Positions 1 through 64,000 of a stretch of DNA of 64,000 bases are shown in pieces; the first letter of the stretch is position 1, and each line of letters starts with the position of its first letter. The notes under the pieces were generated by a model that was not told the origin of the DNA, did not search any database, and worked only from the letters and a program-made list of their open reading frames with translations. The position numbers and the translations under genes were made by a program. This stretch comes from Asterella californica (lineage: Eukaryota; Streptophyta; Marchantiopsida; Marchantiales; Aytoniaceae), in assembly GCA_036924285.1 (NCBI GenBank), contig JAYKYS010000015.1:3286001-3350000 (forward strand), given 5' to 3'.

Positions 1-2520
1 AGAAGAAGGAGAAACTTTTTAAAGAGCACAGCGTACCTGCCCCAGTCCGTGCCTGGCTCGGCCTTTTAGAGACGGAAAAGTCAAATAAGCGAAGAAGATC
101 TGGAAAACCCGGATATTATTTACATACGGGACATGACTGAAAGTCACTTACGTGAATTCCAGCACTGTGAACACTTTCTATGACTGAAAGTTGTTCCGAG
201 TAAAAAGTACAAATATGTTTCAATATGCGGCCCTCCCTTTTTCGAAAAGGTTGTGGCTTCCGGGAGTCCGGGACTACGCGCGCCCATGCCGGGCGGACCC
301 TATATCTGCCCGGCCAAGTTTGCTTGATCTAGAAGATAGAAGGGAACAGGGCGAGAAAAAGATGATGGCGGCGCCGTTTTCCCGGGTACTGGTCGGTCTC
401 CGGGGTGCCGGTAGCCTCTGCGCGAGCAGAGCAATGTTCTCTGCAGTACCGAAGATGGAGTATGATGGACATGGGCGCTCCATGCCTCACATCACGTTGT
501 TTTGTGTTGAGCATGAACTACGTTGGTTCCATGATCCTCGTCGTATCTTTCTTCAGTGTAGGCGTTAGATGGCATCTCAAGAACTGTGGTTACAGTACAC
601 GGTACTGCTGTGTAGTTCGTTATGAATAAAGGCTGCAGTTTCCACCATGACTAGCTACCGTTCAGCTTTTAAGAACTCTTGGCTTTGTTTGGTCTTCTTT
701 ATGGACTACGGAGTAGTACGGACCGCTTCCCATTGCATGAGGTTCTTTCAAGCAAGCATATCATATATGGAAGACATGGAAAAAGTTTATTTACGTTTGA
801 ACTTTTTCTCATGGAAGAGTTTTATCACACTCAATTATTTTAAACTCAGTATAAATAAGATTGTCATTCGTGTTTCGCTCTGATTTATATTCGAATTGAG
901 ACGCAATTATATATTATGTTTATGGTTTTATGAGGATGAAACAGTTATCATGGAAATCATACTCAGCGTTGGGTTGAGACTTCATATTTAATCTCTAAAC
1001 CAGTTAACCTCAAGACTCGATGTTTAGTCTCTAGATAAGTTTAGCTCTTTCACATGCAAAAATAATAATTATGGTAGATTTTTCAGGTCTTTTTTGAGAA
1101 AAACAATACTACACTTGAGAACAAATAGAACGAATGGATATATCTTTTCATTCTTGTACTCTTCGTCTTCACAACCTTGCTGAGGAGGAGAGTTGAAATC
1201 CTAAAGACTTATTCCTTGCATTTCATCTCCTCCATCTTTTGATGGAGCAGGAAAATATGCAAGGGTTTAATTTATTATCTATTTATTAGAGAAAGTCAAT
1301 AACAAATAAAAATGCAAGAAAAAAGTGATGTGTTTAAGATCAGACTTCCGGATATGTACTTTCGAGAGCGTGTTTGTCAATGCTCTTCTTATGATTTATG
1401 TCTAGATCTTTCGCAACTCCAATTCCAGTTATCACTTAAAACTTCGAAGATGAAATGCTCACTTTGGGAGATGTCATCCATAGAGTTCATGAATCACATC
1501 AGTCCAAATATCTAAAAATATTCAGAATTGGCTGATGTTATCTTCGGTCTTTATCTGCAACTTAGAGGATGATCTCGAGGTATAATCTGGAGAAAGATCG
1601 ACCTGATCATACGGATGGATTATCCGGACTGGAGTTGTATATCTAGAATTATAACTGGAAAACACATTATATTGTAGTCATACAGATAGAGCTCGGATAA
1701 TCGACCCGTTGCAAACCTATTGGCAGAAATTTCTCTAGTTACAACTTGCGCTTGTTGTGTCCCAGCATGATTGTCCCAACATTACTCGTGTTGAATACCA
1801 GTACGCCAGAATCACTTGCTACTAAACTAGTTATGTACCTCAGTGAACTTCAATCATCGTACATCCAAACATTCAAATTCAATACACAAGTTTTCCCTGA
1901 AATTATAAATCTTTTTTATATAGAATTCTCCTATAGTTGATTGATCCATCGAAGAATGCTATCCTCAAAGATCATACCTCTTATATACTAAATGAGTAGC
2001 AACACGCTGACTGACAGTTAGTACATATTCAAGAACTGCTTAATTATCTAACTGTCAGAGCCACTGAGATAATCATAAATGAATGAGAGACAATTGGTCA
2101 ACTTGATCGGATGAAGAATCAGAATGAGAAATTGTGGAAGTATACTCGTTACGGCCAAAAGAATTAGTACACAGAACGGATGAAGAAGCAGAACTGCAAA
2201 AACACGAAGAACTTGCAAATAGAATGCCGACCTCCATTCTTGATATAGACTACATTCCATATCACTGAAGTCCAACTACGACGTGGTCTATGTATATCCA
2301 ACTAGAATCCAACAGAATCAACGTAACACTATTCTCAGTCACATATCATTTTTGCATTGATATTATATCGTTATCCAAACCGAATGAAAAAGATCTTAGC
2401 ATCATACTACAACTTTGTTGGCGAACTCTTGTGGTGCCCACAAATTACAGGATTCATGAATTTTTGAAATTTTTAAGACTAATAACTTGTTTGTATAACT
2501 GAAGAAGCGTTGTTACTTAA
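1..2520. other. Left flanking region, mostly AT-rich, no recognised gene
   Basis: The first 700 bases have mixed composition and hold one small candidate gene, described separately. From about 700 to 2500 the sequence is AT-rich. Only short open frames of fewer than 80 codons occur there, none with a recognisable motif. I see no LTR ends, polyprotein motifs or RNA genes. It may be intergenic or intronic host DNA, or a very old repeat. Confidence 0.5.
362..630 (+). pseudogene. Possible decayed small mitochondrial-type protein gene with AATAAA
   Basis: I do not recognise this gene. An open frame from the ATG at 362 runs 68 codons to 568. Its first 30 residues are rich in Arg, Ala, Ser and Gly and have no acidic residue, as in mitochondrial targeting peptides. 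From about 490 a different frame encodes a hydrophobic stretch (SMILVVSFFSVGV) followed by basic residues, like a single membrane segment, ending at 629. AATAAA lies at 625-630. A frameshift near 490 joining the two parts would give a small targeted membrane protein, so this could be a broken gene or retrocopy. It could equally be chance. No intron with GT-AG ends of plausible length is visible between the parts. Confidence 0.2.
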
Positions 2521-3479
2521 GATTACGGCTTCCTTAGAAGGAAGATGATCTTATGAGCTGTTTGTAATAATAAGTTGACTTCTTCGGAAGACGACAGTCT
2601 TCCAGGAAGCGTCTTCTCGGAAGACTGTCTTCGGAAGACGGAAGACACGCATCTTCTAGAAAGACGGCAGAAGACGAAAGACGACGGAAGACACGCATCT
2701 TCCGGAAGACGGCAAACCGCGAAGGCCTAACCACGGATTTTTCAGGTAAAGGAGTAGGTGTACCTACTAGGTAACACCAAGAAGGTAGGTAGGTCGGGTA
2801 AGTCATCTAGGGTCGAAACTCCTAAACTGCGGGGAAGACAGCGCAGGAAGCGCATTAGCACAGAAACCTACCTGCTTCCCGCATCGAGAGATTGGAAACT
2901 GAGAAGATCGATTCAGGCAGCGAGTTGATTTGGGTGAGGAAAGCAGCGAGTGAAATCGAGTGAGGACAAGATCGATTCGAAGTTAGAAGGAAGGCAAAGT
3001 CGAACTACTGAGCGCAGAAAGCGTAGTGAACTGAAGGCGTTTTCTGTGAGCTCCCAGAAGTTGACATTGGAAGGTGACTGAGTGGAATCGAAGGTGGAAT
3101 TGAGGCGTAGCCAGAAGTTGACAGCAGAAGCAGCCTTGTGGGGTCGCATTGGAGCTGGAACTAGAGCCAGAAGCGCGCGGAAGATCAAAGACAGCTCGAG
3201 AAGTCGACAGAAGACAGTAGAGATTCTTCCCATGTTCTCTTCCCTTCCCACTGCTTCTTGTCTTTGTTTGGTATCCCCCGCGCTTCCCCGGTTGTTTGCA
3301 AGCAGCCTGGTCGATCAACCCCCATCCTTATTTTCCTATTGTGACATTGTGACATTGTGCGCGGAAGCGCTGCCTAATTTCTGTCAGACATCTTCTTGTT
3401 CTTCCCGAGTTCAATTCGAGCTTCTCTACCCCTAGCCCTCAAATTGGAGATCCCAGCTATCAATTTCCCTATCCTACCA
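2521..3479. other. GAAGAC/GTCTTC-rich segment left of the family A array
   Basis: This stretch has no convincing gene. Its first part (about 2577-2716) is dense in GAAGAC and its complement GTCTTC, often as the near-palindrome CTTCGGAAGAC, which is the signature of the family A elements to the right. No direct match to a family A LTR is visible here, so I cannot say whether it is the edge of the array, a diverged internal region or a separate repeat. Confidence 0.4.
2577..2716. repeat. Clustered CTTCGGAAGAC-type short repeats
   Basis: Imperfect copies of GGAAGACG and ACGCATCTTC alternate on both strands for about 140 bases. A longer unit, GGAAGACACGCATCTTC, occurs twice. The arrangement would allow many short hairpins. 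It is probably simple-sequence expansion of the hexamer that is common throughout family A. Confidence 0.55.
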
Positions 3480-6082
3480 TCTCTCTACTCTCGGAACCTT
3501 GAACAGAAGATGCTTCGAAAGATTGAAACATCTTCGGAAGACTGTCTTCGGAAGTCGACTGTACACAATTCGTATCAAGAGTGGATTTGCTTTGGTTTGG
3601 TGTTAAGAGAGGCTTGGTACGAATCCCGAGTGGCTTGGTGAGTTGTTTTGTTATTTCGAGAAGTTGGAAATCTGGAACTAGGCCTGTGCCTCCTGGTCTT
3701 CCAAGCTTCTCAAATCCACATCTTCCTAGAGAGACTAGAAGACTGGAAGGGCTGCGCGAGAAGACGTGAGGGTCCATTTTGGGTCTCTTCTGTCTGACCC
3801 ATAGCAGCCCATTCCTTCTTCTTCCCAAACTTAGGAGAGAGTCGTGAGAAGTCTTGTTGACAGAATTTGGAGAGAATGGTCGAGGGTTAGGTCTTCTCAT
3901 CATGCAGCAAGCTTCTTCTGAGTGTATATGAGAGTAGAGAAGTCAGAAGAACAGAGTGCAAATGTCTTGAGTCTGTTGTGAAGATAGATTGCGCGTAGGC
4001 AGAAGAAGACAGGTGAGATCAGTGAAGGGAAGCCTGACTGGGGAGGTCTTCCAAAGAAGATAGGAATCGGAAGCTGTCTTGGGAGTCTTCCCAGAGACCA
4101 CTGTCATCGCAGGAGCCCGCAACCATCTTCTGAACCTGTTATGCACTCTACGTTTCGCGAATCTTGTATCTTCTGATAGGAAGTAGGATGTAATGCAAGG
4201 TGAGTTGTCTTCTTGGTAATCCATGTGAGGCCTTGCTTAGTTAGGATTGTTTAGATATAGCTCGGAAGACGAGAGCTATCTAGGAAGTACTGTTAGAATC
4301 CCGAAAGACGGAGTAGCTGTCTTCTGGAAGACTAGTTTCGTCTTCTGAGAAGTAGAAGCTAGACTGTGGGCACTTGGGAAGACTGACTAGGAGTTGCAGG
4401 CGCGTTTACAGCAGCGCGATCAAGAGGTTCTCCGAGTGCAGGGGAAAATCACCGCCCTCGCAGAGGAGAAGACAGCATGGAAGACGCAGCGAGAAGCCGT
4501 AGAAGCGCGAGTTGCAGCCGAGAAGATGCAGCGAGAAGCAGCAGAAGCTCGTGCGCAGGAGATGCTAGCACAATCGATGGAAGCGCTTCGGAAGAAGTTC
4601 AACTTCACCGCGGGTAGGAAGTTGCTTACCTTGGCTAGAGAGTGGGACGATGAGTCCAAGACAAATGTTGGTAGAATGCAAGGAGAGCATGTTCAAGTAT
4701 TTGGATCGGTAGATAGAGGGAGTGAAGACACTCTATGGTCTTCCCTTGACTCCACCACCAGTAACTGCATCTTCCCAAGCTCCAGCACCATCGATTGGAT
4801 CCGGATTGGAGAAGGAGGAGTTCAACCTCGCTGTCCACTTGGTAGTAACGGCGTTGGAAGCCGAGAAGACACTGGAAGACGCCTCGGAAGACAAGATGTC
4901 TTCTGGAAGACAGGAAGAAGAACCATCTTTCCAGGTATTTCGCGTGGAGGAAGCGACTTCCCCGGACCCCTATGAGGTCGCCATGGTCCCTAGTGCCGCA
5001 CCAATGCCTCAGAAGAGCGAGGAAGCACCACTCGACCCAGCTTCCCAGAAGACGCTTCCGTCTTCCGAAGCCGAAGCAGAAGCCGAGGAAGAAGCAGCAG
5101 CAGCGACAGCAAGGCCAGCAAAGAACGATGAGGAGGAAGCCACCTCAGTGTTACCCGAGGTAATCGCAGGGCTTTCTAGCTTATCAGAAGCCGCGTTAGG
5201 AGCTCCGATAGAGGTAGATCAGGTAGAGGTTGCAAAACCGAGCAATCAGAGTAGATAGTAACCGACGTTGACATCTCCAGATTTAGTAGGAACCGCACAT
5301 GCTATCTTAAGAGTGGCAGTTTTCAGTGTAAAATTAGTTAGGCAGCCATGTGGCAGAGTAGGAAGCGCAAGAACAGGAAGGGGAAACCGTTTGCATGTGG
5401 AGGGGTAGCTTTTCTCTCCCTGGTGGTGGTTCCTTCTGTTTCCTTGTGGTAGAAGGTATAAGTAGGATCGAAGAGTAGGAATTCGTGCTGCTGCACACCC
5501 ATACACATTTTTCAGTGCAGACAGAGACACATGAGTGAGTTAGTTCCACACACACTACACCCGATGTTAGAGACATACGAATAGTCTAGGATTATACCGG
5601 AGGGGTCTGCATGCTCGTTACCAGCAGTGGTTTGAAGATGTAGATAGAGATAGTGGACAGTTTAGGAACAGGGAACGGCATCCTCGTGCAGTCCTGTTGG
5701 CTAGACTGCTGTGTCAAGGAGTAGGCGCAGAAAGTAGAGGGAGTGAGCTTCCCAATGCCAATGTGACAACTTCTCGAGGAATGGATTGCTGATTTGAGTG
5801 CAGAGGCTTTGTCCATGTCTTCTGGGTGGTGGGTTCCTTCAATTCGCTCCCGATTGTGCATGGGAAGTGTCCTTCTTGAGTGGCGATGACTGTCAGCAGT
5901 TGTGGGATCGCAGCTTGACTCGTCCAGTAGAGCACTTAAGATCTACGTACGGACGGTCTGATGGGTAAGGGATCCCAGAAGACAGAGTAGTCGGAAGAGC
6001 AGCGAAGAGCAGCGAAGAGAAGAAGAAAGAAGCCTTCTTCCCACAGCAGAAGACGACATCCTCAAGTGAAAGACGGTGCAAC
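3480..6082 (+). mobile_element. Family A 3' internal fragment (first copy)
   Basis: This segment aligns by eye with 16440-20471. Shared landmarks are the ATCAAGAGTGGATT block (about 3570 and 16550), the TTTAGATATAGCTCGG block (4251 and 17229), the coiled-coil coding region, and the tail leading to the CTGTA start of an LTR. Relative to the second copy it lacks about 1.5 kb, jumping near 4385 from the spacer straight into the coiled coil. The part from 3480 to 4385 has no credible coding frame and acts as spacer between pol and the 3' ORF. The part from 5260 to 6082 is non-coding and precedes the LTR. Confidence 0.7.
4387..5258 (+). pseudogene. Family A 3' ORF, coiled-coil part (frameshifted)
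   Basis: The reading frame from 4394 encodes a heptad-rich, Glu/Ala/Arg/Gln-rich coiled coil (LQQRDQEVLR, EAVEARVAAEK, EAAEARAQEM) followed by FNFTAGRKLLTLAREWDD. Near 4700 the frame shifts, and the downstream frame (from 4722) continues with a segment containing LEKEEFNLAVHLVV and an acidic, Glu/Ala-rich tail to the stop at 5258. The same protein is encoded at 17396-19606 and partly at 52250-52529, each time just before a family A LTR. The N-terminal domain seen in the second copy is missing through deletion. Position after pol matches the additional ORF of Tat/Athila elements. Its function is unknown to me. Confidence 0.6.
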
Positions 6083-6093
6083 TGTACACACGT
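6083..6093 (+). repeat. Family A LTR1, first 11 bp, cut by B1
   Basis: TGTACACACGT matches the start of the other A LTRs (TGTAAGCGAA at 20472). It continues at 15855 after element B1. The last four bases, ACGT, are the target duplication of B1. Confidence 0.6.
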
Positions 6094-7958
6094 TATCGTG
6101 TCGGATATTTTGTGCGTGAAGGATGTCCAGGAAAACGCGAGGTTCCTGGCTGTGGAGATGCTGTGTGCCAAACAGAGACAAGACAGAGAAGAACAACCAC
6201 GAAAAGGAATGCTGCGATATATACCACTCTGAAAGTATGTACACTGTCGATTCTTTCTCCAAACAGCACAAAACTGAGGAAAAGACCAGAGCGGTCTGTA
6301 ACCTACTTCAGAAGCCCTAAAACAAACACCTGAAACGCAACCCTACTCTGAAATCGCCAAAGCGTAGCTCAAAGCAAGAGAAACTTCTCTTTGCTAACAA
6401 CCAGAGCCACAACAGTATCATGCGATCCAAACCCAAGTCCAAACCACATCCACACACTAGCTCTTGGCTAAAGCTAGCTACCACAAGCCATACACAACCA
6501 ACTAAGTCCTTAACGAACTCAAAAGGACGAAACCTGTAGCGAAGGAACCGAAAAAGACCTATCTGAGAACTTTCTCTTTTCGCCAAACGATCTTCAAATG
6601 TTGATAGGGTCTCCTTCCCTGACTCCGTTGACCCAAGAAACCTTCAGATCCGACTCCCGATAGTCGAGATATCGTCAACTTTCGGTCGCAGGTGACCGAA
6701 CCTTCAAAAACTCCTCCCTGCGGCTTAAAACCGCTCACACCGCACAAACGGATCTTCTAAACTGATATCCGTCTTCGCTGGTAGGTAGATCTGGCTACCC
6801 TGAACCCAACAAGACTCCAAACAAGCCGTTTGGAGTTCCCCTTGCAAAACTACTCGAGAAATTTGGTCGCAGGCTACAAAAAACTGACGTAAATCGGCTC
6901 CCTGCGGCTCAAATTTGCTCACCACACCCAAACCAACAATCCAATTCACTTACAGTCTTCCCCTATGCGTACATGAGGACTCCCTGATCGCGTAGGCACC
7001 AAGAACAAAGAGCTTGGCTCACCGATCGCGAAGAACAATCCAATCTCAGGTCGCAGGCGATGAAAACCTGACGCAAGCGCTTCCCTGCGAGTCAATTTCT
7101 CTCACAACTCTCAAACCGCCCGATAAAACTTTGTATCGTCTTCAATTTCCTGGAAAAACTTGTTGTTCTGATCTCGATGGATCCAAGGACAGCAAGTTTG
7201 GACTCCGGAACGGCCGGAACGGTCCAACTCTCCTTCACATGTAACTGAAAACCCCAATTCTGCTCCCTGTGTCTCAATTTCCCCCAGAACACAACCCCCG
7301 ATCCGTCTCTTCAAGAACCGTCTTAACCTGTGCGTAGCTTGCACAGATCTGAACCCGATGACACCTTGTGCGCGTGTATTGGACTTCCCAATTCTCTAAA
7401 ACATCCACCGACAGATCGTAGGAACAAGCAAGCCCTTTAAGCAGCCCCCTTGCAACAGTCTGTACGTACGAAGTTCAACCCTCAATAATAAGAAGCAGGC
7501 CCCTTGCGTCTTTGATATAACGCCTGAAGCCTTAAAAACCCAGTCAGCAAGTAACTAGGGGCCTAGCTTGATTTTACCTTTTTTCGAATCGCATAACTTC
7601 TTCTCTGGATGTCCAAACGAAATAAACAAGATGCCCATGGAAAGCTGACAACGAGCTCTATCCACTGGTGCGATAAAAACGAAGATCCGAAGTGGTGCCA
7701 AAAACCCGTAAGCTGGAGTCTAGCTTATTTTCTCCATCTTTCGAGTCCTGTAACTTCTCCACTAGGCGCCCAAACGAAGTAGACAAGATGCCTATGGAAA
7801 GCTGACAAGGAGCTCTACCCATCTATGCGATGAAAATGGAGATCTGAGATTGTGCCAAAACCTGTAAGCTGGGGCCTAGCTTGTCTTCTCATGAGTGTCT
7901 TTGGAGCGACAAGCATCGAAGTTTGTATTTCAGGTAGGAGCCGGTCCACGACACGACA
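6094..7958 (-). repeat. B1 3' LTR
   Basis: The repeat is 1865 bp and nearly identical to 13989-15854, with scattered single-base differences such as 6151 (GGCTG against GACTG). A TATATA stretch near 6214 (GCGATATATACC on the plus strand) lies close to the minus-strand 3' end. The only open frames inside are short and overlap on both strands, so I treat the LTR as non-coding. A 157-bp tandem duplication lies near its minus-strand start. Confidence 0.9.
7563..7875. repeat. Tandem duplication of about 157 bp inside the B LTR
   Basis: Two diverged units, 7563-7719 and 7720-7875, each begin CTAGCTT and contain a CCAAACGAA motif, a GGAAAGCTGACAA motif and a GTGCCAAAA motif near the end. A third partial CTAGCTTG start follows at 7876. 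The other B LTRs carry the same duplication, so it predates these insertions. Confidence 0.8.
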
Positions 7959-7977
7959 TCCACCCCCTCTGAACTTG
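7959..7977 (-). promoter_or_regulatory. B1 polypurine tract
   Basis: On the minus strand, a purine-rich run CAGAGGGGGTGGA sits directly before the TGTCGTG start of the 3' LTR. C (46648-46663) and D (59145-59161) have a nearly identical GGAGGGGGTGAA in the same place. It primes plus-strand DNA synthesis. Confidence 0.8.
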
Positions 7978-8033
7978 TGCATCCTCCGGTATGCACCAGA
8001 GATACCAACCAAGGAGTGGACCGGCTTATCGTC

Positions 8034-8428
8034 CTACTTCCTATCGTAACCAACCTCACCTTCAAGATCTTCTGCATAATCCTCATCTTCAAACTGAAAC
8101 TCCGTCAAGATATCTGCTAGATCGACCTCCTCATCTCTCTTTTTGAAAATCTTGACACGTTTACCTGCCACTGGTACCTTCAAGCTCGTTCCATCCAACT
8201 CTTGCAGGGCGTAAGTTGCGTTGTCATGAACCTTCTTCACCACATACGGACCAAACCATCTTTTGGAAAACTTCCGGAGTGCACTATGCTGGTTGTCTAG
8301 ACTGTTGTCATAGACTAACACCCAATCACCTTCTTTGATTTCCCTAGGTCTCAAACGATGTCGCTGATCAAATCTGACCTTGTTCTTCAACCGTGCTTCT
8401 CGCAGCCTATCCAAGCAATTTGGATATC
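8034..8428 (-). pseudogene. B1 integrase C-terminal domain with GPY/F-like module
   Basis: A frame of 126 codons (8414-8034) encodes KNKVRFDQRHRLRPREIKEGDWVL, then KRWFGPYVV, then a short basic segment and an acidic tail. The FGPY is typical of the GPY/F module at the end of Ty3/gypsy integrases. The frame differs from that of the integrase core just upstream, so a frameshift lies near 8430. The matching segments of C and D carry the same sequence pattern. There is no chromodomain after the module, only an acidic tail. Confidence 0.8.
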
Positions 8429-10213
8429 CTATGGTCTTCTCTCTAACTGCCTAATTCGAATAGCAAGAAGCTCTTCTCTAGTCAAATTGTCCTCCCAAGG
8501 TAACACACTCCATGTCATAACGTGTTCTTCAATCGGCATGATAGGCTTCTGACCTGTGATGAGTTCCACCGGCATGTAACCTGTCACCGAGCTGTGCGTC
8601 GTTCTATCTGTCCATAACGCAAATGGTAAGAGTCGAGGCCACTCGCGCACCCTTCCGTTGCAAGCCTTCACCAAAGCCTTCACAATGGGTGGATGACCAC
8701 GTTCACTCTTGGCATTCCCTTCGAGGTTGTAAGCAGTTGTCAGTGACAACCTCATCCCACACCTTGCAAAGAATTCACGAGCCTCGTGTGCATCTAACTC
8801 TCCCCGATCTGCAGTGATCTTTCCCACACATCCATATCGACAAACAACCTCTTCCAAGAGAAATTTACATACCCCTTCAGTTGTCTTCGTCCGAAGCGCT
8901 CTACCCTCGACTTGATTTGATAGATCTTCTCTAGCAAGTACCAAGTATCTCATCTGCCACAACCCAACCGGCATAATCACCAAGTCTACCACCCACTTGA
9001 AATGTATTGCCAGCGGATAAGTTGGATGTAATCCGTCACGATGTCGGATGTTCGAATACATCTGACATGTCAAACAAGACTCTACAAAAGATACAACATC
9101 CCTGTACATGTTTTTCCACCAATACCGCTCTTTCATCTTGGTAAAAGTGACCCAAATCCCTCGATGTCCAGCCCAAAGACTCTCATGGAATGCCTTGAGC
9201 AACTTCTGCTGATCTTCCTTGTTGCAAATCACCCGTAGCGGTACCCCACCTTTCTGCTTCGGTCGTTTCCAAAGAAACCCATCCTGCAACATGAAGTTGT
9301 AGGCCTTCCTTCGAACTCTCCGAAACCTCTCATCCGTCCAACCTGTCTGCTTAACCATCGTACTAAGGTACCTCCCGATATCAAGTAAATCACCATCATA
9401 CAACCCTTCAACAAACAACTCATCTTTTCTTCCTGTCTGTGCAATTGAATAGAACTCTGTACCCACGTCATCAATGTCTTCTACCATCTCATCCTCCCCA
9501 TCATACCGAGCTCGAGATAACATATCCGCCATCGGATTATCTTTCCCTGCGATATGTCTAAACTCCGGGTTCAACGACTTGATATATGCGATCCATCGTA
9601 ACATTGCAATATCAGGAGTTGAACAATTCATGATCATCCCTAACAACGGCAAGCAATCAGTTTCAACCACCACTACTGCTCCAATCAAATACTCTTTCTC
9701 AGTTTTCATAGCTGAAACAATACCCCACAGTTCTCTCTTCACTTGCGAGTAAGCACGTTGTCGAGCACTTAACACCTTCGCTCCGAACCTAACCGCAAAC
9801 CTTTCTCCATCCTCATCATCCTGTCCGACTGCCCATCCAATTGCAACTGGACTTGTATCCACAGTAAGAACCACCGGCCTAGCACCTTTGTAATCAATCC
9901 TTCCCAGAACTGGAGGAGATGATAGTAAAGACTTCAGCTTCCTTACCGCATCAGTATGCTCTTCCTCCCATCTGAACTTATGACCCTTACGCAACAATCC
10001 ATACAACGGATCCGCCACATGCGCATAATGAGGAATCTAAATGTGGTAGAATACACAAGCACCCAAAAATCTTCTTACTTCTGTCAGCGAGTTGCAAACC
10101 TCCTTCATCCTTCCAATCGCATCCACCTTGTTCGGATCTGGCTTCCGACCAAACGATCCACACAAATGATCAACGATCAAAACCTCTCTAACCCCAAAAG
10201 TAGACTTCGCACC
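8429..10213 (-). pseudogene. B1 RNase H and integrase core
   Basis: After the stop at 10214-10216 the frame continues with connection-domain sequence. It is then broken by an indel near 10030, and resumes as an open frame of 529 codons (10018-8429). RNase H is shown by VVLTVDTSPVAIGWAVG (first Asp) and the integrase zinc-binding region by HESLWAGHRGIW followed by CLTCQ. The catalytic core has a first Asp in WVVDLV, a second in TADRGEL and a Glu in KSERGHPPI. These give the DDE triad. It would process and integrate the cDNA. Stops and frameshifts make it inactive. Confidence 0.85.
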
Positions 10214-11505
10214 TCACAATGTAAGATGAACTTCCTCAAGTCGAGATAGGATCTTCTCACAGTCTGCGATGTGATCAGTGACGTATCGCCGACACCCCCT
10301 CTGATCTAATGCTTCATCCTTCTCATCTTCCACACATCCTTTAATGGAGATGTCATCCAAGAACGGCATCGTCTTTTCAGGAATGAAGTCTCTTAGAACT
10401 CGATTCATCCCGTTCATCATGTGTGCTACCGAGTTGGTAGCTCCCTGTGGTAAAGTACACATCCTAACCAACCCCAAAGGTGTCCTCATTGTCGTGAAGC
10501 TTCTGCTCTCCTCCGCTAGTTGAAACTGATCATACCCTGAGTAAAGATCTCCCATCGAGTAAATCGCTCTTCCTGCAAACGCTTCTGCAAACTCATCCAC
10601 AATCGGTCCCACCCCAGCATTTCTGATTGTTACTGCGTTCATCGGCTGCATGTCTTGGATGAACCGCAACGACCCATTCTTCTTTGGTACTGTAAACCAT
10701 CTGCTTGAATATGGTGCAAACGACGGCTCCAAGATCTTCATCCGCATCTTCTCCTTCAGCAACTCCACTAGTTTGGGCAAGTGAGCCCGCGGTACTGGAA
10801 TTGGTCTCAGGTTCCATGACACATGCGGTACCGTGAAGATAACCATCGGGGTAACAACGTACGGATCTACACACCCAATCTCATGTGGCTCAAAAGCAAA
10901 TGCTTTCCCATGTCTTGAAAGCATCTCCTTGAAGCACATCCTCTCTTCCGGTAGAAGAGACTCATCAGATCCAATCTTCAACTCTTCAAGGGTCTTCTCC
11001 GTGAACTTGTGTCCTATCATTACAGGATCTCTCAAACTCTTCTCCTTTGAAGCTCGATCCATCTGTTGGTTGGTGTCTTCCGGCAAAGGACCAGCAACTG
11101 GCTTTACCTTCCTATCCACTGTCTTGTACCTTGTCTCAACTCGAACCTCCGGTGCACGGAATGATTCGATCACCGAATAGACCTCCCTTGAATGAATCTG
11201 CACGACCTTATCCATATCCTCCCATCCAATAGACATAATCTCTCGCAAAGGATCCTCCAACCCATCCTCTTCATAAACACCAGAAATCCATTCATCCCCT
11301 TCTAGCTCACCCAACTCTTTCAACATCAACTCAACACCACGCAAATGTTTTTGTTCTTTTCTTCTCAACTCTTCTATCCTCCTGTAAATAGCAATCCCAC
11401 AATCTGAAAACCCAACAAACCATGTACAAAAGGCACTATCTCCATCAAGCGAGAGTACCTTCTCTTGCGCACCACCACAATCCCGCTCTATAGTGGTACT
11501 CAACG
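10214..11505 (-). pseudogene. B1 Pol N-terminal domain and reverse transcriptase
   Basis: The frame starts within the -1 frameshift region and runs to a TGA at 10214. About the first 165 residues are a domain with no match I recognise, containing EWISGVYEED and IHSREVYSVIE. C and D have counterparts. The reverse transcriptase follows: LKEKMRMKILEPSFAPYSSR, then MGDLYSGYDQFQLA (first catalytic Asp), then PFLDDISIKG. The usual YxDD box therefore reads FLDD. The TGA falls in the HLTL-GAKS segment, where D reads through with a Ser codon. There is no ATG at the 5' edge, consistent with expression by frameshifting from Gag-Pro. Confidence 0.85.
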
Positions 11506-11512
11506 AAAATCC
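11470..11512 (-). promoter_or_regulatory. B1 -1 frameshift element at the Pro/Pol junction
   Basis: On the minus strand the 0-frame codons GAT TTT (heptamer GGATTTT, 11512-11506) are followed by a 7-nt spacer. Then comes a stem TACCACTAT / GTGGTGGTG, in which all nine positions can pair with three G-U pairs, around the loop AGAGCGGGATT. The Gag-Pro frame stops at 11500-11502 and the -1 frame is open into Pol. The layout is base-for-base equivalent to C and D, where the heptamer is the canonical GGGTTTT. The single G-to-A change here would be expected to weaken slipping. Confidence 0.75.
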
Positions 11513-12951
11513 TTGAACTCTTCACTCACCCTTGGAAGCGGCTTCTCCCTCAAACGATCTCGGTTGCGCTCGTGGTTGGACGGTACAGTCAGGAACTGTA
11601 CCGCTCTCTTCCCATCTTGACTTCGGATCCTAGCATACGCAGATCCGTCGTCCAGTACCTTTGTCTCCATCCGGGTCGCTATGATGAAAGGTTGGCCCAG
11701 AATGAGCGGGTATGATGTAGCTTCCTGAACAAAGAAGTTTTGCTCGATAGCAACATCACCTACGCGCACTCTGATGTCTGGACAAGCTCCATACAAGTCT
11801 CCTCTCGTGTTGTTGACTGCTCTTATGACCCATCCATGCTCTGTGTCGATCGGCCACTTCTTCTTCTTGTATAGCTCCTTGGACATGATGTTGATTTCTG
11901 ATCCATGATCGATCAGAGCAACCACCGGCTCATCCAAGTCTTTGATCCTCACCAACGTCTCCGTCGTAGCTCGAGCCCAGTGACTGTGGCTATAATGACT
12001 TGAGCTCCGCTTCCCATCCTCCTCTTCATCCTCAAAATGCACCTTGCGTCTTCGATCTCTTTCTTCCTCTGGAGAATAGACACTGCACCTTGCAAGCTCT
12101 CTCTCCTCATCCACAGACATCCTAGTATCCACAGCATGCGATAAACTAGTCTCACCCGTAATCTGTCGTTTCCGTTTGATGACATCGATGATGACATCAT
12201 GAAACTCACGCTTGGCGATGCCTAACACTTCTCTCAAGGTAAACTCCACCTTCGCATTCAAAATGCGATCTTCCAAGACTCCCTTCAAGTCTGTTGAAGC
12301 CTCGATATCCGACTGTAGCTTGTATGCAGCCGGCTTACCCTTCTCCTTCTGAGATTTCTCCTTCGATGGAGAAGGAGCATCGTCCATCGGTAGGTCTTGA
12401 GATCCTGCATCCCGAAGCTCTTGGCGAACCTTCTCCCCTCGAGTCTGTCTCTTTGAAGAAGTCCCTTCTCCTGAATCCTCTGAATCTCGCCTTCTCTTCT
12501 CTTCCAACAACGTTTCGTGTTGGTTCTTGGCGATGTACGCATGCACCGATAGAGCTTCTATAGGATCCTCCCATCCAGTATCCCTTCTGATCGTAGCAGC
12601 TGTCCTCTGCAACGTCTCACGTGCCATCTTCCCTTTCTGTTTCATGGAGATGGCAGATGACCACAACTCACTTGGCTCAACTTGCTTGTTGAAACTCCTC
12701 TCAGCCTGATCCTCTACCCTTGTGCCATAAGTTCCAGCTTCCACGATGGCGACTGCTTGTGCTGATAGGTGGTCCTCAACCAACTTCTTCATCCCTCCTC
12801 TACCAAAGTTGGTATGAAGAAGTGCACCAGTATCCCTCAACGCTACCTTCCCATCCTTCCAGAAGATCACCCCTTGCTGCAAGGTATCACTGAACTCCTT
12901 GCAATCTCTGCGCGGATGATCGGTACCATCGCACCAGATACACCGCTGGAT
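11500..12951 (-). pseudogene. B1 Gag zinc knuckle and retropepsin (Gag-Pro C-terminal part)
   Basis: This part starts just after the stop at 12952-12954. It opens with a CCHC zinc knuckle, RCIWCDGTDHPRRDC, followed by a 460-codon open frame (12882-11500). A basic/acidic linker leads to the aspartic protease near residues 320-420. There the active-site loop reads VALIDHGSEINIM and the later flap/ILG part reads YPLILGQPFI. The second active-site residue is His instead of Thr or Ser. The same DHG occurs in C and D, so it is a clade character rather than a local mutation. The protease would cut the polyprotein. The frame ends at 11500 within the frameshift element. Confidence 0.85.
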
Positions 12952-13933
12952 CTAGCCTTGCTTCTCAACAGGTTTCGCTCCGCTTGTAGACCCTTGTTCC
13001 TCCAATCTGGTGAGCTTGATCTGCAAGTCTCGCATTCCACACATGATCTCCTCAAAGTTTGAATCATCCTTCTTCGGAGGTACCATAGGTGCCTGAACAA
13101 CTGGAACAGCTGGAGCAACTGGTACTACCTGTCTAGCAACAGGAACCACTGGTCAGACTACAGGAACAGGTGTTACAGCTGTAGGTGTTGGCACCAGTCT
13201 CCTAACAGGAACCTTCTCTCGTCTCCGCTCCCTCTTGGTGAGCAGACCAATAGCTTCTTCAACCTTCTTCCAGCTGCTAGTCAATCCATCGTCCTCCTCC
13301 CGGTCTTCCAGAAGTACCTCTAGCTTCTCCTGCAACTTCTCATCTGCAGCCCGGAGAAATAGCTCTGTCTTGTTGGACTGCAACGTCAACTTCTCCATCC
13401 TGGTTAGCTGTGAAAACTGCTTCTCAAACTCCCTGAGCAACTCAGTAGCTTGTAGACCCTTCCTTGGTTGCTCAACCCACTCCAAGAAGGACTTCTTGGT
13501 GACTCGATCAGAGTCCTCCAAGAAGTACTCATCCATCAAGGTACGAGCAAACGTCTCTCAATCCTTGTTAAAATGCTTCGTTAGCATTTTAACATGATCC
13601 CTAATCTCTGGAGCTGCTGCTAACTCAAACGTCTCAATCATCTCATCTTCTGAGACCCGGTTCAGCTCCATCTCCTTCACATAATACCTCAAATATCTTG
13701 AGACATCTTTCCCTTCAAACTGGTCAATCCTGCTGACTAACCGCTTGTAGCGCCTTTGTTGCCAAAGCTTCCTTCCGCTCATCAGATTGTTGCTGCCGTA
13801 AGAACATAGTGAAAGCTTGGAACATCGATGCAGTCGCTGGATCCAACTGCACCTTCGGCAACCCACTTGAACCACTAGCTCCATCTCCGTCACCTTTCCC
13901 ATCCCCACTCATGACTGCCAATCTCTTCTTCAA
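12952..13933 (-). pseudogene. B1 Gag (capsid-like region)
   Basis: Gag is spread over two frames. The N terminus (from 13933) is Gly/Ser-rich and leads to SDERKEALATKALQA. Near 13740 the frame shifts to that used for the rest, containing FEGKDVSRYLRYYVKEMEL and EFEKQFSQLTRMEKLTL. Stops interrupt this frame at 13558, 13153 and 12952. The first replaces a codon that is Trp in element C (TGG to TGA), as expected from C-to-T decay. A Pro/Val-rich linker precedes the zinc knuckle. The gag of C (40452-41852) aligns along its length and guides this reading. Confidence 0.8.
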
Positions 13934-13967
13934 AGTTCACACACAGAAGAAATCTCCACCCCAGACC

Positions 13968-13985
13968 TTCACGTCGAGTTCACCA
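13968..13985 (-). promoter_or_regulatory. B1 candidate primer binding site
   Basis: On the minus strand the 5' LTR end (CGATA) is followed after three bases by TGGTGAACTCGACGTGAA. It starts with TGG, complementary to the CCA end of a tRNA. I cannot name the primer tRNA. Confidence 0.55.
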
Positions 13986-13988
13986 CCG

Positions 13989-15854
13989 TATCGTGTCGGA
14001 TATTTTGTGCGTGAAGGATGTCCAGGAAAACGCGAGGTTCCTGACTGTGGAGATGCTGTGTGCCAAACAGAGACAAGACAGAGAAGAACAACCACGAAAA
14101 GGAATGCTGCGATATATACCACTTTGAAAGTATGTACACTGTCGATTCTTTCTCTAAACAGCACAAAACTGAGGAAAAGACCAGAGCGGTCTGTAACCTA
14201 CTTCAGAAGCCCTAAAACAAACACCTGAAACGCAACCCTACTCTGAAATCGCCAAAGCGTAGCTCAAAGCAAGAGAAACTTCTCTTTGCTAACAACCAGA
14301 GCCACAACAGTATCATGCGATCCAAACCCAAGTCCAAACCACATCCACACACTAGCTCTTGGCTAAAGCTAGCTACCACAAGCCATACACAACCAACTAA
14401 GTCCTTAACGAACTCAAAAGGACGAAACTTGTAGCGAAGGAACCGAAAAAGACCTATCTGGGAACTTTCTCTTTTCGCCAAACGATCTTCAAATGTTGAT
14501 AGGGTCTCCTTCCCTGACTCCGTTGACCCAAGAAACCTTCAGATCCGACTCCCGATAGTCGAGATATCGCCAACTTTCGGTCGCAGGTGACCGAACCTTC
14601 AAAAACTCCTCCCTGCGGCTTAAAACCGCTCACACCGCACAAACGGATCTTCTAAACTGATATCCGTCTTCGCTGGTAGGTAGATCTGGCTACCCTGAAC
14701 CCAACAAGACTCCAAACAAGCCGTTTGGAGTTCCCTTTGCAAAACTACTCGAGAAATTTGGTCACAGGCTACAAAAAACTGACGTAAATCGGCTCCCTGC
14801 GGCTCAAATTTGCTCACCACACCCAAACCAACAATCCAATTCACTTACAGTCTTCCCCTATGCGTACATGAGGACTCCCTGATCGCGTAGGCACCAAGAA
14901 CAAAGAGCTTGGCTCACCGATCGCGAAGAACAATCCAATCTCAGGTCGCAGGCGATGAAAACCTGACGCAAGCGCTTCCCTGCGAGCCAATTTCTCTCAC
15001 AACTCTCAAACCGTCCGATAAAACTTTGTATCGTCTTCAATTTCCTGGAAAAACTTGTTGTTCTTATCTCGATGGATCCAAGGACAGCAAGTTTGGAGTC
15101 CGGAACGGCCGGAACGGTCCAACTCTCCTTCATAGGTAACTGAAAATCCCAATTCTGCTCTCTGCGTCTCAATTTCCCCCAGAACACAACCCCCGATCCG
15201 TCTCTTCAAGAACCGTCTTAACCTGTGCGTAGCCTGCACAGATCTGAACCCGATGACACCTTGCGCGCGTGTATTGGACTTCCCAATTCTCTAAAACATC
15301 CACCGACAGGTCGTAGGAACAAGCAAGCCCCTTAAGCAGCTCCCTTGCAACAGTCTGTACGTATGAAGTTCAACCCTCAATAATAAGAAGCAGGCCCCTT
15401 GCGTCTTTGATATAACGCCTGAAGCCTTAAAAACCCAGTCAGCAAGTAACTAGGGGCCTAGCTTGATTTTACCTTTTTTCGAATCGCATAACTTCTTCTC
15501 TGGATTGTCCAAACGAAATAAACAAGATGCCCATGGAAAGCTGACAACGAGCTCTATCCACTGGTGCGATAAAAACGAAGATCCGAAGTGGTGCCAAAAA
15601 CCCGTAAGCTGGAGCCTAGCTTATTTTCTCCATCTTTCGAGTCCTGTAACTTCTCCACTAGGTGCCCAAACGAAGTAGACAAGATGCCTATGGAAAGCTG
15701 ACAAGGAGCTCTACCCATCTGTGCGATGAAAATGGAGATCTGAGATTGTGCCAAAACCTGTAAGCTGGGGCCTAGCTTGTCTTCTCATGAGTGTCTTTGG
15801 AGCGACAAGCATCGAAGTTTGTATTTCAGGTAGGAGCCGGTCCACGACACGACA
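13989..15854 (-). repeat. B1 5' LTR
   Basis: The repeat is 1866 bp and matches 6094-7958 end to end. It is the upstream LTR because the PBS lies at its inner end. It would hold the promoter. The right edge, CACGACACGACA, is followed by the ACGT target duplication. Confidence 0.9.
15458..15771. repeat. Tandem duplication of about 157 bp inside the B1 5' LTR
   Basis: Units 15458-15615 and 15616-15771 correspond to 7563-7719 and 7720-7875 in the other LTR. Confidence 0.8.
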
Positions 15855-16435
15855 ACGTTTGTTGTCTTCCTCCCCAAACTATTACAAGCAGGGATGGCTT
15901 GTTAGTAAGGATCTGGACTAGAAGCCTGTCGGAATCTTAATTTCTCCTTTTCATCTTGGATTCTCCCTTCTTCCCCATCTTCTCTCATCTTCCCCATCTT
16001 CTTACCTTCTTCTAGTGAGCTTCCGAGACTTCTATTGAGCTTCCGTGAAGGTCAATGTCGTTATAGTGCTGCAGGAAAACCATTTCCGTAGGCAGAAGCC
16101 TGGGAAGGCTACAGGGGGCATACACCCTGTGATTAATCTAACCCGTTGGAATGTGAGTGCGAGAGTAAGGTGTAACAGCCGTGCTAGTCGACTTTTGCGA
16201 AGCAGGACAGTCTTCTGGAGGTGTGAGAAGCCGATTTGAACCCCCAGAAGCCGAGAATTGCTTCGGGAAGAAGGTATCGAGAAGATCGGAAGAAGTGACC
16301 TGGAAGCAGAAAGAGCGTCTTCCCGAGCTTCTCTGTGAATAGTTGTGTGATATTTTAGTTAGTAGTTGTTTGTTTAGGTCCAGAGCACCTTTTGGAGTGT
16401 ATGGAAGACGTATGGTTTTGTGAGAAGACGAAAAC
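15855..16435 (+). repeat. Family A LTR1, remainder (3'-truncated)
   Basis: From ACGTTTGTTGTCTTCCTCCCC this matches LTR2 (from 20482) until about 16435, near TTTTGTGAGAAGACG. There the sequence passes directly into the second 3' internal fragment. About 140 bp of LTR end, with its terminus, are missing. The junction suggests deletion or recombination. Confidence 0.75.
16111..16130 (+). promoter_or_regulatory. Hairpin conserved in family A LTRs (LTR1 copy)
   Basis: A 6-bp stem ACAGGG / CCCTGT encloses GGCATACA. The same place in LTR2 is identical, and LTR3 keeps the pairing with changed bases. Confidence 0.55.
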
Positions 16436-19400
16436 CGCACCTCTACTCCTGAACCTCTGGACAGAAGACGTCCCGGAAGATCTGAACATCTTCGGAAGAC
16501 GCTTCTGGATGTCTGAAAGTCTTCAGAAAACGACTGTGTGCAATTTGTATCAAGAGTGGATTGGATTGGGTTTTGTTTTGAGAGAGGCTTGGTACGAATC
16601 CTGAGTGACTTGATGAGTTGTTTGTTGTTTCGAGGAGCTGAAGTTGGGAACCAAGTTGCCTCCCGATCTTCCAATCTTCTCAAATCCACATCTTCTAGAG
16701 AGACTAGAAGGTTGGAAAGGCTGGCAGAATGCACGAGAAGACGAGAGGGTCCTTTACGGGTCTCTTCTGTCTGACCCATAGCAGCCTATTCCTTCTTCTT
16801 CCCGAACATAGAAGAGAGTTGTGAGAAGTCTTGCTGGTAGAATCTGAAGAGAATGATCGAGGGTCATGTCTTCCCGTCATGCAGCAAGCTTCTTCTGAAT
16901 GTGTATGAGAGGTGAGAAGTCAGAAGAACATAGTATGGATGTCTTGTGTCTGTTGTGAGGTTAGATTGCGTGTCAAAAGCAGAAGACATGTGAGACTAGT
17001 GAAGGGAAGCTTGACCGCGGGAAGTCTTCCGAGAACGTCATTGAATCGGAAGATGTCATGGGAGTCTTCCTGGAGGCCACTGTCACAGTAGGAGCCCATG
17101 ACCATCTTTTGAACTTCTCATACAATCTGCTTCTCTCATATTTTGTATCTTCTGTTAGGAAGTAGGATGAAATGCAAGGTGGGTTGTCTTTTTAAGAATC
17201 CATGCGAAGCCTTGCTTAGTTAGGATTGTTTAGATATAGCTCGGAAGACGAGAGCTACTTAGGAAGCATTGTTAGAATCCCGGAAGATGGAATAGTTGTC
17301 TTCTAGAAGACTAGATTCGTCTTCTGAGAATGGAAGCTAGACTGTGAGGACTTGGTAAGGATTGAGTCTTCGGCTCACAATAAGTGCGTGTGGCTTAGTG
17401 CAACAGAGCTTGAAGTATGTCGATGCATCCTCGAGGGTTGGTGTTGCCGGCAGCAGAGTTGGCAGAGGCTAAACTTTTCATCAAGGAGTTGGGTCTCGAC
17501 TTTTTCCGGTGGGATTGGAACCTCGCAGACCAGGGTCTTCCAGAGGAGGTTTGGGCAGCATTGCCTCCCCGCAACCGTGTACTTGCGAAGGCAGGAGTAG
17601 CCTGGGGAAGATCATCTTCATGGACAGCGGAATGATGACGTAGGGCCTTCCACATGTCAGAAGTAGAGAACCGAGGGTATGAGTTAGAGAAGAAGATATT
17701 ACTTATAATCTCAGGGAAGTGGCACGTGCCGGGGAGCACACTTGTCTCTTTCTGGAGGACAAGCAGGGAAGGAATGGATGGAAGGTCGAAGCTTACCGGG
17801 AGCCGCGGAAGCGTCTTCTGACGAAGCTATTCCTCCATCTCTTTCCCAAGGAGAAAGCATAGAAGACGAAGTATCTTGGAGACCAGGACGTGAAATTCTT
17901 GGAAGCCATTTGAGAAGGGCTGCCCATCAACTGGGGCGCTCTCTTCCACGCATATGTGCAGATAGAACTAGTATACTTGGGCACCCCGGCAGGAGAACAT
18001 CTTACTCCGTTCTTCTGTTATCTGTACGTGTCCAAGGGAGACCTAGCAGAAGATCAGTTGGTGAGGTATGGACCAACAGGGCAGCACGAGATAAAAGAGG
18101 AGACCTCCGGAGAAGACGATCGAGTCGTGGCCATGACTCCCCTTCCCACTCTAGTGCCGTAGATGAGACCAGACACTCATCATAAGACGCTTCTGGTGAG
18201 AGAAGACGACTCCAGTGGTACGAAAGACGCGACACCACCGAGGAAGATGGGACCTAGGAGCGTGCCTAAGAAGACCACCTCCTTCCCAATCATTCACTCT
18301 GGATCGGAGTCCGACTCTCAAGAGGAGCCACTGAGTGTCCGAGCTGCACAAAAGACCGCTTTTGCAACTACAGGGAGTCTTCTGAAGACTCCAGAAGACG
18401 AAAGTTGGATAGACATTCCTACTATGACGCGAGGAAGCACAGTGAAGAGAACTGCTTCTGCCGTGGGAAGGGATCTTCCACCCCAGAAGATGAGAAGAGT
18501 AGTGTCTTCTCGCACGCAGAAGCAGAAGACCACAGTGGTGGAAGAGGCATCCTTGCCTCTGGAAGACAAGGAAGACACCTCCTATCGGATTGTGGAGATG
18601 AACCTGTCTTCCGCAAGAAGAAGGTTGGAAGAATTCAGCGCCTTCTTTCATTCAGAGATTCAGCCAGCCATGGAGTTGGTGGAGAAGCGCACGATGACTC
18701 AGGAGAAGTCACTACGACCTGGATTCGGTTTGCGCACCTTGATGCAGCAGGAAGAAGTCCAGAAGAAGGTAGAAGCGCTGGAAGCTAACCTCCGCACCAC
18801 GGAGAAGCTTGCGGCGAAGTACAAGATGGAAGCAGCCGCTTCTGCCAAGGAGTCAGCACAGCTGAGGAAGAGCAACCAGGAGTTGCATGCACGTCTACAG
18901 CAGCGTGACCTGGAGGTTCTGCGGGTCAGAGGTAAGATCACCACCCTCGCAGAGGAGAAGATAACGTGGAAGATCTGCGGGAAGCCGTAGAAGCACAAGC
19001 TGCAGCAAAGAAGACGCAGCGAGAAGCAGCAGAAGCTCACGCGCAGGGATTGCTAGCACAGACGATGGAAGCACTTCACAAGAAGTTCAACTTCACCGCG
19101 GGTAGGAAGCTTCTCACCCTAGCTAGGGAGTAAGATGACGAATCCAGAGCGATGCTAGTGGAGTGCAAGGAGAGTATGTTCCGTTACATGGATCGACAGA
19201 TTGAGGGTTTGAAGACGCTTTATGATCTTTCTTCAATTCCACCACCAGCGGCTACATCTTCCCATACTCCAGGATCAGCGATCGAGACAGATTTGGAGAA
19301 GGAGGAGTTTGACCTCGCTGTCCACTTGGTAGTGATAGCGTTGGAAGCCGAGAAGACTACAGAAGAAGCCCCGAAAGACAAGGTGTCTTCTGGAAGACAA

Positions 19401-20471
19401 GAAGAAGAGTTGTCTTCCCAGGTGTTTCGAGTGGAGGAGGTGACTTCCTCGGACCACTACGAGATCACCATAGCTCTCAGCGTCGAATCAGTATCACAGA
19501 AGAGCGAGAAGCGCAAGTCGACTCAGCTTCCCAGAAGACGCTTCCGTCTTCCGAAGCTGCACCAGCTGAGTCAACCACGAACAGAGAGGAGGAAGCCACC
19601 TCAGTAACACCCGAGGTACTCGCAAGGCTTCCCTCCTTATCAGAAGCCGAGTTAGGAGTTCAAGTAGGAGTAGATCAAGAGGGGATAACACCTAGAGAAT
19701 TAGAATTAACAGCAAGTCAAGAAGACATGTGATTTGTCTAATTTTGATAGAGTAGGCAGCGCATGAGTAGGAAGTAAGTTTCTAAACCAAGGCAGAGAAC
19801 CGACTGCATGTAAAGGTGGTGGCCTTCTGACAGTGCCCCATCTCGTTGGTTGCAAGTGAGGATTGGAGGGGAACTCTCTCCTGCGCCTCAAGGTAGTATA
19901 AGTTAGAATGCAGAGTAAGATTTCACACACGCACTAAACACTTTACTGTACACGCATTACACCCAATGCTAGAGACATACAAATAGATTTAGATTACACC
20001 GGAGGGATCTGCATTCTCGCTTCCAACAGTGGATCGAAGATGTAGATAGAGATAATGGACAGTTTAGAGCAGGGAATGACATCATCGTGTAGTCCTGTTG
20101 CTAAGCTGATGTGCCGAGGAGTATGAGCAGGAAGTAGAGGGAGTGAGCTTCCCAACACTAATGTGCCTTCTTCTTGGAGAATGGATTTTGGATTTGAGTG
20201 TAGAAGCTTTGTCTGTGTCTTCTGGGCAGCAGATTTTCTCGAAATCACACCCAATTGTGCATGGGAAGCATTCTTCTTGAGTGGCGGTGATTGTTAGCAG
20301 TTGTGCAGATTTGCAGCTTGGCTCATCCAGTGGAGCACTTCAGATCCACGTACGGACGGTCTTATGAGTAAGTGATCCCAGAAGACAGAGTAGTCGGAGC
20401 AACGATAGAAGAAGAAAGAAGCCTTCTTTCCACAGCAGAAGACGACATCCTCAAGTAGAAAATTGTGTAAC
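16436..20471 (+). mobile_element. Family A 3' internal fragment (second copy) lacking gag-pol
   Basis: Between LTR1 and LTR2 lies about 4 kb that holds only the spacer (16436-17395), the coiled-coil ORF (17396-19606) and a non-coding tail (19607-20471). The matching tails are 5260-6082 and 52530-53582. Gag and pol are absent. Either a deletion removed them after an LTR-LTR fusion, or this was a non-autonomous derivative. The tail contains the conserved GGCATGGGAAG and CAGAAGACGACATCCTCAAGT-type blocks before the LTR. Confidence 0.7.
17396..19606 (+). pseudogene. Family A 3' ORF: N-terminal domain, basic linker, coiled coil, acidic tail (broken)
   Basis: This is the most complete copy of the extra ORF between pol and the 3' LTR. 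From an ATG at 17417 it reads MSMHPRGLVLPAAELAEAKL, then breaks near 17635. Around 17900-18160 another frame gives LPINWGALFHAYVQIELVYL and LTPFFCYLYVSKGDL, ending at a stop at 18160-18162. From 18163 the same frame is open for 275 codons: a Ser/Lys/Arg-rich linker, then a coiled coil (VQKKVEALEANLRTTEKLAA, LQQRDLEVLR). A frameshift near 18980 leads to a third frame with FNFTAGRKLLTLARE and LEKEEFDLAVHLVV, ending at 19607. I do not recognise the protein. Position and coiled coil resemble the additional ORF of Tat/Athila elements. An Env-like role cannot be supported because no membrane segment is seen. Confidence 0.6.
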
Positions 20472-21195
20472 TGTAAGCGAATTTGTTGTCTTCCTCCCCA
20501 AATTACTACAAGCAGGGATGGCTTGTTAGTCAAGATCCGGACTAGAAGTCTGTCGGAGTCTTAATTTCTCGTTCTTATCTTGTTTTCTCTTGTTTGGATT
20601 TTCTCTTCTTCCCCATCTTCTCTCATCTTCCCATCTTCCTATCTTCTTCTAGTGAGATTCCGAGACTTCTATTGAGCTTCCGTGAAGATGAATGTCGTTG
20701 TAGTGCTGCAAGAAGATCGTTTCCGTAGGCAGGGAAAGCTACAGGGGGCATACACCCTGTAATTGATCTAACCCGTTGAGACTTGGAAGAACAATGTGTG
20801 ACAGACGTTGCTAGTTCGACTTCTACGAAGCAAGGGCAGTCTTCTGGAGGTGTGAGAAGCCGAGTTGAACCTCCAGAAGCCGAGAATTGCTTGGAGAAGA
20901 ATGTATTGAGAAGACTGGAAGAAGTGACTTGGAAGCAAGAAGTGTCTTCCGGAACTTCCCTGTAGATATTTGTGTGATATTTTAGGTGGTAGTTGTTTGT
21001 TTAGGTCCAGAGCACCTTCTGAAGGGTCTGGAAGCCGTGTGGTTTTGTGAGAAGACGGGATTTCTAGGTAAAACCCGTGTGTTTGTGTGTTTGAACAGAT
21101 CTTACAACTTAGAGCAGCGATACTTGTGCAAATCCTCTATGGGAACGATATCTTGTATACAAAATGAGCAAAAGGAGCAATCTTGCGTCACTACA
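20472..21195 (+). repeat. Family A LTR2 (intact, 724 bp)
   Basis: It begins TGTAAGCGAA and ends CACTACA. It serves as 3' LTR of the second fragment and 5' LTR of the following internal region, because a primer site lies 20 bases downstream. LTR1 and LTR3 match along its length, including the block TACTACAAGCAGGGATGGCT near 20501 and the hairpin at 20741. Confidence 0.8.
20741..20760 (+). promoter_or_regulatory. Hairpin conserved in family A LTRs (LTR2 copy)
   Basis: Identical 20 bases to LTR1: stem ACAGGG / CCCTGT around GGCATACA. If transcription starts upstream, it would lie in the 5' leader RNA. Confidence 0.55.
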
Positions 21196-21214
21196 TATAG
21201 TGAGCGTTCATTTT

Positions 21215-21232
21215 TGGCACCGCTGCCGGAGA
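21215..21232 (+). promoter_or_regulatory. Family A primer binding site, tRNA-Asp-like
   Basis: TGGCACCGCTGCCGGAGA resembles the TGGCGCCGTTGCCGGGGA primer site of plant Athila/Tat elements, which is complementary to the 3' end of tRNA-Asp. It follows the LTR end by 19 bases. Three or four mismatches reflect age. Confidence 0.7.
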
Positions 21233-21372
21233 TTTTATCTTAGTAACGTTTGTTCTAAGCTTCTTGGATTTGTGTGCCAGTAGTTAGTTTCATTCTTAAC
21301 TAACTTCGATTGTAGTTGAGTGTGTTGTGGGTCTCTATCTTGCTAGAAGACACGAACCGCAGCCAGAAGCTG

Positions 21373-22785
21373 ATGAGATACATCAAGGGGGACTGGAAGA
21401 AGCCACTTTCCCGCTTCCAAGAGCTTCCTGGAAGACTCGATCTTGGAAGACTGCAGTGAGTGCAACATGAAGCAGGAGAAGAAGACGTTCCGAACCTGTG
21501 ACAGGTTGTTCAGACATCCAGTCTGCCAGATCTAGTATTAGAAGAAGAGGGACATCTCTTCTTGAGCAGCACTCTGGTGGATGCTTCCGACCAGAGGAAG
21601 AAGCAGAAGACGCACGGATAAAGACCTTGAGTGGGTACATTCATCTCAATGAACCGCTTCTAGAGACAGCGGGTATCCTTGAGACACCAAAAGAAAGAAG
21701 AAGAGCTCAGGAAGATCCAATCAGTAGATTTAGAAGAACCTTTCATCTCGAGCATTATCTTTGGAGAAGACAGAAGCCAACCGGGTGACCACGTGTATAA
21801 AGTAGATTTTGATACTGGTTACGCAGAAGACATCTTCCCAAGTACGGGAGAGGCTTCTCAAGGTGAAGGAAGACTGGAGGAGATCGTTCCAGACATCTTA
21901 GAGGCGACAGCGACAGCAGCTCTGACTCAGAAGACGACATTCGTGATTCAGACAGACGTAGGTCTTCGAAAAGACTATCCCCACCATCTGGGTTTGAGAG
22001 AGGAAGAAGTTGGCAGTCGCACCAATCGGCAGTCGACGTGCCTTCTCACACTCGGCAGAAGTACCATCCGTACGATGATGATGTTGACGCTGATGACTTT
22101 ATCTCGATGTTCGAGATCATCTCCCGATCCAACAAGGAAGACTCTGATGTCGACAGACTCCGTGTATTTCTTAGTTTGATCGTAGGGAAGGGAAGAAAAT
22201 GGATGAGTAAAGTGTTAGATGACGAGTTAGTAATGGCCGCTTGGGCTACTCTGAAGGTAGCTTTTCTGAAGAGGTTCAAAGGAGTGAGCTATGACCGGAT
22301 GACGCTCATAGAACTTCAGAGGCTCGAACGGAAGAAGAAAGAGACACTGCGAGATTACACTGAGAGGTTTGAAGACCTCTTGGATCACATCCCTCAGAAC
22401 CAAGGAAGACCCGGTTATTGTGCTCAGCAAGCCGTGGAATGATACTTGGGAGGATTGTCTCAAGATATGGAATTGTACTATAGAAGAGGAGGAGGTGATG
22501 ATTTAGTAGAAGTACAGAAGCATGCAGAGCAGTATGAAACCTCGAGCATCATTCGAAATATGACGAAAGACATAGGGAAGACCTCGAAGAAGTCCAAGAA
22601 GTCGAAGAAGTCTTCTAGGAAGTCCAAGAGGAAGTCCAAGTCCACTGAAACTGATGACAGTGATTTGGAAGCATCCTCTACTTCTGAAGAGTCTACTGTC
22701 AAAAGTTTAGAATCTGAATCTGAACAAGAGAAGAAGACCCGGAAGAAGAAGAAGGAGAAGACACGATCCAAGGAAGAAGTTGTAC
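21373..22785 (+). pseudogene. Family A Gag, N-terminal and capsid parts, cut by element E
   Basis: Broken frames begin with an ATG at 21373. From 21679 one frame encodes an acidic leader. After a shift near 22020 the frame used from 22038 encodes a typical Ty3/gypsy Gag region: DADDFISMFEIISRSN, WMSKVLDDELVMAAWATLK, FLKRFKGVSYDRM and RKKKETLRDYTERFEDLLDH. A TGA at 22440 interrupts it. The frame continues into a Lys/Ser-rich linker until element E begins at 22786. After E the same protein resumes at 31363 with its zinc knuckles. Confidence 0.75.
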
Positions 22786-23700
22786 TGTAAATCCTCCGCG
22801 GTCCTATCGATCAACTACCCCCCCGATCTCTCAACCTCCACGATCGTCATCCACGAATCTGCAACATGTCGGGCCTGTCTCTCACTCAGGGGTCACCTCT
22901 GATGGCTTTGATGGAAGCACACCATGAACTTGAAGGGAAAATGCTGAGTTCACTCATTCATACACCCACAAACTTATCAACTAAAAATCTCCTTAAACAC
23001 ATCAACTAAAATCCTCCATTCTAACGACGTCTCTCAAGTTCTCACATGCTAAAAATATCCCACACCCTCTATATTACTCAAGTTGTCATTACGACAATGT
23101 GAAAACAAGGATGAGGAGCTCTTCTCTACTCCTCTATTTATACATTCTAGGTTTTTACTTTGGTACCCTCCGGTAACTCAGCCGTAACTACTTTTATCGA
23201 GTTTTACTAAGATATTACTTAAGGTAAAAGCATTGATCACATGGGCTTTTTACCTTTTCACATGGGCTTATTCCTTCAAAGTCAACAACTTCTAGAAGGA
23301 TTCTGGAATATTCTCAAGGAATCTCGAATTTCCACCCCCCCTCTACACTAGGACCCACTAAAAAGGAAACATGTGGAATCTCTTCTTATTTTTAATGCCC
23401 ACAAAGTCCACAACTTTAATCCAACCACTAATATCAAGTCAAAAAGGAGATAAGGGATAATTTCCACCCCCTTTCTACCTTTTAGACAAGATGACAAGAT
23501 AGTAGTGCTCACTCTTTAGCAAATATCTGAATTCTCCCAAAAGTACAGCTAAGTTTAATCATAACTAACTTTTAGCTAGTCATGACTAACTTGATACCTC
23601 CTTAAAATACTTTGGCAGCAAATAAACATTCTCAACACTTAGTTATAACTAAACACCTTACTAATAGACAAACTTCCTATGTGTAACATAGGTCGTTACA
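22786..23700 (-). repeat. E 3' LTR
   Basis: The repeat is 915 bp. On the minus strand it begins TGTAACGACC, followed by an inverted copy of the same bases (TGTAAC, then GTTACA), and ends GGATTTACA. It differs from 30444-31358 at only a few sites seen by eye. Confidence 0.9.
23134..23142 (-). promoter_or_regulatory. TATA box in the E 3' LTR
   Basis: The minus strand reads TATAAATAG, a strong plant-type TATA box, with an identical copy in the other LTR at 30792-30800. Transcription would start about 30 bases further left. Confidence 0.6.
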
Positions 23701-23715
23701 TTTTACCCCCGGACT
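23701..23715 (-). promoter_or_regulatory. E polypurine tract
   Basis: Minus-strand AGTCCGGGGGTAAAA abuts the LTR start. Confidence 0.65.
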
Positions 23716-26700
23716 AAATTTTCGCTCCGTCCTCGGAGTGAAGAGAGAACTTTCGTCGATGAAACAACTTCAACTTGTCATGGTTGACCCGATCGAATCT
23801 CCTTCCTCCCAACTCCTGAAGGTCATATGTGAAGTTGCTCCACACCTTATCTACAACAAAAGGACCAAAATATCTAGGAAGAAACTTCTTCCTAGCCCTC
23901 TTGAATCTGATAGCATCATACAACATAACCCAATCTCCGACTTGAAAAGGTTTTACCTCTCTCTTGCCCAACCGTTTGTCGTAACTCTTCTTTTGATACG
24001 CCTGAGCTCGTTCCATCCGGATCATTGCTACCGCTCGGGTCTCTTCCAACTCCATGAGTTGCTCTCTTCTTGATCTGACCACGTCTTCTCCCCTCGACCT
24101 CTTCAACTTTCGTTGCATAGTTTGAAAAGTATCCAATTCGAATTGGATTGGCAACTTGGACTCCACTCCATAAACCAATCGAAATGGAGAGTACCCAGTA
24201 GAAGTCTTTGTTGTCGTTCGGTACTCCCATAAGATGGCATGTAGCCTCTTATCCCAAGTATGTTTCGCAGTCTCAACACCAGCATCTTTGGCGAGCATCA
24301 TACAAAGTGTAAGATTGGTCTTCTCCGCAAGACCATTAGCATTTGGTTTGTATGAGATCGTTACTCGTGGCTTGATAGAAAAGTGTTGTAGCATAGCATT
24401 AGTCATGCTCCCTACAAACTCTCCTCCTCTATCCGAGATCAACTCTAACGGACATCCAAATCTTGTGATGATCCTCTCCCATAGGAATCTACCGACTTCT
24501 ATTTCATTGGTCTCCCTCAAAGGTCTAGCCTCTACCCACTTGGTACAATAGTCAGTGGCGACTACAATGTATCTATTGCCTCGAGGTGTCTTATTAAGAG
24601 GACCTACAAAGTCAATACCCCACTTCTCAAACGGCCCTAATATTGGAATTGATCTTAATGGAGGTGTTCTAGTAGACTTCAGAGCAAATGCTTGACATAC
24701 GTCGCAAGTTTTGCAATAGTCTAAACACTCCTTGAAAATCCCTCTCCAGTGATAACCCGCATCCAAAATCTTGAAAGCTATTATCTTACCAGCAAAGTGA
24801 CCTCCGCAAACAGTGCCATCGTGAAACTCGTGCATCAGCTTGAACGCCTCCTTCTGACCAACTGCTCTCCTTAGTAAGCCATCTGCTCCTTGATGAAATA
24901 GAATTTCCTCCACCATGGTGTAAGGTTTGCATCTCTTGATCAACGCGTTACGTTCTCGGGTATGCATACCTTCTGGAAAAGAGCCATCTGCAAGGAAACT
25001 CCAGATTTCCTTGTACTCGTCCGGTATCTCCTCAATGCTTGTGATGGTCATCAGATGCTCATCTGGAAATGAATCATCAAACGGTTCTTCTCCCTCATCA
25101 TCATAAGCCCTCGACAAAAGATCAGCATTCGCATGCTTTTTCTCTGGTCTATCTTCGATCACGTAATCGTATTCTGTTAGAAAGATCTTCCAACGAGCAA
25201 TACGACCTTCGGCATTAGGCTTATTAAAGATATACTTTAAAGCCTTGTGATCTGTGACTATGGAAAATTTCCCTCCTAGCAAGTAGTGTCGAAATTTCTT
25301 CAATCCAAAGATCACCGCTAATCCTTCTCGTTCAGTCACACAGTAATTCTTCTCCGCTGGAACCATCTGCCTACTAGCATAAGCTATAGGATGATCATGC
25401 CCATCTTCATCTAACTGACTTAATGTACATCCGATTGCTACATTGGAGGCATCCGTATACAAAATAAATGCTTTACTCCACTCAGGTTTAGCAAGTATAG
25501 GAGCTGTCACTAATGCCTTTTTCAGCTCCTCAAATGCTTCCTTTGCCTTCTGATCATGCACTATCAAGTCAAAATCAACTCCCTTCTTCATGTACATAGT
25601 CAAAGCTATTGCTTTGTTTGAGAAGGAAAAGACAAACCTACGATAATATCCAACCATGCCAAGAAATTGTCTCAACTTTGTCAAGTTGATCGGAAATGGA
25701 AGATCCACAATCTTCTTCACCTTCTCAGGATCTACCGCAATCCCATTCTTGGAAATGATGTGCCCTAACAGCAGACCTTCTTCGCAGCCAAAGATGCACT
25801 TCTCAGGATTTAGAGAAGCGTTGGCTTGCTCCAACCACTGCAAAACTTTGATCACATGATCAAAGTGATCCTCCTTTCGTCCGTACACGCAAAAATCATC
25901 AATAAAATCACGGACAAACTTTCCTATGAATGGTTCAAACACCTTGTTCATGAACCTCTGAAACGTGGCCGGAGCATTACACATTCCGAATGGCATCACT
26001 CGAAATGCAAATGTTCTCCAAGGAGTAGTGAAAGTAGTCAACTATTGGTACTCTTGTGCTATCTTGATCTGGTTGTATCCACTATAACCATCACCAAAGC
26101 TGTACCACTCATGATCAGCAACTTCCTCCAAAATCTCATCTATAAATGATAGAGGATAATAATCCTTCTTGGTAACTGCATTCAGCTTCTTATAGTCTAT
26201 GCACACTCGCAGCTTACCATTCTTCTTCTTGACAATCACAATGGGTGAAACCCATTCTGAGTTCTCCACCTCGTAGATGAAAGTCGCCTCCTTCAACTTG
26301 TCTATCTCCTCCTCGACCATCATTGCCGTTGTGAGATTGACCCTTCTCTACTTCTGTCGAACTGGTCTTGCGTGCTCCTCCAATTCGATTCGATGAGTCT
26401 CGAGAGTCACCTCCTTCAAATCCTTGTAGCTGAAAGCAAACACATGGATATATTTTCGAAATATATCTAGGAATCTACTTTTCTCCTCTTGAGTGACATT
26501 GATACCAAACTTCAGGGTAGAGAGTCTTCTCACAATCTCTGCCTCACTCAACTCTTCTTTGTCAGGATCTTTCTCCACTGCTGGTCGAAGCAACAAGTCA
26601 ATAGCACTAAGCTGATGTAATGATTCATCTCGACCAAATCCTTCGTCCTCAGACGAGGATTCTTGATCGTAAGAATCTCCGGTATCTACTTCTGAGACAC

Positions 26701-26749
26701 TCTGATCATCCTCCGTATCAGATTTCCAGTAGTCACTAGTGGGTCTATC
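23714..26749 (-). pseudogene. E Pol: reverse transcriptase, RNase H, integrase
   Basis: One frame runs from just after the stop at 26750 down to 23714, interrupted only by TAG at 26348 and TAG at 26042. RT shows WVSPIVIVKKKNGKLRVCID, YSFGDGYSGYNQIKIA (first Asp) and FIDDFCVYG (catalytic pair). RNase H shows FILYTDASNVAIGCTLSQ. Integrase shows a zinc-binding HDGTVCGGHF with CKTCDVCQ, then the catalytic GIDFVGPLN, ISDRGGEF and NGLAEKTN. A C-terminal RYFGPFVVDKV gives the GPY/F module. The 775-codon open part (26041-23714) is long for a decaying element. The two stops arise in Arg/Gln contexts, as from C-to-T change. Confidence 0.9.
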
Positions 26750-28600
26750 TCAGTCAGAAGTCACAACTCCAACACCCGAGAGAGGTACTATCACTCTATG
26801 ATCTCTAGGTCCAATCCGTAAGTATCCCTTGTGCCACCTATCAGTGGTGCGCACAGCTCTCAACCAAGGCCTACCTAGGAGCAAATCATAACTAGAGTCC
26901 TTTAACACTTGAAAGGACATCAATGTTTGAACTCCCATCACAGACACGACCACCTTCTCTAACACACCAAGAGGTCTTACCCGTTGCTTGTTAGCCATCC
27001 CCACGATAATGCTAGCCGGGCGAGTTGGTTCCATCCCCAACTTCTTCATCAACCTCTCCGATATGGCGTTTACAGCCGCCCCTCCATCCACCAATACGTC
27101 AGAGACGTAGTGACCATTCAACCGGACTTCAATCTTTGAAGCCCTAGTGCATACCTCTGAAGCATGCACATCCACCACACCAACTCCCACTGACTTTGAT
27201 GTCTTGCTCTTGGGTTTCTTCTTCTTGCTTCTCTTAGAACTCAATCCTCCTCTGAGTTCCCTTCGTAAGCTGGGATTAAGTGCGATCAGTTGTCCAACAG
27301 TGATGTTGGCTTTCTGAGCAGCCACATCTTCAACCACATCATATCCCGCTTGGGAAGATGAAATGGTGAAATCCGCCATCCCCAGCTTCCTTCTTGGCTC
27401 CCTTGGTGTACTCGAAACATTACTCGAACGAGTACTTCTACTTGCTGACTCCTCCATGAAAACCGGTTCATCAGAAAATCGAGTTCTTTTCCTTTCTTGA
27501 GCTAAAAGCTCCACCGGTGCATGAGAAGAGTTTGAACTCTCTCCTTTCTCGTAGATGGGATCTCGTACGACATCGATAGTAGCCACCCCCTTGTCTCGTC
27601 CTTGTGATGGATTTCTTCCACCCACATTCATTCTGACAGCTTCGGCACCTCTTGCTCCGTTGTTAAGACAATTTCGCTGGAAATGAGAACCTCCACACGT
27701 CCAACAAGTGATTCCTCCAAAGTTACCTTGGTTGCCTCCAAAGTTACCTTGATTTCCTCTGTTAGGATTGTTGTCGTAACCTCTTTGACCTCCTCCTCCA
27801 CCTTTGTTTCTCCATTCTCGTAACTGCACCACATTTATCTTGAGATCCGCAAGAGTGTCAGTGATGCTCTTCAGCTCGGCATGAAAATCAGAGGTGGCAA
27901 TAGATATCGTTGTTGGGACAAACGGTCTTGGCACCACCGTTGGAGTAGGAGCTGACGTTGAAGCAACCACCAATTGTGATGGTGCAGGTGCTATCGTCGT
28001 GACTACACCAGGAGTCGGAGTCGACACCAGAGCAGCATGATGAGGTTGGATGATATCTCCTTCATCCAAACTCTCTTCCATGTTTGTCGCAATCTTGATG
28101 GCCTCCGCTTTGGTTGCTGGTTTCTCGTACCTCACTTGGGTTCGAATTGAAGGTCTCAACCCTCCCATCAAGTTCTTGGTCAGCACTGCTCCAATCCCCG
28201 CCATCGTTAGCTCCACATTGTCTCCACTCTTCCGTAGGACCGTCCGAAACCGTTGCTCCAACTTATCCACCCTTTCGGTATATTGCCGAACTTTCTCGTC
28301 GTCTCGTTGCTTCAAATGAGTAAGCTCCACCATGAGTTTCTCATAACTCTCTTCTGGAAGAAATTCTTCGATGAGTGCATTACTCAACGTCTCCCATGTG
28401 TCCTCAACTGCACCAGGTGTCTAGCTCTTCACTCAGTCTTCATACCACGTAAGAGCAAAATCTTCTAAAAACTCTGGCAGTAACAACACCCATTCTTCCT
28501 TCCTTCTCACGTTGTTTCCGATGCAACCCCTTTTGAAGTCTCGTACAAATGGTTTTACATCTTCATTGTCCTTCCCATGAAACACTGGTAACTTCCTCAT
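26750..28600 (-). pseudogene. E Gag and retropepsin
   Basis: The frame starts at an ATG at 28600 (MRKLPVFHGKDNEDVKPFVR) and includes LPEFLEDFALTWYED, a common Ty3/gypsy Gag motif. It is broken by a TGA and a TAG near 28430 and is then open for 545 codons (28387-26750). The capsid region carries LKQRDDEKVRQYTERVDKLE. A Gly/Asn-rich stretch (GGNQGNFGG, repeated) precedes the zinc knuckle CWTCGGSHFQRNC. The protease loop reads VLVDGGAAVNAIS, with DGG in place of D[ST]G, followed by YDLLLGRPWL. The TGA at 26750 separates it from pol in the same frame, so gag-pol was probably a single polyprotein. Confidence 0.85.
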
Positions 28601-28813
28601 CTTGTAACTATTCTTTCTATCTTTCTAATTTTTGGGCAATAACTACTCGCTAAAAGAGTACGAATATCACCAATTCCATTCGCGAATAATCTACCATAGG
28701 TAAAATGAAAGGAAATGGTTGTAACAACACCTCTTGTGTCATCTCTTCTCCCAAGGTAATCATGAGTCTGAGTCGCATCACCGTCTTCTCTACCATCCGA
28801 ATGACGATCTCCA

Positions 28814-29305
28814 TCATAACTCAGCCGAGTCCTCTTTTGAAGTCGACAACTTCTCCGTCTCAGCTCTTTGAGTCTCGTCCAACTTCTCGACTACTGACGT
28901 AAGTAGGGCGGCCACATCGACGCACTTGTGTCCTCTTGATAGATCACCCACTCCACAACTTGGACAAGGATCTTCGTCTAGAAGATGAATTGGCGCTGGT
29001 GACGATGGACCCACTCGAAGACTTAAATCAGTAAACTCCCGTTTCCCTTTAGCTCTCTCGGTTCTGATTCTAGTTGGACAATTCACTACTTTGTGTCCCA
29101 ACCCTCTACAGAAATAACACCACAAGTCGGTTTCTACTCTTCTCCTCGGAGATTCTACTTGAGGTTTAGTACTAGGGTTTTCAAACTCGACGATAATCTC
29201 TCTCGAACTTTCTTCGACACTTACTATGACATCTAAACCTTGAGGAAGGTTTCTAAGTCTAACTTTCCAATCTTTTGAATTTCCACTCATGTTGCACCTT
29301 CTCAA
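28814..29305 (-). CDS. E upstream ORF with zinc knuckle
   Basis: An open frame of 163 codons lies between the PBS and gag. It contains CYFCRGLGHKVVNC, a CCHC zinc knuckle, and a second Cys/His cluster CPSCGVGDLSRGHKC, followed by a Glu-rich C terminus. It lies in the same reading frame as gag, about 200 bases upstream, with the stop at 28814 between them. Nucleic-acid binding is likely from the knuckle. Ordinary plant Ty3/gypsy elements have no such separate ORF before gag. It may be a duplicated Gag end or a captured domain. Its start is uncertain. Confidence 0.5.
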   Translation of the reverse strand: MRRCNMSGNSKDWKVRLRNLPQGLDVIVSVEESSREIIVEFENPSTKPQVESPRRRVETDLWCYFCRGLGHKVVNCPTRIRTERAKGKREFTDLSLRVGPSSPAPIHLLDEDPCPSCGVGDLSRGHKCVDVAALLTSVVEKLDETQRAETEKLSTSKEDSAEL

Positions 29306-29428
29306 CCATTAAGTGGACAAAATATCATAGAGGAAAATAATTCTACATCACTTTCTTAACTCTTCCGAGCTTTATATTGGAAATCGTGTATTATACATGC
29401 TATACACGAAATAAAATCTAATCTAAAA

Positions 29429-29746
29429 TTAACTGTCAAAGATATGATCCTCCTCACCATCGTTTGTACTAATCACAACAGACATCTTGAACTCACTCTT
29501 GTAAGGATCCAACTCTACTTCACCAGGAGCATTCGTGACCTCCACAGTGAATGATGCTTTAATCTCGGCTTTCTTCAAATCTGTGCCAATGGTCGCGGAA
29601 GCTTCTTCGTATAGGGTAAAGAGGGCACCCCAAGTGCTATAGATGTGGGTTCGTAACTCATCTATACTTAACTTGGGCTTCTCCGTCTCTGTTCGAACTC
29701 CTAAACGTCTCTTCTTCCACCTCGTCATTCGAACTGGATTCCCCAT
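29429..29746 (-). CDS. E first small ORF, unknown
   Basis: A 105-codon open frame starts with MGNPVRMTRWKKRRLGVRTE. It continues as an acidic/hydrophobic pattern (IYSTWGALFTLYEEASATIG, FTVEVTNAPGEVELD). I do not recognise it. It is in the same frame as the next ORF and gag, so it might be the broken N-terminal part of one long protein. The stretch from 29747 to 30421 between it and the PBS is an AT- and CT-rich leader without credible coding. Confidence 0.35.
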   Translation of the reverse strand: MGNPVRMTRWKKRRLGVRTETEKPKLSIDELRTHIYSTWGALFTLYEEASATIGTDLKKAEIKASFTVEVTNAPGEVELDPYKSEFKMSVVISTNDGEEDHIFDS

Positions 29747-30421
29747 GAAGTATCTTCAAGACCTTCTGTATGCCGAAACGTATATCTCTTAGTTGGTAAA
29801 AGATCTCTCCAAGATTTTTGTGGTCTCCAGTAGCTCAACCTCCAAGCTACTAAATCATGAAGTTTCAACAGAAACTTCCTTAATCAGAAGAGATGGTGAT
29901 GACTGTACAAATTTTCAGAGAACTGAAATTTGTATATTTTCACTTCCTTCATGGTTGTCAACCCCCTCCACTTTGAAAAATTCTTTCTCCCTCTTCAGAC
30001 CTCATCTTCTCATGATTTATTTTGTCCTGGATAGCTTATCAGCCACTCTAAAACACTAGAAAGTTTCTCAGGAAAATAAAATTCACAAAAAATCCGACAC
30101 CGACTGTAAACTTTTTCCAGAGAGCAGAATTTCTAAACTCACAAATTTATCTCCTCTAATAACTTTTCTCTCCTCCTTTCTCTACAACTCTTGTTGCACC
30201 CTCTTTCAACTCTCCTCAAACCCTTTCTAAGTGAACAAGATGTAAAGAATGACTTCGAACGCGTCATATACTACTACGAGATACACGAAAGGTTCTAACG
30301 TTGCTAACATCGCGTTAGCTCTCTCTCCTCTCAACGTTCTCTCCATGTGCTCTCTCATAATCTCCTTTTGTCGAATATAGAACTGAACTCTAAACATGGT
30401 TCAACGATCCCTTCAAGTGAG

Positions 30422-30439
30422 GTCCCGGCAACGGAACCA
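30422..30439 (-). promoter_or_regulatory. E primer binding site, tRNA-Asp-like
   Basis: The minus strand reads TGGTTCCGTTGCCGGGAC, five bases after the LTR end. The CCGTTGCCGGG core matches the Athila/Tat tRNA-Asp site. The acceptor part (TGGTT) differs, so another tRNA with a similar T-arm is possible. Confidence 0.65.
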
Positions 30440-30443
30440 AAAA

Positions 30444-31358
30444 TGTAAACCCTCCGCGGTCCTATCGACCAACTACCCCCCCGATCTCTCAACCTCCACG
30501 ATCGTCATCCACGAATCTGCAACATGTCGGGCTTGTCTCTCACTCAGGGGTCACCTCTGATGGCTTTGATGGAAGCACACCATGAACTTGAAGGGAAAAT
30601 GTTGAGTTCTCTCATTCATACACCCACAAACTTATCAACTAAAAATCTCCTTAAACACATCAACTAAAATCCTCCATTCTAACGACGTCTCTCAAGTTCT
30701 CACATGCTAAAAATATCCCACACTCTCTATATTACTCAAGTTGTCATTACGACAATGTGAAAACAAGGATGAGGAGCTCTTCTCTACTCCTCTATTTATA
30801 CATTCTAGGTTTTTACTTTGGTACCCTCCGGTAACTCAGCCGTAACTACTTTTACCGGGTTTTACTAAGATATTACTTAAGGTAAAAGCATTGATCACAT
30901 GGGCTTTTTACCTTTTCACATGGGCTTATTCCTTCAAAGTCAACAACTTCTAGAAGAATTCTAGAATATTCTCAAGGAATCTCGAATTTCCACCCCCCCT
31001 CTACACTAGGACCCACTAAAAAGGAAACATGTGGAATCTCTTCTTGTTTTTAATGCCCACAAAGTCCACAACTTTAATCCAACCACTAATATCAAGTCAA
31101 AAAGGAGATAAGGGATACTTTCCACCCCCTTTCTACCTTTTAGACAAGATGACAAGATAGTAGTGCTCACTCTTTAGCAAATATCTGAATTCTGCCAAAA
31201 GTACAGCTAAGTTTAACCATAACTAACTTTTAGCTAGTCATGACTAACTTGATACCTCCTTAAAATACTTTGGCAACAAATAAACATTCTCAACACTTAG
31301 TTATAACTAAACACCTTACTAATAGACAAACTTTCTATGTGTAACATAGGTCGTTACA
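30444..31358 (-). repeat. E 5' LTR
   Basis: The repeat is 915 bp, a near copy of 22786-23700. It is the upstream LTR because the PBS is at its inner end. TATAAATAG on the minus strand at 30800-30792 is the likely promoter element. Its right end, CGTTACA, meets the GTAC duplication. Confidence 0.9.
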
Positions 31359-31362
31359 GTAC

Positions 31363-32230
31363 AGAAGAGTCCTTAGACTCAGATCATTCAGTCTGCACCT
31401 GATCCTCGGATTGATGAAGTGTTGAAGCAGTTTGCCGACCTGAAAGTTCATCTTCTGAACCAGAAGGACAAGCGGAAGCAACCTACGGCCTCCCGGCCAA
31501 ACATTTGGTGCAACCTTTGTAACTCTTCTGGACACACCAGAGATCAGTGTACACAAGACCAGGCTGTTAATTAGGCAGGCTGGGAAGAAGATGATGAGAG
31601 ATATCTACACGATCCCGGTGAAGAATCTTGCTATAAGATCGAGATGATACATCCATTCACCCTTACGCCTCCTGCTCAATATAATCGTTATACACCTAGA
31701 GACAGAGCTAGTAATGTACAGACCATGACACCCTAGCAACCTTCTTCATCACAACGACCTCTAAACCCTCTTCCTGGAGCATGTAACAAGTGTGGAGAGA
31801 CAGGACATTGGTGGTCCATATGTCCTCATCCAAGAAGACATTGTGTGAGAACTGTAAGGAAGTAGGACATTTCACAGGAAATTTTCCTCAGACCCTACGT
31901 CCACGACAAATGGTTAGATTTGCAGAGACCACACCTCTTGCAAAAGCCGCATCAACTTCTAAACTCGAGCTAGCAGTGATACAACACATCACGGTAGAAG
32001 AAGAAGATCCTGGGGGTCGTACGGATTGTCTCCATACAGAGGAAGACGAACCAAACCTCGGGAAGCGCGAAGGAAAGGAACTTCAGTTGCAGAAGACGAC
32101 TGCAGCTCAGAAGACGAAGTCACTTGAGGAAGCTTCATCTTTCACTTTGGCGGATGGCACTGTGTGGAGTCCTTGCCCAGATTCAGACAGTTGGCCTCCA
32201 GAACTACAAGCCTTGTAGACAAAGAAGACA
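31363..32230 (+). pseudogene. Family A Gag C-terminal part with several zinc knuckles
   Basis: Gag resumes after element E. In successive broken frames it encodes CNLCNSSGHTRDQC near 31510, CNKCGETGHWWSIC near 31781 and CENCKEVGHFTGNF near 31845, each a CCHC-type knuckle (the last lacks its final Cys). A long Glu/Lys-rich linker follows, open from 31790 to 32218. Three knuckles are more than the usual one or two. The knuckles bind genomic RNA. The protein is cut near 32230 by unrelated copia sequence. Confidence 0.7.
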
Positions 32231-32231
32231 T

Positions 32232-32497
32232 CAAGCATGAGTTCACTACCCCTTACACTTCAAAATGGAATGATCGAGAGCGCTAGATGTATGCTACATA
32301 GTGCAGGACTGTCAATGAAGCTTTGGGCAGAAACGACAAATACAGCAATGTTTACTCTCAATCAAAGAGAGAAACAACCATATGATTGTCGAGAGCGCTA
32401 GATGTATACTACACAGTGCAAGACTGTCAACGAAGCTTTGGGTAGAAGTGACAAATATAGCAATGTATACTCTCAATCAAAGCTTGACTCATAGTTT
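32232..32497 (+). mobile_element. Ty1/copia integrase fragment with 115-bp tandem duplication
   Basis: Translation gives KHEFTTPYTSKWNDRER and, after a frame change, ESARCMLHSAGLSMKLWAE. These are the landmarks of the plant Ty1/copia integrase core (normally HEFTTPYTPQQNG...ER...MLxxAgLs..LWAE). The segment from about 32275 is repeated about 115 bases later (ESARCILHSARLSTKLWVE, from 32385) with about 10% change. No LTR or other copia domain is visible beside it. The unit is a small fragment, perhaps captured during recombination, and is followed by a B LTR. Confidence 0.75.
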
Positions 32498-32504
32498 AGA
32501 ACGT

Positions 32505-34405
32505 TGTTGTGTCATGGACCGGCTCCTATCTGAAATTCAGACTTCGATGCTTATCGCTCCAAAGACACTCATGAGAAAGACAAGCTAGACCATAGCTTGC
32601 GGACTATTGGCATCATTTAGGATCTCCATTTTCATCGCATAGATGGGTAGAGTTCCTTGTCAACTTTCCATAGACACTTCGTCTACTTCGTTTGGACACC
32701 TAGTGGAGAAGTTACAAGACTCGAAAGATGGAGAAAACAAGCTAAGCCCCAGCTTACGGAGTTTTGGCACAACTTCGGATCTTCGCTTTCATCGCATCAA
32801 TGGGTAGAGCTCATTGTCAGCTTTTCATAGGCACTTTGTTTACTTCGTTTGGACGTCTAGTGAAGAAGTTATGCGACTCGAAAGAAAGAAAAATCAAGCT
32901 AAGCCTTAGTTTACTTGCTGACTGGGTATTTGAGGCTTCATGCGTTATATCAAAGACGCAAAGGGCCTGCTTCATTATTACTAAGAGAACTTCGTACGTA
33001 CAGAGACTGTGAAAGGGGGCTGCTTAAGGGGCTTGCTTGTTCCTACGACTTGTCGGTGGACGTTTTGGAGAATTGGGAAGTCCAATACACGCGCGCAAGG
33101 TGTCATGGGGTTCAGATCTGTGCAGGCTACGCACAGGTTAAGACGATTTGAGAAGAGACGGATCGAGGGATGTGTACTGAGAGAAATTGAGACACAGGAA
33201 AGAGATTTAGAAACCCGTAAGGGCTATTAGTTTGCTTATATTTTCCTACCTTATTTCATAACTGAATGATTCATCTATATCGTAGATGAATGACCAGAGA
33301 AATTTTCAGTTACTTGTGAAGGAGAGTTGGACCGTTAGGGCCGTTTCGGAGTCCAAACTTGCTGTCCTTGGATCCATCGGAATCAGAACACCGAATTCTA
33401 CAGGAAATTGAAGACGATACCAAGTTTCATCGGGCGGTTTAGGAGTTCTGAGTGAAATTGACTCGCAGGAAAGCGCTTGCGTCAGGGTTTCATCACTTAC
33501 GACCTAAAATTGGGGTGTTTTTTGCGATCGGTGTGCCAAGCTCTTCGTTCTTGGTGCCTACGTGATCAAGGAGTCTTCATCTACGCATAGGAGAAGACCG
33601 TACGTAAATTGGATTGTTGGTTTGGACGAGGTGAGCGAGTTTGAGCCGCAGGGAGTCCATTTACGTCAGTTTTTTGCAACCTACGACCAAATTTCTTGCG
33701 TGGTTTTGCAAAGGGAACTCCAAACGACTTGTTTGGAGTCTCGTTGGGTTCGTGATAGCTAGATCTATCTGCCAGGGAAGACGAATATCAGTTTAGACGA
33801 TCCGTTTGTGCGGTGTGTGCGGTTTTAAGCCGCAGGGAGGAGTTTTTGAAGATTCGGTCACCTGCGACCGAAAATTGACGATATCTCGGTTGTTGGGAGT
33901 CGGATCTGAAGGTTTCTTGGGTAATGGAGTCAGCGGAGGAGACCCTATCAACATCTGAAGTCCGTTCGGTGAAAGGAGGAAGTCTACAGATAGATTTTTT
34001 TCGGTTTTTTCGCTACGAGTTTTGCTCTTTTGAGTTCGTTAGAGTTCTTATTGGCTATATACAGCTTGTGGTAGCTAGCTTTAGCTAAGAACTTGTACAT
34101 GGATGTGGTTTGGACTTGGGTTTGGATCGCGTGATACTGTTGTGGCTCTGCTTGTTAGCAAAAGGGAAGTTTCTCTTGCTTTGAGCTACGCTTCGGTGTT
34201 TTTGGGTCAGGGTTGAGAATCAGGGGTTGTTTTTAAGGACTTTGAAGCAGGTTACATACCGCTCTGGTCTGTTTTTCAGTTCTGTGCTCTTAAGAGAAAG
34301 AACCGGTGTACATACATTTGGAGTTGGTATATATCGCAGCGTTCGTTTTCGTTGTTGTTTTTCTATGTCTTGTCTCTGTTTCAGCACACAACATCTCCAC
34401 AGCCA
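32505..34405 (+). repeat. B2: family B LTR, plus strand, 3'-truncated
   Basis: It starts TGTTGTGTCATGGACCGG, matching the minus-strand start of the B1 LTRs, and follows them through to the GCACACAACATCTCCACAGCCA block, where it stops about 50 bp short of the end. ACGT precedes it (32501-32504), but no matching duplication is seen on the right. An extra stretch of about 90 bp near 33212-33305, with the palindrome TTCATCTATATCGTAGATGAA, is absent from the other copies. It is a solo or broken LTR, more diverged than B1. Confidence 0.8.
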
Positions 34406-35368
34406 TAGAAGAAGTCCTGGTGAAGCAGTATTCAAGGTAAGTACCAGAAGCAAAAAGAAGTCAAAATCCCATCAGAAGGAGATCAAGAAGAAGAAGCAGC
34501 GTAAAGAGAGGTCACCCTTCCCTGAGCGGCCTTCTTCTCCTGCTTACGACAGAGAAGATCCGAAGTACTATGCTCCTGACATTAGGTAAGAAGTTGAAGC
34601 GATCATGCAAGAAGAGCTGGAGAAGCGACGGAAGATAGTACAGCAGCTTCCTCCATCAACTACGGCAGCCCATGTCTCACGGAACAGCTTCCAATCGAGA
34701 GAAGACACCATTCTGGTCTTCCATCCAAAGAAGTAGCTCCTACATCTTCTATGTTGGAAACATCAGTTACTCTTCTGAAGCGTTCCCCTTATGACTTCTT
34801 GTGAGATTTGTGGAATCAGGAGGCAGATGTGACCTTCCAACAGCTTTTGGATGACAATGCTGATTACAGGAAATTGTTACAATATGTCCTTCGAGGATCG
34901 AGAAAGAAGAGAACAGTGAAACTTCCCCAGAGTACCCCGATCCTAAGGATAGAGCATGAGGACTTAGGAGCCCCAGAGCTTGATATGGAGATCCATGGCT
35001 GTCTTCTGAAGAAGGTACCCATTGATTCCGGCTCCGGAGTTAACATCATGACTGAAGAAACTGCGCATGCCCTAGGCTTCACTAAGTTCCAGCCTACTCC
35101 GAGAATCCTCAGAATGGCGGACCAGACCAGAAGACGACCTTTGGGGCAACTGAAAGATGTCTTGACGGTAATTGAAGGATTATCTTTTTATCTCACTTAC
35201 ATCATTTTGCGATCTGTAGCTAAGGTTGGATATCAAGTGTTGATAAGAAGACCATTGCGGTATGCTGCAAATGTAAATACCGATTGGAGAAGACATCGTT
35301 TGAGGTTTCTCAATCCTACACCCAAGCCGGGTGAGAAGACCAAAGTCTCACATTGGACATCAAGGTGA
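34406..35368 (+). pseudogene. Family A retropepsin
   Basis: After a Lys-rich linker with stops near 34588 and 34733, an open frame of 186 codons (34808-35368) encodes the aspartic protease. VPIDSGSGVNIMTEETAHAL holds the canonical DSG catalytic triad, followed by LGQLKDVLTVIEG and a degraded LIRRPLRYAA in place of ILGRPWL. It contrasts with the DHG and DGG loops of the younger elements in the window. A frameshift near 35335 leads into the RT frame. Confidence 0.8.
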
Positions 35369-36494
35369 AACTCCTTCTACGACTGAGGGGTACACGTCAG
35401 AAGACTCAGCTATGTCTTCTGACATTGATGAACGATATGATGAGTTTGTGGTGAATAACTTGTGTACTACGGAAGTAGCAGAGATAGCAGAAGAAGTGAT
35501 CTGTGGATACATTGAGTGCTACGAAATTGCGGAAGAAGAGCTTCTAGAAGACGAAAGTACTATTTTCTCTTCGGAAGACCCGACAGTTAGTCTTCCAAAA
35601 GATGAAAGTACTGTCTTCTCTTCAAAAGATCAGTTAGCTGATCTTCCAGACGACGAATCTGAACTGGAAGAAGCTCCCAAACCGGAATATTTTGGTGCCA
35701 GTGAGTACAGTCACACTGAAGGAATGATGAACCTTGATGATCTTCAAGATATGGAGGTTGCCTCAAGGAAGAAGCTGAAACTTTCCAAGGTGATCAAGGG
35801 TCAGCAGTTGGAAGACTTCAGAGAACTCCTTACAGAGTTCCAGGACGTCTTCGCTTGGACCATAGAAGACATGAAGGGCATACCTCGAGAACTGGGAGAG
35901 CATCGCATTGACTTGTTGGAGGGCGCTGTTCCTGCACGGCAGAGGCAGTATCGACTCAACTTCAAGTACTCGCTTCTGGTGAAGGATCAGATCGATCAAT
36001 ATCTGAAGGCAGGAGTCATCTTCCCAGTACTTAGTAGTGAGTGGGTAGCTCCTATTGTCATCGTGCCGAAGAAGTAGACAGGTAAGATCCGAGTGTGTCA
36101 GGACTTCCTGAAGCTGAACTTGGCCACGAAAAAGGATCACCATTCTTTATCTTTCATCGATTCTGTGTTAGATCAGGTAGCAAGACATGAGTTCTACAGC
36201 TTCCTGGATGGGTATTCTGGGTACAATCAAGTTTCAATCAGAGAAGAAGACAAGTCGAAAACCACTTTCACTACTGATTGAGACACGTACGCATACAATC
36301 AAATGCCGTTTGGTTTACGCAACACACTCGTCACATTCCAAAAACTGATGATCACGATCTTCAAGGAGTATCTTCGTACTTTCATGGAGATCTTCTTGGA
36401 TGATTTTTGTGCTTTTGGATCGAGAGAAGATCACCTGATATTTCTGAGGAAGTATTTTTTGAAGTGTAGAGAGCATCATTGGCTCTTCTCCTGA
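35331..36494 (+). pseudogene. Family A reverse transcriptase
   Basis: The 249-codon open frame to 36077 carries an acidic connector and the RT N terminus (EFQDVFAWTIEDMKGI, LKAGVIFPVLSSEWVAPIVI). TAG at 36075, TGA at 36279 and TGA at 36492 interrupt the same frame. Between them, YSFLDGYSGYNQVSI gives the first catalytic Asp and IFLDDFCAFGS the catalytic pair. The F-x-DD-F-C/S motif is Athila-like. It is clearly inactive. Confidence 0.85.
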
Positions 36495-37321
36495 GAAGTG
36501 CTTCTTTGGTATGTCAGAAGGAATTTTGCTAGGATATAGGATTTCTGGAAGAGGTATAGAAGTCGACTTTGCTAAGGTGGAGGTCATCATGAAACTTCAC
36601 CCACCTACTAACCTGACTCAGTTGAGAAGCTTCTTGGGCAACGTAGGATACTACAAGAGGTTTATTGACAGGTACGCAGAAGTAGCAGGAAGACTCACCA
36701 AGTTGCTGAAGAAGGACAAACCTTACATTTGGTCTTCTGAGCAGTAGGAAGCGTTCCAAGAAATGAAAAGACTTCTGTCAGAATCTCCTATCATAAGGCC
36801 ACCTGATTGGGAGAGAGTCTTCCACATTTATGTGGATGTTTCTGCTTTTGCCATAGGGGTGGTACTGAGTCAAAAAGATGAGAAGAAGAAGGATTATCCC
36901 ATCTACTATGCAGGAAGACAACTCAGTGATGCAGAGAAGAAGTACTCTACAACTGAAAGGGAGTGTCTTGGCATGATTTACTCATGTAGGAAGTTTAGGC
37001 ACTATCTTCTAGCAAATCCATTTGTCTTCTATGTTGGATCATTTTTCTTTGAAACATCTAGTGAAAAAAGCAGATTTGTCTAGTAGGATAGCTAGGTGGA
37101 TTCTTCTACTCCAAGAATTTACTTACACGATTGAGTACAAGCTTGGAAGACAGCATGTTAATGCTGACTACCTATCCAGATTGGAGATAGAGCGACAAGA
37201 AGATGAAGTGGAAGACGAGTTCCCTGACGAGAAGCTGTTTTTGGTTTCTGCAGAGACACTCTCATCTGAGGGGGGCGTACCACCTGCTTCTCAGAAGACG
37301 AGACTAGGTCTTCTGACCTAG
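36495..37321 (+). pseudogene. Family A RT connection and RNase H
   Basis: A frameshift near 36495 moves the reading to another frame: ILLGYRISGRGIEVDFAKVE, LRSFLGNVGYYKRFI (connection) and, after TAG at 36745, the RNase H start FHIYVDVSAFAIGVVLSQKD. A further shift near 37020 continues with LQEFTYTIEYKLGRQHVNAD and YLSRLEIER, the usual end of RNase H. The remaining sequence to the stop at 37321 is acidic and Ser-rich. The first RNase H Asp is present in VDVS. Confidence 0.8.
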
Positions 37322-38020
37322 TTTATGCGACTTCTACAGAGGAATCGATCTTCAAGGACTTGAGGAAGTTCTTGAAAGACCAACAGTACCCCGAGGGATT
37401 GGATGCCGAGCAGAAGGATATCTTCTTACACAAGGCAGGTCCTTACGCCATCTTCCAGAGTATTCTGTTTAAGAAATGACATGACGAGAAGTTGAGGAGA
37501 TGCCTCGAGCCTTCAAAGATTAAGCCAGTGATCACGAGTCTTCACTACGAGGATGTTGAGGGTCACTATGAGCTGAAGATCACGGTGAAGAAGATGTTGG
37601 ATGCTGGCTACTGGTGACCGACCATATATAGAGACACTTTTCAGGAGATCAGAAAATGTGATGCATGCCAAAGGGTGGGAAGACCAACAGCTACTACAAG
37701 GTGACTTCTTACTCCCATTCTGCCTCTAGCCTCTTTTGAAAAGTGGAGAATCGACTTTGTGGGATCAATCGTCCCGGTGGTTAGAAGAACACGAGCACGG
37801 TACATCTTGATAGCTACCGAGTACGTCACAAAGATGATAGAAGACGAAGCCACAAGAAAGAACGACGCCGCAGTGGTGGCCAGGTCTCTTTGGCACAACA
37901 TCATCACTCGATACGGATGCCCGCTGGAACTAGTATCACATAGGGGTACTCATTTTTTAAATGAGACTATTTCTCTCCTGACCCAGTACTTCAGGAAAAA
38001 GCATCGAAAGACGACACCGT
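37322..38020 (+). pseudogene. Family A integrase, zinc-binding domain and first part of core, cut by B3
   Basis: Reading continues with FKDLRKFLKDQQYPEGLDAE and a zinc-binding region. ITSLHYEDVEGHYELKITVK gives the His pair and KCDACQRVGRPTA the Cys pair. The catalytic core starts at RIDFVGSIVPV (first Asp). The segment with the second acidic residue reads ELVSHRGTHF, where the expected Asp is His, so the core is dead apart from its stops. The ORF is open from 37759 to the B3 insertion at 38021. It resumes after B3 at 50533 as YNPKANGLTEKSNG. Confidence 0.8.
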
Positions 38021-38733
38021 TGTCGTATCGTGGACCGGCTCCTATCTGAAATTCAAACTTCGATGCTTGTCGCTCCAAAGACACTCATGAGAAGACAAGC
38101 TAGGCCACTGCTTACGGACTTTTGGCACCATTTCGGATCTTCGCTTTCATCACATCAGTGGATAGAGCTCCTTGTCAGCATTCCATAGGCACTTTGTCTA
38201 CTTCGTTTGGACGCTGTCGTATTGTACATAGGTCTGTACAGTGAAAAGTATTACAGAGAGATTTTTTTTCTATATTGTGTAAAGGAAGCTGCCCTGCAGC
38301 TTAACAAGCTAGGTAGGAGCTAAGCTGGAGCTATGCTTGACAAGCTGCCCCCTAGCTTGGGTTGGAATATCACCCCTAAGGGAGTCGAAAGACATCAGAA
38401 TGCAAAGCTCGACGAGGAGATCGACCTCATGCTTCTAGTTTTGACAGAAAGTGTTTTAAGCAATAGTTAGTACGAGTTTTAGGCTGTGAAGTATGTGAAA
38501 GAGAGAAATCGGTCGATTCCGATTCGTGACTCGAACTCAGAATCGGATAGCGTCAACGTGTAGGTGTTCACAAATACTATAGTTTTGACTCCTTGTTCAT
38601 TAAAAACGGAGTTGTATAGAGAAGGGAGTTGTACAGAGAAGTTAGTGTAGAAAAGGCTACTAAAGATTTTACAGAAAAATTTCTTCAGGTAAACATATGT
38701 ACAAAAGTTTTTACCTTCTTGAACGGAACCAAA

Positions 38734-38798
38734 GGCCATCCCAGTGATAGGGCGCCTGCCTAGGAGGGAAGTGGTCTCAGGATCAATCCCCCCTGGCC
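38734..38798 (+). repeat. tRNA-derived (SINE-like) module in the C 5' LTR
   Basis: The 65 bases start GGCC and end GGCC. They contain CAGTGATAGGGCGCCTGCCT, very close to the D arm and anticodon arm of many tRNAs, and GGATCAATCC, which fits the Pol III B-box pattern GWTCRANNC. About 260 further bases with strong local hairpins follow, closed by an inverted repeat (GCCATCCTGAATATACTAT and its near complement at about 39040-39060). The same module occurs at 47183 and, reversed, at 58579 in element D. It is not a functional tRNA gene, because the anticodon arm does not fold properly. Confidence 0.5.
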
Positions 38799-39194
38799 TC
38801 TGGTTCCTATTCCGGCATGTTGGCCTCCTGGAAGGGAGTCTATGTTGGATATGCAGCCACGTCCTGCATATCTAAGGGCGGGAGACCGGTATCTCCCTTA
38901 ATCGTGAGCTTCCTGGCCTAAGCCTCCGCATGCCATCCTGAATATACTATGGGAGATACCTGGTGCGCATATGGGGGGGCTGTAAGCCCTGTGGGGCAGC
39001 CTCATAAGTGTTGGGGCTTCGGCCTACATTGGATGGCTTGTAGTATATTCAGGGTGGCATCAAGATGGCATCGAGGGCACGGGAAACTTTTGCTGATTAT
39101 TATGTACGCATAAGGACAGCAGGGGAACAGCTTTAGCAGGGGCCTTAAAATTGAAGCGGAAGCGGACATTTTTCTGAGAAATGTTTCTTAGAGA

Positions 39195-39600
39195 GCTTGA
39201 AGCGAAAGATTGAAGCGGAAGATTACAGCGGAAACGGACGATTACCGCGGAAGCTTGAAGCGGAATATTACAGCGGAAGCGAAAGATTACCACGGAAGCT
39301 TGAAGCGGAAGGTTACAGCGGAAGCGGAAAACTACAGCGGAAGCGGAAGATTACCGCGGAAGCTTGAAGCGGAATATTACAGCGGAAGTGGAAGATTACC
39401 GCGGAAGCTTGAAGCGGAAGGTTACAGCGGAAGCGGAAAACTACAGCGGAAGCGGAAGATTACCGCGGAAGCTTGAAGCGGAATATTACAGCGGAAGCGG
39501 AAGATTACCGCAGAAGCTTGAAACGGAAGGTTACAGCGGAAGCGGAAGATTACCGCGGAAGCTTGAAGCGAAAGATTACAGCGGGAGCGGAACTCTGTAC
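39195..39600 (+). repeat. 45-bp minisatellite in the C 5' LTR
   Basis: Units of about 45 bp contain GCGGAAGCTTGAAGCGGAA and end ACAGCGGAAGCGGAAGATTACC. They alternate TATTACAG with GGTTACAG types. Because the unit is a multiple of three, several frames stay open (KLEAEYYSGSGRLPR repeated), but position inside an LTR and open antisense frames argue against coding. Confidence 0.8.
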
Positions 39601-40188
39601 GCATAAGGACAGCAGGGGGCAGCTTAGCTAGGGCTCTGCTTCTGATAAGTGACTGGGCTTATAAGGACATGACGGGGGCAGCTTAAGCTGGGGCCTTAAC
39701 TTTTAGGTTAAATGCCTACGGCGACTTGGTATCGGGGGACAGTTTGAAAAGGATTTTTCGGAGAGAGGTGAAGCGGAAGGAGGAGGATTACACGAAGGAG
39801 AAGCTAGGAGGCTGGGAAAAGATCAAATTGCTGACAGATTGAATTGGGAGATCATCGTAGGGAGAGGGGCAGGAGTTTTAAGCTTGGACGTTGTCCAATA
39901 AACTGTACGGAGGAGAAATTACTCTCAGGAGGCAGTTTGATTGAGAGAGATCATTTGAAAATCTACGGAGGACTTTTGATCGACGTATGATCAAATTTTT
40001 GAGAGTTTCAGTTGAGGCAAAGAGAGGAATAAGATTCATGGGTCCAAATTTCACTATTAGGTTTGGATTGAGACGTACTTGGTAGACTTTTGGTTGAAAA
40101 CTGATTGACGGGAGAAAAAGACACGCAAGAGAGGAAGAGAGAGAGATTTTCTTTACAGTTGAAGAAATTGATGATGCAGCTACACTGA

Positions 40189-40194
40189 AATAAA
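40189..40194 (+). terminator. AATAAA polyadenylation signal, C 5' LTR copy
   Basis: AATAAA about 195 bases before the LTR end. The same site in the 3' LTR (48670-48675) would serve transcript ends. Confidence 0.4.
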
Positions 40195-40391
40195 GTTATT
40201 TGGATCTTGAGAGACCTATCTGTGTACCTAAGGTGTGCTGGAGTGCTTGTTTTTGTAAACAGTGGTCACAAGAGGCTGTGGTTTGAGATTTCATCGTTGG
40301 CAGCAACCTATTTTCCTTTCTGGTCGTTTTTCTCTGATCGGTCACAGTCAGGAGGTCCGCCCTCTCCAAGAAAGACTCTCAACTCTACATC

Positions 40392-40409
40392 TGGTGCTTC
40401 CACTGAGAG
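40392..40409 (+). promoter_or_regulatory. C primer binding site
   Basis: TGGTGCTTCCACTGAGAG lies two bases after the LTR end, and gag starts 42 bases later. The matching tRNA 3' end is not identified. Confidence 0.65.
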
Positions 40410-40451
40410 CAATTGGGGTGATTGATTTGGAGAATTGACTGAATTGAGAAA

Positions 40452-41852
40452 ATGGAACACAGTGCTGCCGTACAAGGTGTAGCTGCTGCTCAAGGTGCTC
40501 CTGTTCAAGGGACTCCGAGTCAAGATGGAATTGGCTCTCAAGGAGGGCCTACGGTGGTTCCAACAGCAACAGCACAGCCTGCTGTAGACACGTCTCAGAT
40601 TCTTCAGGCGTTGGCTGCCTTGATTCAGCAGCAGCCTGCAATTGGGGGAGCTGAGCAGAAGTCCACAAGGGCATTACAAGCAATTGTTGGTCGATGTGGA
40701 CGATTTGATGGAAGAGATGTTACTAGGTACTTGCGGGAGTATGTGGTTGAGATGGAGTTGGTCAGGGCACCTGAAGTTGAGGTAATTCTAAGCTTTGAGT
40801 TGACTGTTGTCCCTGAACTGAGAGAGAAGGTGAGAAATTTACAGAGAAGACATTTAGGTGGGTGGACTCTGTTTGAACGTGCACTGAGAGAAGAGTTTCT
40901 AGAAGAGGACTCTGAAAGAGTCACCAGAAGAACCCTTATGGATTGGATAGAGCGTCAGCCTGGACGTTCCATGGGATTGAATGAGGTAATTCGTGAGTTT
41001 GAGAAGAGGTACTCTCAGCTTTCTGGTCTGGAGAAGTTGACGCTGGATGCTAGGAAGACGGAGTTGTTCTTGGGGGCTCTGGATGAGTTCACAGCAGATA
41101 GGCTTTGTTTCATGTTGGCTGATCGAGGGACTGAAGGGGGAGTTACATCTGATTGGAGGAGAGTGGAAGAAGCAGTATCTACCCTTGCTAGGCAACGTCG
41201 TGGTAGGATGGTGTTACAGTTAGAAACCTTACCAGAGCAGCAGAGAGTAGATCCTCAAGTTCATGTAGCTCCTCCTACAATACCTCAGGCACCTATTGTG
41301 ATTCCTCAAGCACCCATAGTGGTTCCCCAAGTGATTCCTCAAGCGCCTGCAGTACCTATCCCAACACAGAGAGGACCTAGACAGCAACAGCGACCTGCTG
41401 AGAACCGAAATCAGAATAATTTGATAGAAGAGCTCACTCAACAGCTGAGAGATTTGAGGGTTGAGATGGCAGACTTGAGGAGAGACCAACGACCAGTTGC
41501 GCCAGGTGCTCGACCTGTAGGAGGAACCTTTACAAGGAGATGTATTTGGTGCGACAGCCCAGATCATCTCAGAGGAGACTGTCAAGACTTGGCGGTTGCC
41601 TTGGGAGAGGACGTAGTCAATTATCAGAATAACAGGTTGTATTTAACAGCCACGGGGCAGCCTCTGAACACATATTTTGGGAGAGGAGGAATGAGGAGTT
41701 CTCTTCCAGCACTTACTGACGCGAATACTACAGCGATGACTGCGGGTTCTGCAGAGGCTGATGTGTATACTGGGAAGATTGAGGTGCGCGCTAATCCAAC
41801 TATGGTTGAGCAGGCTAATGAGGTCTCAGTTGAAATGATGAAGAGGTGCTGA
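40452..41852 (+). CDS. C Gag
   Basis: The open frame has 466 codons from an ATG 60 bases after the LTR. The N terminus is Gln/Gly/Val-rich. The capsid-like region includes VTRYLREYVVEMELVRAPEV, TLMDWIERQPGRSMGLNEVI and EFEKRYSQLSGLEKLTLDAR. A Pro/Gln/Val-rich linker follows, then a short helical segment (LTQQLRDLRVEMADLRRDQ) and the CCHC zinc knuckle RCIWCDSPDHLRGDC. It would package the RNA and form particles. The end at 41852 is a local break: the sequence before protease (SIRRATGWRDP) lies in another frame with a one-base indel. In B and D, Gag and Pro share a frame. Confidence 0.85.
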   Translation: MEHSAAVQGVAAAQGAPVQGTPSQDGIGSQGGPTVVPTATAQPAVDTSQILQALAALIQQQPAIGGAEQKSTRALQAIVGRCGRFDGRDVTRYLREYVVEMELVRAPEVEVILSFELTVVPELREKVRNLQRRHLGGWTLFERALREEFLEEDSERVTRRTLMDWIERQPGRSMGLNEVIREFEKRYSQLSGLEKLTLDARKTELFLGALDEFTADRLCFMLADRGTEGGVTSDWRRVEEAVSTLARQRRGRMVLQLETLPEQQRVDPQVHVAPPTIPQAPIVIPQAPIVVPQVIPQAPAVPIPTQRGPRQQQRPAENRNQNNLIEELTQQLRDLRVEMADLRRDQRPVAPGARPVGGTFTRRCIWCDSPDHLRGDCQDLAVALGEDVVNYQNNRLYLTATGQPLNTYFGRGGMRSSLPALTDANTTAMTAGSAEADVYTGKIEVRANPTMVEQANEVSVEMMKRC

Positions 41853-43044
41853 AAGCATTAGGAGAGCTACTGGATGGAGGGACCCAGTGGATGCAACTTC
41901 TATTCGAGCATTTTTAGAAGCAAGCAGTGAGCAGGATGTCATGCTGGAAGACAAAAGAAGACGGGATGCTTCTGATTTAGATGCAGGGGTACCAGAGGAT
42001 AGTGACCGTCGAAGGGTTACGAGGAGGAGAGCAGCGGAACCATCACCATCTGTATCAACTGGTAGATTTCCTGCTGCAGAGGATATACCTTCTACCTCTA
42101 CAGCTCCACCACCTGCAGTAGATCCTATGGAAGGTGTACAGGATTTGCCACAAGAGACTACTACTCCAGATAGAGTACGGGGAAAGAGATTTACAGCACA
42201 GGAAAAGGGGAAAGCTCCAGCTTACAAGTTAGCGGCAGACATCGAAACAACAACAGACTTGCGTGTTGTTCTGGAGCAACGCATTTTGGATGCTAGAGTT
42301 GAGTTTACTCTTTGTGAAGTGCTTGGTATCGCAAAGAGAGAGTTTCATGAGTTGATAATAGACATCATGAAGAGAAAGAGACAGGTGGTGTTGACTGAAC
42401 AAGTGAGTAGTCAGATGGTTGGAGCAGTAGATGCTATTGGTGTTGATCCGTTCAGAGGTGATAAGTATGAGGCATGGGTTGCTGGTCCTGCTGTTATTGA
42501 GAATGAAGATGAAGAGTATGAGGAGGATAGGTCAAGCGCGGACAGCGATTTCAAAGAAAAGCACTGGGCAAGAGCGACAACTGAGACGCAGGTTCGACTT
42601 GGAGGACTTTCTGAACCAGTGCCTGCACTTGTGGATCACGGGTCGGAGATCAACATCATTTCCAAAGAGGTGTATGAGAAAGGGCAGTGGCCAATCGAAA
42701 GAAATCATGGTTGGGTACTTCCTGCAGCAAATAATCAGAAGGGTGAGTTATACGGAGCTTGTCCTAATATGCGTGTGAAGATTGGAGATGTAGAGGTTGA
42801 TCAACATTTCTTTGTACAGTCGTCTGCCTCCTATCATGTCATACTGGGCCAACCATACATCACCGCTGTTCGAATGGAGACAAAGGTGATGAACGATGGG
42901 TCTCATTATGCCAGAGTTCGGAGTCCTGATGACAAGTACTCAGTACAGTTTTTGACGGTTCGTTCAAGACATGAACGGAACCGACAAACCCTTAGAGATT
43001 CTCAGACGAAGAGATGTAAGGGTTTTCACAGTCCACTCCTGTAG
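41853..43044 (+). CDS. C retropepsin region (Gag-Pro C-terminal part)
   Basis: The frame is open from the SIRRATGWRDP segment near 41857, with 385 codons from 41887. A charged linker with EDKRRRDASDLDAG and a conserved segment YKLAADIETTTDLRVVLEQR and VEFTLCEVLGIAKREFHELI precede the protease. The protease loop is PALVDHGSEINIISKEVY, with DHG as in B and D, and the later YHVILGQPYI. The frame ends at TAG 43042-43044, 16 bases after the slippery heptamer in which a -1 shift gives access to Pol. Confidence 0.87.
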
Positions 43045-43062
43045 AGCGGGAAGACAGGGGTG
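43020..43062 (+). promoter_or_regulatory. C -1 frameshift element at the Pro/Pol junction
   Basis: GGGTTTT at 43020-43026 is in the correct register (G GGT TTT) for slipping. A 7-nt spacer (43027-43033) is followed by a 9-bp stem CACTCCTGT / ACAGGGGTG (43034-43042 and 43054-43062, one G-U) around the loop AGAGCGGGAAG. After a -1 shift the frame reads FSQSTPVEREDRG and continues open through all of Pol. B and D keep the same geometry with different stem bases. Confidence 0.88.
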
Positions 43063-46000
43063 TAGAACCTACTGTTGAGGTCCCGTCAGAGTTGGAAGCG
43101 AGGCATGTACAGAGGTCTGGAGACAAGTGTGGTGTACAGAGTTGGCAGTCTGGATTGCTGATGTTTGAGGCAGATGGATGGATTCGATTTACAAGAGTTG
43201 AAGATATGGAGAAAAATACAAAAAGATGGGTGGTGAAACAGGTATCAGAGTTGTGGCGTGTAGGAGTTCTACCTGAAGACGAAGTGGTTTCTGGGTTGTT
43301 TGAAGAGTTTATGTCTGTACAGTCAGTTGTCGGTTGGTTAGATAATGTGAGTGGATTGGTGGAAGGGAAATATAGTGTGGCGGTGATCCCTATCCACTCT
43401 CGACGCATATATGAGGAGATTGCTACATACGTGCAGTTCTTTCCTCATCCGATGCAGAATAATGAGGGGAGAGAAGTAAGTTGTTGGTGTGCATTCTCTC
43501 AAGAAGTAGACGTCCATGCGAAGTACAAATCTGTACTGAGAAAGGTAAGACCGGTAGCAGCTCAACTACGTGCTAACTCCCAGCAGCAAGTACAGTTAGT
43601 GGGGACTGAGCATATATTGCGTGATCATAGACGAGTAGGGCACCAATTTACTGAGGAGACATTGAAGGAGCTCCAGATAGGAGGGGGTGATTTCTTGACT
43701 GAGGTCGAGAAGGCAGTGTTTGAACAGATGATAGTGAAGCATGGTAAAGCATTCTCTTTTTCAGCAGAGGAGATAGGTTGTGTAGACCCAAAGGTTATAG
43801 CGCCTATGGTTATATTCACAATCCCTCATGTGCCTTGGGACCTGAAACCGATCCCAGTCCCTCGTGCTTTGTTGCCTAAACTCATCGAGTTGTTGAAGGA
43901 GAAGGTACAGATGGAGATACTTGAGCCGTCTATGGGGCCATATTCTAGCAGGTGGTTCACTGTACCCAAGAAGTCAGGAGCTTTGCGTTTTATTCAAGAC
44001 CTACAGCCTGCAAATAACGTAATCATTTGCAATGTTGGAACGGGTCCTGTGATTGAAGAGGTAGCAGAGGCATTTGCAGGGAGAGCTATCTATTCGATAG
44101 GAGATCTATATTCTGGTTATGATCAGTTCCAGCTGGCTGTGAAGAGTAGAGATTTAACTACTATGCGTACGCCCCTGGGGTTGATGCGGATGTGTACTCT
44201 TCCACAAGGAGCGACAAACTCGGTGGCTCATATGCAGAATGCGATGCATAAGGTACTAAGGGAGTTTGTGCCTGATGTTACCATTCCGTTTCTAGATGAT
44301 ATTCCTATAAAAGGTTGCGCGATTGAAGATAAGGATGGAGCACTTGCGAATGGATGTAGGAGATTTGTTGCAGATCATATCAGGGATGTAGAACGTATCT
44401 TGACTCGACTGGAGGAGGTGCATCTCATCCTGTCAGGAGCTAAGTCCAAGTTTGGTGTGTTTGAGATTTTAGTGGTTGGACATCTGTGTGGTGCTTTTGG
44501 AAGGCGACCAAACCCCGAGAAGGTTGAAGCTATAGCTAGGATGGCAGACTGTAAGAACATCACGGAGGTTCGACGCTTTCTAGGTGCTTGTGTATTTTAT
44601 CGCTTATCAATTCCTCATTATGCTCATGTTGCTGAGCCTTTGTATGCATTATTGAGGAAGGGTAAAAGGTTTGTATGGACCTCATTCCATAGAGAAGCTA
44701 TGAATAGGCTGAAGGAGGCTCTACAGTCTCCACCTGTTCTAAGAAGAGTAGACTACGGATGTGGAAGACCTGTCATTGTCACAGTAGATACTAGTCCAAA
44801 GGCGATTGGCTGGGCAATAGGTCAAGATGATGCGGATGGTATGCAGCTTACCTCTAGGTTTGGAGCTAGGATCTTGACAAACAGGCAACGAGATTATCCT
44901 CAGGTGAAGCGTGAATTGTGGGGAGCGGTGACAGCGATGAAGACAGACCGTGAGTTTCTGATTGGTGCTCATGTAGTTCTAGAAATGGATTGTCTACCTC
45001 TACTAGGCATGATATCCAACTGTAGCACGCCAGACATAGCGATGTTACTTTGGATTGCCTATATTGGAAGCTTGAACCCAGAGCTGAAGCATATAAAAAG
45101 AAAGGAGAATATGGTCGCAGATATGTTGTCAAGAGCTCGATTTGTGGACGAGGATGTCATGATTTCAGAAGCTGAGGAAGAGGAGGGAAAGGATGCTCAG
45201 TGCCAGGTTAATCGACGGGCTGCGAACTTGGAGCCGTTGATGTTTAGAGAAGAGCTTTACACAAGTAGACTTCGTGGCATAGGATATTATCTGAGCTTGT
45301 TGGAGAGGCAAGAGAGGTGGAGCAAAGTAGAGTTCAGAGAGATAAGGAAACAAGCTTACAACTATCTTCTGCATGATGAGTATCTTTGGAGACGACCACA
45401 GAGGAGAGATGGGATGTTCATACGAGTAGTTGACGATCTGCAGACTAAGCAGCAACTAATGAATGAGTTCCATGATACTTTGTGGGCCGGACATCGAGGG
45501 ATTTGGGCTACCTATGTCAAGTTGAAGGAAAGGTATTGGTGGAAAAGTCTGTACCAGGATGTGATGAACTACGTCAGTTCCTGCTTGCATTGCCAGTTCT
45601 ACTCAAAGATGCGGTATAGGGACGGTCTCGTGCCAACTTATCCGCCTTGCATTCACTTTCAATGGGTTCTCGACTTGGTGGTGATGCCTCTGGGGTTATG
45701 GGGCATGCGATATTTGGTTCTGGCTCGTGAGGATCTCTCCAACTTTGTAGAAGGGCGAGCCTTGAGGACGAAGACCACAGAGGGGATATGTAAGTTTGTT
45801 CTTGAAGATATTATTTGTAGATATGGGTCTGTAGGAAGGCTACGTGCAGATAGGGGAGAACTACGTGGTACGGAAGCGAAAGAGTTTTTTGCTCGATATG
45901 GTGTGAAGCTCAAGCTTACTACTGCGATGAATCCAGAGGGGATTGGCAAGAGCGAACGAGGACATCCATCAATAGTCCAGGCTTTGGTGAAGGCGTGTGA

Positions 46001-46373
46001 TGGTAAGCATAGAGAGTGGCCTAGGTTACTCCCTTTTGCTTTATGGGCAGATAGAACAACTCATTGTTCTACTACAGGATACATGCCTGTTGAGTTAATG
46101 CTAGGACAGAAACCAATGATGCCAGCAGAAGAAGACTGTCCTACCTGGGCTACCTTGCCATGGGAGGACAATGTGGACCGTGTGCAGCTTCTCTCACTAC
46201 GAATCAGACAGCTAGAATGTAGAGAGGAGGATCTCGTTGAAGCGCAGCGACGGCTGAAGGCGGCTCGACTTGGGAACAAGGAGAGGTTTGATAAGACTCA
46301 TAGACTTCGACCAAAATCGATACATACGACAGCACATTGGAGAACCAACACTCTACAATTCGAAAGTTTTTGA
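43027..46373 (+). CDS. C Pol: novel N-terminal domain, RT, RNase H, integrase
   Basis: A 1093-codon frame from 43092, open back to the frameshift site, with no needed ATG. About the first 165 residues form a domain I do not recognise (WIRFTRVEDMEK, VAVIPIHSRRIYEEI, SCWCAF). RT follows near residue 230: LEPSMGPYSSRWFTVPKKSG, SIGDLYSGYDQFQLA near 335 and PFLDDIPIKG near 400. RNase H starts near 560 (IVTVDTSPKAIGWAIG). Integrase zinc site is near 795-835 (HDTLWAGHRGIW, CLHCQF). The core Asp residues are near 861 (WVLDLV) and 919 (ADRGEL), with the Glu near 954 (KSERGHPSI). The frame ends early at 46373 after a small deletion near 46322 that removes GDWVL-type sequence kept in B and D. Confidence 0.92.
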
Positions 46374-46618
46374 GAAGGTGGTTTGGTCCGTACCTTGTCT
46401 CTGATGTACATCAGAATGCTACTTATTCCCTGCAAGAACTAGATGGCACGCCTTTAAGGCTTCCAGTTGCTGGGAAACGAGTGAAGCTATTCAAAAAGAG
46501 AGGGGGGACTGTGGAGCTAGCTGAGTTCTTAAGTTCAGAGCAGACAGGAGCGGATGAAGACCTTTCTGAGACGGTCGAGGAGAGCGAAGACGATTTGGAG
46601 GACCAAGAGGGTCGATGA
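46337..46618 (+). pseudogene. C integrase C-terminal domain (out of frame)
   Basis: The 93-codon frame continues the integrase after the deletion: NQHSTIRKFLRRWFGPYLV, then a segment with LPVAGKRVKLFKKRGG and an acidic end. FGPY marks the GPY/F module. Alignment with D (59194-59508) shows it belongs to Pol. The deletion near 46322 puts it out of frame, so the encoded integrase lacks this part. Confidence 0.82.
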
Positions 46619-46647
46619 CGGATTGGCACATACCAGAGGATGTGCAG

Positions 46648-46663
46648 GTTTGGAGGGGGTGAA
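46648..46663 (+). promoter_or_regulatory. C polypurine tract
   Basis: TTTGGAGGGGGTGAA directly precedes the 3' LTR, as in B and D. Confidence 0.8.
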
Positions 46664-47182
46664 TGTCGTATTGTACATAGGTCTGTACAGTGAAAAGTAT
46701 TACAGAGAGATTTTTTTTCTATATTGTGTAAAGGAAGCTGCCCTGCAGCTTAACAAGCTAGGCAGGAGCTAAGTTGGGGCTATGCTTGACAAGCTGCCCC
46801 CTAGCTTGGGTTGGAATATCACCCCTAAGGGAGTCGAAAGACATCAGAATGCAAAGCTCGACGAGGAGAGCGACCTCATGCTTCTAGTTTTGACAGAAAG
46901 TGTTTTAAGCAATAGTTAGTACGAGTTTTAGGATGTGAAGTATGTGAAAGAGAGAAATCGGTCGATTCCGGTTCGTGACTCGAACTCAGAATCGGATAGC
47001 GTGAACGTGTAGGTGTTCACAAATACTATAGTTTTGACTCCTTGTTCATTAAAAACGGAGTTGTATAGAGAAGGGAGTTGTATAGAGAAGTTAGTGTAGA
47101 AAAGGCTACTAAAGATTTTACAGAAAAATTTCTTCAGGTAAACATATGTACAAAAGTTTTTACCTTCTTGAACGGAACCAAA

Positions 47183-47247
47183 GGCCATCCCAGTGATAGG
47201 GCGCCTGCCTAGGAGGGAAGTGGTCTCAGGATAAATCCCCCCTGGCC
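47183..47247 (+). repeat. tRNA-derived module in the C 3' LTR
   Basis: Same 65-base module as 38734-38798, with one change in the B-box-like core. Confidence 0.5.
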
Positions 47248-47639
47248 TCTGGTTCCTATTCCGGCATGTTGGCCTCCTGGAAGGGAGTCTATGTGGGATA
47301 TGCAGCCACGTCCTGCATATCTAAGGGCGGGAGACCGGTATCTCCCTTAATCGTGGGCTTCCTGGCCTAAGCCTCCGCATGCCATCCTGAATATACTATG
47401 GGAGATACCTGGTGCGCATATGGGGGGGCTGTAAGCCCTGTGGGGCAGCCTCATAAGTGTTGGGGCTTCGGCCTACATTGGATGGCTTGTAGTATATTCA
47501 GGGTGGCATCAAGATGGCATCGAGGGCACGGGAAACTTTTGCTGATTATTATGTACGCATAAGGACAGCAGGGGAACAGCTTTAGCAGGGGCCTTAAAAC
47601 TGAAGCGGAAGCGGACATTTTTCTGAGAAATGTTTCTTA

Positions 47640-48070
47640 GAGAGCTTGAAGCGGAAGATTACAGCGGGAACGGAAGATTACCGCGGAAGCTTGAAGCGGA
47701 AGGTTACAGCGGAAGCGGAAGATTACCGCGGAAGCTTGAAGCGGAATATTACAGCGAAAGCGGAAGATTACCGCGGAAGCTTGAAGCGGAAGGTTACAGC
47801 GGAAGCGGAAACTACAGCGGAAGCGGAAGATTACCACGGAAGCTTGAAGCGGAATATTACAGCGGAAGTGGAAGATTACCGCGGAAGCTTGAAGCGGAAG
47901 GTTACGGCGGAAGCGGAAAACTACAGCGGAAGCGGAAGATTACCGCGGAAGCTTGAAGCGGAATATTACAGCGGAAGCGGAAGATTACTGCGGAAGCTTG
48001 AAACGGAAGGTTACAGCGGAAGCGGAAGATTACCGCGGAAGCTTGAAGCGAAAGATTACAGCGGGAGCGG
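47640..48070 (+). repeat. 45-bp minisatellite in the C 3' LTR
   Basis: Same units as in the 5' LTR with a different number and order, including one shortened unit near 47805 (GGAAACTACAG). This shows slippage since insertion or during reverse transcription. Confidence 0.8.
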
Positions 48071-50532
48071 AACTCTGTACGCATAAGGACAGCAGGGGGG
48101 CAGCTTAGCTAGGGCTCTGCTTGTGATAAGTGACTGGGCTTATAAGGACAGGAGGGGGGCAGCTTAAGCTGGGGCCTTAACTTTTAGGTTAAATGCCTAC
48201 GGCGACTTGGTATCGGGGGACAGTTTGAAAAGGATTTTTCGGAGAGAGGTGAAGCGGAAGGAGGAGGATTACACGAAGGAGAAGCTAGGAGGCTGGGAAA
48301 AGATCAAATTGCTGACAGATTGAATTGGGAGATCATCGTAGGGAGAGGGGCAGGAGTTTTAAGCTTGGACGTTGTCCAATAAACTGTACAGAGGAGAAAT
48401 TACTCTCAGGAGGCAGTTTGATTGAGAGAGATCGTTTGAAAATCTACGGAGGACTTTTGATCGACGCATGATCAAATTTTTGAGAGTTTCAGTTGAGGCA
48501 AAGAGAGGAATAAGATTCATGGGTCCGAATTTCACTATTAGGTTTGAATTGAGACGTACTTGGTAGACTTTTGGTTGAAAACTGATTGACGGGAGAAAAA
48601 GACACGCAAGAGAGGAAGAGAGAGAGATTTTCTTTACAGTTGAAGAAATTGATGATGCAGCTACACTGAAATAAAGTTATTTGGATCTTGAGAGACCTAT
48701 TTGTGTACCTAAGGTGTGCTGGAGTGCTTGTTTTTGTAAACAGTGGGCACAAGAGGCTGTGGTTTGAGATTTCATCGTTGGCAGCAACCTATTTTCCTTT
48801 TTGATCGTTTTTCTCTGATCGGTCACAGTCAGGAGGTCCGCCCTCCCCAAGAAAGACTCTCAACTCTACAACGCCTAGTGGAGAAGTTACAGGACTCGAA
48901 AGATGGAGAAAACAAGCTAGGCTCCAGCTTACGGGCTTTTGGCACAACTTCGGATCTTCACTTTTATCACATAGATGGGTAGAGCTCGTTGTCAGCTTTC
49001 CATGGGCATCTTGTCTACTTCATTTGGACACCTACTGGAGAAGTTATGCGACTCGAAAGAAGGAAAAATCAAACTAAGCCCTAGTTTACTTGCTGACTGG
49101 GTATTTGCAGCCCCATGCGTTATATTAAAGACGCAAGGGCCTGCTTCCTCATTATTGAGAGAACTTCGTACGTACAGAGACTGTGACAAGGGGGCTGCTT
49201 AAGGGGCTTGCTTGTTCTTGCGATCTGTCGGTGGACGTTTTGGAGAATTGGGAAGTCCAATACACGCGTGCAAGGTGTCATCGAGTTCAGATCTGTGCAG
49301 GCTACGCACAGGTTAAGACGGTTTGAGAAGATACGGATCGGGGGTTGTGTACTGAGAGAAATTGAGATGCAGGAAGTAGATTTGGAGTTTTCAGTTACAT
49401 GTGAAGGAGAGTTGGACCGTCCGGGTCATTCCAGAGTCCAAACTTGTTGTCCTTGGATCCATCGAGATCAAAACAACGAGTTCTTCAGGAAATTGAAGAC
49501 GACACGAAGTTTCATCGGACGGTTTGGGAGTTTTGAGTGAAATTGGCTCGCAGGGAAGCGCTTACATCAGATTTTTGTGCGCCTGCGATCTGAGATTGGG
49601 TTGTTCTTCACGATCGGTGAGCCAAGCTCTTCGTTCTTGATGCCTACGCGATCAGGGAGTCTTCATGTACGCATAAGAGAAGATTGTACGTGAATTGGAT
49701 TGTTGGTTTGGGTGTGGTGAGCAAGTTTCAGTCGCAGGGAGCTGATTTACGTCAGTTTTTTGCAAGATGCGACCAAATTTCTTGCGTGGTTTTGCAAAGG
49801 GAACTCCAAACGGCTTGTTTGGAATCTTGTTGGGTTCAGGGTAGCTAGATCTATCTGCCAGAGAAGACAGATATCAGTTTAGACGATCCGTTTGTGCGGT
49901 GTGTGCGGTTTTAAGCCGCAGGGAGGAATTTTTGAAGGTTCGGTCACCTGCGACGATATCTCGGCTGTTGGGAGTCGGATCTGAAGGTTTCTTGGGTTAA
50001 CCGAGTCAGCGGAGGAGACCCTATCGACATCTGAAGTCCGTTCGACGAAAGGAGGAAGTTCACAGATAGATCTTTTTGGTATCTTCGCTACGGGTTTTGC
50101 TCTTTTGAGTTCGTTAGAATTCTGGTTGGCTATATACAGCTTGTGGTAGCTAGCTTTAGCTAAGAACTTGTACATGGATGTGGTTTGGACTTGGGTTTGG
50201 ATCGCGTGATACTGATGTGGCTCTACTTGTTAGCAAAGAGAAGTTTCTCTTGCTTGGAGCTACGCTTCGGTGTTTTTGGGTCAGGGTTGTGATTCAAGGG
50301 TTGTTTTTAAGGGCTTTGAAGCAGGTTACAGACCGCTCTGGTCTCTTTTTCAGTTCCGTGTTCTTAGGAGAAAGAACCGGCAGTGTACATACATTTGGAG
50401 TGTATATATCGCAGCGTTCGTTTTCGTGGTTGTTTTTCTCTGTCTTGTCTTTGTTTCAGCACACAACATCTCCACAGCCAGGAACTCACGTTTTCCTAGA
50501 CATCCTTCACGTAATATCCGACACGACACCGT

Positions 50533-50990
50533 ACAACCCAAAAGCTAACGGACTGACAGAGAAGTCGAATGGTCTCTTTGTAATATTCTGAATAAGATAA
50601 CAGTTAACCATGCGTATGATTGGGACACGAAACTGCTATCTGTGTTATGGACTTTTAGGATTTCACCTAAGGTCACAACCCAGAAGACACCCTTCTACCT
50701 AACTTATGGAATGACATCTGTTGTTCTCATCAAGTTAGAGGTCCCTACTTACAGGTTAGCCGTTACCAAATGCATGGGAGAAGAGGAAAGTCAGGAGCAG
50801 CGTCTTCTGAACTTTGTGGAGTTCGAAGAAGACAAGAATGCAGCTTTGGAGAAGACGTACGAAGTACAAGTACAACTTGAGGTGAACTATGATGGCAAGT
50901 TGAAGAAGGTGACTGTCGCGGATGGAGACTTGGTTCTTCTGTACGACAACAGGCATCTCAAGTTCCCAAGGAAGCATCGTCTGCGACCTG
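50533..50990 (+). pseudogene. Family A integrase, end of core and C-terminal part
   Basis: After the CCGT duplication the integrase resumes with YNPKANGLTEKSNGLF, which carries the catalytic Glu. A break near 50590 is followed by a frame from 50642: TQKTPFYLTYGMTSVVLIKL, a charged helical part, and VTVADGDLVLLYDNRHLKFP ending in KHRLRPE. This is the standard approach to the GPY/F module, which is missing because family B LTR sequence begins here. The junction lies within a stretch similar in both sequences (CTGCGACCTGAG here, CTGCGATCTGAG in the B LTR). Confidence 0.75.
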
Positions 50991-51885
50991 AGATTGGGTT
51001 GTTCTTCGCGATCGGTGAGCCAAGCTCTTCGTTCTTGGTGCCTACGCGATCAAGGAGTCTTCATCTACGCATAGGAGAAGACAGTACATGGATTAGATTG
51101 TTGGTTTGGGTGAGGTGAGCGAGTTTGAGCCGCAAGGAGTTCATTTACGTCAGTTTTTTGCAACCTGCGACCAAATTTCTTGTGTGGTTTTGCAAAGGGA
51201 ACTCCAAACGGCTTGTTTGGAGTCTTGTTGGTTTCAGGGTAGCTAGATCTATTTGCCAGAGAAGACAGATATCAGTTAAGACGATCCGTTTGTGCGGTGT
51301 GTGCGGTTTTAAGCTGCAGGGAGGAATTTTTGAAGGTTCGGTCACCTACGACGATATCTCGGCTGTTAGGAGTCGGATCTGAAGGTTTCTTGGGTTAACA
51401 GAGTCAAGGAAGAAGACCCTATCGACATCTGAAGACCGTTCGGCGAAAAGAGAAAGTTCTCAGATAGGTCTTTTTCGGTTCCTTCGCTACGTATTTCATC
51501 TTTTTGAGTTTGTTAGAGTTCTAGTTGGCTATATACAGTTTGTGGTAGCTAGCTTTGACTAAGAGCTTGTACATGGATGTGGTTTGGACTTGGGTTTCAA
51601 TCGTGTGATACCGCAGCAGCTCTGTTTGTTAGCAAAGGGAAGTTTCTCTTGCTTTGAGCTACGCTTCGACGATTTCGGACCAAGGTTGAGATTCAGGGGT
51701 TCGTTTTAGGGGCTTTGAAGCATATTACAGACCTCTCTAGTCTGTTTCTCAGTTTTGTATTCTTAGGAAGAAGAACCGGCAGTGTACATACATTTGGAGT
51801 TGGTATATACCGCAGCATTCATTTTTGTGGTTGTTTTTCTCTGTCTTGTCTCTGTTTCAGCACACAGCACAGTTTCGAGTCCTGT
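50985..51885 (+). repeat. B4: internal part of a family B LTR, plus strand
   Basis: It matches the central and right part of the B3 LTR (about 49585-50465), lacking both ends. The left junction has microhomology to the integrase sequence and the right end abuts an inverted B LTR piece. Confidence 0.75.
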
Positions 51886-52249
51886 AACTTCTCCACTAGG
51901 CGTCTAAACGAAGTAGACAAAGTGTCTATGAAAAGCTGGCAAGGAGCTCTATCCACTGATGCAATAAAAGCGAAGATCCGAAGTTGTGCCAAAAGTCCGT
52001 AAGCTGGGGTCTAGCTTGTTTTCTCCATCTTTCGAGTCTTGTAACTTCTCCACTAGGCGTCCAAACGAAATAGACAAAGTGCCTATGAAAAGCTGACAAC
52101 GAGCTCTAAAAAATGCGATGAAAATGGAGATCCGAAATGATCCCAAAAGCCCGTAAGCTAGGGCATAGCTTGTCTTTCTCATGAGTGTCTTTGGAGCGAC
52201 AAGCATCGAAGTCTGAATTTCAGATAGGAGCCGGTCCACGACACGACAA
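51886..52249 (-). repeat. B5: start of a family B LTR, minus strand
   Basis: It contains one and a half of the 157-bp tandem units and ends GGTCCACGACACGACA, the minus-strand LTR start. It lies head to head with B4, so the two are rearranged remnants rather than one insertion. Confidence 0.75.
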
Positions 52250-52529
52250 CACCTTCTAGACAAGGAAGAGTTCGACCTAACTGTTCACTTGATGGTAACA
52301 ACATTAGAAGCATTAGACTACCATTACCTCTGGCCCTCATGAGGTAATGACTATCTCTGGCCCCCATGAGATCGCTCTAGCTCTCAGCAACGAACAAGTC
52401 TTACAAAAGAGCTCGGAAGCGCAGATGGGTACGACTTCCCAAAGATGTCTTCTGTCTTTTGAGCCGAATACAAAAGAACACATGGTTGCCACTGAGGCGG
52501 ATGCCACCTCAGCCAGAGGTACCAGCTAG
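52250..52529 (+). pseudogene. Family A 3' ORF, C-terminal remnant
   Basis: The first bases encode EEFDLTVHLMVTTLEA, matching LEKEEFDLAVHLVVIALEA of the better copy near 19296-19350. After a short duplication of GGCCCTCATGAG / GGCCCCCATGAG and a frame change, 52347-52529 encodes ISGPHEIALALSNEQVLQKS, as in the other copies. The coiled coil and N-terminal domain are missing, replaced by B LTR pieces. Confidence 0.65.
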
Positions 52530-53582
52530 GCAGCACGTGATATCAAAAGTCAAATTAGGTACTCAAGCAGGAGCGGACCTCATGGATGTCACCCCTGGTG
52601 ACCAGGAATAGATAAGAACATTAGTAAGCTGATTTTTAGAGAATCAGAGTTAGCTGTTTTTAGCTTGACAAACTCCTTTTTATATTTTTAGGATATTGTT
52701 CATGTGGTAGGGTTAGTTCCACCATGAATAAGGAAGACTCTCCAAACTGAAGTCGGAACTGAGAGGAACTGAAGTCGAGGAGGAGGTGGTCATTTGACAA
52801 TGCCTCTTTTATCCTCTAGACTGTGATTGCGATTCGAGGGAATCACCTCCTACAATTAGAGACGGTTGTATAAGATTGAGGTCAATGTTGAATTTTATAC
52901 ACACGCATAAGGCTACACACAGAGTATATTTGTGCATAAGGTAGGTCTGCACCTCTGCATCCAAGAAAGGATCGTGGGAGTGTAGACAGGAATAGACAGA
53001 ATAGACCAAGAACGACATCCTCGTGTAGTCTTGCTTGATTTGATGTGTCGAGGGATAGTGATAGGAAGTTGAAGGAGTGGCTACCAAAAGCTAATATAAC
53101 TTCTTCTCAAGGATTGGATTGACGATTTTGTTTACAGAAGCTTTGTCTACATCTTCTAGGGATTGAGTTTCATCGAATTCATACCCAATTATGCATGAAA
53201 AGCCTTCCTGTTGAGTGGCGATGATTGTTATAAGCTATGTAGTGTCCAAGTTTGTCTCATCCAGTGGAGCGGTTCGGATCCACATACGGACTCTCCATGA
53301 GAGATTGGTCTCTTGAGACAGAGCAGTCGAAGCAACGACAAAATAAGTCAGAAGCCGTATTTGTAGAAGTTGACTGAGTATCAAGCAAGACGTGGATGAG
53401 TTAGGCGATGAGAGTGTCGGCACATGTCTGAACCTCTATAAAAGCTCATTTGGCAAAAAGGACAGTGGGTGGTAATTAACTCCAAGATTGTCTCGAGAGA
53501 AAAGACTTAAAGTACACAGAAGCTGGCGGATTGCTTCTTATCACAGTTGAAGACATCATCCTCAATGACAAGACAATGGGAC
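52530..53582 (+). other. Family A non-coding tail before LTR3
   Basis: It aligns by blocks with 5260-6082 and 19607-20471, for example GTATAAG followed by CACACGCATAAGG, the GGAAGTTGA/GGAGTG block and CCAGTGGAGCG before the LTR. No coding frame is credible. It may hold 3' regulatory sequence. Confidence 0.6.
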
Positions 53583-54309
53583 TATAAGTAGATATTTGAT
53601 TTTCTTCCCCAATTTACTACAAGCAAGGATGGCTTGTTAGTCTGGATCCGGACTAGAAGCATGTCGGAAGATTGATTTCTCTCTTTCTTTTCATTTCTTC
53701 TTTTGTTAATTTTCTCTTCTTCCTTCTCTTCTCTCATCTTCTCATTTTCATTCTATCTTCTATTTGGTTACAAAAGCTTTGTATGAGTATCAGTGGATGT
53801 GAGTGTCGTTGTAGTGCTGCTAGAAGATCGTTCAGCAAGCAAAAGCCTGGGAAGGTTACAAGGGGCATACACTTTGTGAATGATCTTATCAGTTGAATGT
53901 CATAAGACTAATTTGTGATATGGAGTAGTAATTGACATCTACGGAGCAATGACAATGTTCTAAGGGTGTCAGAAGCCGAGTTGAATCTCCAAAAGACGAG
54001 AATTGCTTCTGGAAGCTGACGTGAGAAGACTAGAAGCCTTGGTCAAGAGTAGTAATCGTCTTCTCTGTCTTCTCAAGTATATTTGTGTTGTATTTTAAGT
54101 AGTAGTTGTGTGTTGTGATCCAGAGTTAGAGCTGGATCACTGGAAGCCGCGTTGTTTTGTGAGTTAGAAGGAACTTCTGAGCAAGACCAGTGTGTTTGTG
54201 AGTTTGAACATATCTTAGAACTTAGAACAATGTAACTAGTGTAAATCTTCTTGGGGAACGAAATCTTTTATGCTACAATGGGATAAAGGAGAAATCTTGA
54301 GACACTACA
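53583..54309 (+). repeat. Family A LTR3 (727 bp)
   Basis: It runs from TATAAGTAGATATTTG to CACTACA and matches LTR2 in order, with many substitutions. The end is fixed by loss of similarity right after CACTACA. Divergence between LTR2 and LTR3 is much larger than in B1, C or E, so the array is old. Confidence 0.75.
53858..53877 (+). promoter_or_regulatory. Hairpin in LTR3 with compensatory change
   Basis: ACAAGG / CTTTGT around GGCATACA. Relative to LTR1 and LTR2 one G-C pair became A-T and one became G-T, so pairing is kept. Confidence 0.5.
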
Positions 54310-54698
54310 GTGACATGACATATATTGTAAACTGTGACAATGATGAGATTTTGACTATTTTTCTCGAGTTATGGGTTGAATTCATGAGTGAAATTTTCTA
54401 AGACGGAGAGAATCTTGAATGGTCAAATAGGTTGTTAAAGGTCTTGGATCAAGCTTACCTCTCTTAAGTTAGCACAGATTAAGATTTGATCCATATATGA
54501 GACATGGATTGAAGTTTCTATCTGAAAATATTTCAGGGTATGTGTGAAGGTCCAATAAAGCTTCATGTGAAGTTTGATCATCATTGTCAAATGATTTGGA
54601 AGAACTGAGGTAGCAAAGTTCGGAGAAGCTTTTGTTATTAGCGAGTTCAAGTTTCAATCATATCTATTGTCACGTGTTGGTTCTTTTAGAATAATTGG

Positions 54699-54977
54699 GT
54701 GAGGAGTTTGTTATTGAAACTGCCATGCCATCATACAAGTCGACATTGTGAAGGTGTGGTGCTGATTTCAGCTCTATGTGACGAAGAAACAAAGAGTCAC
54801 AATGAATCAAAAGTCAATTTTGGATTTTGGAGCTGCCAAGTATCGTCATCGTTGGTGCTATGTTGTGAACTGAAAAATCCTTTGAGACGTGCATGCTTTA
54901 CTTTGTTGGAATGCTTAAGAAACCAGGTTGTGCAACAAGTTGTATTAGGACTCGATTGGTTTATGAATTTTGATTGA
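54699..54977 (+). pseudogene. Doubtful retropepsin remnant
   Basis: A 92-codon frame ends VVLGLDWFMNFD, followed after the stop by AALGHLSVV. This resembles the conserved xILGxDWL end of Ty3/gypsy proteases. Nothing upstream shows a D[ST]G loop and no RT is found downstream, so chance similarity is possible. Confidence 0.25.
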
Positions 54978-56178
54978 GCGGCACTAGGACATCTTTCGGT
55001 TGTAATAAATAGAGTTGTGGAGATTGGATTGACGGGTAGCTAGCATCATTAGAGAGCTATTAAGTCGTGCTTCTAGTGATATGGAGTTATTTTAGTTGAA
55101 TGATACATAACTGAATATTTCAAATAGAGCATTGAGTGATCTGTAATGCAGTTTTCTACAACTTATATATATATTTTAGATCATAACAAGCTTTAACCTT
55201 GAATCGAGAGAGTACAATATCACTTGTGCTATAAGATTATATAGAGAAATATTTGGATTGAAAGATTTAGATTTAGAGCCAACCTATAAGCCACATATCT
55301 CTGCACAAACATACCTAGTATATTCCTAGACAAGAAAAACACATAATACGACAACGATTATCTTGAGAACTTTCAAGAAATTCTCAGAATATTAACAATA
55401 GGAGGACCAAGAAATTGATTGTCACTCACTCGTCCTGAACATCATTCGGGGTTAGTATTAGGAGTGTGTTTTAAACCGCTAATTATGTGAGAAGTAGTTC
55501 AATCATTATTTTAATCCCTTGGGTGAAGTTTGTATAAGCTTAAGGAAAAAGTTACGAGGGCCAAGATCACCGTGAAAGTTCCTACTGCTCTGAGATGCAA
55601 CTGGAGATTATTTTCTGTCATGAAGAAGGACATGGAGTGACCACTGTTTGTTCTCTTATGTGATGACTATAGTGACAAGTCACAACACGGAGACCTGAGT
55701 TCAAGAAGACCGGGGGTATTGAAGGTATTAATGCGTCTGAGAGTATTTTTACCCAATATCAATTTGAAGGATATAAGGTCAAGATAGGAGGTATGTAGTA
55801 TTTAGTTAGAACAAACTTCTAAGGTTTCAAGAGTAGCTGAACCTAGAAGTATAAAGATGTAGAATACATATTAAGCAAAACTAAGCATAATACATAGTAA
55901 AAATTGTAGAAGGAGTATTTAACAGATTTAAATACTCTTGTTGAGTCATTTCCTCCATAGGAATGAGACCTTTTATGCTAAACGGGAAAAAAGGTGAAAA
56001 CCTAATACATTATAAGAGTTGTGCTACTGCAAGGAAAGATAAGAGTGTGTGGAGAAAATAATGTCCATCCAGCACACGAATCAGTACGCTCGAGTCTAAT
56101 GTAACCATCGCATGCTCCTTCTTGTCGATAGCAGTGAGCTTAGCTATCCAAAATGTTCAACAGGTTTATCAAGAACAG

Positions 56179-56515
56179 CTAAGTCTTAACCTTGCTTCTC
56201 AAGTACACTGACTCAGTAGCTGACACACCCACCAAGTCTATATCAACGTCCCACGGTCCAAGTCCTAATGGACTGGTCAGCGATAAGTAACTGCAATAAA
56301 AACATCGCTTTATACAATGAACAGTTTGTCCGCACTTCGAACACGACTCGTGAAATCCAGCAATCTTCTTGTCGCATATGGTGCACCCGTCATAGATACA
56401 AAAATTATCTGATTCATATGCGAGAATCTAAATCTGAATCTGAAAAGCTTTGCTCGTTTTCTATCCGTTCCGGAGCCAGTCGACAACACTCAGCAAATTC
56501 ACGTTTGTCCCGTAT
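56179..56515 (-). pseudogene. Cys-rich, probably zinc-binding protein remnant, unknown family
   Basis: On the minus strand a frame from 56515 to the TGA at 56414 encodes FAECCRLAPERIENEQSFSD followed by SDLDSR. A one-base shift leads to a second frame (56427-56179) with ESDNFCIYDGCTICDKK and ESCSKCGQTVHCIKRCFYC, then a tail ending at TAG 56179. The second frame has eight Cys in CxxC-type spacing (C-x4-C-x2-C, C-x2-C-x5-C-x3-C-x2-C), as in a zinc ribbon or zinc-finger cluster. No ATG starts either part, so this would be an exon or a pseudogene fragment. I do not recognise the family. Confidence 0.4.
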
Positions 56516-56595
56516 TTAGGTGTGAAAAAAATCATTCTCTCCACTACAAAGCATAGCTCTCTCGCTCGTTTATCACATCTCCTCACTCATCTCTC

Positions 56596-56712
56596 CTCAT
56601 GGTAAACACCCGCACCTCACTCGTAGTCTACTTCCGCACCTCACTTGTCACGAGAACAAACATCCGCACCTCGCTCTTCGTCTACACCCACACCTCGCTC
56701 AGGAACAAACAC
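56596..56712. repeat. Short imperfect tandem repeat CCGCACCTCGCTCGT
   Basis: About four copies of a CCGCACCTC(A/G)CT motif are spaced 20-30 bases apart, with AACA or TAC between them. Confidence 0.55.
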
Positions 56713-57128
56713 CCGGACCACTGTTCGGAGAGAAATATCTGAAAACCTGCTTGATTTACGTCTTCTTTTACATTTCTACGGACGATTATATTATTCACCA
56801 GACGACAGCCGTTTTATTATTAAGGTGGTCAGTTTTATTCCGGTAAATATTTTTTCGGTCATTTGCATTTCAGGCTGGTTGTAAATCCTGTGTCTTTTCT
56901 TCCTTGAAACTTTTCTTTCACATGATTTTTAAACTTGAACGTAAGTGGAAACCGACGATTTGACATTTCAGTCTTCAACGGTTCCGGGAAGATGGCTGTG
57001 CTCATGCGTGTCGTCCGACAGTCCCAAGAAGTTACAAGTCTATTTCTGAAAACCCTAGTTTTCACAACGGAACCTTGTCCTTCAGAAATTGACAGAGTAC
57101 CGGAAATATCCAAAACCTGCCGGAACGT

Positions 57129-59144
57129 TGTCAAGGAGAGTCCTTCTCAGGAAGGGCGGGTCTTCTGGCTGTGATAGATCGCGAGATAGAAATAGAGATT
57201 GTATACCAAGACAAGAGCCAAGCAAGAGATCGCAACAGCTGAAGTCAATCACAGTGACTATGACTATAGATCACTTACTAATCAACAGATCAAGTCTCAA
57301 GTCTCAGGAGACAGATCCACCTTCAGACACAACAGATAGGAGAATACTGAACTCACGATGCTTTATTTCTCTTCCAAACACACTCAATAGTCCTCCACAT
57401 ATATCAATTTACAACCTATCTCTACTCAACTCCTTACGTTGATCACCGCAGATGTCAAACAGCAAATTCCTACTCAACTAGTATTTTCTCCAGCAGATTT
57501 CTCTCCAGAACCTACAACCGATGAAGATTTGAAACTCCAACGCCTTGTAGCCCTCCCTACGACAGCTTCAGCACTGAAATTTCTCAAGAAACTTGACCTT
57601 CTCAGTCTCAGTTCCAGTCCCTCCGCTCAACTAATGCTCTCTTTCCACCAAATTCGCCTCAACTCAAGTCTGGTAGGTGAAATTCAGACCCCAAACTCCT
57701 AATCTTTTCTCTGCGTCAACCTCCCAACTCAAAACTATCAAGAATTTAATCCAGCGTCAATCAAGAGTCCCTTGCAGATTATCAAAACATTCTCCTTCAA
57801 TAAAACTGCCTCCTGTCCGATCAGAAGAAATTCTGCTTTCAAACTGCTCTCAATCCCCCAAATACTTGTCCGTCCCTCTGTCGCGATCACCCCAATTCCT
57901 CAATTCAGTTCTGTCTGAAAAAATTGATCTCCCTCAGCCTCCAAGCTTCCCCTTCCGCTTCAGCTCCCAGCTCTCTATAGAAAAAAATCTCCTCAAAAAG
58001 TGTCCCCCGATCTTCAGCCGTCGCAGGTACTTAACCTAAAAGCTAAGGGTCCAGCTTAAGCTGCCCCCCTGCTGTCCTTATAAGCACAGTCGCTTATCAC
58101 AAGCAGGCCCCCAGCTTAAGCTGCCCCCTTACTGTCCTTACGTACAAAACTCTTCTTTCGAAACTGACTCTCTTTTAAATAAAAGTACACAGCTATCTCT
58201 GTAAAGCAGACTCCTTCACTGTAAAATGCCACACTGCTTCCCTCGCCATTGCTAAACCGACTCGATGGATAAATAACAGATTGACAAAAGTTTCCCGTGC
58301 CCTTGATGCCATCTTGATGCCACCCTGAATATACTACAAGCCATCCAATGTAGGCCGAAGCCCTAACACTTATGAGGCTGCCCCACAGGGCTTACAGCCC
58401 CCCCATATGCGCACCAGGTATCTCCCATAGTATATTCAGGATGGCATGCGGAGGCTTAGGCCAGGAAGCCCACGATTAAGGGAGATACCGGTCTCCCGCC
58501 CCTAGATATGCAGGACATGGTTGCACACCCAACATAGACTCCCATCCGGGAGGCCAACATGCCAGAATAGGAACCCAAGGCCAGGGGGATTTGATCCTGA
58601 GACCTCCTCCTCCCTAGACAGGCGCCCTATCACTGGGATGGCCTTGAGTTCCGTTCGTAACAGTTAAATTTTTTGTACACATGCTTTTACAAAGAAGTTT
58701 ACCTGTAAAGTCTTTACTAGCCTTTCCTACTCTAACTTCACTATACAACTCCGTTTTTAATGAATAAAGAGTCAAAATTATAGTACTTGTGAACACCTAC
58801 ACGCTCACGCTATCAGATTCTGAGTTTGAGCCACGAGCTAAAATCGACAGATTTCCCTCTTTCATGCATTTCTTAGTCTAAACCCCGTACTAACTACTAC
58901 TTAAAACACTTTCTGTCGAAACTGGAAGCACAAAGTCGCTCTCCTCGCCGAGCTCTGCATTCTGATGCTCTTCGACCTCTTTCAAGGTGATATTTCAGTC
59001 TAAGCTAGGGGGCAGCTTATCAAGCATGGCCCCAGCTTAGCTCCTGCCCAGCTTGATAAGCTAGGGCGCAGCTTCCCGAACAAATGCAGGTTGAGTGTCT
59101 TCTGAAGTTCCATTTCCGCACCTTGAACGTCATGCATTACGACA
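57129..59144 (-). repeat. D 3' LTR
   Basis: The repeat is 2016 bp. On the minus strand it starts TGTCGTAATG and ends CTTGACA. It has the tRNA-like module (about 58285-58643) and an AATGAATAAAGAG block near 58757, both shared with C. It lacks the C minisatellite. The first and last parts have little similarity to C. Confidence 0.8.
58579..58643 (-). repeat. tRNA-derived module in the D LTR
   Basis: On the minus strand it reads GGCCATCCCAGTGATAGGGC at its start and GGATCAAATCCCCCTGGCC at its end. The B-box-like GGATCAAATCC is closer to the Pol III consensus than in C. The hairpin-rich body and closing inverted repeat follow to about 58300. Confidence 0.5.
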
Positions 59145-59161
59145 TTCACCCCCTCCAAACC
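59145..59161 (-). promoter_or_regulatory. D polypurine tract
   Basis: Minus-strand GGTTTGGAGGGGGTGAA abuts the LTR start, almost identical to C. Confidence 0.8.
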
Positions 59162-59193
59162 TGCACATCCTCCGGTATGTGCCAACTTTTCCA

Positions 59194-59601
59194 CTAGTCT
59201 CCAAGGTTCTCTAAATCGTCGTCGTCTTCTTCAACGTTCACTTCGTCTTCTTCGGATAGCAGATCTGCTTCGGCATCCATCGTCTGATCTGACTCTAGAA
59301 ATTCGCCTAGCTCAACGGATTCTCCACTTCTTCTGAACAACTTGATCCGCTTGCCAGCAACAGGAAGTCTTAGATGTGTACCATCAAGCTCCTTTAAAGA
59401 ATAAGTAGCATTCTGATACACTTCTAAGACAACATACGGACCAAACCACCTCCTAGAAAATTTCCGAACTGTAGAGTGCTGATTCTCTAATGTGCTGTCA
59501 TACACCAAAACCCAATCTTCAGCATGTATGCGCTTCGGCCGGAGCTTATGGGTCTTGTCAAACCTGTCTTTGTTCTTGAGACGGGCCTCTTTTAGCTTCT
59601 G
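59194..59601 (-). pseudogene. D integrase C-terminal domain, after an in-frame TAA
   Basis: The same frame as Pol continues past TAA 59602 with LKEARLKNKDRFDKTHKLRP and DWVLVYDSTLENQHS, then RRWFGPYVV (GPY/F) and LPVAGKRIKLFRRSGE. It ends in an acidic tail rich in Glu and Asp at 59194. In C the matching codon is GCG-CAG, so CAG to TAA or TAG decay is likely. Without readthrough the integrase lacks this domain. Confidence 0.85.
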
Positions 59602-62600
59602 TTATGCCTCTATAAGATCCTCCTCCCTATGTTCTAACTGTCTGATTCGAAGCGCCAGAAGTTGTACACGATCCATTTCTTCCTCCCATGGTAAAGTAGC
59701 CCATGTAGGAAAGTCCTCTTCTGCTGGCATAATCGGCTTCTGACCCAGCATCAGTTCAGTGGGCATGTATCCAGTAGTAGTGCAATGAGTCGACCTGTCA
59801 GCCCACAGAGCAAAAGGAAGCAACCTAGGCCACTGTCTATGCCTACCATCACAAGCCTTTACCAGAGCTTGAACAATCGACGGATGCTCTCTCTCGCTCT
59901 TACCAATCCCTTCCGGATTCATAGCAGTAGTGAGTTTTAGTTTCACTCCGTGTTGGGCGAAGAACTCTTTTGCTTCTGTACCACGTAACTCTCCTCTGTC
60001 TGCACGCAATTTTCCTATAGATCCGTACCTACAAATAATATCTTCAAGAACAAATCTACATATCCCTTCTGTGGCTTTCGTCCTCAGAGCTCGTCCTTCC
60101 ACGAAATTGGAGAGGTCTTCTCGAGCCAACACCAAGTACCTCATACCCCATAACCCAGGAGGCATTGCTACTAAATCAAGAACCCATTGAAAATGGATAC
60201 TGGGCGGATAAGTTGGTACCAGGCCATCCCTGTAACGTACCTTTGAATAAAATTGACAGTGCAGGCATGAGCTTACAAAGTTCACCACATCCTGGTAAAG
60301 CCTTCTCCACCAATATCTCTCCTTCAGTTTTGTATAGGTAGCCCAAGCTCCCCGATGTCCGGCCCACAAGGTGTCATGAAACTCCTTCATCAGCCGTTGC
60401 TTGGTCTGCTGATCGTCTATAACTCGCAAAAGCGCTCCATCTCTTCTCTTTGGACGTTTCCAAAGATATCCATCTCGCAACAAGTAATCGTATGCCTTCC
60501 TCCTTATCTCTCTGAACTCTACATCACTCAAACCGTCCTGTCTGTTCAAAGAACTCAGATAAAATCCAATGTCACGTAATCTTCCCGTGTAGAACTCCTC
60601 TTTGAATGGTAGTGCCTCCAGATCCGAAGTTTGCTGACTACACCAAACATCTCTCTTCTCTTCGTTCTCCACCTCTGCAAACATCTCATCCTCATCTGTG
60701 TAGCGAGCCCTAGACAACATGTCTGCAACTGGATTCTCTTTCCCGGCAATGTGTTTCAGCTCAGGGTTCAAACTCCGGATGTAAGCAATCCATCTCAACA
60801 TTGCTATGTCTGGAGTACTGCAGTTTGCTATCATACCAACCAAGGGTAAACAATCTGTTTCTAAAATCACATGAGCGCCTATCAAGAACTCCCGATCTAC
60901 CTTCATAGCAGTAACAGCTCCCCATAGTTCACGCTTTACTTGAGGATAGTTACGTTGTCTGTCTGTCAAAATTCGGGCTCCAAATCTAGAAACAAACCGC
61001 ATACCATCTGCATCTTCCTGACCAACTGCCCATCCAATCGCCTTTGGACTCGTGTCTACAGTTAGTATCACAGGCCTTCCTCTCTGATAGTTAAGTCTCC
61101 TTAGTATGGGTGGAGACTTCAGAATCTCCTTCAGCCGTTCCATTGTCTCATGATGCTCTTGCCGCCAAGTAAACCTCTTCCCTTTTCTCAGAAGCGCATA
61201 CAAAGGCTCGGCAATGTGTGCATAATGAGGAATACTCACGCGAAAGAACACACAAGCTCCTAAGAAACGTCGAACCTCAGTGATATTCGTACAGTCTGCT
61301 ATCCTTGCTATAGCATCTACCTTCTCTGGGTTCGGTCTTCTTCCAAATGTGCCACACAAATGACCAACCACCATAATCTCTAACATCCCAAAACGAGACT
61401 TAGTACCTGATAGAGTGAGATGTACCTCCTCCAGACGTGTTAGAATCCTATCCACGTCGTGAATATGATCAGCAATAAACTTCCTGCAACCATTGGAAGT
61501 CACATTCTCATCCTTGTCTTCCACCGGACAGCCTTTCATGGGAATGTCATCCAGAAATGGGATAGTGATCTCAGGTACAAATTCTCGCAACACCTTATGC
61601 ATCGCGTTCTGCATATGTGCTACTGAGTTTGTTGCTCCCTGAGGAAGAGTGCACATCCGCATCAATCCCAAGGGCGTGCGCATGATAGTCAAGTCTCTAC
61701 TCTCCAAGGCAAGTTGAAACTGATCATAACCCGAAAACAAATCTCCAATAGAATAGACAGACCTCCCAGCAAACGCCTCAGCTACCTCATCAACCACAGG
61801 TCCTGTTCCCACGTTCCGAATCGTGATGTTGTTGGCAGGCTGCAAGTCTTGGATAAAGCGCAAAGCTCCTGACTTCTTAGGCACCGTGAACCATCGGCTG
61901 GAATACGGAGCCATGGAAGGCTCGAGGATACCCATCTGCATCTTCTCCTTCAATAGCTCAATGAGCTTTGGCAGCAAGGCACGAGGGACTGGAATCGGCT
62001 TCAAGTCCCAAGACACATGAGGTACAGTGAAGATAACCATCGGAGCTATCACACTAGGATCCACACAACCAATTTCTTCAGCTGAAAAAGAAAATGCTCT
62101 ACCATGACTGACAATCATCTGTTCAAAAATCTTCTTTTCTACTTCAGTCAAGAAACCACCCCCTCCTATCTGGAGTTGTTCGAGTGTTTCCTGAGTAAAC
62201 TGATGTCCTATTCGTCTAGGATTTCTGAGTACAGGCTCAGTGGTGGCTAACTTCATCTGCTGTTGCGAATCAACAGGCAATTGGGTCGCCACAGGCTTCA
62301 CCTTCCTTGCTACAGCTTTATATTTGGCGTGTACTTCTGCTTCATGACGAGAGCCGCACCAGCAGACTGCATCCTTCCATTCATTCTCCAGTCTCGGATG
62401 AGGACGGTATCGCAAGTACGAGACAATCTCCTCATAGACTTTAGGAGAATGGATGGGGATCACCACCCTACCTCCCAACTGTTCTTCCATTCTACCTACT
62501 TCATCTAGCCAACGAACAAAAGATTGTACACCGATAAACTCTTGATACACACCAGAAATCATTTCATTTTCCTCCAGAGCTCCTATACAGCGCAGATCAG

Positions 62601-62843
62601 CTATACGTCTCTCCACCTGCCTCCTACTTCTTTCAGTAAGATCTTCTACTCTTGTAAATTCACTCCAATCCTCACAACTCAAACTCAACAAACCAGATCT
62701 CCAACTTGGTACTCTATATACATTCTCAGAACCTCGAGCAGCCTCCTCATTAGTCTCCTGTGATCCCTTGGGCTGCTCAGACGGGATCATAGTAGTCTTT
62801 GATCCTTCACTCTTGTCTTCCCGCTCTACAAGAGTGGGTTCTA
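59602..62843 (-). CDS. D Pol: novel N-terminal domain, RT, RNase H, integrase
   Basis: The 1062-codon frame is counted from an ATG at 62790 but open back to the frameshift site (FLEPTLVEREDKS). About residues 1-195 are the uncharacterised domain (WSEFTRVEDLTERSRRQVER, VVIPIHSPKVYEEIVSYL, AVCWCGSRHEAEVHAKY). RT: LEPSMAPYSSRWFTVPKKSG, SIGDLFSGYDQFQLA, PFLDDIPMKG near 410. RNase H: VILTVDTSPKAIGWAVG. Integrase: HDTLWAGHRGAW with CLHCQF, then WVLDLVAMP, RADRGELRG and KSEREHPSI for the DDE triad. All catalytic residues are present. Expression would be by -1 frameshifting from Gag-Pro. The TAA at 59602 cuts off the C-terminal module. Confidence 0.92.
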
Positions 62844-62850
62844 AAAACCC
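62808..62850 (-). promoter_or_regulatory. D -1 frameshift element at the Pro/Pol junction
   Basis: Minus strand: GGGTTTT (62850-62844) in register G GGT TTT, directly before the TAG stop (62843-62841). A 7-nt spacer TAGAACC follows, then a perfect 9-bp stem CACTCTTGT / ACAAGAGTG (62836-62828 and 62816-62808) around the loop AGAGCGGGAAG. The -1 frame is open into Pol. Relative to C, one C-G pair is T-A and the G-U pair is T-A. Confidence 0.9.
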
Positions 62851-63998
62851 TTACCTCTACAAATAGGGGAGTCCCTCAAGGTCTGTCTGTTTCGCTCGTG
62901 GTTTGACCGAACAGTCAGAAATTGAACAGAACGTCTGTCATCAGGACTACGGATCCTAGCAAAGTGTGACCCATCGTCCATCACTTTGGTCTCCATGCGC
63001 ACTGCAGTGATATAGGGTTGACCAAGAATGACTGGATACGAAACAGAAGATTGCACAAAAAAGTGTTGATCTACTTCTACATCACCTATCCTCACTCTCA
63101 CGTTAGGACAGGCTCCGTACAACTCTCCCTTCTGGTTGTTAGCAGCACGCAGTACCCATCCATGATTCAGCTCGATAGGCCACAGTCCTCTCTCATATAT
63201 CTCTCGTGACATGATATTGATTTCGGATCCGTGGTCAACTAAAGCAGCAATAGGTTCAGGCAAACTCCCAAGACGTACCCGTGTGGCAGTTGTAGCACGA
63301 GCCCAATGCCTCTTCTTGAAGTCACTGTCAACCGTTGGACTCTCCCCATCAGCTTCATCATCATCAGCTTCAATAGTGCTAGTTCCAGCAACTAACGCCT
63401 CCTGCTGGTACCTCCTGTCTCCAGTCTCCTGAAAATGTACCTTCCCAAACTCCACATCATTTACAGAAGCTCCTATCACATCTATCATTTGGCTCTCTAC
63501 CTGCTCGGATATGACTTGCCTCTTCCGCTTGATGACATCAATAATCAGCTCATGAAACTCTCTCTTTGCGATGCCAAGAACTTCTCGAAGCGAAAACTCA
63601 ACCCGTGCATCTAATATCCTCTGCTCCAGAATGCTTTTAAGATCAGTGGAGGTCTCAATATCTGCAGCCAGCTTGTAAGCAGGTCCTTTCCCTTTCTCTT
63701 GAGCAGTGAACCTTCTGCCAGCAGTTGTTGGTTCCTGCTGTTGTCTCTGTACGTCCTCCATTGGACCTGGAGCAGGTGGTGGAGTCTGTGAGGTAGACGG
63801 AACATCCTCTGGAGGAGCTGCACGTCTTCTAGTGACCCTCCGTCCCTGTCCCTCTCTAGTCTCCTCTGGATTCTCAGTTTCAAGCTCAGAGGCATCTCGT
63901 CACCTCTTCTCCTCTACAGAAGCGTCCTGCCAATGAACATGCTTATCTACGTCCAAGAAAGCTTTAATGGACGATGTATCTACGGGATCTTTCCACCC
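62841..63998 (-). pseudogene. D Gag-Pro, C-terminal part with retropepsin (cut by window)
   Basis: The frame enters the window at GWKDPVDTSSIKAFL, has one TGA at 63900-63902 (between EEKR and RDAS, an Arg context), and is open from there to TAG 62841. A Pro/Ser/Gln-rich linker precedes the conserved YKLAADIETSTDLKSILEQR and VLGIAKREFHELIIDVIKRK. The protease loop is AALVDHGSEINIMSREIY, and the later YPVILGQPYI is well kept. The end (RGKGF then stop) is the slippery site for entry into Pol. Gag proper lies outside the window. Confidence 0.85.
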
Positions 63999-64000
63999 TG

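Follow-up and report, generated by a model that had tools for sequence, protein, structure and literature searches.

A probable pseudoknot-stimulated -1 frameshift element between Gag-Pro and Pol in a Ty3/gypsy lineage of non-seed plants

How do retrotransposons produce Pol when its reading frame does not continue that of the protease preceding it? The question is raised by three elements, designated C, D and B1, in a 64-kb stretch of the genome of the liverwort Asterella californica (contig JAYKYS010000015.1; hereafter "the window"). All three are Ty3/gypsy retrotransposons with Pol in the -1 frame relative to Pro, and comprise the following parts (window coordinates):

40443..41852, + strand: C Gag-like frame, stop to stop, without a Pfam match, with a zinc knuckle recognized by eye, offset from Pro
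41842..43044, + strand: C Pro frame, with DUF4100 and aspartyl protease matches, both below the curated cut-off
43020..46373, + strand: C Pol frame in -1, with RT, RNase H and integrase zinc domain
38215..40389, no strand: C 5' LTR (end approximate), partner at 46664-48870, target duplication ACGC by eye
62841..63899, - strand: D Pro frame, whose upstream end is a stop in the window copy
59602..62850, - strand: D Pol frame in -1
11500..12951, - strand: B1 zinc knuckle (by eye) through Pro in a single frame, with TGA one codon past the heptamer
10214..11521, - strand: B1 Pol in -1, first part (RT)
8429..10036, - strand: B1 Pol, second part (RNase H, integrase), beyond a break in the window copy
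6087..7958, no strand: B1 LTR, 98.5% identical to its partner at 13984-15854, target duplication ACGT by eye

Analysis of the domain content revealed RT, RNase H and integrase zinc-binding domains (Pfam) in the Pol frames of C, D and B1, the Pol of C being 74% identical to that of D and 57% to that of B1; a Pfam scan of the open frames of the three elements (E <= 0.001) found no chromodomain, although a weak one might escape it. In the Pro frames, DUF4100 scores under the curated Pfam cut-off in C and just over it in D and B1, while the aspartyl protease profile has a match, below threshold, in C only, the protease assignment in D and B1 being made by similarity to C. The Gag-like frame of C is called Gag because of its position and its zinc-knuckle motif. 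DUF4100 (PF13352) here forms part of retrotransposon Gag-Pro frames; our literature search found no mention of this family. The two LTRs of C share 95.7% identity in an alignment of 2220 columns that contains 58 gaps, and they hold tandem repeats spaced by 45 bases (39111-39664 and 47547-48144) in differing copy numbers. The D Pro region at 62856-63290 has two 100% matches 8,339 bases apart on contig C52 of the genome, which suggests a tandem arrangement of elements. The window also contains another gypsy-like element (23714-28420, - strand), whose Gag-Pro and Pol share a frame, without the -1 layout and with in-frame stops, one of them just past Pro, and a further gypsy-like element (34805-36077) in which the next frame is +1 from the protease-like frame.

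The original prediction described a shared construct at the Pro/Pol border of C (43020-43062, + strand), D (62850-62808, - strand) and B1 (11512-11470, - strand), consisting of a slip heptamer, a 7-nt spacer, a 9-position stem and an 11-nt loop that opens with AGAGCGGGA. We found it at these coordinates with this layout in all three elements, the stem pairing at 9/9 positions in each (with one G.U pair in C and three in B1). Whether the loop could also pair downstream had been left open; its GCGGGA can indeed pair with a segment 15-21 nt beyond stem 1, the partner being UCCCGU in C and D and UCUCGC in B1, and stem 1 together with this loop pairing can form a predicted H-type pseudoknot. The parts are:

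43020..43026, + strand: C slip heptamer G_GGT_TTT (GGGTTTT)
43034..43042, + strand: C stem 1, 5' arm CACTCCTGT
43042..43044, + strand: C zero-frame (Pro) stop TAG, at the stem/loop border
43046..43051, + strand: C stem 2, 5' arm GCGGGA, within the stem-1 loop (43043-43053)
43054..43062, + strand: C stem 1, 3' arm ACAGGGGTG
43081..43086, + strand: C stem 2, 3' arm TCCCGT, 18 nt past stem 1
62844..62850, - strand: D slip heptamer GGGTTTT, with TAG directly after
62828..62836, - strand: D stem 1, 5' arm CACTCTTGT
62819..62824, - strand: D stem 2, 5' arm GCGGGA
62808..62816, - strand: D stem 1, 3' arm ACAAGAGTG
62781..62786, - strand: D stem 2, 3' arm TCCCGT, 21 nt past stem 1
11506..11512, - strand: B1 slip heptamer GGATTTT
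11490..11498, - strand: B1 stem 1, 5' arm TACCACTAT, with one more G-C pair possible
11481..11486, - strand: B1 stem 2, 5' arm GCGGGA
11470..11478, - strand: B1 stem 1, 3' arm GTGGTGGTG
11449..11454, - strand: B1 stem 2, 3' arm TCTCGC, 15 nt past stem 1

The Pro frame reads the heptamer as G_GGT_TTT or G_GAT_TTT, i.e. in the zero-frame register, and ends soon after it (5 codons on in C, 0 in D and 1 in B1); the Pro and Pol frames overlap by 10-25 nt in the window. The -1 frame, in which the loop translates to ER[ED], is open into Pol for 1117 aa in C and 1082 aa in D, as had been claimed; in B1 it is open for 435 aa, then broken, and resumes at 10036-8429. Each junction presents a heptamer of the X_XXY_YYZ type, an overlapping -1 frame with an early zero-frame stop, and a predicted stimulatory structure whose 7-nt distance falls in the 5-9 nt expected of -1 frameshift elements. 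The heptamer GGATTTT departs from a strict XXX; such slip sites are known, and pseudoknot-stimulated programmed -1 frameshifting is a textbook mechanism. Since the heptamer is in register, the spacing is fixed, the stem changes are compensatory across six families (see below) and Pol lies in -1, we conclude that a Ty3/gypsy lineage of non-seed plants, resembling Phygy, very probably has a pseudoknot-stimulated programmed -1 frameshift element where Gag-Pro meets Pol.

According to this model, most ribosomes would translate Gag-Pro and terminate 0-13 codons past the heptamer. A fraction would be stalled by the H-type pseudoknot, with stem 1 of ~9 bp placed ~7 nt downstream and stem 2 of ~6-9 bp joining the loop to a segment that in this genome lies 14-21 nt past stem 1, while their P- and A-site tRNAs would be positioned on G_GGU_UUU or G_GAU_UUU. 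The stalled ribosomes would slip back by one base and continue into Pol, yielding a minor Gag-Pro-Pol product. Whether the shift takes place, how efficient it is and how it would set the Gag-Pro:Pol ratio are matters of inference from the sequences. Two other kinds of recoding were considered and rejected: readthrough of the stop codon, because Pol lies in a different frame, and a plain +1 shift, because in C, D, B1 and the three further families F, G and H described below the +1 frame closes after 3-21 codons (15 in the copy L111).

The predicted pseudoknot was compared with chance expectation using a simple stacking-energy search that scores a stem plus loop pairing and allows one stem defect, a relaxation introduced because a scorer requiring a contiguous stem missed the junction of L005 and was weak on those of L006 and L008 (these belong to the outside contigs L001-L008, see below). 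With the relaxed scorer, the score of stem plus pseudoknot was matched by 0 of 400 dinucleotide shuffles for each of C, D and B1, and that of stem 1 alone by 0 (C), 4 (D) and 1 (B1) of 400. Among 940 other positions within 1 kb, the pseudoknot score was reached at 8 (C), 0 (D) and 0 (B1), and the stem 1 score at 8, 15 and 0, respectively. With the strict scorer, which allows no defects, 1 of 500 shuffles matched C and none matched D or B1, and none of the control positions did (0/2280, 0/2230 and 0/2280). We also scored 329 slip-like heptamers from both strands of the window and one strand of L001-L008: the six best pseudoknot scores all belong to Pro/Pol junctions, and 11 of the 13 scores of -23 or lower lie at Gag-Pro/Pol junctions, one being GGGAAAC in L007. 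Rfam returned no match at the gathering threshold.

In order to see how widely the construct is shared, the same genome (516.7 Mb in 773 contigs) was surveyed with six protein queries, namely those of C, B1 and D, the relatives in L005 and L001, and the Physcomitrium patens protein P0034. We analysed the best 150 matches per query (120 for P0034) of 9,615-15,848 first-look candidates, and since the junction copies are the best-scoring matches, the sample is biased to well-preserved ones. Beside C, D and B1 the searches revealed the families F, G and H, and yielded 111 junction copies (30 C, 29 B1, 20 D, 13 F, 7 G and 12 H); a 30th B1 copy, L076, does not cover the junction and was left out. 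Stem 1 has at least 8/9 pairs in 108/111 copies and 9/9 in 87/111, the latter in no copy of G (7) or H (12), and stem 2 pairs at 6/6 in 95/111, for which the chance in shuffles is 4.9%. The heptamer, stem 1 (at least 8/9) and stem 2 (at least 5/6, a lenient threshold with a 42% chance in shuffles) occur together in 106/111. Within the D family stem 2 is complete in 9/11 D copies and in 0/9 of the D2 copies, for which pairing shifted by one base is possible. In 108/111 copies no stop interrupts the -1 frame across the 90 nt tested, and in 23/30 C and 15/26 B1 copies with the heptamer it stays open as far as the retrieved DNA extends; in the C family TAG follows five codons past the slip in 30/30 copies.

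The heptamer GG[AG]TTTT is kept in 108 of the 111 copies; of the others, L055 and L056 have AGATTTT with their stems intact, and L064 has lost a base, their open frames measuring 491, 491 and 544 aa. A fourth copy, L119, is rearranged. Pol is in frame with Pro, over the fetched stretch, in the copy L111 of the H family, which has one inserted base in stem 1 and in which the slip would therefore be bypassed. The original prediction also had Gag and Pro in one frame, which is borne out by B1 and by other copies in the genome and is not true of C in the window, whose Gag-like and Pro frames are offset near 41842. Open frames that end at the junction reach ~866 (C), 810-826 (B1), 781 (F), 842 (G), 803 (H) and 862-863 (D) aa, and this range of 781-866 aa, found in many copies, is sufficient for Gag plus Pro; Gag and Pro matches share one frame in B1, L001, L002b, L003, L004 and L006. 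The offset at 41842-41852, where many family members have a single long frame, is presumably a private defect of the window copy, because of these long frames.

The original prediction claimed strong covariation of the stem, a claim that was thin on three sequences alone and is now backed by 56 distinct junctions from six families: as had been proposed, genomic copies of the junction were collected, aligned and tested against shuffles, and a signal was found. The copies provided 58 different 80-nt junctions starting with GG[AG]TTTT (44 plus 14), one pair being identical. L119 was left out because its rearrangement shifted family G in the alignment, and L055, L056 and L064 are absent for want of such a heptamer, which leaves 57 rows, 56 of them distinct; from the heptamer across the spacer to the end of stem 1 their alignment is gap-free except at the inserted base of L111. 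Standard pairs fill 96.7% of the 840 cells (15 pairs in 56 junctions) compared to a shuffled mean of 85.8%. Sliding the partner by 1-3 columns leaves 37.5-51.8% of the cells paired, but the pseudoknot was derived from the same sequences, so that this control favours the structure. Cells changed on both sides number 119 vs. 38.6 in shuffles, and the covariation score is 0.511 vs. 0.304 (sd 0.012), each reached by 0/500 shuffles that ignore kinship. Changes on both sides affect 8/9 pairs of stem 1 and 2/6 pairs of stem 2, and this number of pairs is matched by 11/500 shuffles; the count of further pair types, which 188/500 shuffles reach, does not exceed chance for the 56 junctions. A first count on 41 hand-picked junctions gave the same picture. 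In a reduced set of 8 rows, one per family or subfamily, 95.8% of cells are paired, 9 pairs are changed on both sides (3/500 shuffles) and the covariation score is 0.583 vs. 0.348 (0/500 shuffles). The clearest series for stem 2 runs from GCGGGA/UCCCGU in C through GCGGGA/UCUCGC in B1 to GCGAGA/UCUCGC in H. As judged from these alignments, stem 1 covaries, and stem 2 is conserved and partly covarying.

Protein homologues carry a trace of the same border. Among the best 120 of 187 Pro homologues, 90 have a VQFLT-like core, and in 71 of these no more than 45 residues follow the core. Of the 71, 61 close with [DG]F plus 0-6 residues, a lenient pattern of which a few matches may be fortuitous, as would be expected if GAT or GGT followed by TTT closes the Pro frame. 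The named organisms among the best Pro relatives of C (same 120 of 187) are Physcomitrium patens, Riccia sorocarpa, R. fluitans and Adiantum nelumboides, the proteins of P. patens and Riccia being the best named ones; a second protein list covered 120 of 134 hits. P0034 is 64-67% identical to copies in the A. californica genome, many of them at sites matched by the B1 family. Three predicted proteins of Riccia contain the -1 peptide TPVERD, and they join the two frames near it in a manner resembling predicted introns. This would agree with splicing of a short intron that spans the junction of Pro and Pol, a route reported for Ogre, with the hairpin as an incidental feature. However, the frames in the window overlap and are not separated, the heptamer persists in nearly all copies, the stems covary, and the predicted introns may have been forced by the change of frame, so we consider splicing very unlikely.

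Alternatively, Pol could be made by initiation of its own, through internal entry or reinitiation past the Pro stop, the structure acting on termination and restart. The position of the Pro stop, within or adjoining the structure in C, D and B1, is compatible with such a role. Nevertheless, the -1 frame has no shared ATG (its first Met is residue 48 in C, 21 in D and 63 in B1), and the slip heptamer in its proper register would be left unexplained, which makes independent initiation highly improbable.

To find relatives outside this genome, contigs of bacterial genomes were scanned with the Pol alignment, which gave the eight contigs L001-L008, taken for eukaryotic contamination: six from a Trichormus assembly, one from Synechococcales and one, distant (33% identity), from Beijerinckia. 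Trichormus is a genus that includes the Azolla symbiont, and for this reason the contigs from its assembly are probably Azolla fern DNA. Searches of viral contigs with Pro and with a Pol alignment found no relatives. The slip site is GGATTTT in L001, L004, L005 and L006, GGATTTC in both copies of L002 and in L008, and GGTTTTT in L003. In 7/8 relative junctions the stem-plus-loop score was reached by 0-1 of 400 shuffles, and in L008 by 14/400; among other positions it was reached at 0/940 (L001, L003, L004, L005) and 0/531 (L006), and at 5/754 (L002a), 5/940 (L002b) and 39/803 (L008). The -1 frame is open for 1171 codons in L001, 1151 in L004, 909 to the contig end in L005 and 234 in L002b, and for shorter stretches in L006 (93 to the contig end), L002a (58) and L008 (9). 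The junction layout recurs in contigs of probable Azolla fern origin. Here the peptide differs and the pairing is kept (TGCGGGG/CCCCGCA in L004, GGGACA/TGTCCC in L001). Conservation due to protein coding or shared ancestry only, through the -1 peptide xPVERE that includes the ER[ED] of the loop, is extremely improbable because the stem arms change jointly on both sides and the probable Azolla elements retain pairing under a different peptide.

The Beijerinckia-assembly contig, L007, contains a distant Ty3/gypsy-type element in which a 982-aa frame, with an aspartyl protease at its end, is followed by GGGAAAC (3284-3290) and then TGA, with Pol in -1 and a pseudoknot score of -26.8; a protein search with its Gag-Pro part gave one match, 100% identical over that part. 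In L003, a probable Azolla element, Pro (2498-2516) ends in CAG_GTT_TTT_TAC_TAG after a Gag-Pro frame of 761 aa, Pol is in -2/+1 and open for 1100 codons, and an 11-bp stem with a 7-bp loop pairing is kept. A pattern search of G001 found no exact copy of this junction other than the one in L003. The proteins P0042 (4 members) and P0200 (6 members) have ends matching the L003 Pro; their members may stem from a single locus present in several assemblies. Arteriviruses use sites of the G_GUU_UUU type for -2 shifting. That the cassette is a lineage-wide ancient switch, kept since the ancestor of bryophytes and ferns and moved in L003 to -2 (or +1) on CAG_GTT_TTT_TAC, seems to us rather doubtful.

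In layout the elements resemble alpharetroviruses. In the avian sarcoma-leukosis group, the gag-pro/-1/pol signal comprises a slip heptamer and a downstream RNA structure, and protease is likewise encoded in the Gag frame. Our elements have Gag and Pro in one frame and Pol in -1, which is a likeness of layout and not membership in Retroviridae: they are Ty3/gypsy elements of a non-seed-plant host, with a different heptamer and unrelated RNA sequence. The betaretrovirus pro-pol site is of the GGAUUUA type, resembling GGATTTT and likewise at a Pro/Pol border, but betaretroviruses have a second shift at gag-pro, whereas here Gag and Pro share a frame in the copies with long open frames.

Among plant elements they resemble Phygy, defined together with its NCGN target sites in a 2019 survey (PMC6317226). 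Shared features are the non-seed-plant host, the order protease-RT-RNase H-integrase, the chromodomain not found, 4-bp NCGN target duplications in both elements for which they were recognized by eye (ACGT in B1, ACGC in C), and a coding region that fills most of the internal part of C; the difference is that the sections of PMC6317226 consulted describe no frameshift signal. The original prediction regarded the layout as unusual for plant LTR elements. As far as those sections go, most plant groups have one polyprotein, with splicing in Ogre, but a first ORF of GAG or GAG-PROT is reported for some, which weakens the claim; on the other hand, our search of the open-access literature found no report of a -1 signal in plant LTR retrotransposons. 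The word "frameshift" is absent from the main text, as far as consulted, of PMC12885004, PMC6911290 and PMC9033089, and the consulted parts of PMC3350952 and PMC8775202 contain nothing bearing on such a signal. According to excerpts of a 2016 review (PMC5009743), the plant elements with separate frames known in 2003 had pol in +1. The same excerpts present animal LTR retrotransposons whose pol lies in -1 from gag, which are like our elements in recoding at a polyprotein border, and plant sireviruses, which share a conserved covarying stem and differ by having pol in +1; the systems treated there are unlike ours in that they concern gag/pol borders and both named plant types have pol in +1.

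The predicted structure passes most of the computational controls, with the exceptions given above, and the original prediction is borne out in what it observed and, computationally, in how it read it. Taken together, a conserved RNA signal in moss-, liverwort- and fern-like plant retrotransposons probably slips some ribosomes by -1, such that Pol is made as a minor extension of Gag-Pro. The cassette could explain some separate or apparently spliced Pro/Pol models in Physcomitrium, Riccia and Adiantum, and its recognition would improve the annotation of these elements. The dozens of natural variants would form a series for testing what plant ribosomes need for -1 shifting. With high-copy elements in a non-seed plant and probable fern junctions, protease in the Gag frame is seen to be a stable layout within Ty3/gypsy.
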